From positions 1-47,656 of the forward strand of contig JAKLLB010000024.1 of the NCBI GenBank assembly GCA_023150345.1: a stretch of DNA of 47,656 nt, written 5' to 3'. Shown here in pieces: positions 1-47,656 of the stretch. The stretch comes from Aquabacterium sp. GTDB taxonomy: Bacteria > Pseudomonadota > Gammaproteobacteria > Burkholderiales > Burkholderiaceae_C. The notes under the pieces were generated by a model. The model had not been told where the DNA came from. It did no database searches and saw only the letters and a program-made list of their open reading frames with translations. Position 1 is the stretch's first letter. Each line of letters begins with the position of its first letter. A program made the translations under genes and the position numbers.

Positions 1-84
1 TTCATGCTGATCACCCGCGCTGCCTACAACCAGGGCTTCGCACTGCCGCACCTGCCGGTGCGGGGCGCCCGCCGCCGATCCTGA
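1..84 (+). CDS. C-terminal end of an unidentified protein (partial)
   Basis: A reading frame is open from the first base and stops with TGA at 82-84, giving 27 residues that end in an arginine-rich tail. It lies 22 bases upstream of the PaaK-like gene on the same strand, so it is probably the last part of the preceding gene in that operon. Too little remains to assign a family, and I do not recognise it. Confidence 0.4.
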   Translation, partial: FMLITRAAYNQGFALPHLPVRGARRRS

Positions 85-106
85 TACCTCCAGGGAGACA
101 CCCGAG

Positions 107-1468
107 ATGAGTCTTGTTGCCGACCCCGTGATGCCAGCGCCGGCGGTCGCCGGATTGCAGTCCGACGTCGAGGCGCTGCCTCGCGAAGCGCTCGCCGCGC
201 TCCAGCTCGAGCGTCTGCAGGCCACGTTGCGCAATGCATTCGCTCACGTACCCTGGCAGCAGGCCCGGCTCAAAGCCGCCGGCTACTCGGGCGAGTCCGG
301 ACTGGCGAGCCTGGACGACCTGCGCCACCTGCCGTTCACGGTCAAGACCGATCTGCGCGACAACTATCCCTTCGGGCTGTTCACCTGCCCGGTGGGCGAG
401 CTCGCGCGGCTGCATGCCTCGTCGGGCACCACCGGCAAGCCCACCGTGGTCGGCTACAGCCGCGCCGACCTCGACACCTGGGCACAGCTGATGGCGCGCA
501 CGCTCTACTGCGCCGGCGCACGACCGGGCGACGTGGTGCACAACGCTTACGGCTACGGCCTGTTCACCGGCGGGCTGGGCACGCACTACGGTGCCGAACG
601 CCTGGGTGCGGTGGTGGTGCCCATTTCCGGTGGCTCCACCGAACGCCAGATCTCGCTGATCCAGGACTTCAAGCCCCGCGTGCTGTGTGCCACCCCTTCA
701 TATGCGCTGGCCATCGCGGAGGTCGCCGAGCAAATGGGCGTCGACCTGCGCAAGACGGCCCTGCGAGTGGGCGTGTTCGGCGCGGAGCCCTGGAGCGAGT
801 CGATGCGCCGCGAGATCGAGGCGCGCATCGGCGTCAAGGCCATCGACAACTACGGCCTGTCCGAAGTGATGGGGCCGGGCGTGGCCGTGGAATGTCCCAA
901 CCAGGACGGACTGCACGGCTGGGAAGACCACTTCCTGTTCGAAGTGGTCGATCCCGAGACCCTGCAGCCGGTGCCCGAGGGTCAGGCCGGTGAGCTGGTG
1001 ATCACCACGCTGACCAAGCAGGCGCTGCCGATGCTGCGCTACCGCACGCGCGACATCACCCGCATCACCACCGCGCCGTGCTCCTGCGGCCGTACCCACC
1101 TGCGCATCCTGCGCGTGGCCGGGCGCAGCGACGACATGCTCATCATCCGCGGCGTCAACGTGTATCCCTCGCAGATCGAGGCGGTGCTGGTCGGTCGGCC
1201 CGGCGTGGCGCCGCACTACCAACTTGTGGTCGAGCGCCGCGGCAAGCTCGACCATGTCACGGTCGAGGTCGAGTCGGCGAACGCCTGCACCCCCGACACC
1301 GCCGACAACCTGGCCCGCGACGTGGCCCATCACATCAAGTCGCTGGTCGGCATCACCACCGACGTGCGCGTGCGCCAGCCCGGCGAGTTGCCGCGATCGC
1401 AGGGCAAGGCGGTACGGGTGCGCGACCTGCGACCCAAAGACCCGCCGGCCAGTCCGGCAGCCGCCTGA
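107..1468 (+). CDS. paaK: PaaK-type phenylacetate (aryl)-CoA ligase
   Basis: This 453-residue protein is expected to activate phenylacetate or a related aromatic acid to its CoA thioester with ATP. It carries the adenylate-forming P-loop SSGTTGKPT at about residues 105-113, a mid-protein stretch DNYGLSEVMGPGVAVEC, and the C-terminal hinge region RSDDMLIIRGVNVYPSQIE typical of PaaK. The length is slightly above the usual 430-440. An AGGGAGA ribosome site precedes the ATG. Benzoate-CoA ligases of the BclA/BzdA type are longer (about 520 residues) and of a different subfamily, so phenylacetate is the likelier substrate. In anaerobic degraders a PaaK paralogue (PadJ) feeds phenylacetate towards benzoyl-CoA, which would fit the benzoyl-CoA operon 8 kb away. 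The exact substrate is an inference. Confidence 0.88.
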   Translation: MSLVADPVMPAPAVAGLQSDVEALPREALAALQLERLQATLRNAFAHVPWQQARLKAAGYSGESGLASLDDLRHLPFTVKTDLRDNYPFGLFTCPVGELARLHASSGTTGKPTVVGYSRADLDTWAQLMARTLYCAGARPGDVVHNAYGYGLFTGGLGTHYGAERLGAVVVPISGGSTERQISLIQDFKPRVLCATPSYALAIAEVAEQMGVDLRKTALRVGVFGAEPWSESMRREIEARIGVKAIDNYGLSEVMGPGVAVECPNQDGLHGWEDHFLFEVVDPETLQPVPEGQAGELVITTLTKQALPMLRYRTRDITRITTAPCSCGRTHLRILRVAGRSDDMLIIRGVNVYPSQIEAVLVGRPGVAPHYQLVVERRGKLDHVTVEVESANACTPDTADNLARDVAHHIKSLVGITTDVRVRQPGELPRSQGKAVRVRDLRPKDPPASPAAA

Positions 1469-1529
1469 TAGGGCGCATCATCGGCAACCTGGCCCGCGCA
1501 CGCGCGCACCGACACTGTGGAGAACTGAC

Positions 1530-1787
1530 TTGGCACTGGGCGAACCCGGCACGCAATGGCTGGAAGGCAACGAACTGCACCTCGAACTGCGTGGCCTTTC
1601 GCCACCGGCGCCGCTGGTGCTGGTGCTGCGCAATCTCGGCAGCGTGCCCGCCGGCGGTGCCCTGGTGGCCCACTTCGGGCGTGACCCGATGATGCTCTAC
1701 CCCGAGCTCGCCCAACGCGGCTGGGCCGCACAGCGCATGGACGGCCCGCCCGACGAAGTGCGCCTTTGCCTGACGCCGGTGGCCTGA
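1530..1787 (+). CDS. DUF2249 domain protein
   Basis: This small protein of 85 residues begins at TTG, seven bases after a GGAGAA ribosome site; no in-frame ATG or GTG fits better. The sequence LHLELRGLSPPAPLVLVL followed by HFGRDPMMLYPELAQRGW matches the DUF2249 pattern of LDxRGLxPPEP, then a middle strand, then LYPxLxxRG. DUF2249 proteins have a TusA-like fold and often sit beside hemerythrin-like, NnrS-like or cytochrome genes in denitrifiers. Their biochemical role is not established. Here the next genes are an oxidase/NnrS-like membrane protein and a hemerythrin-like protein, the same company. The stop codon lies 29 bases before the ATG of the next gene. Confidence 0.75.
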   Translation: MALGEPGTQWLEGNELHLELRGLSPPAPLVLVLRNLGSVPAGGALVAHFGRDPMMLYPELAQRGWAAQRMDGPPDEVRLCLTPVA

Positions 1788-1816
1788 GCGGTCGCCTCGC
1801 ACGGGCACCCGCGGCC

Positions 1817-3346
1817 ATGGCATTGGCGGCCACCTTCCTCAGCGGCGCCAAGAGCCGCTTGTTGCCGGCGTCGGTGCCCTTTCGCTACTTCGGGGCCGCG
1901 CTGGCCTTTCACCTGCTGGCGTGGTTGCTGGTGTTGCTGGGCGCGCCGCAGTTGACCGGCTTTGCCGGCGGCCTGGGCGCCCCCCTGGGCGCCCTGCACG
2001 CCATCACGTTGGGCGTATTGCTCATGACCGCCATGGGCGCCAGCCTGCAGTTGCTGCCGGTGGCCACGCGCCAGAGCGTGGGCTCGCCCCGCGCCGCCGC
2101 CGCGCTTTGGTGGGTGATGGCCCCCGGCAGCGCGCTGGTGGTGGCGGGCATGGCCCATGCGTGGCCCGGCGTGTTGGCCATCGGCGCGGCGCTCGTGCTG
2201 CCGGCGCTGCTGGGGTTCACGCTGCTGCTGGCCCGCAATCTGCAAGGTGCGCGCGGCATGCCGGTGGTGGTGGCCCATGGCTGGGCGGCACTGGTCTGCC
2301 TGGGCGTGCTGCTGGCCAGCGCGGGCTCGTTGGTGGCCACCTGGATGGGCTGGACGGCGGCACCGCGCGCAGCGGCGCTGGGCTGGCATGTGGCCTTTGC
2401 TGCGTACGGAGTCATGGGCCTGCTGATCATGGGCTTTTCACACATCCTCGTGCCCATGTTCGCGCTGTCCGACGCCCCGGCGGTTCGGCCGTCGCTGCGC
2501 TGGCTCGCGGTCGCATGTGCCGCGCTGGCCGCTGCTGCCGCGGCTGCGTTGTCCTCGGCGCCATGGGGCGCCGTTTTCGGCTGCGCGGCCGCTGTAGGCG
2601 GCCTGGTGGCCCTGGCCGGGCATGTGCTCCAGATGCGCCAGGCCATGCGCACCGGCATGCGCCGCGATCTCGGGCCCTCGTTCCGCTGGGTGCATGCCGG
2701 CTGGGCGCTGCTGGCGGCCAGCTTGCTGGCTGCGCTGGTGCTGCAATCGGGCCTGGTCACCTGGCCCCGGTTGGCGCCGTTGTTCGGCGTCCTGCTCGTG
2801 TGCGGGCTGCTCAGCGTGCTGATGGGCATCCTGGCGCGCATCCTGCCGTTTCTCGCCTCGATGCATGCCCCGCCGGGCCGGCGCGGCCCCCCGATGCCCT
2901 CCACCCTGACCGCCGACCGGCCGCTGGCCTGGCACCACCGCGCGCACGGCACGGCTGTTGCGCTGTTGATACTGGCGGTGGTGTTGGACAGCGCCTGGCT
3001 CGCCCGTGCAGCAGGCGCTGCCGGTGTCGTGTCGGCGGTCGCCATGCTGCTGTACTTCCGTTTCGCCTGGAAGCGCATGCATGCGCCGCCGGCGGCACCG
3101 GCGGCCGAGCCGGCGCGTGCGGCGCCCGTGCGGTTCGTGGCCAGCCCCAAGTCCGCCGCCGCAGATCCACGCCCCCCGGCATCGGGGTCGCAGCCAACTT
3201 CATCAGAGGACCCTGCCGAACACCCTGCGGCGACGCAAGCAGGCGTATCGTCGGGGCAAGGAAGCTCGCACGCAAACCGCGCAGCGCCCGATGGCGACGC
3301 CCCGACCGCGCCACCGCCGGGGTCGCCGGGCAACGGTTTGCGGTGA
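1817..3346 (+). CDS. 12-TM membrane protein related to haem-copper oxidase subunit I / NnrS
   Basis: About 509 residues with roughly twelve hydrophobic helices up to residue 420, followed by a disordered Ala/Pro/Ser-rich tail of about 85 residues. Histidines sit in or next to helices, for example LHAITLGVLL in helix 2, GFSHILVPMF in helix 6 and AWHHRAHG before helix 11. This resembles the haem-bearing helices of cbb3-type oxidase subunit I and NnrS proteins, but I cannot confirm a complete ligand set. The ATG at 1817 begins just before the first helix. A TTG at 1766 overlapping the DUF2249 gene is possible too. Context with DUF2249 and a hemerythrin-like protein suggests a role in NO or low-oxygen physiology. 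That role is inferred. Confidence 0.6.
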   Translation: MALAATFLSGAKSRLLPASVPFRYFGAALAFHLLAWLLVLLGAPQLTGFAGGLGAPLGALHAITLGVLLMTAMGASLQLLPVATRQSVGSPRAAAALWWVMAPGSALVVAGMAHAWPGVLAIGAALVLPALLGFTLLLARNLQGARGMPVVVAHGWAALVCLGVLLASAGSLVATWMGWTAAPRAAALGWHVAFAAYGVMGLLIMGFSHILVPMFALSDAPAVRPSLRWLAVACAALAAAAAAALSSAPWGAVFGCAAAVGGLVALAGHVLQMRQAMRTGMRRDLGPSFRWVHAGWALLAASLLAALVLQSGLVTWPRLAPLFGVLLVCGLLSVLMGILARILPFLASMHAPPGRRGPPMPSTLTADRPLAWHHRAHGTAVALLILAVVLDSAWLARAAGAAGVVSAVAMLLYFRFAWKRMHAPPAAPAAEPARAAPVRFVASPKSAAADPRPPASGSQPTSSEDPAEHPAATQAGVSSGQGSSHANRAAPDGDAPTAPPPGSPGNGLR

Positions 3347-3351
3347 GTCAA
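3338..3351 (+). promoter_or_regulatory. possible FNR/Dnr-type site upstream of the hemerythrin-like gene
   Basis: TTGCGGTGAGTCAA keeps the outer TTG and CAA of the TTGATNNNNATCAA consensus but only one of the four inner bases. A TATTAT -10 hexamer at 3375-3380 lies about 33 bases from the site centre, close to class II activator spacing. The implied start would fall near the ATG at 3387. Weak match, low confidence. Confidence 0.3.
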
Positions 3352-3386
3352 TCAAATACGCATTGCGATACCGTTATTATCCAGCC

Positions 3387-3884
3387 ATGAACTTTGCACG
3401 CCAGACCAGCCACCTGTTGCACGAGGAGCACCGCGCCAACCTCGACCTCCTCGGCCGTGTCGAGAACGCCCTGGGCCGTGCCCCGCGCGGTGCCGCCGCC
3501 GGGCAGGACGAGAACATCGTCAAGCTGCTCGTCGCGCTGCGTCGCCAGGTCGAGCAGGATGTGGACCGCCACTTCGTGTTCGAGGAAACGCAGCTCTTCA
3601 CGCGCATGGCCGATGCCGGCGAAGGCGACATCGCCGGCCTGCTGCGCGAGGAGCACGAGGCCATGCGCGACGTGGCGGCCGAGCTGATGCCGCTGCTCAC
3701 AGGTGCCGCCACCCATACGCTGGATGACGACGGCTGGGAGGCCCTGCGCCGCAACGCGCTGGAACTCGTGGAACGCCAGGTCGCGCACATCCAGAAGGAA
3801 GAGATGGCCCTGCTGCCGCTGCTGGACGACCTGCTCGACGACGAGACCGACCGCGAACTGACCTTCTCCTACTCGGCGGGCTAA
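3387..3884 (+). CDS. hemerythrin-like domain protein
   Basis: This 165-residue four-helix protein shows the spaced His/Glu pattern of the HHE/hemerythrin family: LLHEEHRANLDLL near the start, VDRHFVFEETQLF, LLREEHEAMRD and VAHIQKEEMALLPLL near the end. Such proteins bind a diiron centre and sense or carry O2 or NO; some (RIC/YtfE) repair damaged Fe-S clusters. It lacks the N-terminal cysteine domain of YtfE. The ATG at 3387 is the natural start because the upstream in-frame stretch is the shadow of the previous gene. Neighbours are the oxidase-like membrane protein upstream and a GNAT and an Fe-S assembly protein downstream, which supports a nitrosative/oxidative-stress or Fe-S maintenance role. 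Confidence 0.8.
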   Translation: MNFARQTSHLLHEEHRANLDLLGRVENALGRAPRGAAAGQDENIVKLLVALRRQVEQDVDRHFVFEETQLFTRMADAGEGDIAGLLREEHEAMRDVAAELMPLLTGAATHTLDDDGWEALRRNALELVERQVAHIQKEEMALLPLLDDLLDDETDRELTFSYSAG

Positions 3885-3936
3885 CGCCAAAGCCCGCCAC
3901 TTCCCCCCCACCCCACCTGTCTCCCGGAGGACCGCC

Positions 3937-4947
3937 ATGCCCGCTCCAGCCGCCGCCATCACGGTGCGAGCCCTGACCGCAGACGACCTGAGCGCCGTCG
4001 TGGCCATCGACGCCGAACTCGAGGGCCGCTCACGGCGTGTGTACTTCCAGCGCCGGCTCGAGTCGGCACTGCACGCACCGGCGCTGCATGTGCAGTGGGC
4101 AGCCGTGGATGCGCAAGGCCTCGCAGGCTACGTGCTGGCCCGCGTGATGCGCGGCGAGTTCGGCCACCAGCGTGCATCGCTGCGGCTCGAGGCCGTGGGG
4201 GTGCGTCCGGCGTTGCGCCAGCACGGCGTGGGCCGGCAGTTGCTGCAAGCCCTGAACAGCTACGCGAAGCGACACGACATCCAGGAAATCCGCACCGCTG
4301 CGGCCTGGAACAACCACGCCATGCTCGCGTGGTTCGACAAGATGGGCTTTCACCTGGCCGGCGGCCTGGTGCTCGAGTGCAGCCTGGATGACGCGCGCGC
4401 CCGCACCGCTCGCGACTCGGTGCCCACCGGCAGCGACGCCGCGCCCGAGCAGCGCGAGATCGACTACGGCTCGCGCGCCGGCAACGACTTCGAACAGCTG
4501 GCCCGCGACCTGGCCGATGTACGGGCCATGGCGCCGTCCGATCTGCACGAAATCGTTCGGGTCGACCGCAGCATCACCGGCCGCGACCGCAGCGCCTATA
4601 TCAGCGCCCAGCTCGACGAGGCCATGGACGACTCGGCGATCCGCGTATCGTTGTGCGCCCGCTGCGACGGCGCCGTGGTCGGCTACCTGATGGCCCGCGC
4701 CGACCTGGGCGACTTCGGCCGCACCGAACCCGTGGCCGTGATCGACACCCTGGGCGTCGACCGCGAGTATGCCGGCCGGGGCGTGGGCCGCGCCCTGTTG
4801 TCACAGTTGTTCGCCAACCTCGAGGCGCTGCGCGTCGAGCGGGTCGAGACCGCGATTTCGCCCACAGACGCTCGGCTGCTGGCCTTCCTGGCGCGCAACG
4901 GCTTCACCCCGGCGCAGCGCCTGGCTTTCGTTCGCGACGTAGCATAG
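3937..4947 (+). CDS. tandem GNAT-domain acetyltransferase
   Basis: The 336-residue protein contains two GNAT acetyltransferase folds in a row. The first (about residues 7-145) has the acetyl-CoA loop VRPALRQHGVGRQLL and the tail NNHAMLAWFDKMGFHLAG. The second (about 195-333) has VDREYAGRGVGRALL and DARLLAFLARNGFTPAQ. Both loops keep the Q/R-x-x-G-x-G/A core, so both could bind acetyl-CoA. A GGAGG ribosome site stands just before the ATG. It follows the hemerythrin-like gene by 52 bases and precedes the MIP18-type gene by 5 bases, so it probably shares their transcript. The acetyl acceptor cannot be read from the sequence. Confidence 0.82.
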   Translation: MPAPAAAITVRALTADDLSAVVAIDAELEGRSRRVYFQRRLESALHAPALHVQWAAVDAQGLAGYVLARVMRGEFGHQRASLRLEAVGVRPALRQHGVGRQLLQALNSYAKRHDIQEIRTAAAWNNHAMLAWFDKMGFHLAGGLVLECSLDDARARTARDSVPTGSDAAPEQREIDYGSRAGNDFEQLARDLADVRAMAPSDLHEIVRVDRSITGRDRSAYISAQLDEAMDDSAIRVSLCARCDGAVVGYLMARADLGDFGRTEPVAVIDTLGVDREYAGRGVGRALLSQLFANLEALRVERVETAISPTDARLLAFLARNGFTPAQRLAFVRDVA

Positions 4948-4952
4948 GCCCC

Positions 4953-5282
4953 ATGGCCGAACCCAGCACCCTGCCCCTGCCCGACGAAAGCGCAGTGCGC
5001 GATGCACTGCGCGAGGTGATCGACCCCGAAGCGGGCATGAACATCGTCGAGCTCGGGCTGGTCTACGGCGTCACCGTCACCGCCGAGCGCGTGGCGGTCG
5101 ACATGACCATGACCACGCCGGCCTGCCCCGTGGCCGACATGCTGGTCGACCAGGCCCACGCCGCCGTCGGGCGCATCACGCCCGAAGGCGTCGAGGTCGA
5201 GATCAAGCTCGTCTGGGAGCCGATCTGGAACCCCTCGATGATGTCCGGCATGGCCAAGGACTTCTTCGGCTGGCAGCACTGA
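4953..5282 (+). CDS. MIP18/PaaD-type (DUF59) Fe-S assembly protein
   Basis: This 109-residue protein matches the DUF59/MIP18 family: VIDPEAGMNIVELGLVYGV, then MTMTTPACPVADMLVDQ with the conserved TPxCP cysteine, and the C-terminal WEPIWNPSMMSG. Family members (PaaD, SufT, human MIP18/CIA2) help mature or insert Fe-S clusters in client enzymes. PaaD would be the aerobic phenylacetyl-CoA epoxygenase factor, but no paaABC genes are nearby, so a general Fe-S role is more likely. It ends the cluster that begins with DUF2249. The benzoyl-CoA reductase and its ferredoxin, both Fe-S proteins, are possible clients; this is inference. Confidence 0.82.
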   Translation: MAEPSTLPLPDESAVRDALREVIDPEAGMNIVELGLVYGVTVTAERVAVDMTMTTPACPVADMLVDQAHAAVGRITPEGVEVEIKLVWEPIWNPSMMSGMAKDFFGWQH

Positions 5283-5305
5283 GCGTGGGCGCGCCCATGG
5301 CGCCA

Positions 5306-5321
5306 GGCTCGCAGGCGAGCC
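5306..5321 (+). terminator. short hairpin after the Fe-S assembly gene
   Basis: A perfect 7-bp inverted repeat, GGCTCGC and GCGAGCC, is separated by two bases, 24 bases after the MIP18-type stop codon. No T run follows, so it is at best a weak intrinsic terminator. Confidence 0.3.
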
Positions 5322-5336
5322 ACCGACGATTCGGAC

Positions 5337-5401
5337 GGATGTCACGGATCGCCGAGATGACATCCAAGGGTCAAGAAACGTTCACTTGCAATCCCTAGTA
5401 T
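5337..5401 (+). promoter_or_regulatory. inverted repeat and possible promoter before the EAL-CBS-GGDEF gene
   Basis: GGATGTCA (5337-5344) and TGACATCC (5358-5365) form a perfect 8-bp inverted repeat with a 13-base spacer, which is operator-like. A TAGTAT hexamer at 5396-5401 could be a -10 element for the module beginning at 5439; no convincing -35 was seen. The surrounding 5283-5438 region holds no gene. Confidence 0.3.
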
Positions 5402-5438
5402 CAGGGGGTGCTCCGGGTTTTCCACCTGGACATCACTG

Positions 5439-7442
5439 ATGCCTTGGTATCGGCGCACGACTGACAGTTGGCGCCACGTGGGCTCCGGTGCACCTTCAAC
5501 CCGAGAGCCAAACGTGACGACTGCATCGTTCGACCCGTTGCGCCCAGAGGGCCCGGCACGCCAGATGCGCGGCTGGTCGCGTGCGAGCCGCGCGCGTGTA
5601 CCGGCCGCCTCGCCTGCGCCGGCCTCGGCGCTGGATGGCCTGGCCCAGGGGCTGCGCGGCCTGATGGCCGCGCGTGGACGCGACCTGGGATTCCTCTTTC
5701 AGCCCATCGTCGACGTCGAGCACGGGCGCATCCTGGGCTACGAGGCGCTGACGCGGGGACCGGCCGACTCCCCGCTGCACTCGCCCCTCGTGCTGTTCGA
5801 GGTGGCTGCGCGCTGCGGGCAACTGGTCGAGTTCGAGCGCATCGTCGTGCACGCCATCGCACTGCGGTTTCGCGAGCTCGGCCTGCCGGGACGCCTGTTC
5901 ATCAACCTGAGCCCGGACAGCGTGGTTGCGGCTCGCGGGCGCACCCAGGCCATCCTGGACGACATCGCGACACTGGGTCTGCGTGCATCCGACATCGTGA
6001 TCGAGGTGACCGAGACCCGACCCGCGCTGGCACCGGAGTCGCTGCGCTGCGCAGCGGATGCACTGCGCCAGGTCGGCTTCGCCATCGCGCTGGACGACCT
6101 CGGCGAGGGCTTCTCGAGCCTGCGCCGCTGGGTCGACATGCGACCCGACTACGTCAAGGTCGATCGCCACTTCGTCGACGGGATCGCCGCGGAACCACTC
6201 AAGCAGCAGTTCGTCCGATCCATCCTGGAGATGGCCTCGACGAGTGGTTCGACGGTGATCGCCGAAGGCGTGGAACTCGAGGAGGACCTGCGCCTGCTGC
6301 GCCGGATCGGGGTCGTGGCCTGCCAGGGCTATCTGCTGGCGCGCCCGAGTGCCAGCCCGCGAGCGAGCCTGTCGATGGATGTCGACGCGATGCTGCGCGC
6401 CGCCGTGCCCTTGGGCGAGTCCACGGATCCGGCCTGCCACGCGCTGGAACGCACCGCTGGATGGTTTGCACGACCTGGGTTGACGGTGGCACAGCACGAG
6501 ACCTGCGCCCACGCCATCGATCTGTTCCGCAGCAACCCCCGCGTGGTCGCGATCCCCGTGCTCGACGCCCAGCAGCGCCCGGTTGGCGTGCTGCGTTCGA
6601 TGCAGGTACTCAAGCGCGCCACGCATCGCTATTTCGTCGAGCTGTGCGGCGCCAGCGCCTGCACCGAGTTGATGGACACAAGTCCCCTGGTCTTCGACTC
6701 CAGCGCGTCGTTGCGAACGATGAGCCAGGCCGTCGCCAGCGTGGACGACGAGGTCCTGGGCGATGGCTACATCGTGACCACAGGGGGTCGATTCGCGGGC
6801 GTGGGCCGCATGACCGACCTGCTCAAGGCCGTTGCCGACCTGGAGATCTCTTCGGCGCGGCATGCGAATCCCCTGACCGCACTGCCGGGCAACGTGCCGA
6901 TCGACCAACACCTGGAGTCGATGCTGCGCCAGCAGGTCCCGTTCACGGCTGCGTACTGGGACATCTCGAACTTCAAGGCGTGCAACGACGTATACGGCTA
7001 CCAATGTGGCGATGACGTCATCCGGCTTGCCGCCCGGCTGCTCCAGCAGCACATGGATCCGCAGCTCGACTTCATCGGGCACATCGGTGGCGACGACTTC
7101 GTGGCAGTGCTCACCAGCCCACATTGGGAGCAGCGGATCACTGCGGTGTGCCGTGACTTCGACACCCAGCTGCGTGCACTGCTGCGACCCGAACACATCG
7201 CGGCCGGCGGCTACGTCACCAAGACTCGCCAAGGCGAGCCCATGTTCCATGCGTTGCCGACGTTCTGCGCCGGCGTGCTGCGTGTGCCGCCTGGCCGCTT
7301 CCCATCGGCACGGGCGCTGGCCGCAGCGATGGTCGAACCCAAGCAGCAGGCCAAGCGCATCCAGGCCCGCAGCGGCTACTTCATCGACCGCCGCGGGTTC
7401 GGTGCGTCGGCACCGCCCAGTGCGGACAGAACCCCCGATTGA
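5439..7442 (+). CDS. EAL-CBS-GGDEF c-di-GMP signalling protein
   Basis: This 667-residue cytoplasmic protein has three parts. An EAL phosphodiesterase domain (about residues 85-320) keeps YEALTRG, INLSPDSV, VIEVTETRP, DDLGEGFSSLRRW, YVKVDRHF, IAEGVELEED and CQGYLLARP, so it is probably active in c-di-GMP hydrolysis. A CBS pair follows (about 345-475). A GGDEF-type domain (about 480-650) starts with NPLTALPGN and has WDISNFKACND and the signature GGDDF. The RxxD inhibitory site expected before GGDDF is not present. It is the first gene of a module with a CBS-PP2C phosphatase, SiaB-like and SiaC-like genes, where Pseudomonas aeruginosa has the cyclase SiaD. A GTG at 5514 behind a GAGAG site is an alternative start. 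Confidence 0.85.
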   Translation: MPWYRRTTDSWRHVGSGAPSTREPNVTTASFDPLRPEGPARQMRGWSRASRARVPAASPAPASALDGLAQGLRGLMAARGRDLGFLFQPIVDVEHGRILGYEALTRGPADSPLHSPLVLFEVAARCGQLVEFERIVVHAIALRFRELGLPGRLFINLSPDSVVAARGRTQAILDDIATLGLRASDIVIEVTETRPALAPESLRCAADALRQVGFAIALDDLGEGFSSLRRWVDMRPDYVKVDRHFVDGIAAEPLKQQFVRSILEMASTSGSTVIAEGVELEEDLRLLRRIGVVACQGYLLARPSASPRASLSMDVDAMLRAAVPLGESTDPACHALERTAGWFARPGLTVAQHETCAHAIDLFRSNPRVVAIPVLDAQQRPVGVLRSMQVLKRATHRYFVELCGASACTELMDTSPLVFDSSASLRTMSQAVASVDDEVLGDGYIVTTGGRFAGVGRMTDLLKAVADLEISSARHANPLTALPGNVPIDQHLESMLRQQVPFTAAYWDISNFKACNDVYGYQCGDDVIRLAARLLQQHMDPQLDFIGHIGGDDFVAVLTSPHWEQRITAVCRDFDTQLRALLRPEHIAAGGYVTKTRQGEPMFHALPTFCAGVLRVPPGRFPSARALAAAMVEPKQQAKRIQARSGYFIDRRGFGASAPPSADRTPD

Positions 7443-7491
7443 TGCGCCGGCGTTTGGCGCCGCAGAACCGAGAACCATACACGGAGTCTTC

Positions 7492-8775
7492 ATGGATGCA
7501 TTGAGCTCGCTACATGCCAGCCTGGACCAGGGTGCACGCCACCGGGGCGCGAAGCTGGTCACCCACGCACACCAGCTCAGCGAGGCACGCCCCACGCTGA
7601 CGTCGGAGCACACCAACGAAGAGGTGCGAGGCTTCTTTGCGCAGAACGAGGCGCAAAACAACATCGCCATCGTCGACGATGGCCGTCCGATCGGGCTCAT
7701 CAATCGCAACATGTTCATGGAGGCGTACGCCCGCCCCTTCGCCCGGGACGTGTTCGGCAGGCGCTCGTGCATCGCCTGGATGCACAAGGAGCCGCTGGTG
7801 GTCGACGAGAACACGGCGCTGGAGCCGTTGATCGCGGCGGCTGTGAGCACCGGCGAGCGCGTGCTCAAGGATGGCTTCATCACTGTCGATGCACAGGGCA
7901 TCTACACCGGCATCGGCACCGGCTTCTCGCTGGTCCAGGCCATGAGTGCCCTCGAGGCCGAGAAGACACGCCAATTGCTCGACAGCATCCACTATGCCAG
8001 CCGCATCCAGCGCGCCTATCTGAAGGCTTCCAACGAGTCGGTCCAACGCGGGCTCCCCGGTCATGGACTGCTCTGGCAACCCCGTGACATCGTGGGCGGC
8101 GACTGCTACTTCTTCCGCGACTTCGACGACGGCATGCTCGGCGGGCTGATCGACTGCACCGGGCATGGCGTGCCGGGCGCATTCATGACCTTGATCGCCC
8201 TGTCGTGGATGGAGCAGATGGCCACGCAGGGCTACGATCGCGACGACCCGGGTGCTCTCTTGGCGCGGTTGAACCGATTCGTCAAGACCGTGATCGACCA
8301 GCGCCAGGCCGACAAGGGATGGCTGGGCGAGGCTGCACTGCAGGCCGACGACGGCATGGACGCGGCCCTGTTCTGGATGCCCAGGGGCGAGGCCACCTTG
8401 CGCTGGTCGAGCGCACGCCTGCCGCTGTTCGTGGCCGAGCCGGGCAAGCCGCTGCGGCTCATCGACGGTGATCGTGCCGCAGTGGGCTATGCCAGCACCG
8501 ACATGGACCATCAGTGGCCGAACCACGAACTGGCCCTCACCCCGAATCAGCGCCTGCTGGCCGTGACAGACGGAATCATCGACCAGGTCGGTGGCCCACG
8601 CCGCATCGCGCTGGGCAAGCGCCGCCTGGGCGAGTTCTTCCAGCAGGTCTGCGCCGACCGGCCCGAGCGCATCGCCGTTGCGCTGGAAGCCCATTTCACC
8701 GACTGGCAGGGCAGCGAGAGACGGCGCGACGACGTCACCGCGCTGTGCTGGTCCTTGGACGGAGCGCGCTCATGA
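7492..8775 (+). CDS. CBS-domain PP2C/SpoIIE-type protein phosphatase (SiaA-like)
   Basis: The 427-residue protein starts at ATG 7492 after a GGAG site. Its N-terminal half (about 20-160) is a CBS-like pair, with IAIVDDGRPIGLINR and CIAWMHKEPLVVDENTA. A linker helix leads into a PP2C/SpoIIE phosphatase domain (about 185-427) with the metal-binding motifs WQPRDIVGGDCYFF, LIDCTGHGVPGAFM, LLAVTDGIIDQVGG and RRDDVTALCW. SiaA of P. aeruginosa dephosphorylates SiaC but senses through a periplasmic domain and HAMP. Here the sensor is a cytoplasmic CBS pair resembling that of the upstream EAL-CBS-GGDEF protein. The likely substrate is the SiaC-like protein two genes downstream. The stop overlaps the next ATG (ATGA). 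Confidence 0.82.
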   Translation: MDALSSLHASLDQGARHRGAKLVTHAHQLSEARPTLTSEHTNEEVRGFFAQNEAQNNIAIVDDGRPIGLINRNMFMEAYARPFARDVFGRRSCIAWMHKEPLVVDENTALEPLIAAAVSTGERVLKDGFITVDAQGIYTGIGTGFSLVQAMSALEAEKTRQLLDSIHYASRIQRAYLKASNESVQRGLPGHGLLWQPRDIVGGDCYFFRDFDDGMLGGLIDCTGHGVPGAFMTLIALSWMEQMATQGYDRDDPGALLARLNRFVKTVIDQRQADKGWLGEAALQADDGMDAALFWMPRGEATLRWSSARLPLFVAEPGKPLRLIDGDRAAVGYASTDMDHQWPNHELALTPNQRLLAVTDGIIDQVGGPRRIALGKRRLGEFFQQVCADRPERIAVALEAHFTDWQGSERRRDDVTALCWSLDGARS

Positions 8776-9344
8776 AGCTGGACGACTACCGTGCACTGGA
8801 ACAGGCTGCGGCGGCCAACGGCATGCTGTTCTTCCACCAGGGCGAGATGACCGCCCAGGTGGTGGAAGTGGCCGGGCGGCAGCTGCGCGCATGCCTCGAC
8901 GACGAGGGCGTGGGCGGACCCCTGGCGCGGCGCGTGTTCTCGACCTTCGTGGAGATGGCGCAGAACGTCATCCACTACGGCGCCGACGAAGGCGGCGAGA
9001 CCCCGACCCGCATGGCCACGATCGCCCTGGGTCGTTCGGTAGACCCGGACCAGCGTTACTGGCTGGTGTGCAGCAACCGCGTGCAGGTGCAGGACATCGC
9101 GCGCCTGGACGAGAAGCTGCGCGCGGTGCAGTCGATGTCCGCTGACGAGATCAAGGCGGCCTACCGCTCACAGCTGCGCAACGATGCCCACGCCGAGACC
9201 GACCGCATCAGCAAGGGTGCCGGCCTGGGCCTGCTGACCATCGCTCGCGATGCACGCGCACCACTGGAGTACGGCTTTGCGTCCGAGGCCACCGATGCCG
9301 AAGGTCGCGCGCATGCGCGCTTCTTCATCAAGGCCGTGTTCTGA
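8772..9344 (+). CDS. siaB: SiaB-family protein kinase
   Basis: This 190-residue protein resembles SiaB, the small GHKL-type kinase that phosphorylates SiaC. A Bergerat-fold N-box is visible in FVEMAQNVIHYG and a G-box in GAGLGLLTIARDA. The start overlaps the phosphatase stop by four bases, which implies translational coupling and balanced amounts of kinase and phosphatase. The SiaC-like gene follows after 32 bases. The family assignment comes from motif order and gene context, not an alignment search. Confidence 0.8.
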   Translation: MKLDDYRALEQAAAANGMLFFHQGEMTAQVVEVAGRQLRACLDDEGVGGPLARRVFSTFVEMAQNVIHYGADEGGETPTRMATIALGRSVDPDQRYWLVCSNRVQVQDIARLDEKLRAVQSMSADEIKAAYRSQLRNDAHAETDRISKGAGLGLLTIARDARAPLEYGFASEATDAEGRAHARFFIKAVF

Positions 9345-9376
9345 ACCGTCTCAATCCACCCACGGGAGCTGAAATC

Positions 9377-9763
9377 ATGAGTCACCTGCACATGCCCGCC
9401 GCGGCCACCACTCCGCAAGTCGACTTCTATGCGGCGCGGCGCCGCCTGGTCATCGACGGCGAGTGTTTCCCGGAGGATCCGCTGGCCTTCTTCGAACCCA
9501 TCTTTGCCGCACTGCGACGCCACCTCGGCGTCAACCCCACGGAGCCGATCGAGGCACTGGTGCGCCTGCGCTACGTGAACAGCGCGTCGACCAAGGCGTT
9601 TCGCAACCTGATGCTGATGCTCGAGGAGTGCGGCAAGGGAGGAGCCAGCGTCACCGTGTTCTGGGAGCACGACGAGGAAGACGACGCCATGGCCGAGCTG
9701 GGCCAGGACATCACCTGGGACCTGCACTACATCACGATGCAGTCCGGCGCGCTGAGCAGCTGA
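9377..9763 (+). CDS. siaC: SiaC-family regulatory phosphoprotein (DUF1987-like)
   Basis: The 128-residue protein fits SiaC in size and pattern: an N-terminal strand region, RRLVIDGECFPEDPLAFF, then LVRLRYVNSASTKAFRNLM and a C-terminal region with VTVFWEHDEEDDAM. In P. aeruginosa a threonine of SiaC in the equivalent segment is phosphorylated by SiaB and dephosphorylated by SiaA, and unphosphorylated SiaC activates the cyclase SiaD. Here the candidate residues are S69, S71 or T72. A GGGAG site precedes the ATG. It is the last gene of the module and faces the benzoyl-CoA operon's end. Confidence 0.82.
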   Translation: MSHLHMPAAATTPQVDFYAARRRLVIDGECFPEDPLAFFEPIFAALRRHLGVNPTEPIEALVRLRYVNSASTKAFRNLMLMLEECGKGGASVTVFWEHDEEDDAMAELGQDITWDLHYITMQSGALSS

Positions 9764-9850
9764 TCGGCGCACGGCAGGCGTGCGTCCGCAGCCCGCTGCG
9801 AATGGGGTTCGACACATGCAAACGGCGACCCTGGGGCCGCCGTCTTCATG

Positions 9851-9876
9851 CATGCCCCGTCATCGGGCGGGGCATG
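9851..9876. terminator. hairpin between convergent siaC and ferredoxin genes
   Basis: CATGCCCCG (9851-9859) and CGGGGCATG (9868-9876) form a perfect 9-bp stem with an 8-base loop, six bases past the ferredoxin stop and about 90 bases past siaC. The position between converging genes suits a two-way terminator. No clear T run is present on either strand. Confidence 0.5.
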
Positions 9877-9881
9877 GGCAC

Positions 9882-10127
9882 TCAGCCGCGCAGGCTCTCG
9901 TACTTGGCCTGCAGCTCGTCGCGAGACTCGACGAAGTCCTCGTGCTGGATGATGCAGTCGGCCGGGCACACCAGCTTGCACTGGGGCTCGTCTTCAGCGC
10001 CGACGCACTCGGTGCAACGCAGCGGGTCGATGATGTAGATCGGGTCGCCGACCGAGATGGCCTCGTTCGGGCACACGGGCTTGCAGGCGTCGCAAGCGGT
10101 GCAGTCTTCGGTGATGCGCAGTGCCAT
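9882..10127 (-). CDS. fdx: 2[4Fe-4S] ferredoxin, electron donor of benzoyl-CoA reductase
   Basis: An 81-residue ferredoxin starting MALRITEDC, with an AGGAG site in front. It has two cysteine clusters: CTACDACKPVCP and the long-spaced CTECVGAEDEPQCKLVCP, in which eight residues separate the second and third cysteine. That insertion is typical of the Allochromatium/Thauera type of low-potential ferredoxin used by benzoyl-CoA reductase. It is the last gene of the bcr operon, 32 bases behind bcrD. KorAB, encoded divergently, would reduce it and BcrCBAD would oxidise it. Confidence 0.93.
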   Translation of the reverse strand: MALRITEDCTACDACKPVCPNEAISVGDPIYIIDPLRCTECVGAEDEPQCKLVCPADCIIQHEDFVESRDELQAKYESLRG

Positions 10128-10159
10128 TTGTATCGTGCTCCTGGGTGTCGATGGATGCC

Positions 10160-11002
10160 TCAGGCCGCGGCGACGGCCTCGAGCTGGTTCAGGCGCTCGT
10201 GGCGGTATGCCCCCCACAGTGCCGCGCCGATGGCGCCAGCATAGATCGAATCGGGGTTCGAAACCGCCTCGACCTTCACCTTCTCGTTGACCATTTCCTC
10301 TTGAATCGCCGCGAGCAGTCCGGTATCGAGGGCCAGGCCGCCGGTCATCAGCGCCACGCCTTCCTTCACGCCGGTCACCTTGAGCAGCTTGACGATGCGT
10401 GAGGCCATCGACAAGTGGATGCCCTTGAGGATGTCGGGCGTGGCGATGCCGCGGCTGACCATGTTGATGACGTCAGTCTCGGCCAGCACGGCGCAGATCG
10501 AGCTCACCTTCTCCGGGTCCTGCGAGGTCCTGGACAGCGGGCCGATCTCCTCGACGGCCACGCCCAGGTATCGGGCAATGTTCTCGAGGAACTGGCCGGA
10601 ACCCGAGGCGCATTGGCTGGTCATCTTGTACGACAGCACCTTGCCGCGCTCGTCGATCGAGATGGCACGGCCGTTGAGCGCGCCGATGTCCACCACCGCA
10701 CGGGCGCGCGGGTCGAGGAACACGCCGCCGCGGGCGTGCGTGGTCATCGAGTAGAAGTGGCCGGTGGAGAACTTGACGTTCTCGCCTTCGCCGGTGGTCG
10801 CGGTGTAGGCGATGTCCTCGGGCTTGAGGCCGGCGTCGGCCAGCACGCCTTCGTAGCCCTCGCGTGCCAGCGTCATGGGGTCGCGGCGGCGGATGCGCTC
10901 GCAGCGCTTGGCCAGCCACTCGTGCTTGTCGCCATCGTTGCGGAACAGCGTGGTCTTCACCGCGCCGGAGCCGATGTCGATGCCGATGGTGTAGGTCGTC
11001 AT
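10160..11002 (-). CDS. bcrD: benzoyl-CoA reductase subunit D (ATPase subunit)
   Basis: The 280-residue protein is one of the two ASKHA-fold ATPase subunits that couple ATP hydrolysis to electron transfer into the ring-reducing BcrBC half. The first phosphate loop is TIGIDIGSGAVKTTLF near the N-terminus. VDIGALNGRAISID is the second ATPase motif, and SQCASGSGQFLENIARYLG carries a cysteine that in the family ligates the [4Fe-4S] cluster shared between BcrA and BcrD. The C-terminal MTGGLALDTGLL is the adenosine motif. Length matches Thauera BcrD (about 280). It lies 22 bases behind bcrA. Confidence 0.94.
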   Translation of the reverse strand: MTTYTIGIDIGSGAVKTTLFRNDGDKHEWLAKRCERIRRRDPMTLAREGYEGVLADAGLKPEDIAYTATTGEGENVKFSTGHFYSMTTHARGGVFLDPRARAVVDIGALNGRAISIDERGKVLSYKMTSQCASGSGQFLENIARYLGVAVEEIGPLSRTSQDPEKVSSICAVLAETDVINMVSRGIATPDILKGIHLSMASRIVKLLKVTGVKEGVALMTGGLALDTGLLAAIQEEMVNEKVKVEAVSNPDSIYAGAIGAALWGAYRHERLNQLEAVAAA

Positions 11003-11024
11003 GGGTTGTGCTCCTTGCGGGTCT

Positions 11025-12365
11025 TCAGGCGCGGGCTTCCGCGGTCTTGCCTTCTTCCACCACCGCGCGCCAGGCAAAGGTAGCGCCGCCCAGCGCGCCG
11101 GTGTAGATGGAGTCGGGGTTGATGTTCAGCGTGAGCTTGCCGTAGTTCTCCTCGACGAGCTCGTTGAGCGCCTTCACCGCGGCCTCGTTCTTGGCCACGC
11201 CACCGGTGAAGGTGAACTCGTCGCGGATGCCGCCCGAGCGCGCCAGGATGGACATTGCACGCAGGATGATGGCGCGGTGCAGGCCGGCCATGATGTCCTC
11301 GCGCTTGTCGCCCAGCGCCAGCCGGTCGCGCAGCTCGGCGCCGGCAAACACGGTGCAGGTCGAGTTGATGCGGATGTTCTTGGTCGACTGCATGGCCATC
11401 GGCCCCAGTTCGTGCAAGCCCATGTTCATCTCGTCGGCGATGTAGCCGAGGTAGCGTCCGCAGCCGGCCGCGCAGCGGTCGTTCATCTGGAAGCTCTCGA
11501 CGATGCCCTGCGGGTCGACCTGAATGGCCTTGGTGTCCTGGCCGCCGATGTCGAGCACCGTGGCCGTGCCCGGGTACATCACGTGCGCACCCAGGCCGTG
11601 GCAGAGGATCTCGCTGCGGATGTGCTCCTTGCTGAAGGGCAGGCGCGCGCGGCCGTAGCCGGTGCCCACGACGTAGGTCTCTTCCATCTCGGTGTCGAGC
11701 ACGCCCTTGATCGGCGCCTCGATCTGGGCACGCCGCGAGGACATTTCGGGCATCGCGACGAAGCTGCGCTCCAGTGCGGCCAGCAGGTGGCGACGCACCG
11801 AGTCTCCGTAGACCCGGTTCTCGACCTCGATGATCGAGCGGTCGAACAGGTTCAGCAGTGCGTCGTAGCGGATGCCCACTTCCTTCGCCACCACTTCGCC
11901 CGTGGCCAGGTACTGGCTGCCGGCGATGTCGCGGAAGAAGTCGCTCTTGCGCTTGGCACCCGGCGCGAACAGCGCCGGCGCTTCGACCGTCAGGCGCTTG
12001 AAAACCTCGGCCAGCGCCTCGCCCACGGCCTTGTTCGAGTCGGCCAGGCGGGCCGTCTCGATGGCGCGGTGGCAGGTGGCTTCCAGGTCCTTGAGCTGCT
12101 CGAGGTACTGCTCGGAGCGGAAGTCACGTTCGAGCTGGCCGATGAAGCCGTCGAGCGAGCCGTTGAGCGCACCGCTGCCTGCCAGTGCCTGGCGGAACAG
12201 GTGGAAGCGCCCGTTGATCAGGGCCTCGGTCTTGGCCACCGCGGCGGCGGTGTCGTAGTTGGAACGGGAATTGGTGATTCCGCGACCGAGGACGTTCTGG
12301 TTCTCGTCGATGACCACCGCCTTGGTGGTCGTCGAGCCGAGGTCGATGCCGATGAAGCAACGCAT
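11025..12365 (-). CDS. bcrA: benzoyl-CoA reductase subunit A (ATPase subunit)
   Basis: This 446-residue subunit is the longer ASKHA ATPase partner of BcrD. It begins [20 protein letters not shown], the phosphate-1 loop. It then has a BcrA-specific helical insert (about residues 60-230), the second ATPase motif [16 protein letters not shown], the cluster-binding stretch [20 protein letters not shown], and the adenosine motif [15 protein letters not shown]. Length agrees with Thauera-type BcrA (about 440). The ATG at 12365 is 23 bases after bcrB. Together with BcrD it forms the ATP-hydrolysing module that takes electrons from the ferredoxin. Confidence 0.94.
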
Positions 12366-12388
12366 GGTGTGGTTCTCCTCGTGCGGGT

Positions 12389-13729
12389 TCAGGCTGCAAG
12401 GCCGGCCATGGCGGCCGTGCGCTTTTGCTTGACCATCTGGAAGTAGCTCTCGAGCCGGTTCTTGACGTTGGCCGCCGAGAAGTAGCGCGGATCGACGAGG
12501 TCGGTCTCGATGAAGGCGGCCGGCTTGCCGGTGCGCTTCTCCACCTCGCGCAGGATCAACAGCTGGCCCGCCGAGAAGCTGTTGCAGCTCTTGATGGAGT
12601 TGATCAGCAGACCATCGGCCTGGTACTCGTCGATGTACTTGCAGATCATGTCGATCCGCGAGGGCAGGTTCAGGTTGGTGTAGCAGCCCAGGCAGTACTC
12701 GGCCAGCGACTCCAGCGGGTGATCCGGATCGTGGCGGAAGCCGAAGTCGTACAGGCCGCCCACCTTGGCGTAGGTGGAGCTCACCACCACGGCACCCTCT
12801 TCGTAGAACATCTTCCAGAAGTCGCGGAAGCTGGTCCAGTTCGGCGGGCCCTCGACCACCAGGCGGTACTTCTCCTCGCCCATGTCGCCGTCGGGCGTGA
12901 CCGGGCCCTTGCCCAGGCGCACGCGCTCCTCGATTTCGCGGCGCAGCACCTCGTAGTACTGCGTGGCCTCGGGCGTGCCGCGGAAGGCGGTGAAGATGGG
13001 ACCGATGTAGTACACCGCGCCGAAGTAGCCGTCGATCGGGCTGGGCCGGTTCTTGGCCGACTGCAGCACCTTGACCAGGTCCTCCTCGGCCTTGACCGAC
13101 TCCTTCATGTACTGGCGCAGGCGGTCGATGTCGAACTTGACGCCGGAGATGCGCTCGAGGGTCGGGATCACCGTTTCCTTGAGCTGCTTGACGACGTAGT
13201 CGCGCATGTTGGGCGCGATCTTGCCCTCGCCCTGGTAGGGCACGTGCAGCATCACGGTCTCGCAGCCGTACTTGTGGCGCACCAGCTCGAACCACTTCAT
13301 GAACGTGAAGCAGCCGGTGTAGCTCAGCAGCAGCACATCGGGCCGGGGCATCGGGTCACCGGTGGGGCCGATTTCGCCGCCCATCATCATGCCCAGGTCG
13401 GCCTTGACGTAGGTGCAGACGTCCTCGGACTGGCCGTCGCGCTCGGCGTCCATGATGAACTTGCCGGACTTCTTGCGCATGCCGTTCTGCAGCGCGTTGG
13501 TCTCGGGCAGGCTGCGCGCGAAGTCGAAGCACATCAGCAGCTCGTTGAGGTTGCCCGGCACGAACGTCGCCGACACCTTGCGGTTGTTCTGGCGGGCGGT
13601 GGCGAGCTCCATGTAGTTCTTGTTGATGAGCTCCTTCTGCAACCACATCGCGTCTTCCTTGACGACGTTCTGCGGCTTCTTGGCCGACCCGGTGGGGGCC
13701 GGCATCGCGATCGGGGATGTATTGGTCAT
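12389..13729 (-). CDS. bcrB: benzoyl-CoA reductase subunit B
   Basis: The 446-residue protein is one of the two subunits of the substrate-reducing half, where benzoyl-CoA is reduced to the cyclohexa-1,5-diene. It belongs to the 2-hydroxyacyl-CoA dehydratase/HgdB-like family. Cysteines in family positions are seen in [31 protein letters not shown] and [14 protein letters not shown]. The N-terminus has about 20 variable residues before [16 protein letters not shown]. It follows bcrC by 26 bases. With BcrC it should carry two [4Fe-4S] clusters. Confidence 0.93.
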
Positions 13730-13755
13730 CGTGGGCCTCGTCAGCGGGTTGGGTT

Positions 13756-14937
13756 TCAGGCGACAGCGTTCCAGAGCTTGATCGAGTCGGCGAAGGTGCC
13801 CGCCTGCTCGCGGATGGGCGCCATCTGGCCGGTGTTCTCGGCGTACTTGAACGCGGTGTGCGGGATGCCGTGCTGACTCAGCACGTCCTGCAGCATCGGA
13901 CGCTCGAGCAGGGCCGGGTCGCAGAACGACGGCGCGGCAAACACCACACCCTCGGCGCCACGGGTCTTGACCTGCTTCATCAGGAAGACGCCCTTTTCCT
14001 CGCGGGTGGCGTCGTACTTGGCTGCCGTCGAGGCCGAGCGGTGCAGGAAGGCCTTGGACAGCTCGGCCAGAGGATCGCCGTCGGTGGGCACGTCATCGAG
14101 CAGCCAGCGGGTGACCAGGCAGAAGTCGTCGTCGACGATGTAGCAGCCCGACATCTCGATCGACTTGATGAGTGCCAGCGGCGGCTGCTCGCAGAAGCTG
14201 CCGTTGATGACGACGCGGGCGTTGTCGCGCTTGGGCCGCTGCACCTTCTCGGCCGCCACCAGGTAGTCGCGCACGAGCTGGGTGTGGTCTTCGACCGGCA
14301 GCACCATGCCCGCACGCAGCAGCAGGTAGACCTCGGAAGTCGGGGCCTGCCACGGCGAGGCCGCACGGTAGGCGTACAGGTCGCGAATCGCCTTGCGGTT
14401 CTCGTTGAAGACGGCGATCGAGGCGTTCAGCTCGGCATCGGTGATGGGCTGGCCGCGCAGCTTGCCCAGATCGTCACGGATGTGCTGCATCTCCTCCTGG
14501 TAGAACTTGCCGCCCACGCCGTCCTGGTAGTTCTGCGGCACGTCGACGTAGCGCACGTACTTGTCCTTGAACAGGATCTGCCACATGCCCGACAGGTTGC
14601 GGATCACGTCGCAGATGCTGGGGAACAGCATGCCGTCCAGGCAATCGAGGCGGCCCGTCAGGCCCAGCTCGATGGTCGAGCGCGGGATGCGGCAGATGTA
14701 GCTCTGGTAGTAGGCATCGCCCTGGATCACCTCGAGCTGGTCGCCGCCGCCCATGATGCCCACGGACAACATGCCTGCGGCATGGATGAGCTCGCGCGGC
14801 ACGTAGACCGGCATGTAGCCGATGGCCTTGCGGCCCGGCACAGCGGCCTTCCATTGCTTGACGGCATTGAACTGCAGGTCTTCGAACAGCGACTCGCAGC
14901 GCTGGACGATCTGCTGGACTTCGGAGGTTTGGCTCAT
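13756..14937 (-). CDS. bcrC: benzoyl-CoA reductase subunit C
   Basis: The 393-residue partner of BcrB in the ring-reducing module, again an HgdB/FldC-like fold. It starts MSQTSEVQQIVQRCESLFED one base after the dch stop codon. The N-terminal part has GYMPVYVPRELIHAAGMLSV, the substrate-lobe sequence of the family. Conserved cysteines occur in QSYICRIPRSTIEL, LDCLDGMLFPSICD and SGCYIVDDDFCLVTRW. Thauera BcrC is about 385 residues, so the gene looks complete. An in-frame start further upstream would run into dch and is rejected. Confidence 0.93.
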   Translation of the reverse strand: MSQTSEVQQIVQRCESLFEDLQFNAVKQWKAAVPGRKAIGYMPVYVPRELIHAAGMLSVGIMGGGDQLEVIQGDAYYQSYICRIPRSTIELGLTGRLDCLDGMLFPSICDVIRNLSGMWQILFKDKYVRYVDVPQNYQDGVGGKFYQEEMQHIRDDLGKLRGQPITDAELNASIAVFNENRKAIRDLYAYRAASPWQAPTSEVYLLLRAGMVLPVEDHTQLVRDYLVAAEKVQRPKRDNARVVINGSFCEQPPLALIKSIEMSGCYIVDDDFCLVTRWLLDDVPTDGDPLAELSKAFLHRSASTAAKYDATREEKGVFLMKQVKTRGAEGVVFAAPSFCDPALLERPMLQDVLSQHGIPHTAFKYAENTGQMAPIREQAGTFADSIKLWNAVA

Positions 14938-14938
14938 G

Positions 14939-15712
14939 TCAGCGGTGCTCCCAGTGGGGTTGGCGGCGGGCCAGGAAGGCCGCCAGGCCCTCGTTGGCAT
15001 CGTGGGTCTTCATCAAGGTGTCGAGATACAGGCGCTCGACCTCGGCCAGGCGCTCGCGCAGCTCGCGCACGCGCGGCGCACGTACGGCAGCCACGGCACA
15101 GGCCAGGGCTGCGGCGCTCTTGGGCGCCAGGTGCTCGTCGAAATAGGCCAGTGCGGCGGCCTCGGGGTCATCGGCCAGCGCATGCACCAGGCCGATGGCC
15201 TGCGCCTGCGTACCGCTGACGCTGCGCCCCGACCACAGCAGGTCTTCGGCGGCGGATTGGTTCACGCGCCAGGGCAGCAGGCACGAAGCCGCTGGCGCGA
15301 ACACGCCCAGCTTCATCTCCGGCTGCCCGAGCTGGGCATCGGGCGTGGCGAAGATCGGCCCGCCGCCCATCGCGATCTCGAGTCCGCCGCCCAGGCACTG
15401 GCCGCGCACGGCCACCAGGATGGGCTTGGGGAACTCGACCATCGTCAGGATCAGCGCATGCAGCGAGGCCAGCATGCCGGCGCAGCGCTCGGCCAGGTGC
15501 TCCTCGACGCTGGCACCGAAGCTGAAGTGCGAGCCCTCGGCATCGAGCAGCACGCCGCGCAGTGCGGCATGGCCGCGGTGCGCGTCCAGTGCCGCCTGCA
15601 GCGCGGCGATCATCGCCGCGTCGCAGATGTTGGCCTTGGGCCGGGCCAGCCGCAGGCGCAGCAGCGCGCCATCGCGGTCGAGCCAGACCTTCAGGGGCGA
15701 GGTCTCAGCCAT
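14939..15712 (-). CDS. dch: cyclohexa-1,5-diene-1-carbonyl-CoA hydratase
   Basis: This 257-residue crotonase-fold enzyme adds water to the dienoyl-CoA made by benzoyl-CoA reductase, giving 6-hydroxycyclohex-1-ene-1-carbonyl-CoA. Crotonase features include [30 protein letters not shown] in the oxyanion-hole strand, [19 protein letters not shown] and a [12 protein letters not shown] loop. The KANICDAAM stretch is typical of Dch. Its ATG lies inside the end of oah (8-base overlap), and its stop lies one base before bcrC, so translation is coupled in this part of the operon. Confidence 0.92.
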
Positions 15713-16817
15713 GCTTCTTCGCCTGCGGCTGGATTTCGTCGTGCAGCGGGCCCACCCAGGCCTGGCCGGCGGCGAGCTTCTGGCGCAGCAGCACGAAGTC
15801 GACCTCGCGATCGTCCTTCGGACCTTCGTTGAACGCGGTGAAGCCGGCGCGTGCCTCGGTCACCATGTTCAGTGCCAGCCAGGCCCGCGAGTTCTCCTTG
15901 TTGCGGTTCCACGCGTCGAGCTTGGGCTTGCGCAGCTCCTCGAGTGTCTTGGTCGTGCAGTCGGGGAAGGTCAGCAGGATCTTGGCGCACAGCTCCTCGA
16001 CCTTGGCGTCGAGCATGGACAGGTCGACCTGCCCGCGCGCCATCACGGCCTTGCCTTCCTTGAGCGCATCACCCGTCTTGGCCTCGCCAAATGCATTGCG
16101 GCCGAATTCGTCGACCATGCGCTGGGTCTCGACCAGCGGGTTGGCGACGAACTTGCCGTCGACCTTCAGCGCCGGGACGATCTCGGTGAGCATGCCCATC
16201 TGGTACGCCTTGTGCGCGCTGAAGGGCTCGCACAGCACGCAGGCGGCCATGGCGCGCTCGGCTCCGATGACCACCGGCAGGAAGTCGGTTGCGCCGCCGA
16301 TCGGGGCCGAACCGTGCTTGGGGCCGGCCTGACCATAGCGGGCCAGGTCGGACGACACCGAGAAGTCGCAGGCCATGCCGATTTCCTGGCCACCGCCGAT
16401 GCGCATGCCGTTGACGCGGCAGATCACCGGCTTGTCACATGCGAGGATGGCCGAGACCATGTCGTTGAACAGCCGCATGTACTGGCGATACTCCTGCGGA
16501 TGACCGGCGTAGTACTCGGCGTACTCCTTGGTGTTGCCGCCGGTGCAGAAGGCCTTGTCGCCGGCACCGGTGAAGACCACGCAGTTCACGTCGCGCGCGT
16601 TGCTCGCGGCGCGGAAGGCCAGGATCACGCCCTTGACCATGTCGGTGGTGTACGAGTTGTACTGGCCGGGGTTGTCCAGCGTGATCCACACGTTGTACAG
16701 GCCCTCGGCCACCGTGCCGTCGGGCCGCTTGGCCGGGCGCTTTTCGTAGCGAACGCCGGGCTTGCTGATGTCGTCCACGATGTCGTGGTTCTTGAATTCG
16801 CGCATCGGTTGGCTCAT
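15705..16817 (-). CDS. oah: 6-oxocyclohex-1-ene-1-carbonyl-CoA hydrolase
   Basis: The 370-residue protein is a long crotonase-family member, close to the 377 residues of the Thauera enzyme. It hydrates and hydrolytically opens the ring of 6-oxocyclohexenecarbonyl-CoA to 3-hydroxypimelyl-CoA. Visible motifs are WITLDNPGQYNSYTTDMVKG, FTGAGDKAFCTGGNTKEYAE, CRVNGMRIGGGQEIGMACD and YGQAGPKHGSAPIGGATDF. A GGAG site lies before the ATG. It is the second gene of the operon, 63 bases behind had, and overlaps dch by 8 bases. Confidence 0.94.
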   Translation of the reverse strand: MSQPMREFKNHDIVDDISKPGVRYEKRPAKRPDGTVAEGLYNVWITLDNPGQYNSYTTDMVKGVILAFRAASNARDVNCVVFTGAGDKAFCTGGNTKEYAEYYAGHPQEYRQYMRLFNDMVSAILACDKPVICRVNGMRIGGGQEIGMACDFSVSSDLARYGQAGPKHGSAPIGGATDFLPVVIGAERAMAACVLCEPFSAHKAYQMGMLTEIVPALKVDGKFVANPLVETQRMVDEFGRNAFGEAKTGDALKEGKAVMARGQVDLSMLDAKVEELCAKILLTFPDCTTKTLEELRKPKLDAWNRNKENSRAWLALNMVTEARAGFTAFNEGPKDDREVDFVLLRQKLAAGQAWVGPLHDEIQPQAKKHG

Positions 16818-16880
16818 GGATGTTCTCCGTTGTATTGGCTGGTGACGGCGTAAGACCTGCGGGTCAGCCCGGGTTGGCGT

Positions 16881-17945
16881 TCAGGGAACCATCACCGCAC
16901 GCTTCTTGATCGTGCGGTGGTGGACGGCATCGAAGACGGTGTTGATCTCGGCCAGCGGCATCGGCTGCACGAAGGGCTTGAGCGCCACCTTGCCGTCGAG
17001 CACGAGGTCGAGCGCCGCCGGGTAGTACTCGGGCGGGCAACCCCAGTTGCCGATGGCCTTGGCGTCGAACGCCATCAGGTTGGACAGGCGGATCTCCACC
17101 TTGTCCATCGTGAAGCCGACGACGCTGAGCGTGGCGCCGTGCACCAGCAGGCCGAAGGCGCTGGTCTGGCCTGCGGCCGTGCCCGAGCACTCGAAGATCT
17201 GCCATTCGGTGCCGCGCAGGCCGTTGGCCTTGGCAAAGGCCGAGATCGCGCCCTTGAGCGCCTTGGCGTCATGCGCGCGGGCATTGAGGGTGAGCGCGGC
17301 GCCATATTGGGCCACCGCGGCCAGCTTGTCGTCGTCGACATCGATGGCCACGACCTGCGCACCGAAGGCGCGGGCGATCTGCACGCAATAGCCACCCACA
17401 CCGCCCACGCCGATCACGATGGCCAGGCTGCCCGGCGCCACCCCGGCGCGTCGAACCGCCTGGTAGGGCGTGGTCAGGGCGTCGGCCACGATGGACACCT
17501 CGGCCAGCGTCAGGCCGGCGGCGGCCAGGCGCCCTTCATCCACCCGGCACAGGCCGCGCGCCGGCACCACGATGTGGGTGCCGAAGCCGCCCTGGATGTC
17601 GTTGCCCGGCATCTTCTGGGCACGGCAGATCGGCGCCAGCCCGCGCTGGCACAGGTCGCAGCTGCCGCAAGGCAGCACCGCGGGCACGATGACCGCGGCA
17701 CCCAGCCACGACTCGGCGCCGGCGCCTGCGGCCACCACGCGACCGCTGATCTCGTGGCCCAGCGTCAGGGGCAGCGGGGAGTTGGTGCGCACGCCGTCGT
17801 AGTAGTAACCCAGGTCGGTGTGGCACACGCCGCAGCCGGCCACGGCCACTGCCACCTCGCCGACAGCCGGCGTGGCGTCGAAGTCCTGGCGCTGCATGGG
17901 TTCGCGCGGGGCGGTCATCACCCAGCGGTGGGCGGCAAGGGGCAT
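16881..17945 (-). CDS. had: 6-hydroxycyclohex-1-ene-1-carbonyl-CoA dehydrogenase
   Basis: A 354-residue zinc-dependent medium-chain alcohol dehydrogenase that oxidises the hydroxy product of Dch to the oxo compound used by Oah, with NAD+. Seen are the catalytic zinc ligands [14 protein letters not shown] and [12 protein letters not shown], the structural zinc cysteines [15 protein letters not shown], and the Rossmann glycines [22 protein letters not shown] is characteristic of Had. It is the first gene of the minus-strand operon, with an AGGAG site about 11 bases before the ATG. A second ATG nine codons in is possible. Confidence 0.93.
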
Positions 17946-18048
17946 GATGCGTGGGTCTCCTGCAATGTCTTCGAGTCGTTCGCCGAGTCGCGGTTGGTTT
18001 GATCCGGAGGGGTTGACCGGGCGGGCCGACCCGCTTAATCTGGCATTC

Positions 18049-18064
18049 CGGTACCGTGATACCG
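18049..18064. promoter_or_regulatory. inverted repeat in the had-korA divergent region
   Basis: CGGTA (18049-18053) and TACCG (18060-18064) form a 5-bp inverted repeat with a six-base spacer, lying between the divergent had and korA starts. It is operator-like but short, and I know no regulator with this exact site. The divergent region 17946-18166 holds no gene. Confidence 0.25.
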
Positions 18065-18103
18065 ATTTAGGTCCACATGATGCCCCAGCGGCGCCGCGGT
18101 TCG

Positions 18104-18117
18104 CTGATCCAAGTCAA
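18104..18117 (+). promoter_or_regulatory. FNR/AadR-type site between had and korA
   Basis: CTGATCCAAGTCAA matches TTGATNNNNATCAA at eight of ten defined positions. It lies 50 bases before the korA ATG and 159 bases before the had ATG. FNR-family regulators (AcpR, AadR) are known to activate anaerobic benzoate genes in Azoarcus and Rhodopseudomonas. The site could serve either direction: on the minus strand a CATCAT hexamer sits at about class II spacing, and on the plus strand TACACA at 18148-18153 is somewhat further away. Confidence 0.5.
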
Positions 18118-18166
18118 ATACGAAACGGCGTCAGGGGTTCACCCAAGTACACATAAGGTGTCCAAC

Positions 18167-19927
18167 ATGAACATGCGCGATCCCACCCCGCCCAGCAGCG
18201 TTTCGGTGGCCCTGGCCGGCAGCGGAGGTGCCGGCGTCATGACCGCCGGCAACCTGCTGCTGGCCGCGGCGGCCAAGGCCGGTGCCTATGGTCTGATGGT
18301 GCGCACCAGCGGCCCGCAGATCCGCGGCGGCGAGGCCGGCGCCCTGGTGCGCCTGGGCACGCGGCCGCTCGACTCGCTGGACGACCGTTTCGATCTGCTG
18401 CTGGCCATCGACTGGCAGGGCGTGTCGCGGTTTTCCGACGAGGTGGTGCTCGGCCCGCGCAGCGTGCTCATCGGCGACCCGGACGAAGGCGAGCCGCCTG
18501 CGGTGTTCACCGCCAGCGGCGCTCGCTACATGCCGCTGAACCTCAAGAAGATGAGCAAGGCGCTGCCCGGCAGCTGGGTCAACATGCTGGCGCTGGGCGT
18601 CTCGGGCACCCTGTGCGGCCTGCCGCTGCAGGCGCTGGAAGACGCCGTGCGCTCGGACTGGAAAAAGCCCGATACGCTGGAGGCCAACCTGGCGGCGGTG
18701 CGCGCCGGTGCGGCAGCGGCCGAGGAGATCGTGGCCCGCCTCACCGCCGAAGGCAGCGCGCCGGCCCGCCTGGCGCCACCCACGGCGCAGGACCGCCCGC
18801 GCTGGCTGCTCAGCGGCAACGAGGCCGCCGGCTTCGGTGCCGTGCGCGGCGGCGTGCGCTTCGTGGCCGCCTACCCCATCACGCCAGCCACCGAGGTGCT
18901 GGAGTGGCTCGCGCCGGCCCTGCAGAAGGTGGGCGGTACGCTCATCCAGGTCGAGGACGAGCTGGCCTCGATCAATGCCATCGTCGGCGCCTCGTACGGC
19001 GGCGTTCCTTCCCTCACGGCCACGGCCGGACCCGGCCTGTCGTTGATGGCCGAGGGCATCGGCCTGGCGGTGGCCTCCGAAGTGCCGGTGGTCGTCGTCG
19101 ACGTGATGCGCGGCGGCCCGTCCACCGGCATTCCAGCCAAGAGCGAGCAGAGCGACCTTTCATTCGCGGTCAACGGCCTGCATGGCGATGCCCCTCGGCT
19201 GGTGTTGGCACCCACTTCGATCAGCGACTGCCTGGCCACGACGCAGTGGGCCGTGCATCTGGCCGAGGCCTTGCAGGCGCCGGCGCTGGTGCTGTCCGAC
19301 CAGTTCATGGGCCAGTCGCGCACCATCGTCGACAAGCCCGCCAAGCTGCCCTACCAGGCCAATCGCCTCACTGCCGAGGCGAACACGCCCGACTACAAGC
19401 GCTACCGCGACACGCCCAGCGGCGTCTCGCCGATGGCGGTGCCGGGCCGCCCCGGCACCACCTACACGGCCGACGGCCTCGAGCACACCGAAGGCGGCAT
19501 TCCCAGCAGCCAGGTTGCCGAGCATGTGCGCCAGATGAACAAGCGCGAGCGCAAGCTCGCCATCCACGACTACGGCGACATGTGGGCCGACATCGAAGGC
19601 GATGGCGACCTGGCCATCATCACCTTCGGCTCGGCCACCGCGCCGGTGCGCGAGGCCATCGCACGCGCGGCGGCCCAGGGTGTGAAGACGCGCCTGGTGG
19701 CCATGCGCCTGATCGCACCGGCGCGCACCGAACAGATGAACCGCGCGCTGCAAGGCGTGCGGCGCATCCTGGTGGTCGAGCAGAACCACGGGGCCCAGCT
19801 CTACCGCTACTTGCGCGCCTATTTCGATCTGCCGGTCAAACCCGACACCTACCACCGACCCGGGCCGCTGCCGCTGCGCCCGGGCGAGATCCTCGATCAA
19901 CTGCTGGCCTGGAGGAACGCCGCATGA
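18167..19927 (+). CDS. korA: 2-oxoacid:ferredoxin oxidoreductase, fused gamma/alpha subunit
   Basis: The 586-residue protein fuses a gamma domain (about 10-200: VALAGSGGAGVMTAGNLLL and RTSGPQIRGGEAGALVRLG) to an alpha domain (about 225-586: GGVRFVAAYPITPATEVL, TATAGPGLSLMAEGIGLA, GGPSTGIPAKSEQSD). With KorB it oxidises 2-oxoglutarate to succinyl-CoA and reduces a low-potential ferredoxin. In Thauera this enzyme regenerates the ferredoxin for benzoyl-CoA reductase. The ATG at 18167 follows an AAGGTG site. The korB start overlaps the stop (ATGA). The gene is divergent from the bcr operon and shares its control region. Confidence 0.9.
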   Translation: MNMRDPTPPSSVSVALAGSGGAGVMTAGNLLLAAAAKAGAYGLMVRTSGPQIRGGEAGALVRLGTRPLDSLDDRFDLLLAIDWQGVSRFSDEVVLGPRSVLIGDPDEGEPPAVFTASGARYMPLNLKKMSKALPGSWVNMLALGVSGTLCGLPLQALEDAVRSDWKKPDTLEANLAAVRAGAAAAEEIVARLTAEGSAPARLAPPTAQDRPRWLLSGNEAAGFGAVRGGVRFVAAYPITPATEVLEWLAPALQKVGGTLIQVEDELASINAIVGASYGGVPSLTATAGPGLSLMAEGIGLAVASEVPVVVVDVMRGGPSTGIPAKSEQSDLSFAVNGLHGDAPRLVLAPTSISDCLATTQWAVHLAEALQAPALVLSDQFMGQSRTIVDKPAKLPYQANRLTAEANTPDYKRYRDTPSGVSPMAVPGRPGTTYTADGLEHTEGGIPSSQVAEHVRQMNKRERKLAIHDYGDMWADIEGDGDLAIITFGSATAPVREAIARAAAQGVKTRLVAMRLIAPARTEQMNRALQGVRRILVVEQNHGAQLYRYLRAYFDLPVKPDTYHRPGPLPLRPGEILDQLLAWRNAA

Positions 19928-20778
19928 CTGACTGTGCAACCCCCGAAGCCGCCGACGCGGCCGCCCCGCTGGCCGCAGGCGACTTCAAGTCGAGCTACAA
20001 GCCAATCTGGTGCCCCGGCTGCGGCGACTACACCGTGCTCAGCTCGGTGACCAAGGCGCTGGCCACCCACGGCCGCCCGCCGCATGAGGTGGCCGTGGTC
20101 TCGGGCATCGGCTGCAGTTCGCGCATACCCGCGTACACGAAGTGCTACGGCTTTCACGGCGTGCACGGGCGATCACTGGCCGCGGCAACCGGTCTGAAGC
20201 TCGCCCGGCCCGACCTCACCGTCCTGGTGGCCGGCGGCGACGGCGACGGCTACTCGATCGGCGGCAACCACTTCCTGCATGCCTGCCGGCGCAACGTGGA
20301 CATGACCTACATCGTCATGGACAACCACGTGTACGGCATGACCAAGGGCCAGCCCTCGCCCACCACCGAACCCGACTGGGACTCCAAGCTTGCCCCAGGG
20401 GGAACCGGTGTGCGCGTGTTCCACCCGCTGGTGGTGGCGCTGGCTTCGGGCGCCAACTTCATCGGCCGTGCCTTCGCGGGCGACCTGCATGGCACCGCCG
20501 ATCTCATTGCCCAGGCCATCGCGCACCCGGGCTTCTCGTTCGTCGAGATCCTCAGCCCCTGCGTGACCTTCCGGCCCGAGCAGCGCAGCTGGAAGTCGCT
20601 GGTGCGGCCCTCGCCGGTCCCGGCCACCGACGATCCGGCCCGCGCCGCGCGACGCCTCATGACCGACGACGGGCTGAACATCGGCGTGCTCTACGCCGGC
20701 AATCGCACGCCGTTCCCGCTGGGCCCGCGCCCGGCGCGCATGACCCCCGATGACCTCGAAGCGGAGTTCGCCGTATGA
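19924..20778 (+). CDS. korB: 2-oxoacid:ferredoxin oxidoreductase, beta subunit
   Basis: The 284-residue thiamine-diphosphate subunit. It has the N-terminal KPIWCPGCGDYTVLSS and VVSGIGCSSRIPAYT cysteines of the beta subunit, and the ThDP/Mg motif GGDGDGYSIGGNHFLHACRR ending before MDNHVYGMTKGQPSPTT. The three cysteines plus a fourth, in ILSPCVTF, would ligate a [4Fe-4S] cluster. It overlaps korA by four bases and the next gene by four bases, so all three are translationally coupled. 2-oxoglutarate is the likely substrate from the pathway context, though pyruvate or others cannot be excluded by eye. Confidence 0.9.
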   Translation: MTDCATPEAADAAAPLAAGDFKSSYKPIWCPGCGDYTVLSSVTKALATHGRPPHEVAVVSGIGCSSRIPAYTKCYGFHGVHGRSLAAATGLKLARPDLTVLVAGGDGDGYSIGGNHFLHACRRNVDMTYIVMDNHVYGMTKGQPSPTTEPDWDSKLAPGGTGVRVFHPLVVALASGANFIGRAFAGDLHGTADLIAQAIAHPGFSFVEILSPCVTFRPEQRSWKSLVRPSPVPATDDPARAARRLMTDDGLNIGVLYAGNRTPFPLGPRPARMTPDDLEAEFAV

Positions 20779-21290
20779 GCACGCCCGTGCCCCAAACCAT
20801 AGAAGCGTTCATGGCCCAGGCAGCGGCCATGGAACTCGAGGCCGCCCAGCGCTATGCCGAGCTGGCCGACACCATGGAAACCCACCACAACCGCGAAGTG
20901 GCCGAGCTGTTCCGCAAGATGGCGGTGATCGAAGGCAAGCATGCCGAGCAGATCATGGCCGAGATGGGCTGGAGCGAGCTGCCGCTGGGTGCTCGCGCCC
21001 CCGTGTGGGACGGCATGGAATCCGCCGAGTCGGTGCCGGTCGACGAAACCCACTATCTGATGCGCCCCTGGCATGCGCTGCAGCTGGCGCTGGCCGCGGA
21101 GCAGCGCGCCGAGCGCTTCTTCGCCCAGCTCGCCGAGGCGGCCACGGTCGACTCGGTGCGGCGCGCTGCGCTCGAACTGCATGCCGAGGAGAAGGAGCAT
21201 GTCGAGCTGATCCAGCAATGGCTCAAGCGGGTGCCGCAACCCGAGCCGGGCTGGGACGAAGACCCGGATCCGCCGCGCTACGATCAGTGA
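20775..21290 (+). CDS. ferritin-like/rubrerythrin-type diiron protein
   Basis: This 171-residue helical protein shows two ExxH-type pairs of the ferritin-like superfamily: AMELEAAQRYAELA with EGKHAEQIMAEMG, and LAAEQRAERFF with HAEEKEHVELIQQW. These would bind a diiron centre. It lacks the C-terminal rubredoxin domain of classical rubrerythrin. Its ATG overlaps the korB stop, so it is made together with KorAB. A peroxide or O2 scavenging role protecting the oxygen-sensitive oxidoreductase and benzoyl-CoA reductase is a reasonable inference. Confidence 0.8.
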   Translation: MSTPVPQTIEAFMAQAAAMELEAAQRYAELADTMETHHNREVAELFRKMAVIEGKHAEQIMAEMGWSELPLGARAPVWDGMESAESVPVDETHYLMRPWHALQLALAAEQRAERFFAQLAEAATVDSVRRAALELHAEEKEHVELIQQWLKRVPQPEPGWDEDPDPPRYDQ

Positions 21291-21384
21291 GCGCCGGACC
21301 GCAGGCACAGCCTGCCTCGCTTGGTGCTGTCCGGTGCCGGCGGCACCAAGCGGAATGAACACGACGAACAGGAGACTCGCACAC

Positions 21385-21801
21385 ATGCACACGCCCCTGA
21401 TGCCGCCCGACTGGGCGCCCCCGATCGGCTACGCCAACGGAATTGCCGCCGGCCCTGGACAGATGGTGTTCATCGCGGGCCAGGTGGGCTGGGATGCCCA
21501 GCAGAAGTTCCACAGCGAAGAACTGGCACCGCAGTTCGCGCAGGCGCTGGACAACATCCTCGCGGTGTTGGCCCAGGCCGGCGGCGGCCCCGAGCACATC
21601 TGCCGCATCACCGCGTTCTGCATCGACCGGCCGGCCTACTTGGCGCAGCGCCGGGAACTGGGCCGCATCTGGCGCGAGCGCATGGGCAAGCACTTCCCGG
21701 CCATGAGCATGATCTTCGTGGCCGACCTGCTGGACCACCCCGCGAAGATCGAACTCGAAGCCACAGCGGTGGTGCCCTGGCCCGAGCCCAAGGGCAGTTG
21801 A
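21385..21801 (+). CDS. RidA-family (YjgF/YER057c/UK114) protein
   Basis: A 138-residue RidA-family protein: YANGIAAGPGQMVFIAGQVG near the start, ALDNILAVLAQAGGGPEHIC in the middle and ELEATAVV at the end. The catalytic arginine of canonical RidA imine deaminases, expected in the strand before the last motif, appears absent (AMSMIFVADLLDHP). It may therefore belong to a non-deaminase Rid subgroup. The ATG at 21385 follows AGGAG by 10 bases; an ATG at 21355 is possible. It lies about 94 bases behind the ferritin-like gene and converges on the LD-carboxypeptidase gene. Rid genes of unknown role occur in other aromatic degradation clusters. Confidence 0.78.
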   Translation: MHTPLMPPDWAPPIGYANGIAAGPGQMVFIAGQVGWDAQQKFHSEELAPQFAQALDNILAVLAQAGGGPEHICRITAFCIDRPAYLAQRRELGRIWRERMGKHFPAMSMIFVADLLDHPAKIELEATAVVPWPEPKGS

Positions 21802-21810
21802 AATCCGTCC

Positions 21811-21836
21811 CCGGCAGCAGGCTATGCCACTGCCGG
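21811..21836. terminator. hairpin between convergent RidA and LD-carboxypeptidase genes
   Basis: CCGGCAG (21811-21817) pairs with CTGCCGG (21830-21836) around a 12-base loop. The stem runs into the last codons of the minus-strand gene. Only a short A/T stretch is near, so it is a weak candidate. Confidence 0.3.
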
Positions 21837-22880
21837 CTGCAGCAACCTCAGGGTGCCGGCGTCGGCATCCATCTCGACCGGCAACCCCACCGGCAGCGTG
21901 AGCTTGCGCCGGATGTGGCCGAACTGCGCGCCGGCGTACACCGGCACCCCCAGGCGGCCGAAGTAGTCGTCGAACACCTCGTCCAGCGTCAGCGTGCCGT
22001 AGCCCTCGCCCGGCTGGCAGTTCGTGAACGCGCCCAGCACCACACCGGCCAACCGATCGAGTACACCGGCCAGCATCAGCGTGGACAGCATGCGGTCGAC
22101 CCGGTAGATGAACTCGTTGGTGTCCTCGAGGAACAGGATGGCATCGGCGAAGTCGGGCATGAACCGCGAACCCGCCAGCGAAGCCAGGACGGCCAGGTTG
22201 CCCCCCAGCAGCGGCCCCTGCGCACGCCCGGAGTGCAGGGTGCGGACGCGCCCCTCGCGCGCCACCACGTGGTCGCCGCGCTCGGGTTGGTTGGCCAGCG
22301 TGGCCGCCTCGGCCTCGACGAGGACACGCCGAAACGACCGCACGCTGAACTCGTTCCACTCCGAAACGCCCACCGGCGCATGGAAGGTGACCAGCCCCGT
22401 GCGGGCGTGTACGCCGTTGAGCAACGCGGTGACGTCGCTGAAGCCGGCCAGCACCTTCGGGTGGCGTGCGATCAACGCCATGTCCAGCAGCGGCAGCACC
22501 CGGTTGGCGCCAGAACCACCGGTCACGGCCAGGATGGCGGCCACAGACTGGTCGGCAAAGAGCGCATGCAGATCGGCCGCCCGCTGCGACGGCGTGCCGG
22601 CCATGTGGCCATAGCGCGCGCGCAGGTTGGGTGCCTCGCGCACCCGAAAGCCCAGCGCCTGCAGCGTCTCGGTGGCCAGTTCGTAGGGCAGGCGCTCGAA
22701 CACCGCGCCCGACGGATTGACCAGCCCGATCGTGTCGCCCGGGCTCAGCCGCGGTGGCCGCAGCGGCGCGCGGCGCGTGATCGACTGGGCACGCACCGCG
22801 GCCGGCACGAGCAGGCTGCCGCCCAGCGCGGCCATCATGCGCCGCCGGGCAGGCCGCATCGGCAGTTGGTTGTCGCTCAT
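21822..22880 (-). CDS. LD-carboxypeptidase (peptidase S66)
   Basis: The 352-residue protein removes the terminal D-alanine from tetrapeptides of peptidoglycan fragments. S66 features include GDTIGLVNPSGAVFERLPY, the nucleophile elbow in AGFSDVTALLNGVHA, the glutamate region ILFLEDTNE and the histidine in AQFGHIRRKLTLPVG. The N-terminus MSDNQLPMRPARRRMMAAL has a twin-arginine signal followed by a short hydrophobic stretch, so it may be exported by Tat, unlike cytoplasmic E. coli LdcA. The start at 22880 is 8 bases after the dipeptidase stop, in the same operon. Confidence 0.85.
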   Translation of the reverse strand: MSDNQLPMRPARRRMMAALGGSLLVPAAVRAQSITRRAPLRPPRLSPGDTIGLVNPSGAVFERLPYELATETLQALGFRVREAPNLRARYGHMAGTPSQRAADLHALFADQSVAAILAVTGGSGANRVLPLLDMALIARHPKVLAGFSDVTALLNGVHARTGLVTFHAPVGVSEWNEFSVRSFRRVLVEAEAATLANQPERGDHVVAREGRVRTLHSGRAQGPLLGGNLAVLASLAGSRFMPDFADAILFLEDTNEFIYRVDRMLSTLMLAGVLDRLAGVVLGAFTNCQPGEGYGTLTLDEVFDDYFGRLGVPVYAGAQFGHIRRKLTLPVGLPVEMDADAGTLRLLQPAVA

Positions 22881-22888
22881 TTTGGACG

Positions 22889-23563
22889 CTATAGAATCCG
22901 AGGCAAGGTGGCCCTCACCTGGTCGCGGTCGCCGTGGTCGTAGTGCCACCATTCGGTGGGAATGCCGTGGAAACCCCCGCGCACCATGGCCGCATGCAAC
23001 CAGCCGCGCTCGGCCACCTGCGCGGCGCTGAGCACGCCCAGAGCAAGGTGCTCCGAGTCCATTGCCGGATGCGAGCGCAGGGTCATCTCGTCATAGCCGC
23101 TGCCCATGTCGACCTCCCGTCCTCGCGGGTCGAGCAGTGTGACGTCGACCGCCATGCCGAACGAGTGGATCGAGCCGCGCTTCGGATCGGCGAAGTACAT
23201 CTGGGTCGGCGTGCCCGCGGCATCGGCCCAGATCGCCTCCTGCACCCGTTGCGGCCGCAGCGCGTCGAGCACCAGCAACTGCCATCCGGGCCGCGCACCT
23301 GCCAGCCAGCGCGCCGCCTGCTCCAGCCCCAGCGCGGCTTCACGCCGCAACCAGGCGCAATCGAAGCCGGCATACAGCACGCGGCCGGCAAAGTTGTTCT
23401 CGCTCGCGTAGCGCAGATCATGGCGCACCCCCGTCACCGTACCCAGCGGGCACCAGTCTGGATGGCCGGGTACCGCCTCCACACGCATGGCCATGGGAGA
23501 GGCGCCGGATTCTCCGGTGTGCGCGCAGTCATGTCGTCGGCAGGTCATCGCAGGCCGCATCAT
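22889..23563 (-). CDS. ddpX: D-alanyl-D-alanine dipeptidase, VanX/DdpX type
   Basis: A 224-residue M15-family zinc dipeptidase that hydrolyses D-Ala-D-Ala. The zinc and catalytic motifs are SIHSFGMAVDVTLLD (S-x-H-x-x-G-x-A-x-D), the catalytic glutamate and third ligand in PTEWWHYD, and the substrate-side arginine in VLDALRPQRVQ. The ATG at 23563 overlaps the LysR stop (ATGA), which points to coupling; an internal ATG at 23494 would drop a poorly conserved N-terminus. No van-type ligase or two-component genes are adjacent, so it is probably a cell-wall recycling or nutrition enzyme rather than vancomycin resistance. Confidence 0.85.
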   Translation of the reverse strand: MMRPAMTCRRHDCAHTGESGASPMAMRVEAVPGHPDWCPLGTVTGVRHDLRYASENNFAGRVLYAGFDCAWLRREAALGLEQAARWLAGARPGWQLLVLDALRPQRVQEAIWADAAGTPTQMYFADPKRGSIHSFGMAVDVTLLDPRGREVDMGSGYDEMTLRSHPAMDSEHLALGVLSAAQVAERGWLHAAMVRGGFHGIPTEWWHYDHGDRDQVRATLPRIL

Positions 23564-24456
23564 GCCCGCTTCAGGCAGGCCTCGGCCGCCTCGCCCAGAA
23601 AGCGAACCAGCCGCCGCGCGGCTTGCGACAGCGGCGCCGCTGTCGGCGTGAGCAGGTAGAGCTGCACGCCGATCGCTGGTTCCATGGGCCGTGCCACCGT
23701 GCGGTCACCCGGGCTGGATGCCGCGGTGAACGGATCGACCACCGTGGCCCCCAACCCGGCCTCGGCCAGCGCACGGGCGAGCTGATAGGTCTGCACCGTG
23801 ATGCGCCACTGCAGCGCCACACCCTGCGCTTCGCATGCCGCGCTGAAGCGATTGCCCAGCGGATCGTCGCCCGCCAGTCCGATCAGCGGTTGCGGCAGCG
23901 CGGCCAGCGCGATGGGCCCACGCTGGCGTGCCAGCGGGCTGTGCGCCGGTATCAGCGCCACCATCGCGCCGGCGGCCAGCGGTTCGGCGCGGATACCCGG
24001 ATGGCGCGGGTCCTGCAGCGACAGGCCGAGATCGGCCTCGCCCAGCAGCAGGGTGTTGACCAGTTCCCGTGTGTGCTGGGTCGACAGCTCGCAGCGCCCC
24101 TCGGGCACCGCCTTGGCCCAGCGTTGCATGGCCGCGGGCACCACGGAGATGCCCAGCGTGGGTGTGACCGCCAACCGCACCGACTGCGTCTGGCCGGTGC
24201 GCAGGCTGGTGGCCAGCCGGCGTATGGCCACCAGATCGCCGTGCAGCTTGTCGACCTCCACATACAGCCGCAGCGCCTCGGGCGTGGGATGGAACTTGCC
24301 CCGCACCCGTTCGAACAACGCAAAGCCCAATTGGGCCTCGGCATGCTGCAGCACCTTGGTGACAGCGGGTTGCGAGATGTGCAGCAGATGGGCCGCACCG
24401 CTGACGGTGCCGGCCTGCATCACCGCATGAAAGACCTCGATGTGGCGCAAACGCAT
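23560..24456 (-). CDS. LysR-family transcriptional regulator
   Basis: The 298-residue protein has an N-terminal winged-helix domain, MRLRHIEVFHAVMQAGTVSG followed by AAHLLHISQPAVTKVLQHAE, and a periplasmic-binding-like effector domain from about residue 90. The ASQPAVTK-type recognition helix is clear. It is the first gene of a minus-strand operon with the VanX-type dipeptidase and the LD-carboxypeptidase, which it probably controls. That is unusual, since LysR genes are more often divergent from their targets. A 29-bp inverted-repeat arm lies 12 bases upstream of its start. Confidence 0.88.
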   Translation of the reverse strand: MRLRHIEVFHAVMQAGTVSGAAHLLHISQPAVTKVLQHAEAQLGFALFERVRGKFHPTPEALRLYVEVDKLHGDLVAIRRLATSLRTGQTQSVRLAVTPTLGISVVPAAMQRWAKAVPEGRCELSTQHTRELVNTLLLGEADLGLSLQDPRHPGIRAEPLAAGAMVALIPAHSPLARQRGPIALAALPQPLIGLAGDDPLGNRFSAACEAQGVALQWRITVQTYQLARALAEAGLGATVVDPFTAASSPGDRTVARPMEPAIGVQLYLLTPTAAPLSQAARRLVRFLGEAAEACLKRA

Positions 24457-24468
24457 GGCCGTTGCAGT

Positions 24469-24635
24469 CTAGTGCAGGGTTCGACGCTATACGGCACATC
24501 AAGCCGCGCCTTTGCCGCCCTGGCGTCGTTGCAAATCCTCGCGATGCCACGAGGCATCGCTGTGGTTTGCGCCTGGCCAGGACGACAAATCCATCGGCTT
24601 TCTCAAGTGCCGCATAGAGTCGAACACTGCACTAG
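24469..24635. repeat. 167-bp MITE-like element with 29-bp terminal inverted repeats
   Basis: The left arm (24469-24497, CTAGTGCAGGGTTCGACGCT then ATACGGCAC) matches the reverse complement of the right arm (24607-24635) at 26 of 29 positions. The 109-base interior has no open frame. Both arms begin with CTAG, which could be a palindromic target duplication. The element fills most of the gap between the LysR start and the TonB receptor stop. It could be a miniature inverted-repeat element or a paired regulator site. Confidence 0.6.
24541..24560. terminator. hairpin inside the MITE-like element
   Basis: GCGATGCC (24541-24548) and GGCATCGC (24553-24560) form a perfect 8-bp stem with a four-base loop. 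It sits near the middle of the inverted-repeat element and about 140 bases downstream of the TonB receptor stop codon. It could terminate that transcript, or be part of the element's own fold. No strong T run follows. Confidence 0.35.
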
Positions 24636-24702
24636 CCGCGACCATCGACGGAGCGCGGCCCGGCGGGGCGGCGACACATGCACCTGCCCCGGGACACGCC
24701 GA

Positions 24703-27555
24703 CTAGAAGAACTTGTAGTCCACCGTCAGCGTGAACGAGCGACCGCGCGGGTCGGCCACCCGCGGTTCCCATGAACTTCCGGCGCCGGTGTTGCTGTCGT
24801 AGGCAGCCGAGAACGGCGGGTCCTTGTCGAGCAGGTTGCGCACGCCGAAGGTGATGCCCAGGTTCTTGATGCCTGTGTAGCCCACGCTGGCGTGGTACAG
24901 CGTGTACGCGTCCACATCGGGCTTCCAGTCCGGCGGCGTGACGCTGCCGTTGGCCACGCCCGGCAGCACCGCGTCCTTGTAGCCGCTGCGGTATTGCTGC
25001 ACCAGCGTGGCCGTCCACGGGCCGCGGGTGTAGACGCCGGTCAGCGCATGCTTCCAGCGCAGGCCCAGGTCGCCCGCGCGGGTGAACACGCCCACCTCGC
25101 TTGCCCCCATCGGTGCACTGGCGACCAGGCGCGACTTCTTCTCGATCAGGTAGCTACCCTCGAGCGATGCCGCCCAGCGCGAGCCGGCACCGATGCGCCC
25201 GCCGCCACGGATGGTCAGGTCCACGCCCTTGGTGATCGACTCGCCGGCATTCACCCAGCGTTGGTCGATGGCCACCAAGGTGCCCGACGGATCGCGCAGG
25301 AAGTTCCCCGGGAACAGCGTGTAGTTCTTGACCAGGTCGCTCAGGCTCAGGGCCTGGATGGTGCCGGTGCGCCGGATGCTCCACCAGTCGGCACCGATGC
25401 TGAAGTCGGCCGACGGTGCCCACACGAAGCCGCCGGTCCACTGCTTGCTCTCCTCCGGGCCAAGCTCGCGCTTGCCGCCGGTGTAGATCACCGGGGTGAT
25501 CGACTCGCAGCCCGGTACCGACGGATCGACCTTGCCACTGGCGCAGCGGGCCGGATCGACGAGGTCCTTGCCGCTGTAGGTGGACTCGGTGATGCCGAAG
25601 AACATCTGGTTGAACGTGGGGACGCGGAAGCCCGTGTTGTACGAGCCCCGCAGCAACAGGCTGGCCACCGGCTGCAGGCGCAGCGACACCTTCGGGTTGG
25701 TGGTGTCGCCAAAGCCGGTGTAGTCGTCACGCCGCGCCGCCAGGGTGATCTCCATGCCCTTGGTGACCGGCAGCATGAGCTCGGTGTACACCGCCTTGAT
25801 GTCGCGCTTGACCGTGTCCATCGAGTTGATGCTGTCGAACGGTGCGTTGAAGATGCGCCGTTGCGTCTCGAGATCGGTCTCGTTGCCGTTGAAGCGGTAC
25901 TTCTCGGTGCGCAAGTCCAGGCCCACCGCCGCCATGGCGTCGCCGGCGGGCAGCTTGAACAGTGGGCCGCTGGCCACCGCATCGGCCTGCTGCAACGTGT
26001 ACTTGCCGCCGTAGAGCGTGACGCCATTCGCCGAGGTGGCGGCCAGCGCTGCCATCGCCTCGGGCGTTTGCGACTGGCCCGCAGGCAGGAACGGGTTGAG
26101 CACGCCGGTGTTCAGCAACGCCGCGAACTCCTTGCCGTAGAAGTAGCCGTCACCCAGCAACGAACTGGTCTTGCTGGCGGCGCTGGAAATCCCGGCACGG
26201 TAGTCCCAGCCGCCGCCCAGCGGGCCATCGGCCGAAAGCAGCAGGCGCGAGGTGTCGCTCTCGGTATCGATCTGCCGCGAGCCACACGGCAGGCAGCGCC
26301 AGCGGAAGGCCAGCGGCCGTCCGCGGTTGGCCTCGATCGTCGGGAAGGTGCCCACCAGCGCGTTGAACACGGCGTCGTACGAGGCGCCGGTGCTCGGGTA
26401 GGCCAGGTTGTAGAACGGGCTGGACGTGGACGCGCTGCTGCTGATCTGGTTGGCGGAGAACGTCTTGGCCGACTCCGACTTGCCGCCCACGAACTCGAGC
26501 GCCAGCCGATGTTCACCCAGCGCCAGCGTGCCGCGAGCCACGACGTTGGTGTTCTTCACCGGCTGCTGCAGCACGGCGGCGCGGCCGGTGTCCCAGGCGC
26601 ACCCCCACTTCGCGGCCGGCGAGGCCCACAGCACTTCGTCGTAGGCGCCCATGCCGTCGATCGAGTTGCAGCCGGCACCACCGGGCAGGTCGAGCACGTT
26701 GATGCCGTTCATGGCCTGCGTGGTGCCCGGTTGTATCGGCCCGGCGCCACGGCCGGCATTGTTGACGTTGTCGCGGCTCAACGCGCTGTACAGCGAGCCG
26801 ATCGCGAAGACGGTGGCAAACGGCGTGCCGCGGGTGTCGACCGACAAGCCGCGGCTGGGCTGGAAGGTATTGACGAAGTCGCGCTCGTCACCGCGCAGGC
26901 CCTTGGCGTCGGACAGGCTCAACGCCACCAGCACGTTGAATCGGTCGCGTTCGAGGTTGCCCCAGCCGCCAGTGAGCCTGGCGCGCGCGATGTTGCCGCC
27001 ACCGGCCTCGGTGATGTCGGTGAAGGCCTGGGCCTCCAGGCCGGCGAAGTCCTTGCGCAAAATGAAGTTGATGACGCCGCCGATGGCGTCGGTGCCATAG
27101 ATCGCCGACGCGCCGTCCTTCAGGATCTCGATGCGGTCGACCGCCGCCATCGGGATGGAGTTCAGGTCCACCACCCCGCCGTTCAGGCCGTGCGCAGCCA
27201 CGCGCCGCCCGTTGAGCAGCACCAGCGTGCTGGCTGCGCCCTGGCCGCGCAGGTTGGCCGAGCTCGAGCCGTTGTTGCCCCGCGCCGCACCGGACACCAC
27301 GTCGGCGTTGGCGGCCAGGTTGTCCAATCCGTTGCCATTGATGCTCAGCGATGCGATCACCTGCTCTGCCGTGACGATGCCCTGGCGCTCGAGATCCTGG
27401 CGCGAGATCACCTGCACCGGCAGTGCACCCTCCTCGCGGATGCGCTTGATCGACGAGCCGGTGATCTCGACCCGCTGCGGGGCGGCCTCCTGGGCCAGCA
27501 CCGGGGCAACCATGCACAGCAGCGCGGCCGCGCGGGCGATCGAGTTCAGCTTCAT
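24703..27555 (-). CDS. TonB-dependent outer-membrane receptor
   Basis: The 950-residue protein has a signal peptide (MKLNSIARAAALLCMVAPVL, cut after AQ). A TonB-box-like start, QRVEITGSSIKR, follows, then a plug domain (about 35-165) with VLLNGRRVAAHG and VDRIEILKDGASAIYGTDA. The remainder is a beta-barrel ending in the aromatic-terminated strand FTLTVDYKFF. The VEITGSSIKR type is common in receptors for peptides, carbohydrates and other nutrients rather than siderophores. Neighbours are the LysR/dipeptidase/LD-carboxypeptidase operon downstream and a divergent AmpG-like permease, which suggests a cell-wall peptide substrate. The substrate is inferred only from context. Confidence 0.88.
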   Translation of the reverse strand: MKLNSIARAAALLCMVAPVLAQEAAPQRVEITGSSIKRIREEGALPVQVISRQDLERQGIVTAEQVIASLSINGNGLDNLAANADVVSGAARGNNGSSSANLRGQGAASTLVLLNGRRVAAHGLNGGVVDLNSIPMAAVDRIEILKDGASAIYGTDAIGGVINFILRKDFAGLEAQAFTDITEAGGGNIARARLTGGWGNLERDRFNVLVALSLSDAKGLRGDERDFVNTFQPSRGLSVDTRGTPFATVFAIGSLYSALSRDNVNNAGRGAGPIQPGTTQAMNGINVLDLPGGAGCNSIDGMGAYDEVLWASPAAKWGCAWDTGRAAVLQQPVKNTNVVARGTLALGEHRLALEFVGGKSESAKTFSANQISSSASTSSPFYNLAYPSTGASYDAVFNALVGTFPTIEANRGRPLAFRWRCLPCGSRQIDTESDTSRLLLSADGPLGGGWDYRAGISSAASKTSSLLGDGYFYGKEFAALLNTGVLNPFLPAGQSQTPEAMAALAATSANGVTLYGGKYTLQQADAVASGPLFKLPAGDAMAAVGLDLRTEKYRFNGNETDLETQRRIFNAPFDSINSMDTVKRDIKAVYTELMLPVTKGMEITLAARRDDYTGFGDTTNPKVSLRLQPVASLLLRGSYNTGFRVPTFNQMFFGITESTYSGKDLVDPARCASGKVDPSVPGCESITPVIYTGGKRELGPEESKQWTGGFVWAPSADFSIGADWWSIRRTGTIQALSLSDLVKNYTLFPGNFLRDPSGTLVAIDQRWVNAGESITKGVDLTIRGGGRIGAGSRWAASLEGSYLIEKKSRLVASAPMGASEVGVFTRAGDLGLRWKHALTGVYTRGPWTATLVQQYRSGYKDAVLPGVANGSVTPPDWKPDVDAYTLYHASVGYTGIKNLGITFGVRNLLDKDPPFSAAYDSNTGAGSSWEPRVADPRGRSFTLTVDYKFF

Positions 27556-27817
27556 CGGGGCTCCTCCGGTTCGTTGGACGCCAGCCGCCTGCGCGCGGTT
27601 GGAACCCCGGCATCTTGCGGCGCAGGCGCGGCCGCGCCCATCGGGCCCTGCCCGAGCCTGCCAAGCCGGTTCACGCGCGTGTCATAACCTCAAGGAATGG
27701 CTCGGTGCATGGGCAGCGTCCGCCATCGCCGGTGCACCGCTACAGTGCCGCGGCCGGCGCCCCTTGCCCGCCGCCCGCAAGCCTGCCTTCGTCGACCGAC
27801 GCCTCGCCCAAACCCGC

Positions 27818-29101
27818 GTGCACGACCCCACACCCTCCCCCTGGCGCTGGATCCCCACGCTGTACCTGGCCCAGGGCCTGCCGTACGTGGTGGCGATGAC
27901 GCTGTCCGTGGTGATGTACAAGAACCTCGGCGTGGGCAACACCGAGATTGCGCTGTACACCAGCTGGCTGTACCTGCCCTGGGTGATCAAGCCGCTGTGG
28001 AGCCCGTGGGTGGAGCTGCTGGGCACGCGGCGGCGCTGGATCATCGCGCTTCAGCTGCTGGTGGGTGCGGCGCTGGCCGCGGTGGCGCTGACGCTCCCCG
28101 GGCCGCGTTACCTGCAGTGGAGCCTGGCCCTGTTCTGGTTGATGGCGTTCGCCTCGGCCACCCACGACATCGCGGCCGACGGCTACTACCTGCTGGCGCT
28201 GCCGGCACGCACACAGGCCGCGTTCGTCGGTGTGCGCAGCACCTTTTACCGGCTGGCCATGATCGGCGGCCAGGGCGGCCTGGTGATGCTGGCCGGCTGG
28301 TGGCAAGACCGCCTGGGCAATCCCCGACTGGCCTGGATGCTGGTGCTGGGCGCCCTGGCCGTGTTGTTCCTGGGCGCCGCGGCGCTGCATGCCCTGATGC
28401 TGCCGCGCCCCGCGGCGGACCGGGCTGCCACCCCGCCACGCGAGGGGTTGTGGCGGGCGTCGGTCGAGGTGATGGCCGCGTTCTTCCGGCGTGACGACAT
28501 CGTGCGGGTGCTGGCCTTCCTGCTGCTGTACCGGCTGGCCGAGGCGCAGTTGCTCAAGCTGGTCGTGCCCTTCCTGCTCGACGCGCGCACAGCCGGTGGA
28601 CTGGGTCTGCGCACGCAGGAGGTGGGCCTGGCCTACGGCACAGTGGGCGTGCTCGCGCTCACCGTGGGCGGTCTGCTGGGCGGCTGGGTCATTGCACGCT
28701 GGGGCCTGACGCGCACGCTGTGGCCGCTGGTGCTGTGCATGCACCTGCCCAACGCGGTGTTCGTGGCGCTGGCGCTCGCGCAGCCGCAGAACCTGGCGCT
28801 GGTGAGTGCCGCGCTCGCCGTGGAGCAGTTCGGCTACGGCTTCGGCTTTACCGCCTACATGGTGTTCATGCTGCGCGTGGCCCAGGGCCCGCACGCGACC
28901 GCCCATTACGCCTTGTGCACCGGCTTCATGGCCCTGGGCATGATGCTGCCCGGCATGCCCGCAGGTTGGCTGCAGTCGCAACTGGGCTACACCGGCTTCT
29001 TCACCTGGGTGTGCCTGGCCACGCTGCCGTCCTTCGCTGCGGCCGCGTGGGTGCGGCTGCCACCCGAGCCGGCCGAGCCGAACGACACGGTGCGTGCCTG
29101 A
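27818..29101 (+). CDS. AmpG-like MFS permease
   Basis: A 427-residue inner-membrane protein with about twelve helices, starting at GTG 27818 just before the first helix. It resembles the AmpG/acetyl-CoA transporter branch of the MFS: LYLAQGLPYVVAMTLSVVMY, then YLPWVIKPLWSPWVELLG (matching the AmpG KFLWAPLVD pattern), RRWIIALQLL and FASATHDIAADGYYLLAL (matching SATQDIVVDAY). AmpG imports anhydromuropeptides. The gene is divergent from the TonB receptor, and the cell-wall peptidase operon lies on the receptor's other side, so uptake of muropeptide or related fragments is plausible. The start is chosen because upstream frame is antisense to the receptor. Confidence 0.75.
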   Translation: MHDPTPSPWRWIPTLYLAQGLPYVVAMTLSVVMYKNLGVGNTEIALYTSWLYLPWVIKPLWSPWVELLGTRRRWIIALQLLVGAALAAVALTLPGPRYLQWSLALFWLMAFASATHDIAADGYYLLALPARTQAAFVGVRSTFYRLAMIGGQGGLVMLAGWWQDRLGNPRLAWMLVLGALAVLFLGAAALHALMLPRPAADRAATPPREGLWRASVEVMAAFFRRDDIVRVLAFLLLYRLAEAQLLKLVVPFLLDARTAGGLGLRTQEVGLAYGTVGVLALTVGGLLGGWVIARWGLTRTLWPLVLCMHLPNAVFVALALAQPQNLALVSAALAVEQFGYGFGFTAYMVFMLRVAQGPHATAHYALCTGFMALGMMLPGMPAGWLQSQLGYTGFFTWVCLATLPSFAAAAWVRLPPEPAEPNDTVRA

Positions 29102-29595
29102 TCCGGCGGCAGTGCCTGGCGGCCGCCCCGGGGCCCGCTCGTGCCGACGCACGCACCGACGAACCCCGGCGCGACGGGAGACTGGCTGCTGGTCCGCTCG
29201 GTCGGTTTTCTCCACCGCCCATCGGCGCTGCCACGCCGCCCGGCCGGCCGTGTTCTCCAATGTTCTTCACTGCTCTTGCGAAGAGCTCATTGGGCCGCTT
29301 CCGTTGCTGGTGTCGCTCTTTGTGGGCGCGCAGCGTCGCCAGTTTCTGCGCGTCGAAGGGCAACTTGGCGAGGTAGTCTGGCGAACGTGATTGCATGCAG
29401 CGGCGTCTGGGCCGGGGAGAGTGGGGCAATGCTAGTGTTGATGAGGGCATCCTGGCATTTCATTACCCCAATAGTCGAACGATTGCCCCCTTTCCCGCTT
29501 CACGGATCGGCTTGCCGACTCCGGTGCGTCGCGACGGGTCGCAACGACATCTGCGCCCTCGCTGGGGCGCAGCGGCTGCTACGATCCCGCACAGC
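29102..29595. other. 494-bp stretch without an intact gene
   Basis: Nothing complete is seen between the AmpG-like gene and the Nudix gene. The left part contains a possible minus-strand remnant of a Fic-family gene (listed separately); the rest has no supported frame, RNA gene or clear terminator. A promoter for the Nudix gene is presumably here but no strong hexamer pair was found. Confidence 0.5.
29250..29397 (-). pseudogene. possible N-terminal remnant of a Fic-family gene
   Basis: The minus strand from 29397 reads MQSRSPDYLAKLPFDAQKLA and a few more residues, which resembles the start of one group of Fic/DUF4172-type proteins (a YLxxLPFDAxxLATLR pattern). The similarity fades after about 25 residues, and no Fic motif (HPFxxGNGR) follows on any frame. 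It may be a gene fragment left by deletion, or chance. Confidence 0.2.
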
Positions 29596-30099
29596 ATGCC
29601 GACCCCCCGCTTTCGACCAGGCGTCACCGTGGCCGCCATCATCGAGCGTGACGGCCGCTACCTGCTCGTCGAGGAGCACACACCCGAAGGGCTGTGCCTG
29701 AACAACCCCGCGGGCCACCTCGAGGCCGGCGAAACGCCGCTGCAAGCCGTGGTGCGCGAAGCACTCGAGGAGACCGCCTGCCGCTTCGAACCGCAGGCGC
29801 TGGTGGGCGTCTACCTGTCGCGGTTCCGGCGCCCCGCACGGAACGAAGACGTGACCTACCTGCGATTCGCCTATGCCGGCACGGTCTCGCCGCCGCAACC
29901 TGGGCGCGCACTCGACGATGGCATCGTGCGCACGCTGTGGCTCACCCCCGAGGAAATCCGTGCCGAGCGCCACCGCCACCGCAGTCCGCTGCTGATGCGC
30001 TGCATCGACGACCATGCCGCCGGCCGGCGCTATCCGCTGGAACTGGTCCATGCCGACCCCAGCCTGTTCGAGCCCGAGATCAAGTGCCCGCCCACATGA
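29596..30099 (+). CDS. Nudix hydrolase, NudJ-like
   Basis: The 167-residue protein has the Nudix box GHLEAGETPLQAVVREALEE followed by TACRF. It matches G-x5-E-x7-RE-U-x-EE except that the penultimate glycine is alanine. The start RPGVTVAAIIERDGRYLLVE and the late LTPEEIRAERHRHRSPLLMR fit NudJ, which hydrolyses thiamine pyrophosphate or nucleoside tri/diphosphates. The length is a little above the usual 150. The ATG at 29596 is the only good start before the motif. Its stop overlaps the start of a broken lipoprotein gene (ATGA), suggesting a former two-gene unit. Confidence 0.85.
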   Translation: MPTPRFRPGVTVAAIIERDGRYLLVEEHTPEGLCLNNPAGHLEAGETPLQAVVREALEETACRFEPQALVGVYLSRFRRPARNEDVTYLRFAYAGTVSPPQPGRALDDGIVRTLWLTPEEIRAERHRHRSPLLMRCIDDHAAGRRYPLELVHADPSLFEPEIKCPPT

Positions 30100-30663
30100 A
30101 ACGCAGGCCCCTGCTGCTGGCTGCCACAGCCTCGATGCTGCCGCTGGGCGGCTGCCTGACCACGAAGCCGCGGCCCACTGCCCTGGTGAACAACACTCGG
30201 TTGTCCGACACCCTCAAGGCGCGCAGTTTCAAGAGCTAGAAGGAAGTGCTGCTGGTTGCGCCGCTGAACGACCCGCGCGGGCTGGGAGGCCGGTTGAAGG
30301 CCGAACTCGAAGCCCTGGGCTACCCCGTGCGGCTGATGCCGGCGGATGCCACGGTACTGTCCTCTTGCGCAGCCGAGCGCACTGCGGTCATGGCCGAGGA
30401 GATCTGCACCTTCGGCTATCCACTGAGCCAGCTGCTCGGGTGCAGCGCCCGACGAGCAGCGGCGCGAACGCCTGGAGATCCTGTTCGGACCGACGCGACT
30501 GCCGTTGACGGGATCACCGCTGCATCCGGTGATGGCCCTGCTGGCGTTGGATCACGAAACCAAGGAAAGCCACTTCACATTCATCGTGCCCGCGCCCTCG
30601 GCAGCCGCGTTGGACGACGCCACGTTCAGCACCATGATGAGCAAGGCGATGGCTGCGCGCTGA
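30096..30663 (+). pseudogene. broken lipoprotein gene (internal stop and frameshift)
   Basis: The gene starts MKRRPLLLAATASMLPLGGC, a lipoprotein signal with lipobox LGGC. At 30237-30239 an in-frame TAG interrupts it, yet the same frame goes on sensibly: KEVLLVAPLNDPRGLGGRLK, then ALGYPVRLMPADATVL. Near 30438-30445 the coding sense moves to another frame, which reads APDEQRRERLEILFGPTRLP and ends ...MMSKAMAAR at the TGA 30661-30663. One nonsense change and one small indel explain it. I do not recognise the family. Its last 112 bases are antisense to the end of the altered cyclophilin gene. Confidence 0.65.
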
Positions 30664-31322
30664 CGGCGGCCATGCCACCCGCGATAGGCGTTGGTGGCCG
30701 CGTAATAGCGGTAGTAGTAGCCGTCGAAGGTGGCCGAGCTCGGGCTGGCTGGCGCGGCATACTGGGGGTACAGGGCCTCGATGTAGTTGAAGACGCGATC
30801 GGACTCGGTTTGCGACTCGCGCGCGGGCAGTTCAGCCGCCTTGTCGATCATCACGAAGTTCTCGCGCCGGTAGCCCGTGGTGGGCAGCAGCATCACAGGC
30901 AAGTTCGAAAAGGCGCCGCCGCCGTTGACCACCTGCAGCGCCGCGATGCGGTCGACCACGGCCATGCCAGGCGCCGTGACCCGGCCGAACACGGTGAAGC
31001 CGCCGTTCTGGTTGTCGAGGTTGGACGCGTTGTCCGCCAGGTTGAAGAACCACTCGGTCGTGGCGCTGTCGGGGTTGCCACCGACCTTGGCCATCGCGAT
31101 CGTGCCGCGCACGTTCGAGCGCGTGCTGCTGAACTCGTTCTTGACCGCCGGGCCGGCGGGCACCTTGATGGCACCGTTGGCGTCGCTCCAGGTGTAACCA
31201 CCGCCCTGAATCACGAATCCAGGCACGCTGCGGTGGATGAACGAGTTGGCCAGTGCGGCCAGGGCGGCCGCCCCCAGCAGAAGGTGGCGCCCGATGCGGG
31301 CAAGGGAACGGGACAGGATCAC
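30552..31322 (-). pseudogene. cyclophilin-type peptidyl-prolyl isomerase, damaged at both ends
   Basis: The open frame of 256 codons (GTG start) has a cyclophilin core: NSFIHRSVPGFVIQGGGYTW, IAMAKVGGNPDSATTEWFFN and FTVFGRVTAPGMAVVDRI. However, the signal-like N-terminus (LLLGAAALAALA) joins directly to NSFIHRS, so the first strand and helix of the fold, some 40-50 residues, are missing. At the other end the repeat-like tail domain (ESDRVFNYIEALYPQYA, YYYRYYAATNAY) breaks off at NAY near 30684. From there the frame runs into the antisense of the neighbouring broken gene. It is intact as a frame but probably not functional. Confidence 0.65.
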
Positions 31323-31414
31323 GGCAGGCAGCTCCGGTGGTCAACTGGCGTCGGGCGGCTGCCCGCGCGGTGGCCGCGGGATTTTGCCCGAAGCACGGCG
31401 CGGCGCCCGCGGCG

Positions 31415-32407
31415 TCAGGGCAGGCCTTGCTGCGCGAGAAAGCGGTCGACGGCGTCGGAGTATTCGCCGGCGAGCCCGAGTTCCTGGTTGACCTCGCGGT
31501 GCGACAGCGACACGGGCACGACCTGGATGCGCCCACCCAGGGCCGCGGCGCGGCTGGCGTATTGCCGGTTGGCACTGCAGGCCGCTTCACGCTGGCTCGA
31601 GCACACCAGCAGGGTGGGCAATGGTGCGGCCTTCAGGCGGTGCAGTGGCGAGGCCTGGGCCCAGAAGGCGGGGTCCGCTGCGAACACGGTGTCGAAGAAG
31701 GCGTAGTGCGGTGCCTGCATGGCGCTCACCACATCGATGGCCGCGCTGTCCAGGCTCACGGTCGCCTGCCAGCGGCGGGCACCGGCGGCGCGCAGCAGGT
31801 CGTCGTCGGACGCCAGCAGCATGACCAGATGAGCACCGGCCGAGTGGCCCATCAGCACCAGCCGGTTGGCATCGGCGCCCCATTGCGAAGCACGGGCCTG
31901 GACGAGCGCCAGCGCACGCGCCACGTCGTCGGCCTGCTGCAGCGGGTTGGCCTTGGGCACCAGGCGGTAGTTGACCGAGACGAGCACATAGCCGCGCGGC
32001 AACCAGCGCGTGATCTTGTTGGCCAGCAGGCCGGCGTTGGACTTGTCGCCGATCATCCAGGCGCCACCGTGCACCAGCACGATCAGAGGCGAGCGGCTGG
32101 CGCCAGCCGGGATGTAGACGTCCAGACGCTGCGCGGGGTCGGTGCCGTATGCCAGATCGCGCTCCACGCGCGCGCCAGCGGGCAGGGTCACGATGCCGCC
32201 CGGGTCGTCGTCGTCGAACTCGCTGGCCCGCCGGCGCGTGCCGCTGGCGTCGGTGAGTTCACGCATTTGCGCGGCTTGAGCAGCGACCGTGCGCGCCACG
32301 GCACCGGTGGCGGCCGCTGCAGGGCGCATGGCGCCGGCGGCGACGCACACCAGCAAGAGCAACAACTGAGTCCAGCAACGTGCCTGGGGCAGCGACAGAT
32401 GGCGCAT
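31415..32407 (-). CDS. secreted alpha/beta hydrolase (carboxylesterase-like)
   Basis: The 330-residue protein has a hydrophobic N-terminal signal (about residues 13-34) and an esterase/lipase fold. The oxyanion motif HGGAW is at 113-117, the nucleophile elbow GHSAG at 187-191, and a candidate catalytic histidine near 306 (VSLSHREVNQEL). RLDVYIPAGAS before the HGG motif is typical of the BD-FAE/hormone-sensitive-lipase-like group. It lies 102 bases downstream of the PqqD-M50-HlyD gene on the same strand and may be the last member of that unit. The natural substrate is unknown. Confidence 0.82.
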   Translation of the reverse strand: MRHLSLPQARCWTQLLLLLVCVAAGAMRPAAAATGAVARTVAAQAAQMRELTDASGTRRRASEFDDDDPGGIVTLPAGARVERDLAYGTDPAQRLDVYIPAGASRSPLIVLVHGGAWMIGDKSNAGLLANKITRWLPRGYVLVSVNYRLVPKANPLQQADDVARALALVQARASQWGADANRLVLMGHSAGAHLVMLLASDDDLLRAAGARRWQATVSLDSAAIDVVSAMQAPHYAFFDTVFAADPAFWAQASPLHRLKAAPLPTLLVCSSQREAACSANRQYASRAAALGGRIQVVPVSLSHREVNQELGLAGEYSDAVDRFLAQQGLP

Positions 32408-32509
32408 CGGCGGGCTTCCTCGACGAGGCGGCCGCTGAAACGCAGCAGCCGCCCATCGGTATCGGCACCGCCGGCGCGAACTTGAGCCCGCGCCCGCGAA
32501 CCCCGCTGA

Positions 32510-34996
32510 TCAGGGAATCCAGGACCACACCTGCACGTTGAAGAATCGCATCAATGTGAGAGTGAAGGCCTTCCACACCGGCATGGTTTGGCCGCCGACC
32601 TTGGCATAGCCGCTCATGCCGTTGCGCAGCATGTCGTCCTTGTTGCGGATCGTGGCGATCACCTTGATCACGTTGCCGAACGGCTGCACCGTGACGTTGC
32701 GGTCGATCACCGTGACGGTGCCCTCGAACTCCATTTCGCTGAACGGGTTGGGCCGCGCGCGGATGGGCGAACCCACCTTGACGTAGGCGCTCTCCGGCTC
32801 CGGCACCTCGATCTCGGCGGTGACGAACTCGACGTTCTCGACGGCAGCGAACATCGCGCCGCGCTCGAGATAGGTATTGGTCTTCTGCTTGAGGTGCAGC
32901 GTGAGGACATTGCCGTCGAAAGGCATGCGCAACACCGTGCGGTCGATCTTCTTGCCGATCGCGTCGCGGTCCTCCTCCAACGCCTCGAGCTTGGCCTGCG
33001 CCGCGGCGATGTGGTCCTTGGTGGCGCCCGTGCGCGCCAGGTCGAGCGCAGCCTTCTTCTGCTCCACCTGGCGGGCGTCGATGTCGCGGGTGCGCCGCGC
33101 GGCGTCGAGCTCGTCGAACGCGATCACCTTGTCGGCATAGAGTTTTTCGTACCGTGGCACCCGGGCGTCGCTGTACTCGAGATGCTTCTGTGCCACCTCC
33201 AGTTCGCGCTGCGCCAGCGCCACTTCCTCGGGCTTGGGCCGGGCCTTCAGGTCGGCCACCACGGCCGCCTGCTCGGCCACCTTGGCCTCGGCCGTGGCCA
33301 GTTGCGACTTCAGGTCGATGGTCGACAGGCGCGCGATGACGGTGCCCTTGGCCACCTTCTCGCCGCCATCGAAGTAGACCGCCTCGACCAGGCCGGGAAC
33401 GTCGGTGGTCAGCATTTCCTGGCGGCCCGGGAAGATCTTGATGGCACCGCCCGGCTCGTAGGGATAGGGCAGGAACAGCAGGAACACCAGCACCACCAGG
33501 CCGGCGATGCGGGCATAGCTCCAGAACCCGCGGCTGGCCTTGGGTTCCTCGGGTTTCTCGCCGGCGGCCTCGGGCACGGCACGACGTCGCCAGCGCTCGA
33601 AGCGCTCGGCCCGGTCGTAGGCTTCCGAGATGAGGCGAAAGCGCTTGATCGTGCCGTTGATCAGCACCACCCCGAACACCAGCGCCAGCAGCACCGCCGC
33701 ACCGCCGATCTGCAGACCGCCGAAGAACATGCCCACCATGTAGACGGCCACGGCGATCAGCACATACGAATACACCACGGTGGCCAGCGCATAGCCCACC
33801 AGCAGGTTGTCTTCGGCCTCCTTGAAGGTGTCGCCCTTGAGCCGGCCCACCAGGGCCTTGTAGGCCTTGCCGCGCAGGTGCGGCTCGTTCATGAAGGTGG
33901 ACAGCAGTTGGTAGCAGCTGCCCTTGACCAGCGGGTTGCCGGAGACGAACAGCACATCGAGCGCCGTCAGCATGGCCACAGCGATGGCCATCTTGGGCAA
34001 CACGCCGTAGGCGTCGCGGTTGTTGTACCAAATCAGCATGCCCAGGCTGAACAGGAAACCGCGCGTGAGCAGTGGCGTGGCATGCAGCCACAGCTTCTCG
34101 CGTCGGGTCATCTGCTCGGCATGGTCGACACGGGCCACGAACCGCGGCAGGAAGGCCATGAAGATGGAAATGCCGATGGCCTTGACCGTGCCCCGGTACC
34201 AGTGCGCCACGGCCGCGATGACGAACGTGGCCGTGAGATTGATCGTGAACATGCTGAACACGACGTGCTGCAGCAACGTGGTGGCATCGTGCAGGCGGCG
34301 CACGTCCTTGTAGACGACCTCGGGGTAGCGGCCGCAGATCCAGAGCGAGGCCAGCAGCAGCAGCGGCAGCAGGTAGATGAGGTGGTGCGCCGGCCTCACC
34401 AGCGGCACCACCGCCTTGAGCATGGGGCGGGGATCGAACAAGACCCACATGCGCTTGGTGGTTCGGCGATCGAGCCCGTAGGCATCCTGGATGCCGGCCG
34501 GCAGGGTGGCATCCGGCGCCAGCTCGGGCTCGGCAGCGCCCACGCCGGCACCCGCATGCGCGGCCGCCGAGATGGGTGGTGCGGGTGCCGGTTGTGATTC
34601 GGCCGCTGCTCCAGGCATACCCTGGAACGACTTCACCTTCGGCTGGCCGTCTTCGGTGGAGTAGTGCTTGGTCAGATAGGGTGCGAGCAGCGGGTGGCGT
34701 GCGGCATCGTCGTCCAGCAGCTTCTGGTCGGCCAGCAGGGCGAACAGCGCGCGCACCTGATCGGGCGAGAGGTCGTTGCCGAAGCGGTCGTGAAAGACCG
34801 AAGCGAGCTTGGCGTAGTCCTGGCACCCGGGCAGCACCTCGAGCACGAAGAACTGCCAGGGCTCGAAGTCGTGGGTCTTGCCCAGCAGCTTGTCGCGGAT
34901 CAGGTAGCTGTGGCCGCCGTCCTTGGCGATCCGGAAGGCCTCCAGCCGGCGCGGCAGGTAGGCCGGCAGCGCCATTTTCTTGCTTTGTTCGCTCAT
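32510..34996 (-). CDS. PqqD / inactive M50 / HlyD fusion membrane exporter subunit
   Basis: This 828-residue protein has three parts. A PqqD-like peptide-binding winged helix occupies about residues 15-105. A multi-helix membrane region (about 200-450) follows the M50/site-2-protease layout. From about 495 a transmembrane helix leads to a HlyD adaptor with lipoyl-like halves (VPGLVEAVYFDGGEKVAKGT; RMPFDGNVLTLHLKQKTNTY) around a coiled coil. In M50 proteases HExxH and NPxxxxDG bind zinc; here the matching places read HWYRG (265-269) and NPLVKG (354-359), so the metal site is lost. The NodT-type outer-membrane factor gene lies 31 bases upstream. An exported substrate recognised by the PqqD part is inferred. 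Confidence 0.8.
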   Translation of the reverse strand: MSEQSKKMALPAYLPRRLEAFRIAKDGGHSYLIRDKLLGKTHDFEPWQFFVLEVLPGCQDYAKLASVFHDRFGNDLSPDQVRALFALLADQKLLDDDAARHPLLAPYLTKHYSTEDGQPKVKSFQGMPGAAAESQPAPAPPISAAAHAGAGVGAAEPELAPDATLPAGIQDAYGLDRRTTKRMWVLFDPRPMLKAVVPLVRPAHHLIYLLPLLLLASLWICGRYPEVVYKDVRRLHDATTLLQHVVFSMFTINLTATFVIAAVAHWYRGTVKAIGISIFMAFLPRFVARVDHAEQMTRREKLWLHATPLLTRGFLFSLGMLIWYNNRDAYGVLPKMAIAVAMLTALDVLFVSGNPLVKGSCYQLLSTFMNEPHLRGKAYKALVGRLKGDTFKEAEDNLLVGYALATVVYSYVLIAVAVYMVGMFFGGLQIGGAAVLLALVFGVVLINGTIKRFRLISEAYDRAERFERWRRRAVPEAAGEKPEEPKASRGFWSYARIAGLVVLVFLLFLPYPYEPGGAIKIFPGRQEMLTTDVPGLVEAVYFDGGEKVAKGTVIARLSTIDLKSQLATAEAKVAEQAAVVADLKARPKPEEVALAQRELEVAQKHLEYSDARVPRYEKLYADKVIAFDELDAARRTRDIDARQVEQKKAALDLARTGATKDHIAAAQAKLEALEEDRDAIGKKIDRTVLRMPFDGNVLTLHLKQKTNTYLERGAMFAAVENVEFVTAEIEVPEPESAYVKVGSPIRARPNPFSEMEFEGTVTVIDRNVTVQPFGNVIKVIATIRNKDDMLRNGMSGYAKVGGQTMPVWKAFTLTLMRFFNVQVWSWIP

Positions 34997-35027
34997 CGCG
35001 CGTGTTCCTGGGGCAATCTGACGGGGT

Positions 35028-36530
35028 TCATTTCGACGCCGGCGCTGGCGCTGCTAGGCCGGCCAGTTGTTCCGCACGGCCGGTCCAGCCACCGCCCATG
35101 GCGCGAAAGACCGCGACCAGGGCATCGAGCTGATTGGCTCGACTCTGCGTGTTCGTGATTTCGGACTGCAGCACGCGCTTCTCGGCATCCAGCACTTCGA
35201 GGTAGCTGCTGTAGCCGTTGTCGTAGCGGCGCCGTGCGAGCACCTCGGCCTCGCGGGCAGCGGCCAGCTGCAGGCGCTGCGCCTGCATCCGGTCGCCCAG
35301 CAGCCGGTGCTTGGCCAACGCGTCGTTGACTTCGCGGAACGCGGCCTGGATGCTGCGGCGGTAGGTCTCGACCAGTTCCGTGCGCCGCGCCTCGGTCTCG
35401 GCCACCTGGGCGCTGATGCGCCCGCCGTCGAACAGGTTGCCCGCCGCCTGGATGCCGTAGCTCCAGAAGTTGGCGGTCAGCTCGGGCAGGTTGGACAGGC
35501 GGGTAGAGGCGTATCCGGCCGCACCTGTGAGCGAAATGGTCGGGAAGTAGGCCGCACGTGCCACCCCGATGCGCGCGTTGGCCGCAACCAGGTCCTGCTC
35601 GGCGCGCCGGATGTCGGGTCGCTGCTCCAGGATCTCGGAGGGCAGTCCCGCCGGAATGCCGGGGACGACGAGCGCGTCGAACGACCGCCCGCGCCGTATG
35701 GCCGCGGGGGCTTTCCCGGCCAGGTACGACAGCTGGTGCTCGAGCACGGCCACCTCATGCTGCTTCAGCGGCAGCTCGGAACGCTTCTCCTCGTAGACCG
35801 ACTTGGCCGTTTCGACCTGCACCCACGAAATGGCACCACCCTCGGCCTTGGCGCGCTGCGACTTCCAGGCGGCTTCGCGGTTGGCAATCTCGCGCTGCAG
35901 CAGCGCGATCTGCTGATCGAGCTGCAGCAGCGTGAGGTAGCCGGTGACCACCTCGGTCACCAGCGTGAGCACCACGGCTTCGCGTTCCTCGCGCCGGGCC
36001 AGCAGATCAGCCAGCGCTGCCTCGTTGGAGCGGCGCACGCGGCCCCACAAGTCGAGCTCCCAGCTCGCCACGTACCCGGCTTCGTACTGATTGTTCGTCG
36101 GCGCGATGGTCGACGGCAATGGCACCGGCTTCTCCTGGCTCATCGTCAACCGCTGGCGCGCCGCGATGCCGTCGACCTGGGGATAGCGGGACGCCTTGGC
36201 CACCTGCACGCGAGCCTCGTACTGCTCGATGCGCGCCAGCGCGATTCGCAAGTCGGCGTTGCCAGCGAGCGTCTCGCGCACCAGGGCGTCGAGCGCTTCG
36301 TCACCGAACAGACGCCACCAGGCGTCCACCCGCGTCACGGCGCCGGGCGCATACGTCTCGCGCCACTGGGTTGGCGCGTCGACGTCCGGACGGCGGTAGT
36401 CGGGGCCCTGCGCGCAACCGGCCAGCGCTGCCAGTGTCAGCAGCACCAGGCCGCCGCTGCGGCGCCGCGCCACAGGCGCGCTGGCCCGCGGACCGAGTGC
36501 CCGGCAGATGAGTGGGAAAGGGTGGCTCAT
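35028..36530 (-). CDS. NodT/OprM-family outer-membrane efflux lipoprotein
   Basis: The 500-residue protein begins with a lipoprotein signal ending LTLAALAGC (Cys39), then AQGPDYRRPDVDAPTQWRE, the usual NodT/OprM start. Two TolC-type repeats follow, with DLRIALARIEQYEARVQVAK and SWELDLWGRVRRSNEAAL in the first half and EQRPDIRRAEQDLVAANARI and SYGIQAAGNLFDGGRISAQV in the second. It forms a trimeric channel through the outer membrane. Placed just upstream of the HlyD fusion, it completes an envelope-spanning export path. No inner-membrane RND or ABC pump is adjacent, so the membrane part of the fusion may play that role or recruit a pump elsewhere. Confidence 0.9.
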   Translation of the reverse strand: MSHPFPLICRALGPRASAPVARRRSGGLVLLTLAALAGCAQGPDYRRPDVDAPTQWRETYAPGAVTRVDAWWRLFGDEALDALVRETLAGNADLRIALARIEQYEARVQVAKASRYPQVDGIAARQRLTMSQEKPVPLPSTIAPTNNQYEAGYVASWELDLWGRVRRSNEAALADLLARREEREAVVLTLVTEVVTGYLTLLQLDQQIALLQREIANREAAWKSQRAKAEGGAISWVQVETAKSVYEEKRSELPLKQHEVAVLEHQLSYLAGKAPAAIRRGRSFDALVVPGIPAGLPSEILEQRPDIRRAEQDLVAANARIGVARAAYFPTISLTGAAGYASTRLSNLPELTANFWSYGIQAAGNLFDGGRISAQVAETEARRTELVETYRRSIQAAFREVNDALAKHRLLGDRMQAQRLQLAAAREAEVLARRRYDNGYSSYLEVLDAEKRVLQSEITNTQSRANQLDALVAVFRAMGGGWTGRAEQLAGLAAPAPASK

Positions 36531-36615
36531 GGGCGTGGCGTTCGAGGCGTGTCGAGTGTGCGCGTTGCGGTGGACCGATGGCGACCGGTACGGCAGGCAG
36601 CGTGAGCGTGCGGGT

Positions 36616-37035
36616 TCATTCGTCGGCAGGCCGGGCGGCCAGGTAGTCGAGTGCCTGGTCCTCGATCTCGCGCACCCGCACCAGCGTGCTCTGCAGTTCG
36701 GTGAGCACCGCCTCGAACCATTTGATCTGGTACTCGATCTGCTGGCGCTGCCAGACGATGTCTTCCAGCGGTGCATTGGCCGGCGGCCGCCCGTGCTCGT
36801 CGAACAGGAAGCGGATGCCCTCGCCCACCTGGATGTGGGTGTTCACGTGCGAGACCTGGCGCTCGACGAACTTCTTGATCTTCTTGGCCTTGAACTCCCG
36901 TATCACCGCCAGGCGCAGTGCGCGCTGGTGGGGCGTGAGATGGTCCAGGTCCGGGTGGCTGGTCACCGGATGGCCGTCGATCGGACCCAGGCGCTCGCGC
37001 AGCGGCTTGGGCGGCGGGGCGTGGTCGTCACTCAT
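36616..37035 (-). CDS. unknown 139-residue charged helical protein
   Basis: I do not recognise this protein. It starts MSDDHAPPPKPLRERLGPID, has a lysine-rich helix (REFKAKKIKKFVERQ), a middle segment VGEGIRFLFDEHGRPP, and an amphipathic C-terminal helix (IEYQIKWFEAVLTELQSTLV). It has no signal peptide, membrane segment or cysteine. It lies 22 bases behind the sulfotransferase gene and 85 bases before the outer-membrane factor gene, so it is probably cotranscribed. It could be a small accessory or structural protein of the export locus; size and composition do not look like a typical RiPP precursor. Confidence 0.7.
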   Translation of the reverse strand: MSDDHAPPPKPLRERLGPIDGHPVTSHPDLDHLTPHQRALRLAVIREFKAKKIKKFVERQVSHVNTHIQVGEGIRFLFDEHGRPPANAPLEDIVWQRQQIEYQIKWFEAVLTELQSTLVRVREIEDQALDYLAARPADE

Positions 37036-37057
37036 CGCACTATCCTGGTGGGCCGGT

Positions 37058-37966
37058 TCATTGATAGCCGAGCTCGCGCGCCAGTTCGATCACGCGTGGA
37101 TGCAGGGCGTGGCCGTCCTGCCGCCACGGAACGGGCTTGGTCAGCGAGGGAAACTTCACCTTGTGCGGGCGGAAGGTGGGGCCGCTGAGGAAGTTGGGGT
37201 CGTTGCCGAACAGCGCGTTGATCGGCCCGAAGCACGCGAACGGCGACCGTTCGGGATGCATCATCGCGTCGACCGCCTCGGCGTCATCGCGCAGCCCCGC
37301 CCAGCGGCAGATGGCCGCGAGCTGCTCGCGCGGATTCTCCATGATGTCCTCGCCGCGCACGCGCAGTTGCTGCGCCGGGGGCACCTCGTCCAGGAAGTTC
37401 AGGATGTTGATGTTGAGGTCGTGCCACGCCAGCGAGGGCTCGACGATCGCCCTGTCTTCGAGGAACTCGATCGAATTGACATAGAGCGCAAACGCGCCTT
37501 CGTTGAGGGACATCACCGACTTGCACTGGGCCACGGGATGGCGGATCAAGTGCAGAAACCGGGCCTCGGGAAATGCGCGGTACATCGCGCGCATGCGGCC
37601 GATGTCGATGGTGTACGACGGACTCTTCTCGACCGCCACCAGCGGGTGGATGCGCTCGACCAGTTCGCGATAGACCAGCGCCGTGCTGACCTCCTCGCGG
37701 GCGGCGGCCCAGTGCACCGCCATGCGGATGGTGGCTGCCGTCTGCTCGCCGCCGTAGACCTCGGCCACGGCGCGCAGCAGCCCCTGGCGGGTCTTGGCGT
37801 CGTTGCTCATCTCGTCGGACGTGCGGACCCACAGCTCCTTGAGCACTTCGACGTTGAACAGGCACAACTCGGGCAGGCCGAAGGCCTGCGGGTGCTGACC
37901 CAGCATGGCATTGATCAGCGAGGTATACGACCTCGGTGGGGCCAGCAGGAACAACGGAGCGGCCAT
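37058..37966 (-). CDS. PAPS-dependent sulfotransferase
   Basis: A 302-residue cytoplasmic sulfotransferase. The 5'-phosphosulfate loop is PPRSYTS at residues 10-16 and the 3'-phosphate motif is LIRHPVAQCKS at about 140-150; both are near canonical. VEKSPSYTIDIGRMRAMYRA precedes the second motif, as in the sulfotransferase family 3 (Sulfotransfer_3). It would move sulfate from PAPS to an OH or NH group of an unknown acceptor. Upstream is an alkaline-phosphatase-superfamily gene, downstream the export genes. The PAPS-forming cysD and cysNC and the PAP phosphatase cysQ lie within 5 kb, which supports active use of PAPS here. Confidence 0.87.
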   Translation of the reverse strand: MAAPLFLLAPPRSYTSLINAMLGQHPQAFGLPELCLFNVEVLKELWVRTSDEMSNDAKTRQGLLRAVAEVYGGEQTAATIRMAVHWAAAREEVSTALVYRELVERIHPLVAVEKSPSYTIDIGRMRAMYRAFPEARFLHLIRHPVAQCKSVMSLNEGAFALYVNSIEFLEDRAIVEPSLAWHDLNINILNFLDEVPPAQQLRVRGEDIMENPREQLAAICRWAGLRDDAEAVDAMMHPERSPFACFGPINALFGNDPNFLSGPTFRPHKVKFPSLTKPVPWRQDGHALHPRVIELARELGYQ

Positions 37967-38017
37967 CGGGGCAGGAGGGGTCTCGGACGACGGATAGGGA
38001 GGTTCGGACGCGACGGG

Positions 38018-38842
38018 CTACTTCACCCGGCCTTCGACATAGGGGATTTCGAAGCACTTCTCGTGCATGATGGGCCCGTGACCGAAGTAGCCTTCCTCAC
38101 CGAAGAGCTCGCCATGATCGGCCGTCACGATGAACCAGGTGTTGGGCGGCGCCTTCTCGTACAAGGTGCCGATCAGGCCGTCGATGTACTCGACGCACTT
38201 CACCTGCTGGGCCCGCAGCATGGCCAGTTGCTCGGGCTCGAACACCTGCTTGCCGCCGGCCACCGCCGTGTTGGGATCGGCGGCGATGCCCTTGACCGCG
38301 CCGTGCACGCCAGAGATGTGCGGCAGGTTCTCGCCCGACAGCATGTACGGGTAGTGCGTTTCGCCCAGGTTCAGGAAGTAGTACTGCGGCTCGTCGTCCG
38401 GGAACTCCATTTCCTGCACCATGCCTGCGAAGTGGTTGTGGTGCTCCATCAGCTTGTACTCGTCGAAGTGCTGGCTGATCAGCGTGTACTTGTTGAGCAC
38501 CGGCATCGAGACCTTGGCGATGGTGCGATAGCCCAGCTTGGACAACACCTTGGGCAGCGACAGCTCGGGCAGGAAGTTCTTGAACTCGATTTCGCCGCCG
38601 CCGATGCGCTCCTTCCACTGCAGGTATTCGCTCTTGTAGACCTCGGAGGCGAACACTTCCTTCGGGCTCGTGTGCGGCATCATGCCCATGGTGTAGACAT
38701 AGTGCGACGGCGCCGTCCAGGAGGCGTAGGCGTAGCGCCGCTCGGCGGTGCCCAGGCGATCGATGTGGGGCGTGCGCGCGGCCACGAAGGTGTCGTAGCG
38801 GCAGCTGTCCATCACGATGAAGACGATGTGGTTGAGAGTCAT
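38018..38842 (-). CDS. sulfatase-like protein of the alkaline phosphatase superfamily
   Basis: The 274-residue protein starts MTLNHIVFIVMDSCRYDTFV, the first metal-binding strand of the superfamily, and later has HYPYMLSGE, and FIVTADHGELFGEEGYFGHG with the DHG and GH metal ligands. The formylglycine motif C-x-P-S-R of true sulfatases is absent; the residue in nucleophile position is probably a threonine or serine in ASWTAPSH. It is short for the family (usually 400 or more), ending soon after the second metal site, so it may be a minimal phospho/sulfo-transferase or hydrolase. It is the first gene of the sulfotransferase-export unit, 51 bases before the sulfotransferase. Confidence 0.72.
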   Translation of the reverse strand: MTLNHIVFIVMDSCRYDTFVAARTPHIDRLGTAERRYAYASWTAPSHYVYTMGMMPHTSPKEVFASEVYKSEYLQWKERIGGGEIEFKNFLPELSLPKVLSKLGYRTIAKVSMPVLNKYTLISQHFDEYKLMEHHNHFAGMVQEMEFPDDEPQYYFLNLGETHYPYMLSGENLPHISGVHGAVKGIAADPNTAVAGGKQVFEPEQLAMLRAQQVKCVEYIDGLIGTLYEKAPPNTWFIVTADHGELFGEEGYFGHGPIMHEKCFEIPYVEGRVK

Positions 38843-39003
38843 GCGCAGATCCCGTTGAACATGGGTACGGCCCGGAGCGCCACCCCCCAAAGCCTGTCGA
38901 GTATGCCCGTGTGTGGCGACATTGCCGAGTCCGCGCAGCGTGCAAAGCGCACGCGCGGCTCCATGCAGACCGACACACAGCCCCCGCGTTCCCGGGGGTC
39001 CGG

Positions 39004-39022
39004 CGCCCCGCGGCGCGGGGCG
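39004..39022 (-). terminator. GC-rich hairpin downstream of cysQ
   Basis: CGCCCCGC and GCGGGGCG (39004-39011, 39015-39022) form an 8-bp stem with a three-base loop, six bases past the cysQ stop. No T run follows. The rest of the 186-bp gap to the sulfatase-like gene (38843-39028) probably holds that gene's promoter but shows no clear hexamers. Confidence 0.4.
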
Positions 39023-39028
39023 GTGCAC

Positions 39029-39826
39029 TCAGTCGGCAAGACCGCTGGCCACGAAGTGCGGGTTGTCGAGCCCCGGCTTGCCGTAGCGCAGGGGTGCGCC
39101 CTGCAGGTCGCACACGTACCCGCCGGCGGCCGCCAGCACGGCATGGCCGGCGGCGATGTCCCACTCCATGGTGCGACCCAGGCGCGGGTACAGGTCGGCC
39201 GCCCCGCGGGCCACCAGGCACAACTTGAGCGACGATCCCGCGTTCGTGGTGCTGGCCACGCGACGGCCGGCGAGGAACGCTTCGAGCGCCGCAGCATCGC
39301 CATGTGAGCGACTGGCCACCACCGTCAGGCCCTCGGCGGGTACGCGCCGGCACGCGATCGTCCGCCGGCCGTCGTCCGCTTCCATCCAGGCGCCATGCCC
39401 CAGGGCACCGGCATAGAGTTGCCCGCGCGGGCCCAGCGCCGGGGCCAGCACCACCCCCAGCACCGGCGCACCGCGCTCGATCAGGGCCACGTTGACGGTG
39501 AACTCGCCGTTGCGGCCGATGAACTCCTTGGTGCCGTCCAGCGGGTCGACCAGCCAGAAGCGCTCGCCGAGTTCGGGCACGCTGCCGGCCGCCACAGCCT
39601 CTTCGGCAACCACGGGAATGCCCGGCCAGTTCTGTTGCAGGCCAGCCACGATCACGGCCTCTGCGCGCTCGTCGGCCTCGGTTACCGGCGATGCATCGTC
39701 CTTGCCGCGGACTGCGAAGTCGGTCGCGTAGACCGACATCACCACATCACCTGCCTGCCGCACGATAGCGGCCAGTTGCTCGAGCCAGGCCGCATCAGCC
39801 ATAGGCGCCGTTTGCTGCGCGTTCAT
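39029..39826 (-). CDS. cysQ: 3'(2'),5'-bisphosphate nucleotidase CysQ
   Basis: The 265-residue enzyme removes the 3'-phosphate of PAP, the by-product of sulfotransferases, and can also act on PAPS. Inositol-monophosphatase-fold motifs are clear: VVAEEAVAAG, DPLDGTKEFIGRNGEF (D-P-L-D-G-T metal site) and MEWDIAAGHAVLAAAGGYVC. The chosen ATG at 39826 has AAGGA ahead of it; another ATG at 39844 has none. The gene is divergent from cysD with 200 bases between starts, so supply and disposal of the sulfate donor are placed back to back. Confidence 0.92.
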   Translation of the reverse strand: MNAQQTAPMADAAWLEQLAAIVRQAGDVVMSVYATDFAVRGKDDASPVTEADERAEAVIVAGLQQNWPGIPVVAEEAVAAGSVPELGERFWLVDPLDGTKEFIGRNGEFTVNVALIERGAPVLGVVLAPALGPRGQLYAGALGHGAWMEADDGRRTIACRRVPAEGLTVVASRSHGDAAALEAFLAGRRVASTTNAGSSLKLCLVARGAADLYPRLGRTMEWDIAAGHAVLAAAGGYVCDLQGAPLRYGKPGLDNPHFVASGLAD

Positions 39827-40026
39827 CGATCGCACATCCTTCAATCTAGGGGGGTGTCCGTTGACGGCTTCACGCTTTGCGGGTCACCGTCGAACCGGGG
39901 GTTAAGGCGGCGCGGATTGTGCGCCAGAATGCTCGCCTCTTTCCATCCCAGCGGTGCGTGCCGCAACGATGTGCCGCACGGCCCGCCCTGGGCACCGATG
40001 CATCGATCGGATCCGCTGTCCCGACC

Positions 40027-40938
40027 ATGATCGATCCCGTGCGACTGACCCACCTGCAGCGCCTAGAAGCCGAGAGCATCCACATCCTGCGCGAAGTGGT
40101 GGCCGAGTGCGAGAAGCCGGTGATGCTGTACTCCATCGGCAAGGACTCCGCCACGATGCTGCATCTGGCCAAGAAGGCGTTCTTTCCGTCACCGCCGCCG
40201 TTCCCGTTGCTGCACGTGGACACGACCTGGAAGTTCCGCGACATGTACGCGCTGCGCGACCGCATGGCGCGCGAGCTGGGGATGGAGTTGCTGGTCTACC
40301 GCAACCCGGAAGCCGAGGCCCTGGGCATCAACCCGTTCGAGCACGGCTCGCAGATCCACACCGACCTGTGGAAGACCCAAGGTCTGAAGCAGGCACTCGA
40401 CCATCACGGTTTCGACGCCGCCTTCGGCGGTGCCCGACGCGACGAAGAAAAGTCACGCGCCAAGGAGCGCATCTTCTCGTTTCGCTCGGCCCAGCACCGC
40501 TGGGACCCGAAGAGCCAGCGGCCCGAGCTCTGGCACCTGTACAACGCGCGCAAGCGCCAGGGCGAGTCGATCCGCGTGTTCCCGTTGTCGAACTGGACCG
40601 AGCTCGACATCTGGCAGTACATCTACCTCGAGAACATCCCGATCGTGCCGCTGTACTACGCAGCGGTGCGCCCAGTGGTGGAACGAGACGGCACGCTGAT
40701 CATGGTCGACGACGACCGCATGCCGCTGCGCCCGGGCGAGACACCGATGATGAAGAAGGTGCGCTTTCGCACCCTGGGCTGCTACCCGCTGACCGGCGCC
40801 ATCGAGTCCGAGGCCGACACCCTCACCGCGATCATCCAGGAGATGCTGCTCACCCGCACCAGCGAGCGCCAGGGCCGCATGATCGACCACGATGCGTCGG
40901 CGTCGATGGAGAAGAAGAAGCAAGAAGGATATTTTTGA
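40027..40938 (+). CDS. cysD: sulfate adenylyltransferase subunit 2
   Basis: The 303-residue small subunit of ATP sulfurylase, which makes APS from sulfate and ATP with CysN as GTPase partner. The PP-loop [20 protein letters not shown] is at about 40-60, and [20 protein letters not shown] and [16 protein letters not shown] are family signatures. The end EKKKQEGYF is the usual CysD/NodP C-terminus. The stop overlaps the ATG of a short repeat-encoded frame (TGATG). cysNC follows 165 bases later. Confidence 0.95.
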
Positions 40939-41102
40939 TGGCCCCCCACACTCACGTTCGTTCGCTGCCCCCCGAGGGGGCCCAGGCCTCCTTTGGGGCG
41001 GCCCGGCAGGAGTCCTCTGAAGCACGCCCCCACGCTCACGTTCGTTCGCTGCCCCCCGAGGGGGCCCAGGCCTCCTTTGGGGCGGCCCGGCAGGAGTCCT
41101 GA
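40938..41102 (+). other. 54-codon open frame made of the duplicated repeat
   Basis: This frame reads [20 protein letters not shown] and so on, with the same 24-residue segment twice. It starts in the cysD stop (TGATG) and ends two bases before the cysN ATG. It is the translation of an intergenic repeat type common in Burkholderiales, so a functional peptide is unlikely. It may nevertheless be translated and link cysD to cysN translation. Confidence 0.3.
40943..41100 (+). repeat. two direct copies of a 74-bp GC-rich intergenic repeat
   Basis: Copy 1 (40943-41016) and copy 2 (41027-41100) differ at one base (40950 A, 41034 G) and start 84 bases apart. Each contains GCCCCCCGAGGGGGC, an inverted repeat able to form a hairpin, and a second arm TTTGGGGCGGCCCGGCAGG. 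This is the REP-like sequence type found widely between genes of Comamonadaceae and relatives. It fills the gap between cysD and cysNC. Confidence 0.85.
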
Positions 41103-41103
41103 T

Positions 41104-43008
41104 ATGAGCCACGTCTCCGACCTCATCGCCACCGACATCGAGCAGTACCTGCACCAGCATGAGCGCAAGAGCCTGTTGCGCTTCATCACGTGCGGTTCGG
41201 TCGACGATGGCAAGAGCACGCTGATCGGGCGGTTGCTGTATGAATCGAAGATGCTGTTCGAGGATCAGCTCGCCGCTGTGGAGGCCGACTCGCGCAAGTG
41301 GGGCACGCAGGGTGGCGACATCGACTTCGCACTGCTGGTCGACGGGCTTGCTGCCGAGCGCGAGCAGGGCATCACCATCGATGTGGCCTATCGGTTCTTC
41401 AGCACCGACCGGCGCAAGTTCATCGTTGCCGACACGCCCGGCCATGAGCAGTACACGCGCAACATGGTCACCGGCGCATCGACGGCCGATGTCGCGGTGA
41501 TCCTGATCGACGCACGCAAGGGCGTCCTCACCCAGACACGACGGCACAGCTACCTGGTGTCGCTCATCGGCATCCGCAAGGTCGTCCTGGCCATCAACAA
41601 GATGGACCTGATGGACTACTCGGAGAAGGTGTACCGCCAGATCGAAGAGGACTACCGCGCCTTCGCCCAGAAGATCGGACTGGCCGACATCACCGCGATG
41701 CCGCTGTCCGCGCTCAAGGGCGACAACATGCTGGAACCCAGCTCGCGCATGGGCTGGTACCACGGCCCCACCTTGATGGGCTACCTGGAGACCGTCGAAC
41801 TCGACGAGACCCGCCAGCAGGCCGGGGTGCTGCGCGTGCCCGTGCAATGGGTGAACCGACCCAATCTGGACTTCCGCGGCTTTGCCGGCACCGTCGCCGG
41901 AGGCACCGTGCGGCCGGGCGATCGGGTCCGCGCCCAGCCATCGGGGCGCGAGAGCCGCGTGGCACGCATCGTCACCGCCGACGGCGATCTGCCACTGGCC
42001 GTGGCCGGACAGTCGATCACCCTGACGCTGGAAGACGAGATCGACATCTCGCGGGGCGACCTGATCTCTGCGGCCGCCGCGCCCGCGGAGGTGGCCGACC
42101 AGTTCGAGGCCACCATCGTCTGGATGGCCGACGAGCCCCTGCTGCCCGGCCGACCCTATCTGCTCAAGCTGGGCACGCGCACGGTGAATGCCACCGTCAC
42201 CGAGCCCAAGTACAAGGTCAACGTCAACACGCTCGAGCACCTGGCCGCCAAGAAGCTCGACCTCAACGAGATCGGCGTGTGCAACGTCGCCCTCGACCGC
42301 GTGGTGGCGTTCGACGCGTACACCGCCAACCGCGAGACGGGCGGCTTCATCCTGATCGACCGCCTGACCAACCACACGGTGGGCGCAGGCATGCTGCACT
42401 TTGCGCTGCGTCGTGCGCACAACATCCACCTGCAGCCGGTGGATGTCGACAAGGCCGCCCGTGCGCAGTCGCTGGGCCAGAAGCCGGCGGTGCTGTGGTT
42501 CACCGGCTTGTCGGGCGCAGGCAAGTCCACGATTGCCAACCTCGTCGAGAAGAAGCTGCATGCCTTGGGCAAGCACTGCTACTTGCTCGACGGCGACAAC
42601 ATCCGTCACGGCCTGAACCGCGACCTGGGTTTCACAGAGGCCGACCGGGTCGAAAACGTGCGCCGGGTGGCCGAGGTGGCACGGCTGATGGCCGATGCCG
42701 GATTGATCGTGCTCACCGCGTTCATCTCGCCCTTCCGAGCCGAGCGGGCGATGGCCCGCGCACTGGTCGCCGAGGGCGAATTCATCGAGATCCATGTCGA
42801 CACGCCCCTGGAGGTGGCCGAGACGCGCGATGTCAAGGGGCTGTATCGCAAGGCCCGTCGCGGCGAGCTCGTGAACTTCACCGGCATCGACTCGCCCTAT
42901 GAGGCCCCCGAATCGCCGGAGTTGCGCATCGACACCGTTCATCAATCGGCACAAGCCTGCGCCGATCAAGTGATCGCCTGCATGAACGCGCGTGGGCTGC
43001 TGGGCTGA
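41104..43008 (+). CDS. cysNC: CysN-CysC fusion: sulfate adenylyltransferase large subunit plus APS kinase
   Basis: The 634-residue protein joins an EF-Tu-like GTPase (CysN, about 20-440) to an APS kinase (CysC, about 455-634). GTPase motifs are [15 protein letters not shown] (31-45), [12 protein letters not shown] and NKMDLM. The kinase P-loop is [15 protein letters not shown] near 465-479, followed by [16 protein letters not shown] and [10 protein letters not shown]. It makes APS and then PAPS. Such fusions (NodQ, bacterial CysNC) go with use of PAPS by sulfotransferases as well as assimilation. The ATG has no strong ribosome site of its own, only AGGAG in repeat copy 2. Confidence 0.95.
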
Positions 43009-43038
43009 CGCGCGGCTGAGCAGTTAGAAGTCTGCACC

Positions 43039-43821
43039 ATGGACTGGATCAACCCCGTTGCCGGCTTCGTCGTCGGCCTGCTGGTGGGCATCACCGGCGT
43101 CGGAGGCGGCTCGCTGATGACGCCGCTGTTGGTGTTGGTATTCGGCATGGCGCCGGCGGCGGCTGTCGGTACCGACCTGTGGTTTGCGGCGATCACCAAG
43201 CTGGTCGGCGGCACGGTCCACCACCAGCGCGGCGGCGTCGACTGGCAGGTGGTGCGTCGGCTGTCACTCGGCAGCCTGCCGGCGGCGGTGCTCACGCTGG
43301 TGTGGTTGCATACCAGTGGGCTCGGGCCGGTCAAGCAAGGCCTCATCCTGCACATGCTGGGGGTGGTGCTGGTGCTCACGGCGCTGGCCATGCTGCTGAA
43401 GAAGCAATTGCACGCCGTGGGCCAGCGTCTGCGGTCCTCGGCGCCTGAGCGGTTCAAAGGCGTTCAACCGCCGCTGACCGTGCTGGCCGGCGCATTGCTC
43501 GGGTTCCTGGTCACCCTCACATCGGTCGGCGCCGGTGCCCTGGGCACGGTGATGCTGGTCTACCTCTATCCGTTCCGCATGACGCCGACGCGCCTCGTGG
43601 GAACCGACATCGTGCACGCCATACCGCTGACGATGGTGGCCGGCATGGGTCACCTGTGGATGGGCAACGTCGACCTGCCGCTGCTGGGCCAGTTGCTGCT
43701 GGGATCGATACCCGGCATCGTGATCGGCTCGCTCGTCGGTACCCGCACTTCGGAGTTGTTCCTGCGCCGCGCCATCGCCGCGGTGCTGGTGGCCGTCGGC
43801 GCCAAGCTGCTGCTGGCTTGA
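43039..43821 (+). CDS. TauE/SafE-family membrane permease
   Basis: A 260-residue membrane protein with about eight helices in two similar halves: VAGFVVGLLVGITGVGGGSL and LTVLAGALLGFLVTLTSVGA, each with the GxxxGxGGG-like loop of the TauE/SafE (COG0730) family. Members move sulfite, sulfoacetate or other anions across the inner membrane. It lies 30 bases downstream of cysNC on the same strand, so a role with sulfate, sulfite or a sulfonate is likely. Direction and substrate are not shown by the sequence. Confidence 0.85.
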   Translation: MDWINPVAGFVVGLLVGITGVGGGSLMTPLLVLVFGMAPAAAVGTDLWFAAITKLVGGTVHHQRGGVDWQVVRRLSLGSLPAAVLTLVWLHTSGLGPVKQGLILHMLGVVLVLTALAMLLKKQLHAVGQRLRSSAPERFKGVQPPLTVLAGALLGFLVTLTSVGAGALGTVMLVYLYPFRMTPTRLVGTDIVHAIPLTMVAGMGHLWMGNVDLPLLGQLLLGSIPGIVIGSLVGTRTSELFLRRAIAAVLVAVGAKLLLA

Positions 43822-43870
43822 GTCGCCACCCAGTGCGATCAGCTACAGAGTCCGTCTATCCGGGCGGGTG

Positions 43871-45328
43871 CTAGGACGACACGTCCCCCAGGAACACCTC
43901 GCAGCCGCCGCGGGGATTGGGCACGTAGCGGGTGCCGCCCAACGGCATCACCTTGGGCCCGTAGGGGTTGGCTGTGCCCAGGAACAGGCCCCTGGGAGTG
44001 GACACGAGCGTGCGCAGGCCCATGTTGTAGGGGTTGTCCATGCCGTTGGTCGTGACTGGCACCCAGTTCTCGCCATCGAAGCTGCGGTAGAGATCGAACC
44101 CGGACTGCCGCTCGAGGATGCGCTGCGGGTCGACATGGTTGATCGCATTGGCGAACACCTGCGGCCAGTTGGCACGGTTGGCGTAGCCCAGGATCGAGCT
44201 CCACTCGAAGGTGCCCATATACAGCCAGCCTTCGTGCTCGCACATGCGCCAGAAGTAGCCGTTGAAGAAGTTGTCGAATCCCGGCAGGTAACCTGAGAGC
44301 GCCGGCTTCGGGCCTTCGGGGGTGTCGCGGCTGTCGCCCACGAGCAGGTCCCAGGAGCCGTCCGGTCGCACGCGGATCAGCTCGGGAGCCGCCGGCCCCA
44401 CCTTGTTCTGCCGGTCGATGCCACCACCCTGGATGCCGCTGCCGATGTAGAGCGCGTCCTTGAACGGCGTCATGCTCAGCACGCACTGGTTGAAGCGCCC
44501 GCGCCAAGCGCCCTGGTCGATCACCTTCTCCCAGTGGTAGGGCGCCTCGCCCTCACAGGTGGAACGCCAGACCTGATAGCCCGCCAGGTTGAACGTGCCC
44601 ACGTAGAGGTGGTCGCCGAATCCGACCATCTCGAACACGGTGAGGTTGCCGGCATCGCCGAAACCGAAGGCGCTGACCGGCTCCCACTGCCCGGCCAACG
44701 GATCGCGACTCTCGTACACCACCGAGTGAGCCGACACGTTCGGATTTCCACCCCGCGAACCTGCTGGCGTGGTGTAAAGCCGCCCCTTGAACGCGGCCAT
44801 GGTGCGGATGGTGGTGACTGGCAGCCCGTTGAGGCCGGGTTCGCAGGTCGGCGTGTAGGTGCGCCCATCGTCGGAGCGCAGGATCAGCGGGCCGGGCCCC
44901 CGTGCCGGCGACCAGGTGCTCACCAGGAGCACGGGTTCGCCGCCGCCGGGTGGATCCCAGGTGAGCATGCCGCGAAACCCGAGCTCGCGCGGTATGGGCT
45001 TGCCGTGGCTGCCGGTGATCATGGGCGACTTGAACACCCGCTCCCACTCGTCGCGCAAGGGGTCGTAGCGCCAGATCTCGGCGCGCATGTCCAGGTCGTA
45101 TGGGTCGGCCGGGCACTCCACGGGCCAGACGTCCATGCCGATCGGCAGGCGTGCCTTCATGAACGGGAAGTTGCCGCGCGTGGTGGCCACGTACAAGTGG
45201 CCCTTGAACCAGGCCATCGAGTGCGCATAGGCGTTCTGGCCATCGCCGAAACCGCCGTGTGCCACCAATCGGAAGTCGCTGCGGCGCAGGCCCGGATGCA
45301 CGCCCAGCCGGTTCGGGGTGCGGGTCAT
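43871..45328 (-). CDS. unknown beta-propeller-like protein
   Basis: This 485-residue protein has no family I can name but shows at least six repeats built on a hydrophobic strand, FKG/GD and HLY/RLY-G-T: SMAWFKGHLYVATTRG, TMAAFKGRLYTTPAGS, EMVGFGDHLYVGTFNL, SMTPFKDALYIGSGIQGG, MCEHEGWLYMGTFEWSS and LVSTPRGLFLGTANPYG. The pattern suggests a six- or seven-bladed propeller. No signal peptide is seen at the N-terminus MTRTPNRLGVHPGLRRSDFR. It follows the alpha/beta hydrolase by five bases and is the last gene of a three-gene minus-strand unit. A scaffold or ligand-binding role is a guess. Confidence 0.72.
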   Translation of the reverse strand: MTRTPNRLGVHPGLRRSDFRLVAHGGFGDGQNAYAHSMAWFKGHLYVATTRGNFPFMKARLPIGMDVWPVECPADPYDLDMRAEIWRYDPLRDEWERVFKSPMITGSHGKPIPRELGFRGMLTWDPPGGGEPVLLVSTWSPARGPGPLILRSDDGRTYTPTCEPGLNGLPVTTIRTMAAFKGRLYTTPAGSRGGNPNVSAHSVVYESRDPLAGQWEPVSAFGFGDAGNLTVFEMVGFGDHLYVGTFNLAGYQVWRSTCEGEAPYHWEKVIDQGAWRGRFNQCVLSMTPFKDALYIGSGIQGGGIDRQNKVGPAAPELIRVRPDGSWDLLVGDSRDTPEGPKPALSGYLPGFDNFFNGYFWRMCEHEGWLYMGTFEWSSILGYANRANWPQVFANAINHVDPQRILERQSGFDLYRSFDGENWVPVTTNGMDNPYNMGLRTLVSTPRGLFLGTANPYGPKVMPLGGTRYVPNPRGGCEVFLGDVSS

Positions 45329-45333
45329 GGCTT

Positions 45334-46401
45334 CTAGCCCGCTACAGGAGCGGCAACGGCGCGAATGAACGTCGCCAGCGTGTCCTTGGCTTCATCCTCG
45401 CCGTCGAACGGCCCCACCTGCGCCTGCTCGCGGGTCATGAAGAACCAATGGCCGCCCGTCTCGTAAACGCGATCGCTGCGGAAGTGACTGCGACGCGCTT
45501 CGCCGGCACGCACCTTGGGTCTGGTCGCGAACTCGCCACCCCAGAAACGCTCGCATGCGTGGACGACTTCGAGCGGCCGCGTGGTCGGGAAGAAGTGACC
45601 CGCGCGGTGCACCCGGCGGAACTCCGCATGCGGCCAGACATCGAGCAGTTCCTTGCCCGTGAGTCGGGCCTGGGACTGGTCGCCGTACATTGCCAGGATC
45701 GGAAACGTCAGCCGGCGCAGTTCGCTCAGGCACAGGCCGTCGTCACCCATGAGTTCGTCGCGGGCGCGGGTGGTGTCCATCAGCTTGAGCCATTGCGCCG
45801 CCGTGCGCGACCCGCACTGCCCCGCCAACGGACGCACCAGCTCCTCGAGCTCGGGTGGCACGGCGGCATTGGCCATCTGCAGGTGCGACACCTCGGTGAG
45901 CAGCTTGTAGCCGAAGAAGGGATCGTGTGCGTCGAGATTCAGCCCGGCGCGGTCGACGATGGCCTGGATCTGGGCACCGTGGCCCCAGCTCTCGGGTCGC
46001 ACGCTCTTGCGCACTGCCGACAAATGGGTGTCGCACAGCACCATGCTTGCCACCCGTTGGGGCGCAATCTTGGCGAAATTCAGCGCCACCACGCCGCCGT
46101 AGCTGTGGGTCAGGAAGTGCGCCCGTTGAATGCCCAGGGCGTCGAGCAGGCCCTGGAGGTCGCGGGCGAGGTTGTCTGGCCGGTAGCCGCCGGCGGTCAT
46201 CTCGGAGCGGCCGTGTCCGCGCAGGTCGAACAAGGTCACCCGGAATCGCCGCTGCGACAGCCGCGTGGCGTACTGGAAGTACCAGAACGCCATGTTGGTG
46301 GCCAAGCCGTGCACCATCACCAGGTCTTCATGACCCTGTCCGTCCTGGCATTCGAGCTGGACGTAGTTCAGGCGTGCACCGTTGACCACTACTGCCGGCA
46401 C
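45334..46401 (-). CDS. alpha/beta hydrolase with C-terminal DUF6316-like domain
   Basis: The 355-residue protein begins at GTG 46401, with GGAG from the previous gene's end as ribosome site. An alpha/beta hydrolase domain (1-270) has LVMVHGLATNMAFW, LFDLRGHGRSEMTAGGYRPD, the nucleophile elbow THSYGG, and RVHRAGHFFPTTRP with the catalytic histidine. The last 50 residues (FRSDRVYETGGHWFFMTREQ, then GPFDGEDEAKDTL) resemble the small DUF6316 module, which is normally a free-standing protein of unknown function. The gene lies four bases behind a phosphodiesterase gene and five before the propeller gene. Confidence 0.78.
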   Translation of the reverse strand: MPAVVVNGARLNYVQLECQDGQGHEDLVMVHGLATNMAFWYFQYATRLSQRRFRVTLFDLRGHGRSEMTAGGYRPDNLARDLQGLLDALGIQRAHFLTHSYGGVVALNFAKIAPQRVASMVLCDTHLSAVRKSVRPESWGHGAQIQAIVDRAGLNLDAHDPFFGYKLLTEVSHLQMANAAVPPELEELVRPLAGQCGSRTAAQWLKLMDTTRARDELMGDDGLCLSELRRLTFPILAMYGDQSQARLTGKELLDVWPHAEFRRVHRAGHFFPTTRPLEVVHACERFWGGEFATRPKVRAGEARRSHFRSDRVYETGGHWFFMTREQAQVGPFDGEDEAKDTLATFIRAVAAPVAG

Positions 46402-46405
46402 GGCT

Positions 46406-47656
46406 TCACTCCATGTAACCCAGCAACTGCAGCTGGGCGAGGATCTTGGCCTTCTCGTCCTCGCCCATGCCGTCGGCGGCATTGGATGGCCCGGCCGCGA
46501 CTGCCGTGGCCGCGCCGATGGTGATGGGATGCGCTGCCAAGTGCTCCTGCGTGAACAGCGACGGCGGCACCTTGCCTTCGAAGTCCGAGGGCACGTCCAG
46601 CCCCAGGCTGTACAGCAGCGTGGCCCCCACGTCGACGATGTTGCGGCGCGCCAGCGTGGCACCGGCCGAGATGCCCGGTCCCCAGCCGATGAACACGCCG
46701 TCGGGATGATGGGTGCCCACCACTTCGGGTCGGCGCTCGACCACCGGCAGCCGGTTCTTGATCGAGACGAAGCCGCAGTCGCGCAGCACCAGCAGCAGAT
46801 CGGGGGCGTCTTCCATCGCGGCCCCCGGGAACACCTGCTCGCGGGTGTGGATCTCGCTGATGATGCGGTCGCCGGTGGCCGCGTCCTTCAGATCCTCCAG
46901 GTCGCGGATCAGCCTGGCTCGCGTGCTCTCGTAGTCCTCGGGCCGGAGGCCGCTGTCGCCCGGACGCCGTGCCACACGAATGTGGATGCCATTGGACGAG
47001 GGTGTGCGGCAATAGGCAACGGTCTCCTTCCAGTCGAGGTAGGCGAACATGCTGTCCTCGCGCCGGCGGCCTTCCTCGGTATCGGGCACATCGCGCCACT
47101 TCAGCCAGCCCTTCTCGGCCAGCCAGGCATTGATGCGCACCACCTCGGTGGAGCCGGTGAAGCCGTGGTCGGACGCCATGAACACCTGCACACCCGGACC
47201 GGCGGCGGTGACGAGCTTCTCGATGAACCCATCGAGCTGGCGGAAATAGGCCATGCACAGCTCGCGCATGCGCTGGTGGTATTCGCCGCGCCCCTCGTGG
47301 CTGCAGGTCGGGTCGAGGTAGGCCCAGGCCTGGTGCTGCAGCTTGTCGACACCGTCGAACATCACGGCCATCAGGTCGGGCGACTCGCGGGTGAGCAGGA
47401 AGTCGGCGATGCGATACCACTGCTGCTCGCGCGGCAGGTGATAGCGCACCCAGTTCTCACGGTCGTCGTCGGAGAGCTCGTTCATGGCCTGCTTCTCCTG
47501 CTCGAAGTCCCAGGCCAGTTCCTGCGCGTTGAAGTCGGGGATCTGCTTGAGCCGGTCGTACAGGTCAGCGGGAGCTGTATTTCGGCGCAGGTGGCGCCAC
47601 GGCACGAAGCCAGGCACCATGAAGCCGTTCAGATCCTTGGGCGGAGGTGCGGTGTA
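46406..47656 (-). CDS. type I phosphodiesterase/nucleotide pyrophosphatase-like protein (5' end outside window)
   Basis: The frame is open to the window edge; the 12 codons before the first ATG read YTAPPPKDLNGF, which fits the PPxxxNGxM strand of this family, so the true start lies beyond 47656. Of the visible 416 residues, SPDLMAVMFDGVDKLQHQAW carries the D and H metal ligands, FMASDHGFTGSTEVVRINAW the DHG motif, and EVVGTHHPDGVFIGWGPGI the last histidine ligand. These belong to the alkaline phosphatase superfamily (COG3379-like). It probably hydrolyses a phosphodiester or a related ester. It is followed after four bases by the alpha/beta hydrolase. Confidence 0.85.
   Translation of the reverse strand, partial: YTAPPPKDLNGFMVPGFVPWRHLRRNTAPADLYDRLKQIPDFNAQELAWDFEQEKQAMNELSDDDRENWVRYHLPREQQWYRIADFLLTRESPDLMAVMFDGVDKLQHQAWAYLDPTCSHEGRGEYHQRMRELCMAYFRQLDGFIEKLVTAAGPGVQVFMASDHGFTGSTEVVRINAWLAEKGWLKWRDVPDTEEGRRREDSMFAYLDWKETVAYCRTPSSNGIHIRVARRPGDSGLRPEDYESTRARLIRDLEDLKDAATGDRIISEIHTREQVFPGAAMEDAPDLLLVLRDCGFVSIKNRLPVVERRPEVVGTHHPDGVFIGWGPGISAGATLARRNIVDVGATLLYSLGLDVPSDFEGKVPPSLFTQEHLAAHPITIGAATAVAAGPSNAADGMGEDEKAKILAQLQLLGYME

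Follow-up and report, generated by a model that had tools for sequence, protein, structure and literature searches.

A sulfotransferase gene lying among genes for PAPS supply and for export raises two linked questions, namely what the enzyme sulfonates and whether the sulfo group stays on the product that leaves the cell. The window, by which we mean the whole 47,656-nucleotide stretch analysed, is an entire contig, and its end cuts through the gene cluster described here. The first-pass annotation had seen a locus for making, sulfating and exporting a product, with a logic like that of rhizobial NodPQH. A sulfotransferase, dedicated genes for PAPS synthesis and what is likely an exporter are indeed found together in one biosynthetic locus; a sulfated exported product is only one of two readings, however, because in the polyketide sulfotransferases CurM and OLS, to which the enzyme is closest among solved structures, sulfate serves as a leaving group. 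The NodPQH analogy also leaves out the enzyme that would build the product, a PUFA-synthase-like polyketide synthase (PKS) that is cut off by the contig end. We consider it likely that the region holds the genes for tailoring, PAPS supply and export, one half of a cluster of the 'secondary lipid' type whose PKS genes lie on two other contigs.

Gene content of the locus

Homologues were mapped in 26 genomes, taken from 35 loci and selected for length (L021, L023, L025, L040, L041, L043, L046, L047 and L055 were left out). The sulfotransferase, ST-I, was the query, so its presence in 26/26 is by construction, and a gene scored as absent in this map is missing from the stretches read but may exist elsewhere in the genome. 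The genomes are not independent, with four from Neptuniibacter and four from Pseudomonas, and mis-binned contigs may lie behind some of the MAG labels (Verrucomicrobia, Brocadia, Nitrosomonas). The features are as follows.

31415..32407, minus strand: alpha/beta hydrolase, BD-FAE type (PF20434, 7.5e-28)
32510..34996, minus strand: membrane protein, 828 aa, with an HlyD-type barrel-sandwich C-terminus (HlyD_D23, 7.1e-12)
35028..36530, minus strand: NodT-type outer-membrane channel (TIGR01845, 356.7 bits, cut-off 210)
36616..37035, minus strand: conserved 139-aa protein (homologues in 24/26 clusters)
37058..37966, minus strand: ST-I, PAPS-dependent sulfotransferase related to the CurM/OLS polyketide sulfotransferases (PF13469, 6.7e-29)
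38018..38842, minus strand: alkaline-phosphatase (AP)-superfamily hydrolase or transferase (PF00884, 1.1e-8; 17/26 clusters)
39029..39826, minus strand: CysQ, 3'(2'),5'-bisphosphate nucleotidase, PAP removal (TIGR01331, 280.6 bits, cut-off 228.8)
39827..40026, no strand: divergent cysQ/cysD region (from ORF positions)
40027..40938, plus strand: CysD, sulfate adenylyltransferase small subunit (PRK12563, 558.8, cut-off 413; TIGR02039 also over its cut-off)
40943..41100, no strand: 74-nt direct repeat, two copies 99% alike, separating cysD and cysNC
41104..43008, plus strand: CysNC fusion, GTPase subunit and APS kinase (PRK05506, 1075.9 bits, cut-off 715)
43039..43821, plus strand: TauE/SafE permease (PF01925, 5.4e-45)
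43871..45328, minus strand: conserved beta-propeller protein, Kelch-like fold (26/26 clusters; model pLDDT 88.7)
45334..46401, minus strand: alpha/beta hydrolase with a DUF6316 tail, GTG start (PF00561, PF19837; 25/26 clusters)
46406..47656, minus strand: type I phosphodiesterase/nucleotide pyrophosphatase family protein, PDE (PF01663, 1.3e-16)

Profile searches against Pfam and NCBIfam recover every gene that had been named between 31415 and 43821, and the ORF positions confirm that cysQ and cysD diverge. The block extends beyond 43821, where it was first drawn to end, since three further genes of the same cluster run up to the contig end at 47656, and the conserved 139-aa gene had been overlooked; its product has no Pfam or NCBIfam match. 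No repeats of at least 14 nt are found between cysQ and cysD, and the window has neither a tRNA nor a match to any RNA family at gathering score.

The 828-aa protein, described earlier as a PqqD-M50-HlyD fusion, keeps only the HlyD part of that description; the PqqD and M50 parts have no Pfam match at E ≤ 0.1. Its middle part is perhaps a pseudo-M50 membrane domain: there is a weak NCBIfam match to a daptide protease (E 0.00069), and the HExxH motif is absent from 21 of 21 homologues. The fusion has a homologue in 25 of the 26 clusters and the NodT-type channel in 16, the over-long ORF start of the latter at 36776 being replaced here by the ATG at 36530, which gives 500 aa. An adaptor and an outer-membrane channel are thus present, and no energised inner-membrane pump is seen among the genes mapped. 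The two proteins are likely to be the exporter of the biosynthetic locus.

Several enzymes could finish or release the product. The DUF6316-tailed hydrolase is a candidate thioesterase or release enzyme, with Ser105, Asp129 and His274 in 16/16 sequences; the Asp is that of strand beta-6, and the usual acid position varies between D, E and Q. Compared with solved structures it is not especially close to any thioesterase, and PDB profile searches with this hydrolase, the PDE and the AP-superfamily protein give weak or generic matches. The PDE gene has lost about 117 N-terminal residues to the contig end, and what remains matches residues 118-532 of a homologue at locus L026 at 74%. A formylglycine sulfatase was considered for the AP-superfamily protein and rejected, as 18/18 sequences carry a Thr where the nucleophile would apparently sit, which speaks against it. 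The BD-FAE-type hydrolase has an apparent N-terminal signal peptide, judged by eye, and homologues in 12/26 clusters; a different esterase, of the PHB type, is found in 13/26. The beta-propeller protein belongs to no Pfam or NCBIfam family, and a Foldseek search with its model returns generic beta-propellers only.

The sulfotransferase ST-I

The proposal of a sulfotransferase with both PAPS motifs stands: besides the PF13469 match, ST-I contains the stretches PPRSYTSL and RHP...S, which we take to be those motifs. Its best solved matches by sequence are CurM and OLS (4gbm, 4.3e-21; 4gox, 8.5e-18), with 5.3e-32 and 6.6e-31 in profile searches against the same two structures, and its predicted model superimposes on them with TM scores of 0.75 and 0.71. 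A control sulfotransferase from the same genome matches TPST and has no match to CurM or OLS at E ≤ 0.1. Among 72,556 plasmid records ST-I has just three matches, and the annotation of all three proteins is PKS or NRPS-like. In a tree, ST-I forms a long branch separate from CurM/OLS, so that transfer of substrate from these enzymes is unsafe.

A second sulfotransferase, ST-II, fused to an ACP, occurs in seven of the 26 clusters and groups with CurM/OLS; the one ACP-sulfotransferase fusion searched matches 4gox at 1.3e-55. The motif DPNFL is present in 30/32 ST-I sequences and 0/7 ST-II sequences, a comparison that excludes the duplicate or fragmentary rows of L017, L019, L021, L047 and L055 and uses that of L026 trimmed to its sulfotransferase part. 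The clusters with ST-II are exactly the seven that lack the PDE gene, the two being mutually exclusive in 26/26 clusters within the stretches read.

The synthase and its distribution

A homologue of PKS2, a PUFA-synthase-like type I PKS, is present in all 26 sulfotransferase-bearing genomes tested. C48 and C26, two short contigs of the source genome (251 contigs, 94% complete), carry its own PKS pieces. C48 ends within an ACP gene, which in relatives precedes the PDE gene, and the window ends within the PDE gene; from this synteny we infer the contig order and a single cluster formed by C48, C26 and the window. PKS1 comprises an ER-like NMO, KS, AT, ACP, KR and DH domains, and PKS2 KS, AT, a degenerate DH and PPTase. 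All the domains of a Pfa-type secondary lipid synthase (KS, AT, ACP, KR, DH, ER, PPTase) are recognised by Pfam in the relatives and on C48 and C26 taken together, the ACP/KR part of the source genome's own PKS1 falling in an assembly gap. The curated PfaA model TIGR02813 (cut-off 1010 bits) scores at best 820.1 bits, with a protein of locus L033 that holds only part of PKS1, the scanned PKS1 being partial. Tandem ACPs are not seen: by pattern match, the ACP region of 4/4 Pseudomonas PKS1 proteins shows a single ACP-like serine motif, and in two of the four the pattern recurs within the KS.

The propeller is found in all 26 clusters, and the DUF6316-tailed hydrolase, the HlyD fusion and the ACP in 25 each. 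Used as an independent query, the propeller identifies exactly the four of 299 same-family genomes, the source included, that have a close ST-I; a class-wide draw gave four further genomes with a propeller homologue, each with a sulfotransferase on the same contig (adjacent in three, about 9 kb away in one). The cluster occurs in scattered, only distantly related bacteria; in Rubrivivax gelatinosus DSM 1709 a single contig holds the complete set. Spread on plasmids was considered and rejected, there being no propeller match in the 72,556 plasmid records at E ≤ 1e-5.

Fate of the sulfo group

In the scheme that we propose, where substrate, order of steps and export are put forward conditionally, PKS1 and PKS2 would make a long, hydroxylated chain with some unsaturation and hand it to the discrete ACP. 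CysD and CysNC would provide PAPS, from which ST-I, which most likely sulfonates the synthase's chain, would transfer a sulfo group to a chain hydroxyl, most likely the beta-hydroxyl, while the chain is ACP-bound or just released; CysQ would remove PAP. Finishing and release would fall to the alpha/beta hydrolase, the propeller, the PDE and the AP-superfamily protein, and the product may leave through the HlyD fusion and the NodT channel. That the sulfo group then serves as a leaving group we rate at slightly under even; that it is retained, a little lower; some other fate is improbable.

Tentatively, sulfate could be lost without trace: ST-I, with ST-II where present, would sulfonate a beta-hydroxyacyl-ACP, the hydrolase would act as a thioesterase, and decarboxylation with sulfate loss would give a terminal alkene or polyene. 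The kinship with CurM/OLS in both sequence and fold, the DPNFL motif common to nearly all ST-I, the ACP-sulfotransferase fusions in seven clusters and the conserved Ser, beta-6 Asp and His of a hydrolase encoded beside the PKS, even with its variable usual acid position, all point this way. Yet that hydrolase resembles no solved thioesterase closely, a hydrocarbon would hardly require such an exporter, and the two sulfotransferases of seven clusters, with DPNFL absent from ST-II, are left unaccounted for.

A reading that we hold about as tentatively has ST-I sulfating the polyketide lipid once it is complete or almost so, to give an anionic amphiphile exported by the HlyD/NodT proteins; this is the idea of the first-pass annotation, with a PKS product taking the place of one resembling a Nod factor. 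The adipostatin sulfotransferase AdpST provides a proven precedent for a PAPS cassette dedicated to a PKS cluster with sulfate kept, as described in the accessible text of PMC12135136. The seven clusters that have a separate ACP-sulfotransferase grouping with CurM/OLS would leave ST-I a different job, and the near-constant HlyD fusion is consistent with an amphiphile to be exported. Against retention are the leaving-group role of sulfate in the nearest solved relatives (the available part of PMC3903477) and the absence of PAPS genes near the sulfotransferase in 16/26 clusters. A sulfotransferase-bearing NRPS of Agrobacterium vitis also has cysD and cysN nearby, so that a PAPS cassette need not mean retention.

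The elimination reading can be drawn more fully, as one in which horizontally spread PUFA-synthase-like clusters outside the cyanobacteria use a free-standing sulfotransferase (in some lineages with an ACP-fused second one) to activate the chain, sulfate is eliminated, possibly with the propeller as partner, and a polyunsaturated terminal-alkene lipid is exported; in this full form it is doubtful.

PAPS supply

CysD, CysN and TauE are typical genes of sulfate assimilation, and a plain assimilation locus with unrelated neighbours had to be weighed. As supposed earlier, cysH and cysI are absent from the window, where PF01507 matches CysD alone and PF01077 has no match; all other matches to these two families lie on other contigs. 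The suggested search for a second cysDN set succeeded, and the fear that this cysDNC might be the only sulfate-assimilation set is removed: contig C11 carries a separate CysH-CysD-CysN set, with a kinase-less CysN and a CysH that meets the APS-reductase model and not the PAPS-reductase model TIGR02057. The two CysD proteins match at 46%, and a TauE homologue (49%) stands beside the second set. The sulfite-reductase-like gene of that set is apparently split over two frames in the assembly, which would favour assimilation at the window locus, but another NIR_SIR gene is present on contig C183, and cysDNC is linked to the PKS cluster in 10/26 genomes of several genera. We therefore reject plain assimilation as very improbable.

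The locus has the make-up of a dedicated PAPS cassette, with CysD, CysN and an APS kinase beside the sulfotransferase and another ATP sulfurylase elsewhere. PF01583 has a single match across the assembly, the APS kinase domain of CysNC (3.3e-69 in Pfam), which is the sole APS kinase found; a second could be missing from an assembly of this completeness. Since assimilation has its own set with an APS-type CysH elsewhere, PAPS made at the window locus is probably meant for transfer. As the first-pass annotation had warned might tell against joint working, however, the sulfotransferase lacks these genes in most relatives: CysNC lies near it in 10/26, CysQ in 7/26 and TauE in 1/26 relatives within the stretches read, and PAPS supply is therefore accessory. 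The permease, rejected as a constant cluster component, probably belongs with the cysDNC block.

CysD and CysNC with a sulfotransferase is also the arrangement of NodPQ and NodH, but sulfation of an exported saccharide or lipo-oligosaccharide is rejected as equally improbable, since the constant partners are PKS genes (26/26) rather than chitin-oligosaccharide genes, ST-I is nearest to PKS sulfotransferases, no sugar-polymer glycosyltransferase is recognised among the genes mapped, and no nodulation gene among the window ORFs scanned (16.9-21.8 kb being covered only in part).

Comparison with known systems

With the Pfa-type 'secondary lipid' clusters (Shulse and Allen 2011, PMC3098273, in the part of the text available) this cluster shares a KS-AT-ACP-KR/DH protein, an NMO-type ER, a PPTase and a patchy spread over distant taxa. 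Tandem ACPs in one protein are usual there, though not absolute; here there is one ACP-like motif in the four PKS1 checked, the ER is fused to PKS1 and the PPTase to PKS2, and the cluster additionally encodes a sulfotransferase, a propeller, a PDE and enzymes of PAPS supply. That available text nowhere uses the word 'sulfotransferase'. Its uncharacterised Type O (Dinoroseobacter, Parvularcula, Gloeobacter) could overlap with the present cluster.

The terminal-alkene modules of CurM/OLS (PMC3903477, in part) likewise associate a PKS with a PAPS sulfotransferase, which shares the fold of ST-I and is closest to it in sequence; seven of the clusters here have an ACP-sulfotransferase fusion as well. 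There, the sulfotransferase shares one polypeptide with ACP and TE and the modular PKS is FAAL-loaded, whereas ST-I is free-standing and divergent, the hydrolase is separate and the synthase is PUFA-like. The adp cluster combines PKS, sulfotransferase and dedicated PAPS cassette, but belongs to Streptomyces and has a Type III PKS and separate APS kinase and large-subunit genes; it is a five-gene operon, with no exporter described in the part of PMC12135136 available.

Heterocyst glycolipid synthesis with DevBCA-TolC export joins a PUFA-like PKS lipid to a membrane-fusion adaptor and an outer-membrane channel. The cluster here differs in its sulfotransferase and in that no ABC transporter is seen among the genes mapped.

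Significance

Among the matches listed in open-licence literature there is no paper on such a cluster, which is apparently undescribed. It suggests that bacteria make a class of lipid-like product that has apparently not been described before, with the involvement of a polyketide-type sulfotransferase. The genes are present in cultured strains, for example of Rubrivivax gelatinosus and Ideonella, and the system offers a direct test of sulfate as lasting head group against sulfate as leaving group in such clusters. The PDE/AP pair and the ACP-sulfotransferase provide a natural comparison for the role of end-group enzymes; if activation and elimination are indeed what ST-I serves, the exchange of one for the other would mark two alternative end-group chemistries.

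Extent of the locus

The genes that the first-pass annotation had combined into a NodPQH-like locus for sulfation and export (31415..43821) were all found at their described positions, and their start codons were checked. The locus is instead half of a PUFA-synthase-like cluster that bears a sulfotransferase; the finding is real, and larger than first described. Since the window is an entire contig (C166, 47656 bases), its right edge is an assembly break and not a biological edge. One further conserved gene lies beside the sulfotransferase ST-I (37058..37966, minus strand), and three more, to the right of the TauE gene, recur with the sulfotransferase in relatives:

36616-37035 (-), extra conserved gene, between ST-I and the NodT channel
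43871-45328 (-), beta-propeller protein, right of TauE
right of TauE (-), alpha/beta hydrolase with a DUF6316 tail
right of TauE (-), type I phosphodiesterase (PDE), running off the contig

The gap between cysD and cysNC is filled by a 74-nt direct repeat (40943-41100; two copies 99% alike, spacing 84) that holds CCCCCGAGGGGGC, a core found nowhere else in the window at ≤1 mismatch. Further left, at 21822-27555, and unrelated to the sulfotransferase cluster, lies what may be a locus for recycling murein peptides: genes for an LD-carboxypeptidase, a D-Ala-D-Ala dipeptidase and a LysR regulator beside one for a TonB-dependent receptor.

Conservation in relatives

A sulfotransferase scan of the species genome collection gave 35 loci. 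Their record titles point to Burkholderiales, Neptuniibacter, Pseudomonas, Lysobacter and Tritonibacter, along with several MAGs from other groups. Close homologues occur in 4 of 299 genomes of the source family, the source included (a fifth match is more distant), and the four further congeneric genomes of that draw have none, a patchy spread as for a transferred cluster.

Gene counts cover the 26 loci long enough to use. The polyketide synthase PKS2 (KS-AT-DH-PPTase) is present in all 26 genomes. Judged within the stretches read, the propeller is in all 26 clusters, followed by the hydrolase and the HlyD fusion (25 each), an ACP, free or fused (25), the 139-aa protein of 36616-37035 (24), PDE (19), the alkaline-phosphatase (AP)-superfamily protein (17) and NodT (16). 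These counts define a constant core of PKS, ACP, hydrolase, propeller, HlyD fusion and sulfotransferase. The PAPS genes, part of the sulfation locus first proposed, are accessory, with CysD and CysNC in 10 clusters and CysQ in 7; TauE is found in 1. Seven clusters have a DUF11-repeat protein near the AP-superfamily or sulfotransferase gene (for example L032:6614-9106); none was seen in the window. Lysobacter sedimenti (L033:4069-18576) encodes the other synthase protein, PKS1, as two separate pieces, NMO-KS-AT and ACP-KR-DH, between which stand ST-I, the small protein, NodT and HlyD.

Because the 26 loci had been found with the sulfotransferase as query, the propeller was searched for on its own. 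Within the family it occurs in exactly the four genomes that bear the close sulfotransferase. A class-wide draw of 369 genomes gave four besides the source (47-51% identity), and each has a sulfotransferase (26-45% identity) on the propeller contig. This adjoins a propeller gene in G648, G412 and, as a weak match of 44 bits, G349; in G633, whose cluster is the fullest, ∼9 kb separates the two. In the reverse search ST-I matched 10 of the 369, source included, and the six without a propeller had distant matches alone (28-35% identical). G412 and a Competibacteraceae MAG (L116, L117, L054) have multiple copies of the sulfotransferase, and some of these directly adjoin propeller genes, which suggests a partnership between sulfotransferase and propeller.

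Synthase genes in the source genome

With a relative's PKS2 as query, strong matches were found on two contigs of the source assembly:

C48, 6216 bases: DH tail of PKS1 (NMO-KS-AT-ACP-KR-DH), complete KS-AT-DH-PPTase protein, first half of an ACP gene at the right end
C26, 8342 bases: NMO-KS-AT head of PKS1, running off the left end

In relatives with this cluster form, PDE comes next after the ACP gene, and it is PDE that the right edge of the window truncates; by synteny, the order C26, gap, C48, short gap, reversed window is thus likely. Both synthase proteins carry KS and AT active-site motifs; the PKS2 DH lacks HxxxGxxxxP. Beside the PKS1 head lie, at L062:5784-8341 on C26, genes for an adenosine-deaminase-family protein and a PnrA-like ABC substrate-binding protein, where the cluster may have its border.

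Kinship of the sulfotransferase

Against all solved chains, the best sequence matches of ST-I are the sulfotransferase domains of CurM (4gbm, 4.3e-21) and OLS (4gox, 8.5e-18), the next being at 0.0038; a 26-member profile gave 5.3e-32 and 6.6e-31, then 1.7e-7. The ST-I model (pLDDT 90.2) superimposes on CurM with a TM-score of 0.75 and on OLS with 0.71 (query-normalised), other structures among the 50 matches listed reaching ≤0.56. A DPNFL motif is common to 30 of 32 ST-I proteins, CurM and OLS; of 90 near-invariant columns, 34 are identical in CurM and in OLS. As control served the TPR protein that is the genome's second sulfotransferase (L010:3003-4568, C219); it matches tyrosylprotein sulfotransferases, with no match to CurM or OLS at E ≤ 0.1. 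In a tree, ST-I forms its own long branch, which counts against simply equating it with CurM/OLS.

Five of eight distant matching places in the class-wide search lie within open frames of >2000 codons. A search of 72,556 plasmid records gave just three matches, in proteins annotated as PKS (two) or as an adenylation-domain protein (one), the latter with cysD and cysN ∼2-3 kb away. This protein is encoded on Agrobacterium vitis plasmid pRvVAT039a (L124, NZ_AP023281.1 329937-346779); its embedded sulfotransferase domain is 31% identical to ST-I, and its annotated neighbours are cysD, cysN, ectB, a DMT transporter and an alpha/beta hydrolase. It is a further sulfotransferase-bearing megaenzyme close to genes for sulfate activation.

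Two forms of the cluster

In 7 of the 26 clusters (two Ideonella, one Lysobacter, four Neptuniibacter) a second sulfotransferase, ST-II, follows an ACP in one open frame, for example:

L030:13870-15165, Ideonella
L022:706-2037, Neptuniibacter
L070:6715-8007, Lysobacter

In the tree they all cluster on the side of CurM/OLS, and the one searched against solved chains matched OLS at 1.3e-55 and CurM at 6e-55; the DPNFL motif is absent from every one of them. Within the stretches read, these clusters lack both PDE and the AP-superfamily protein, while the other 19 have PDE and no ACP-sulfotransferase was seen in them, so that PDE and ST-II are mutually exclusive in all 26. This exchange suggests alternative chain-end chemistries. 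The whole source genome encodes two PF13469 proteins, ST-I and the TPR protein, and no ST-II.

PAPS supply

In the source assembly (94% complete, 251 contigs) the single APS kinase match is the CysC part of the CysNC in the window. A check for a second cysDN set elsewhere in the genome was positive: contig C11 encodes CysD, a CysN without kinase, CysH, a sulfite/nitrite-reductase-like protein, uroporphyrinogen methyltransferase and another TauE. Identities between the two sets (CysD 46%, CysN 42%, TauE 49%) show that they are not recent copies of each other. The C11 reductase gene (L006:4402-6710) is apparently split over two reading frames, by sequencing error or decay, and falls below the NCBIfam cut-offs; a further NIR_SIR gene is on C183.

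The C11 CysH carries the CC...GCxxC cysteines, barely clears the APS reductase model TIGR02055 (235.5 against 235.3 bits) and falls well short of TIGR02057, the model for PAPS reductase (144.4 against 254.2 bits), but two generic models for phosphoadenylyl-sulfate reductase, PRK02090 and TIGR00434, accept it as well. From family knowledge, assimilation would run through APS, and the PAPS made by the window genes would serve sulfo transfer. The same cysteines are found in 22 of 23 relatives with a CysH match, the 23rd match being cut by a contig end. Some APS kinase match is present in 25 of 26 whole genomes of relatives, one only weak (G315, E 3.7e-5).

Fate of the sulfo group and proposed export

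In CurM and OLS, according to PMC3903477, the sulfotransferase sulfonates a beta-hydroxyacyl-ACP, after which a thioesterase frees the chain; CO2 and sulfate leave, and a terminal alkene results. Given this kinship and the ACP-fused second enzyme, the likeliest substrate of ST-I is an acyl-ACP from the PUFA-like synthase. Within this reading, that the sulfo group is then lost has close to an even chance; the CurM/OLS kinship favours it, as does the hydrolase, in which Ser105, Asp129 and His274 are present in 16 of 16 sequences and the acid at the usual β7 place varies. The CurM thioesterase uses a β6 acid.

Retention of the sulfo group is nearly as likely as its loss. It is favoured by the exporter genes, by the fact that seven clusters have a pair of sulfotransferases, and by the PAPS cassette, which resembles that accompanying the sulfated adipostatins (PMC12135136).

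The HlyD fusion keeps its adaptor domain. For the membrane part Pfam gives no assignment, and HExxH is absent from all 21 homologues, so the M50 peptidase first assigned to this PqqD-M50-HlyD protein can be no more than a pseudo-M50. Among the genes mapped, a subset in the relatives, no pump of ABC, RND or other type was seen. We infer that the product exits through the HlyD fusion and NodT.

Relation to described clusters

Shulse and Allen (PMC3098273) distinguish 20 types of PUFA-like clusters, 14 without a characterised product; in the part of that article available, no type is described with a sulfotransferase, and the article's text does not use the word. In a 2026 survey of hybrid PUFA-synthase clusters (PMC13291983) no word starts with 'sulf', and no description of such a cluster was found among the papers listed by searches of open-licence literature. 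The cluster appears to be undescribed; it is conserved in distantly related bacteria, cultured strains included, and lends itself to a clean test.
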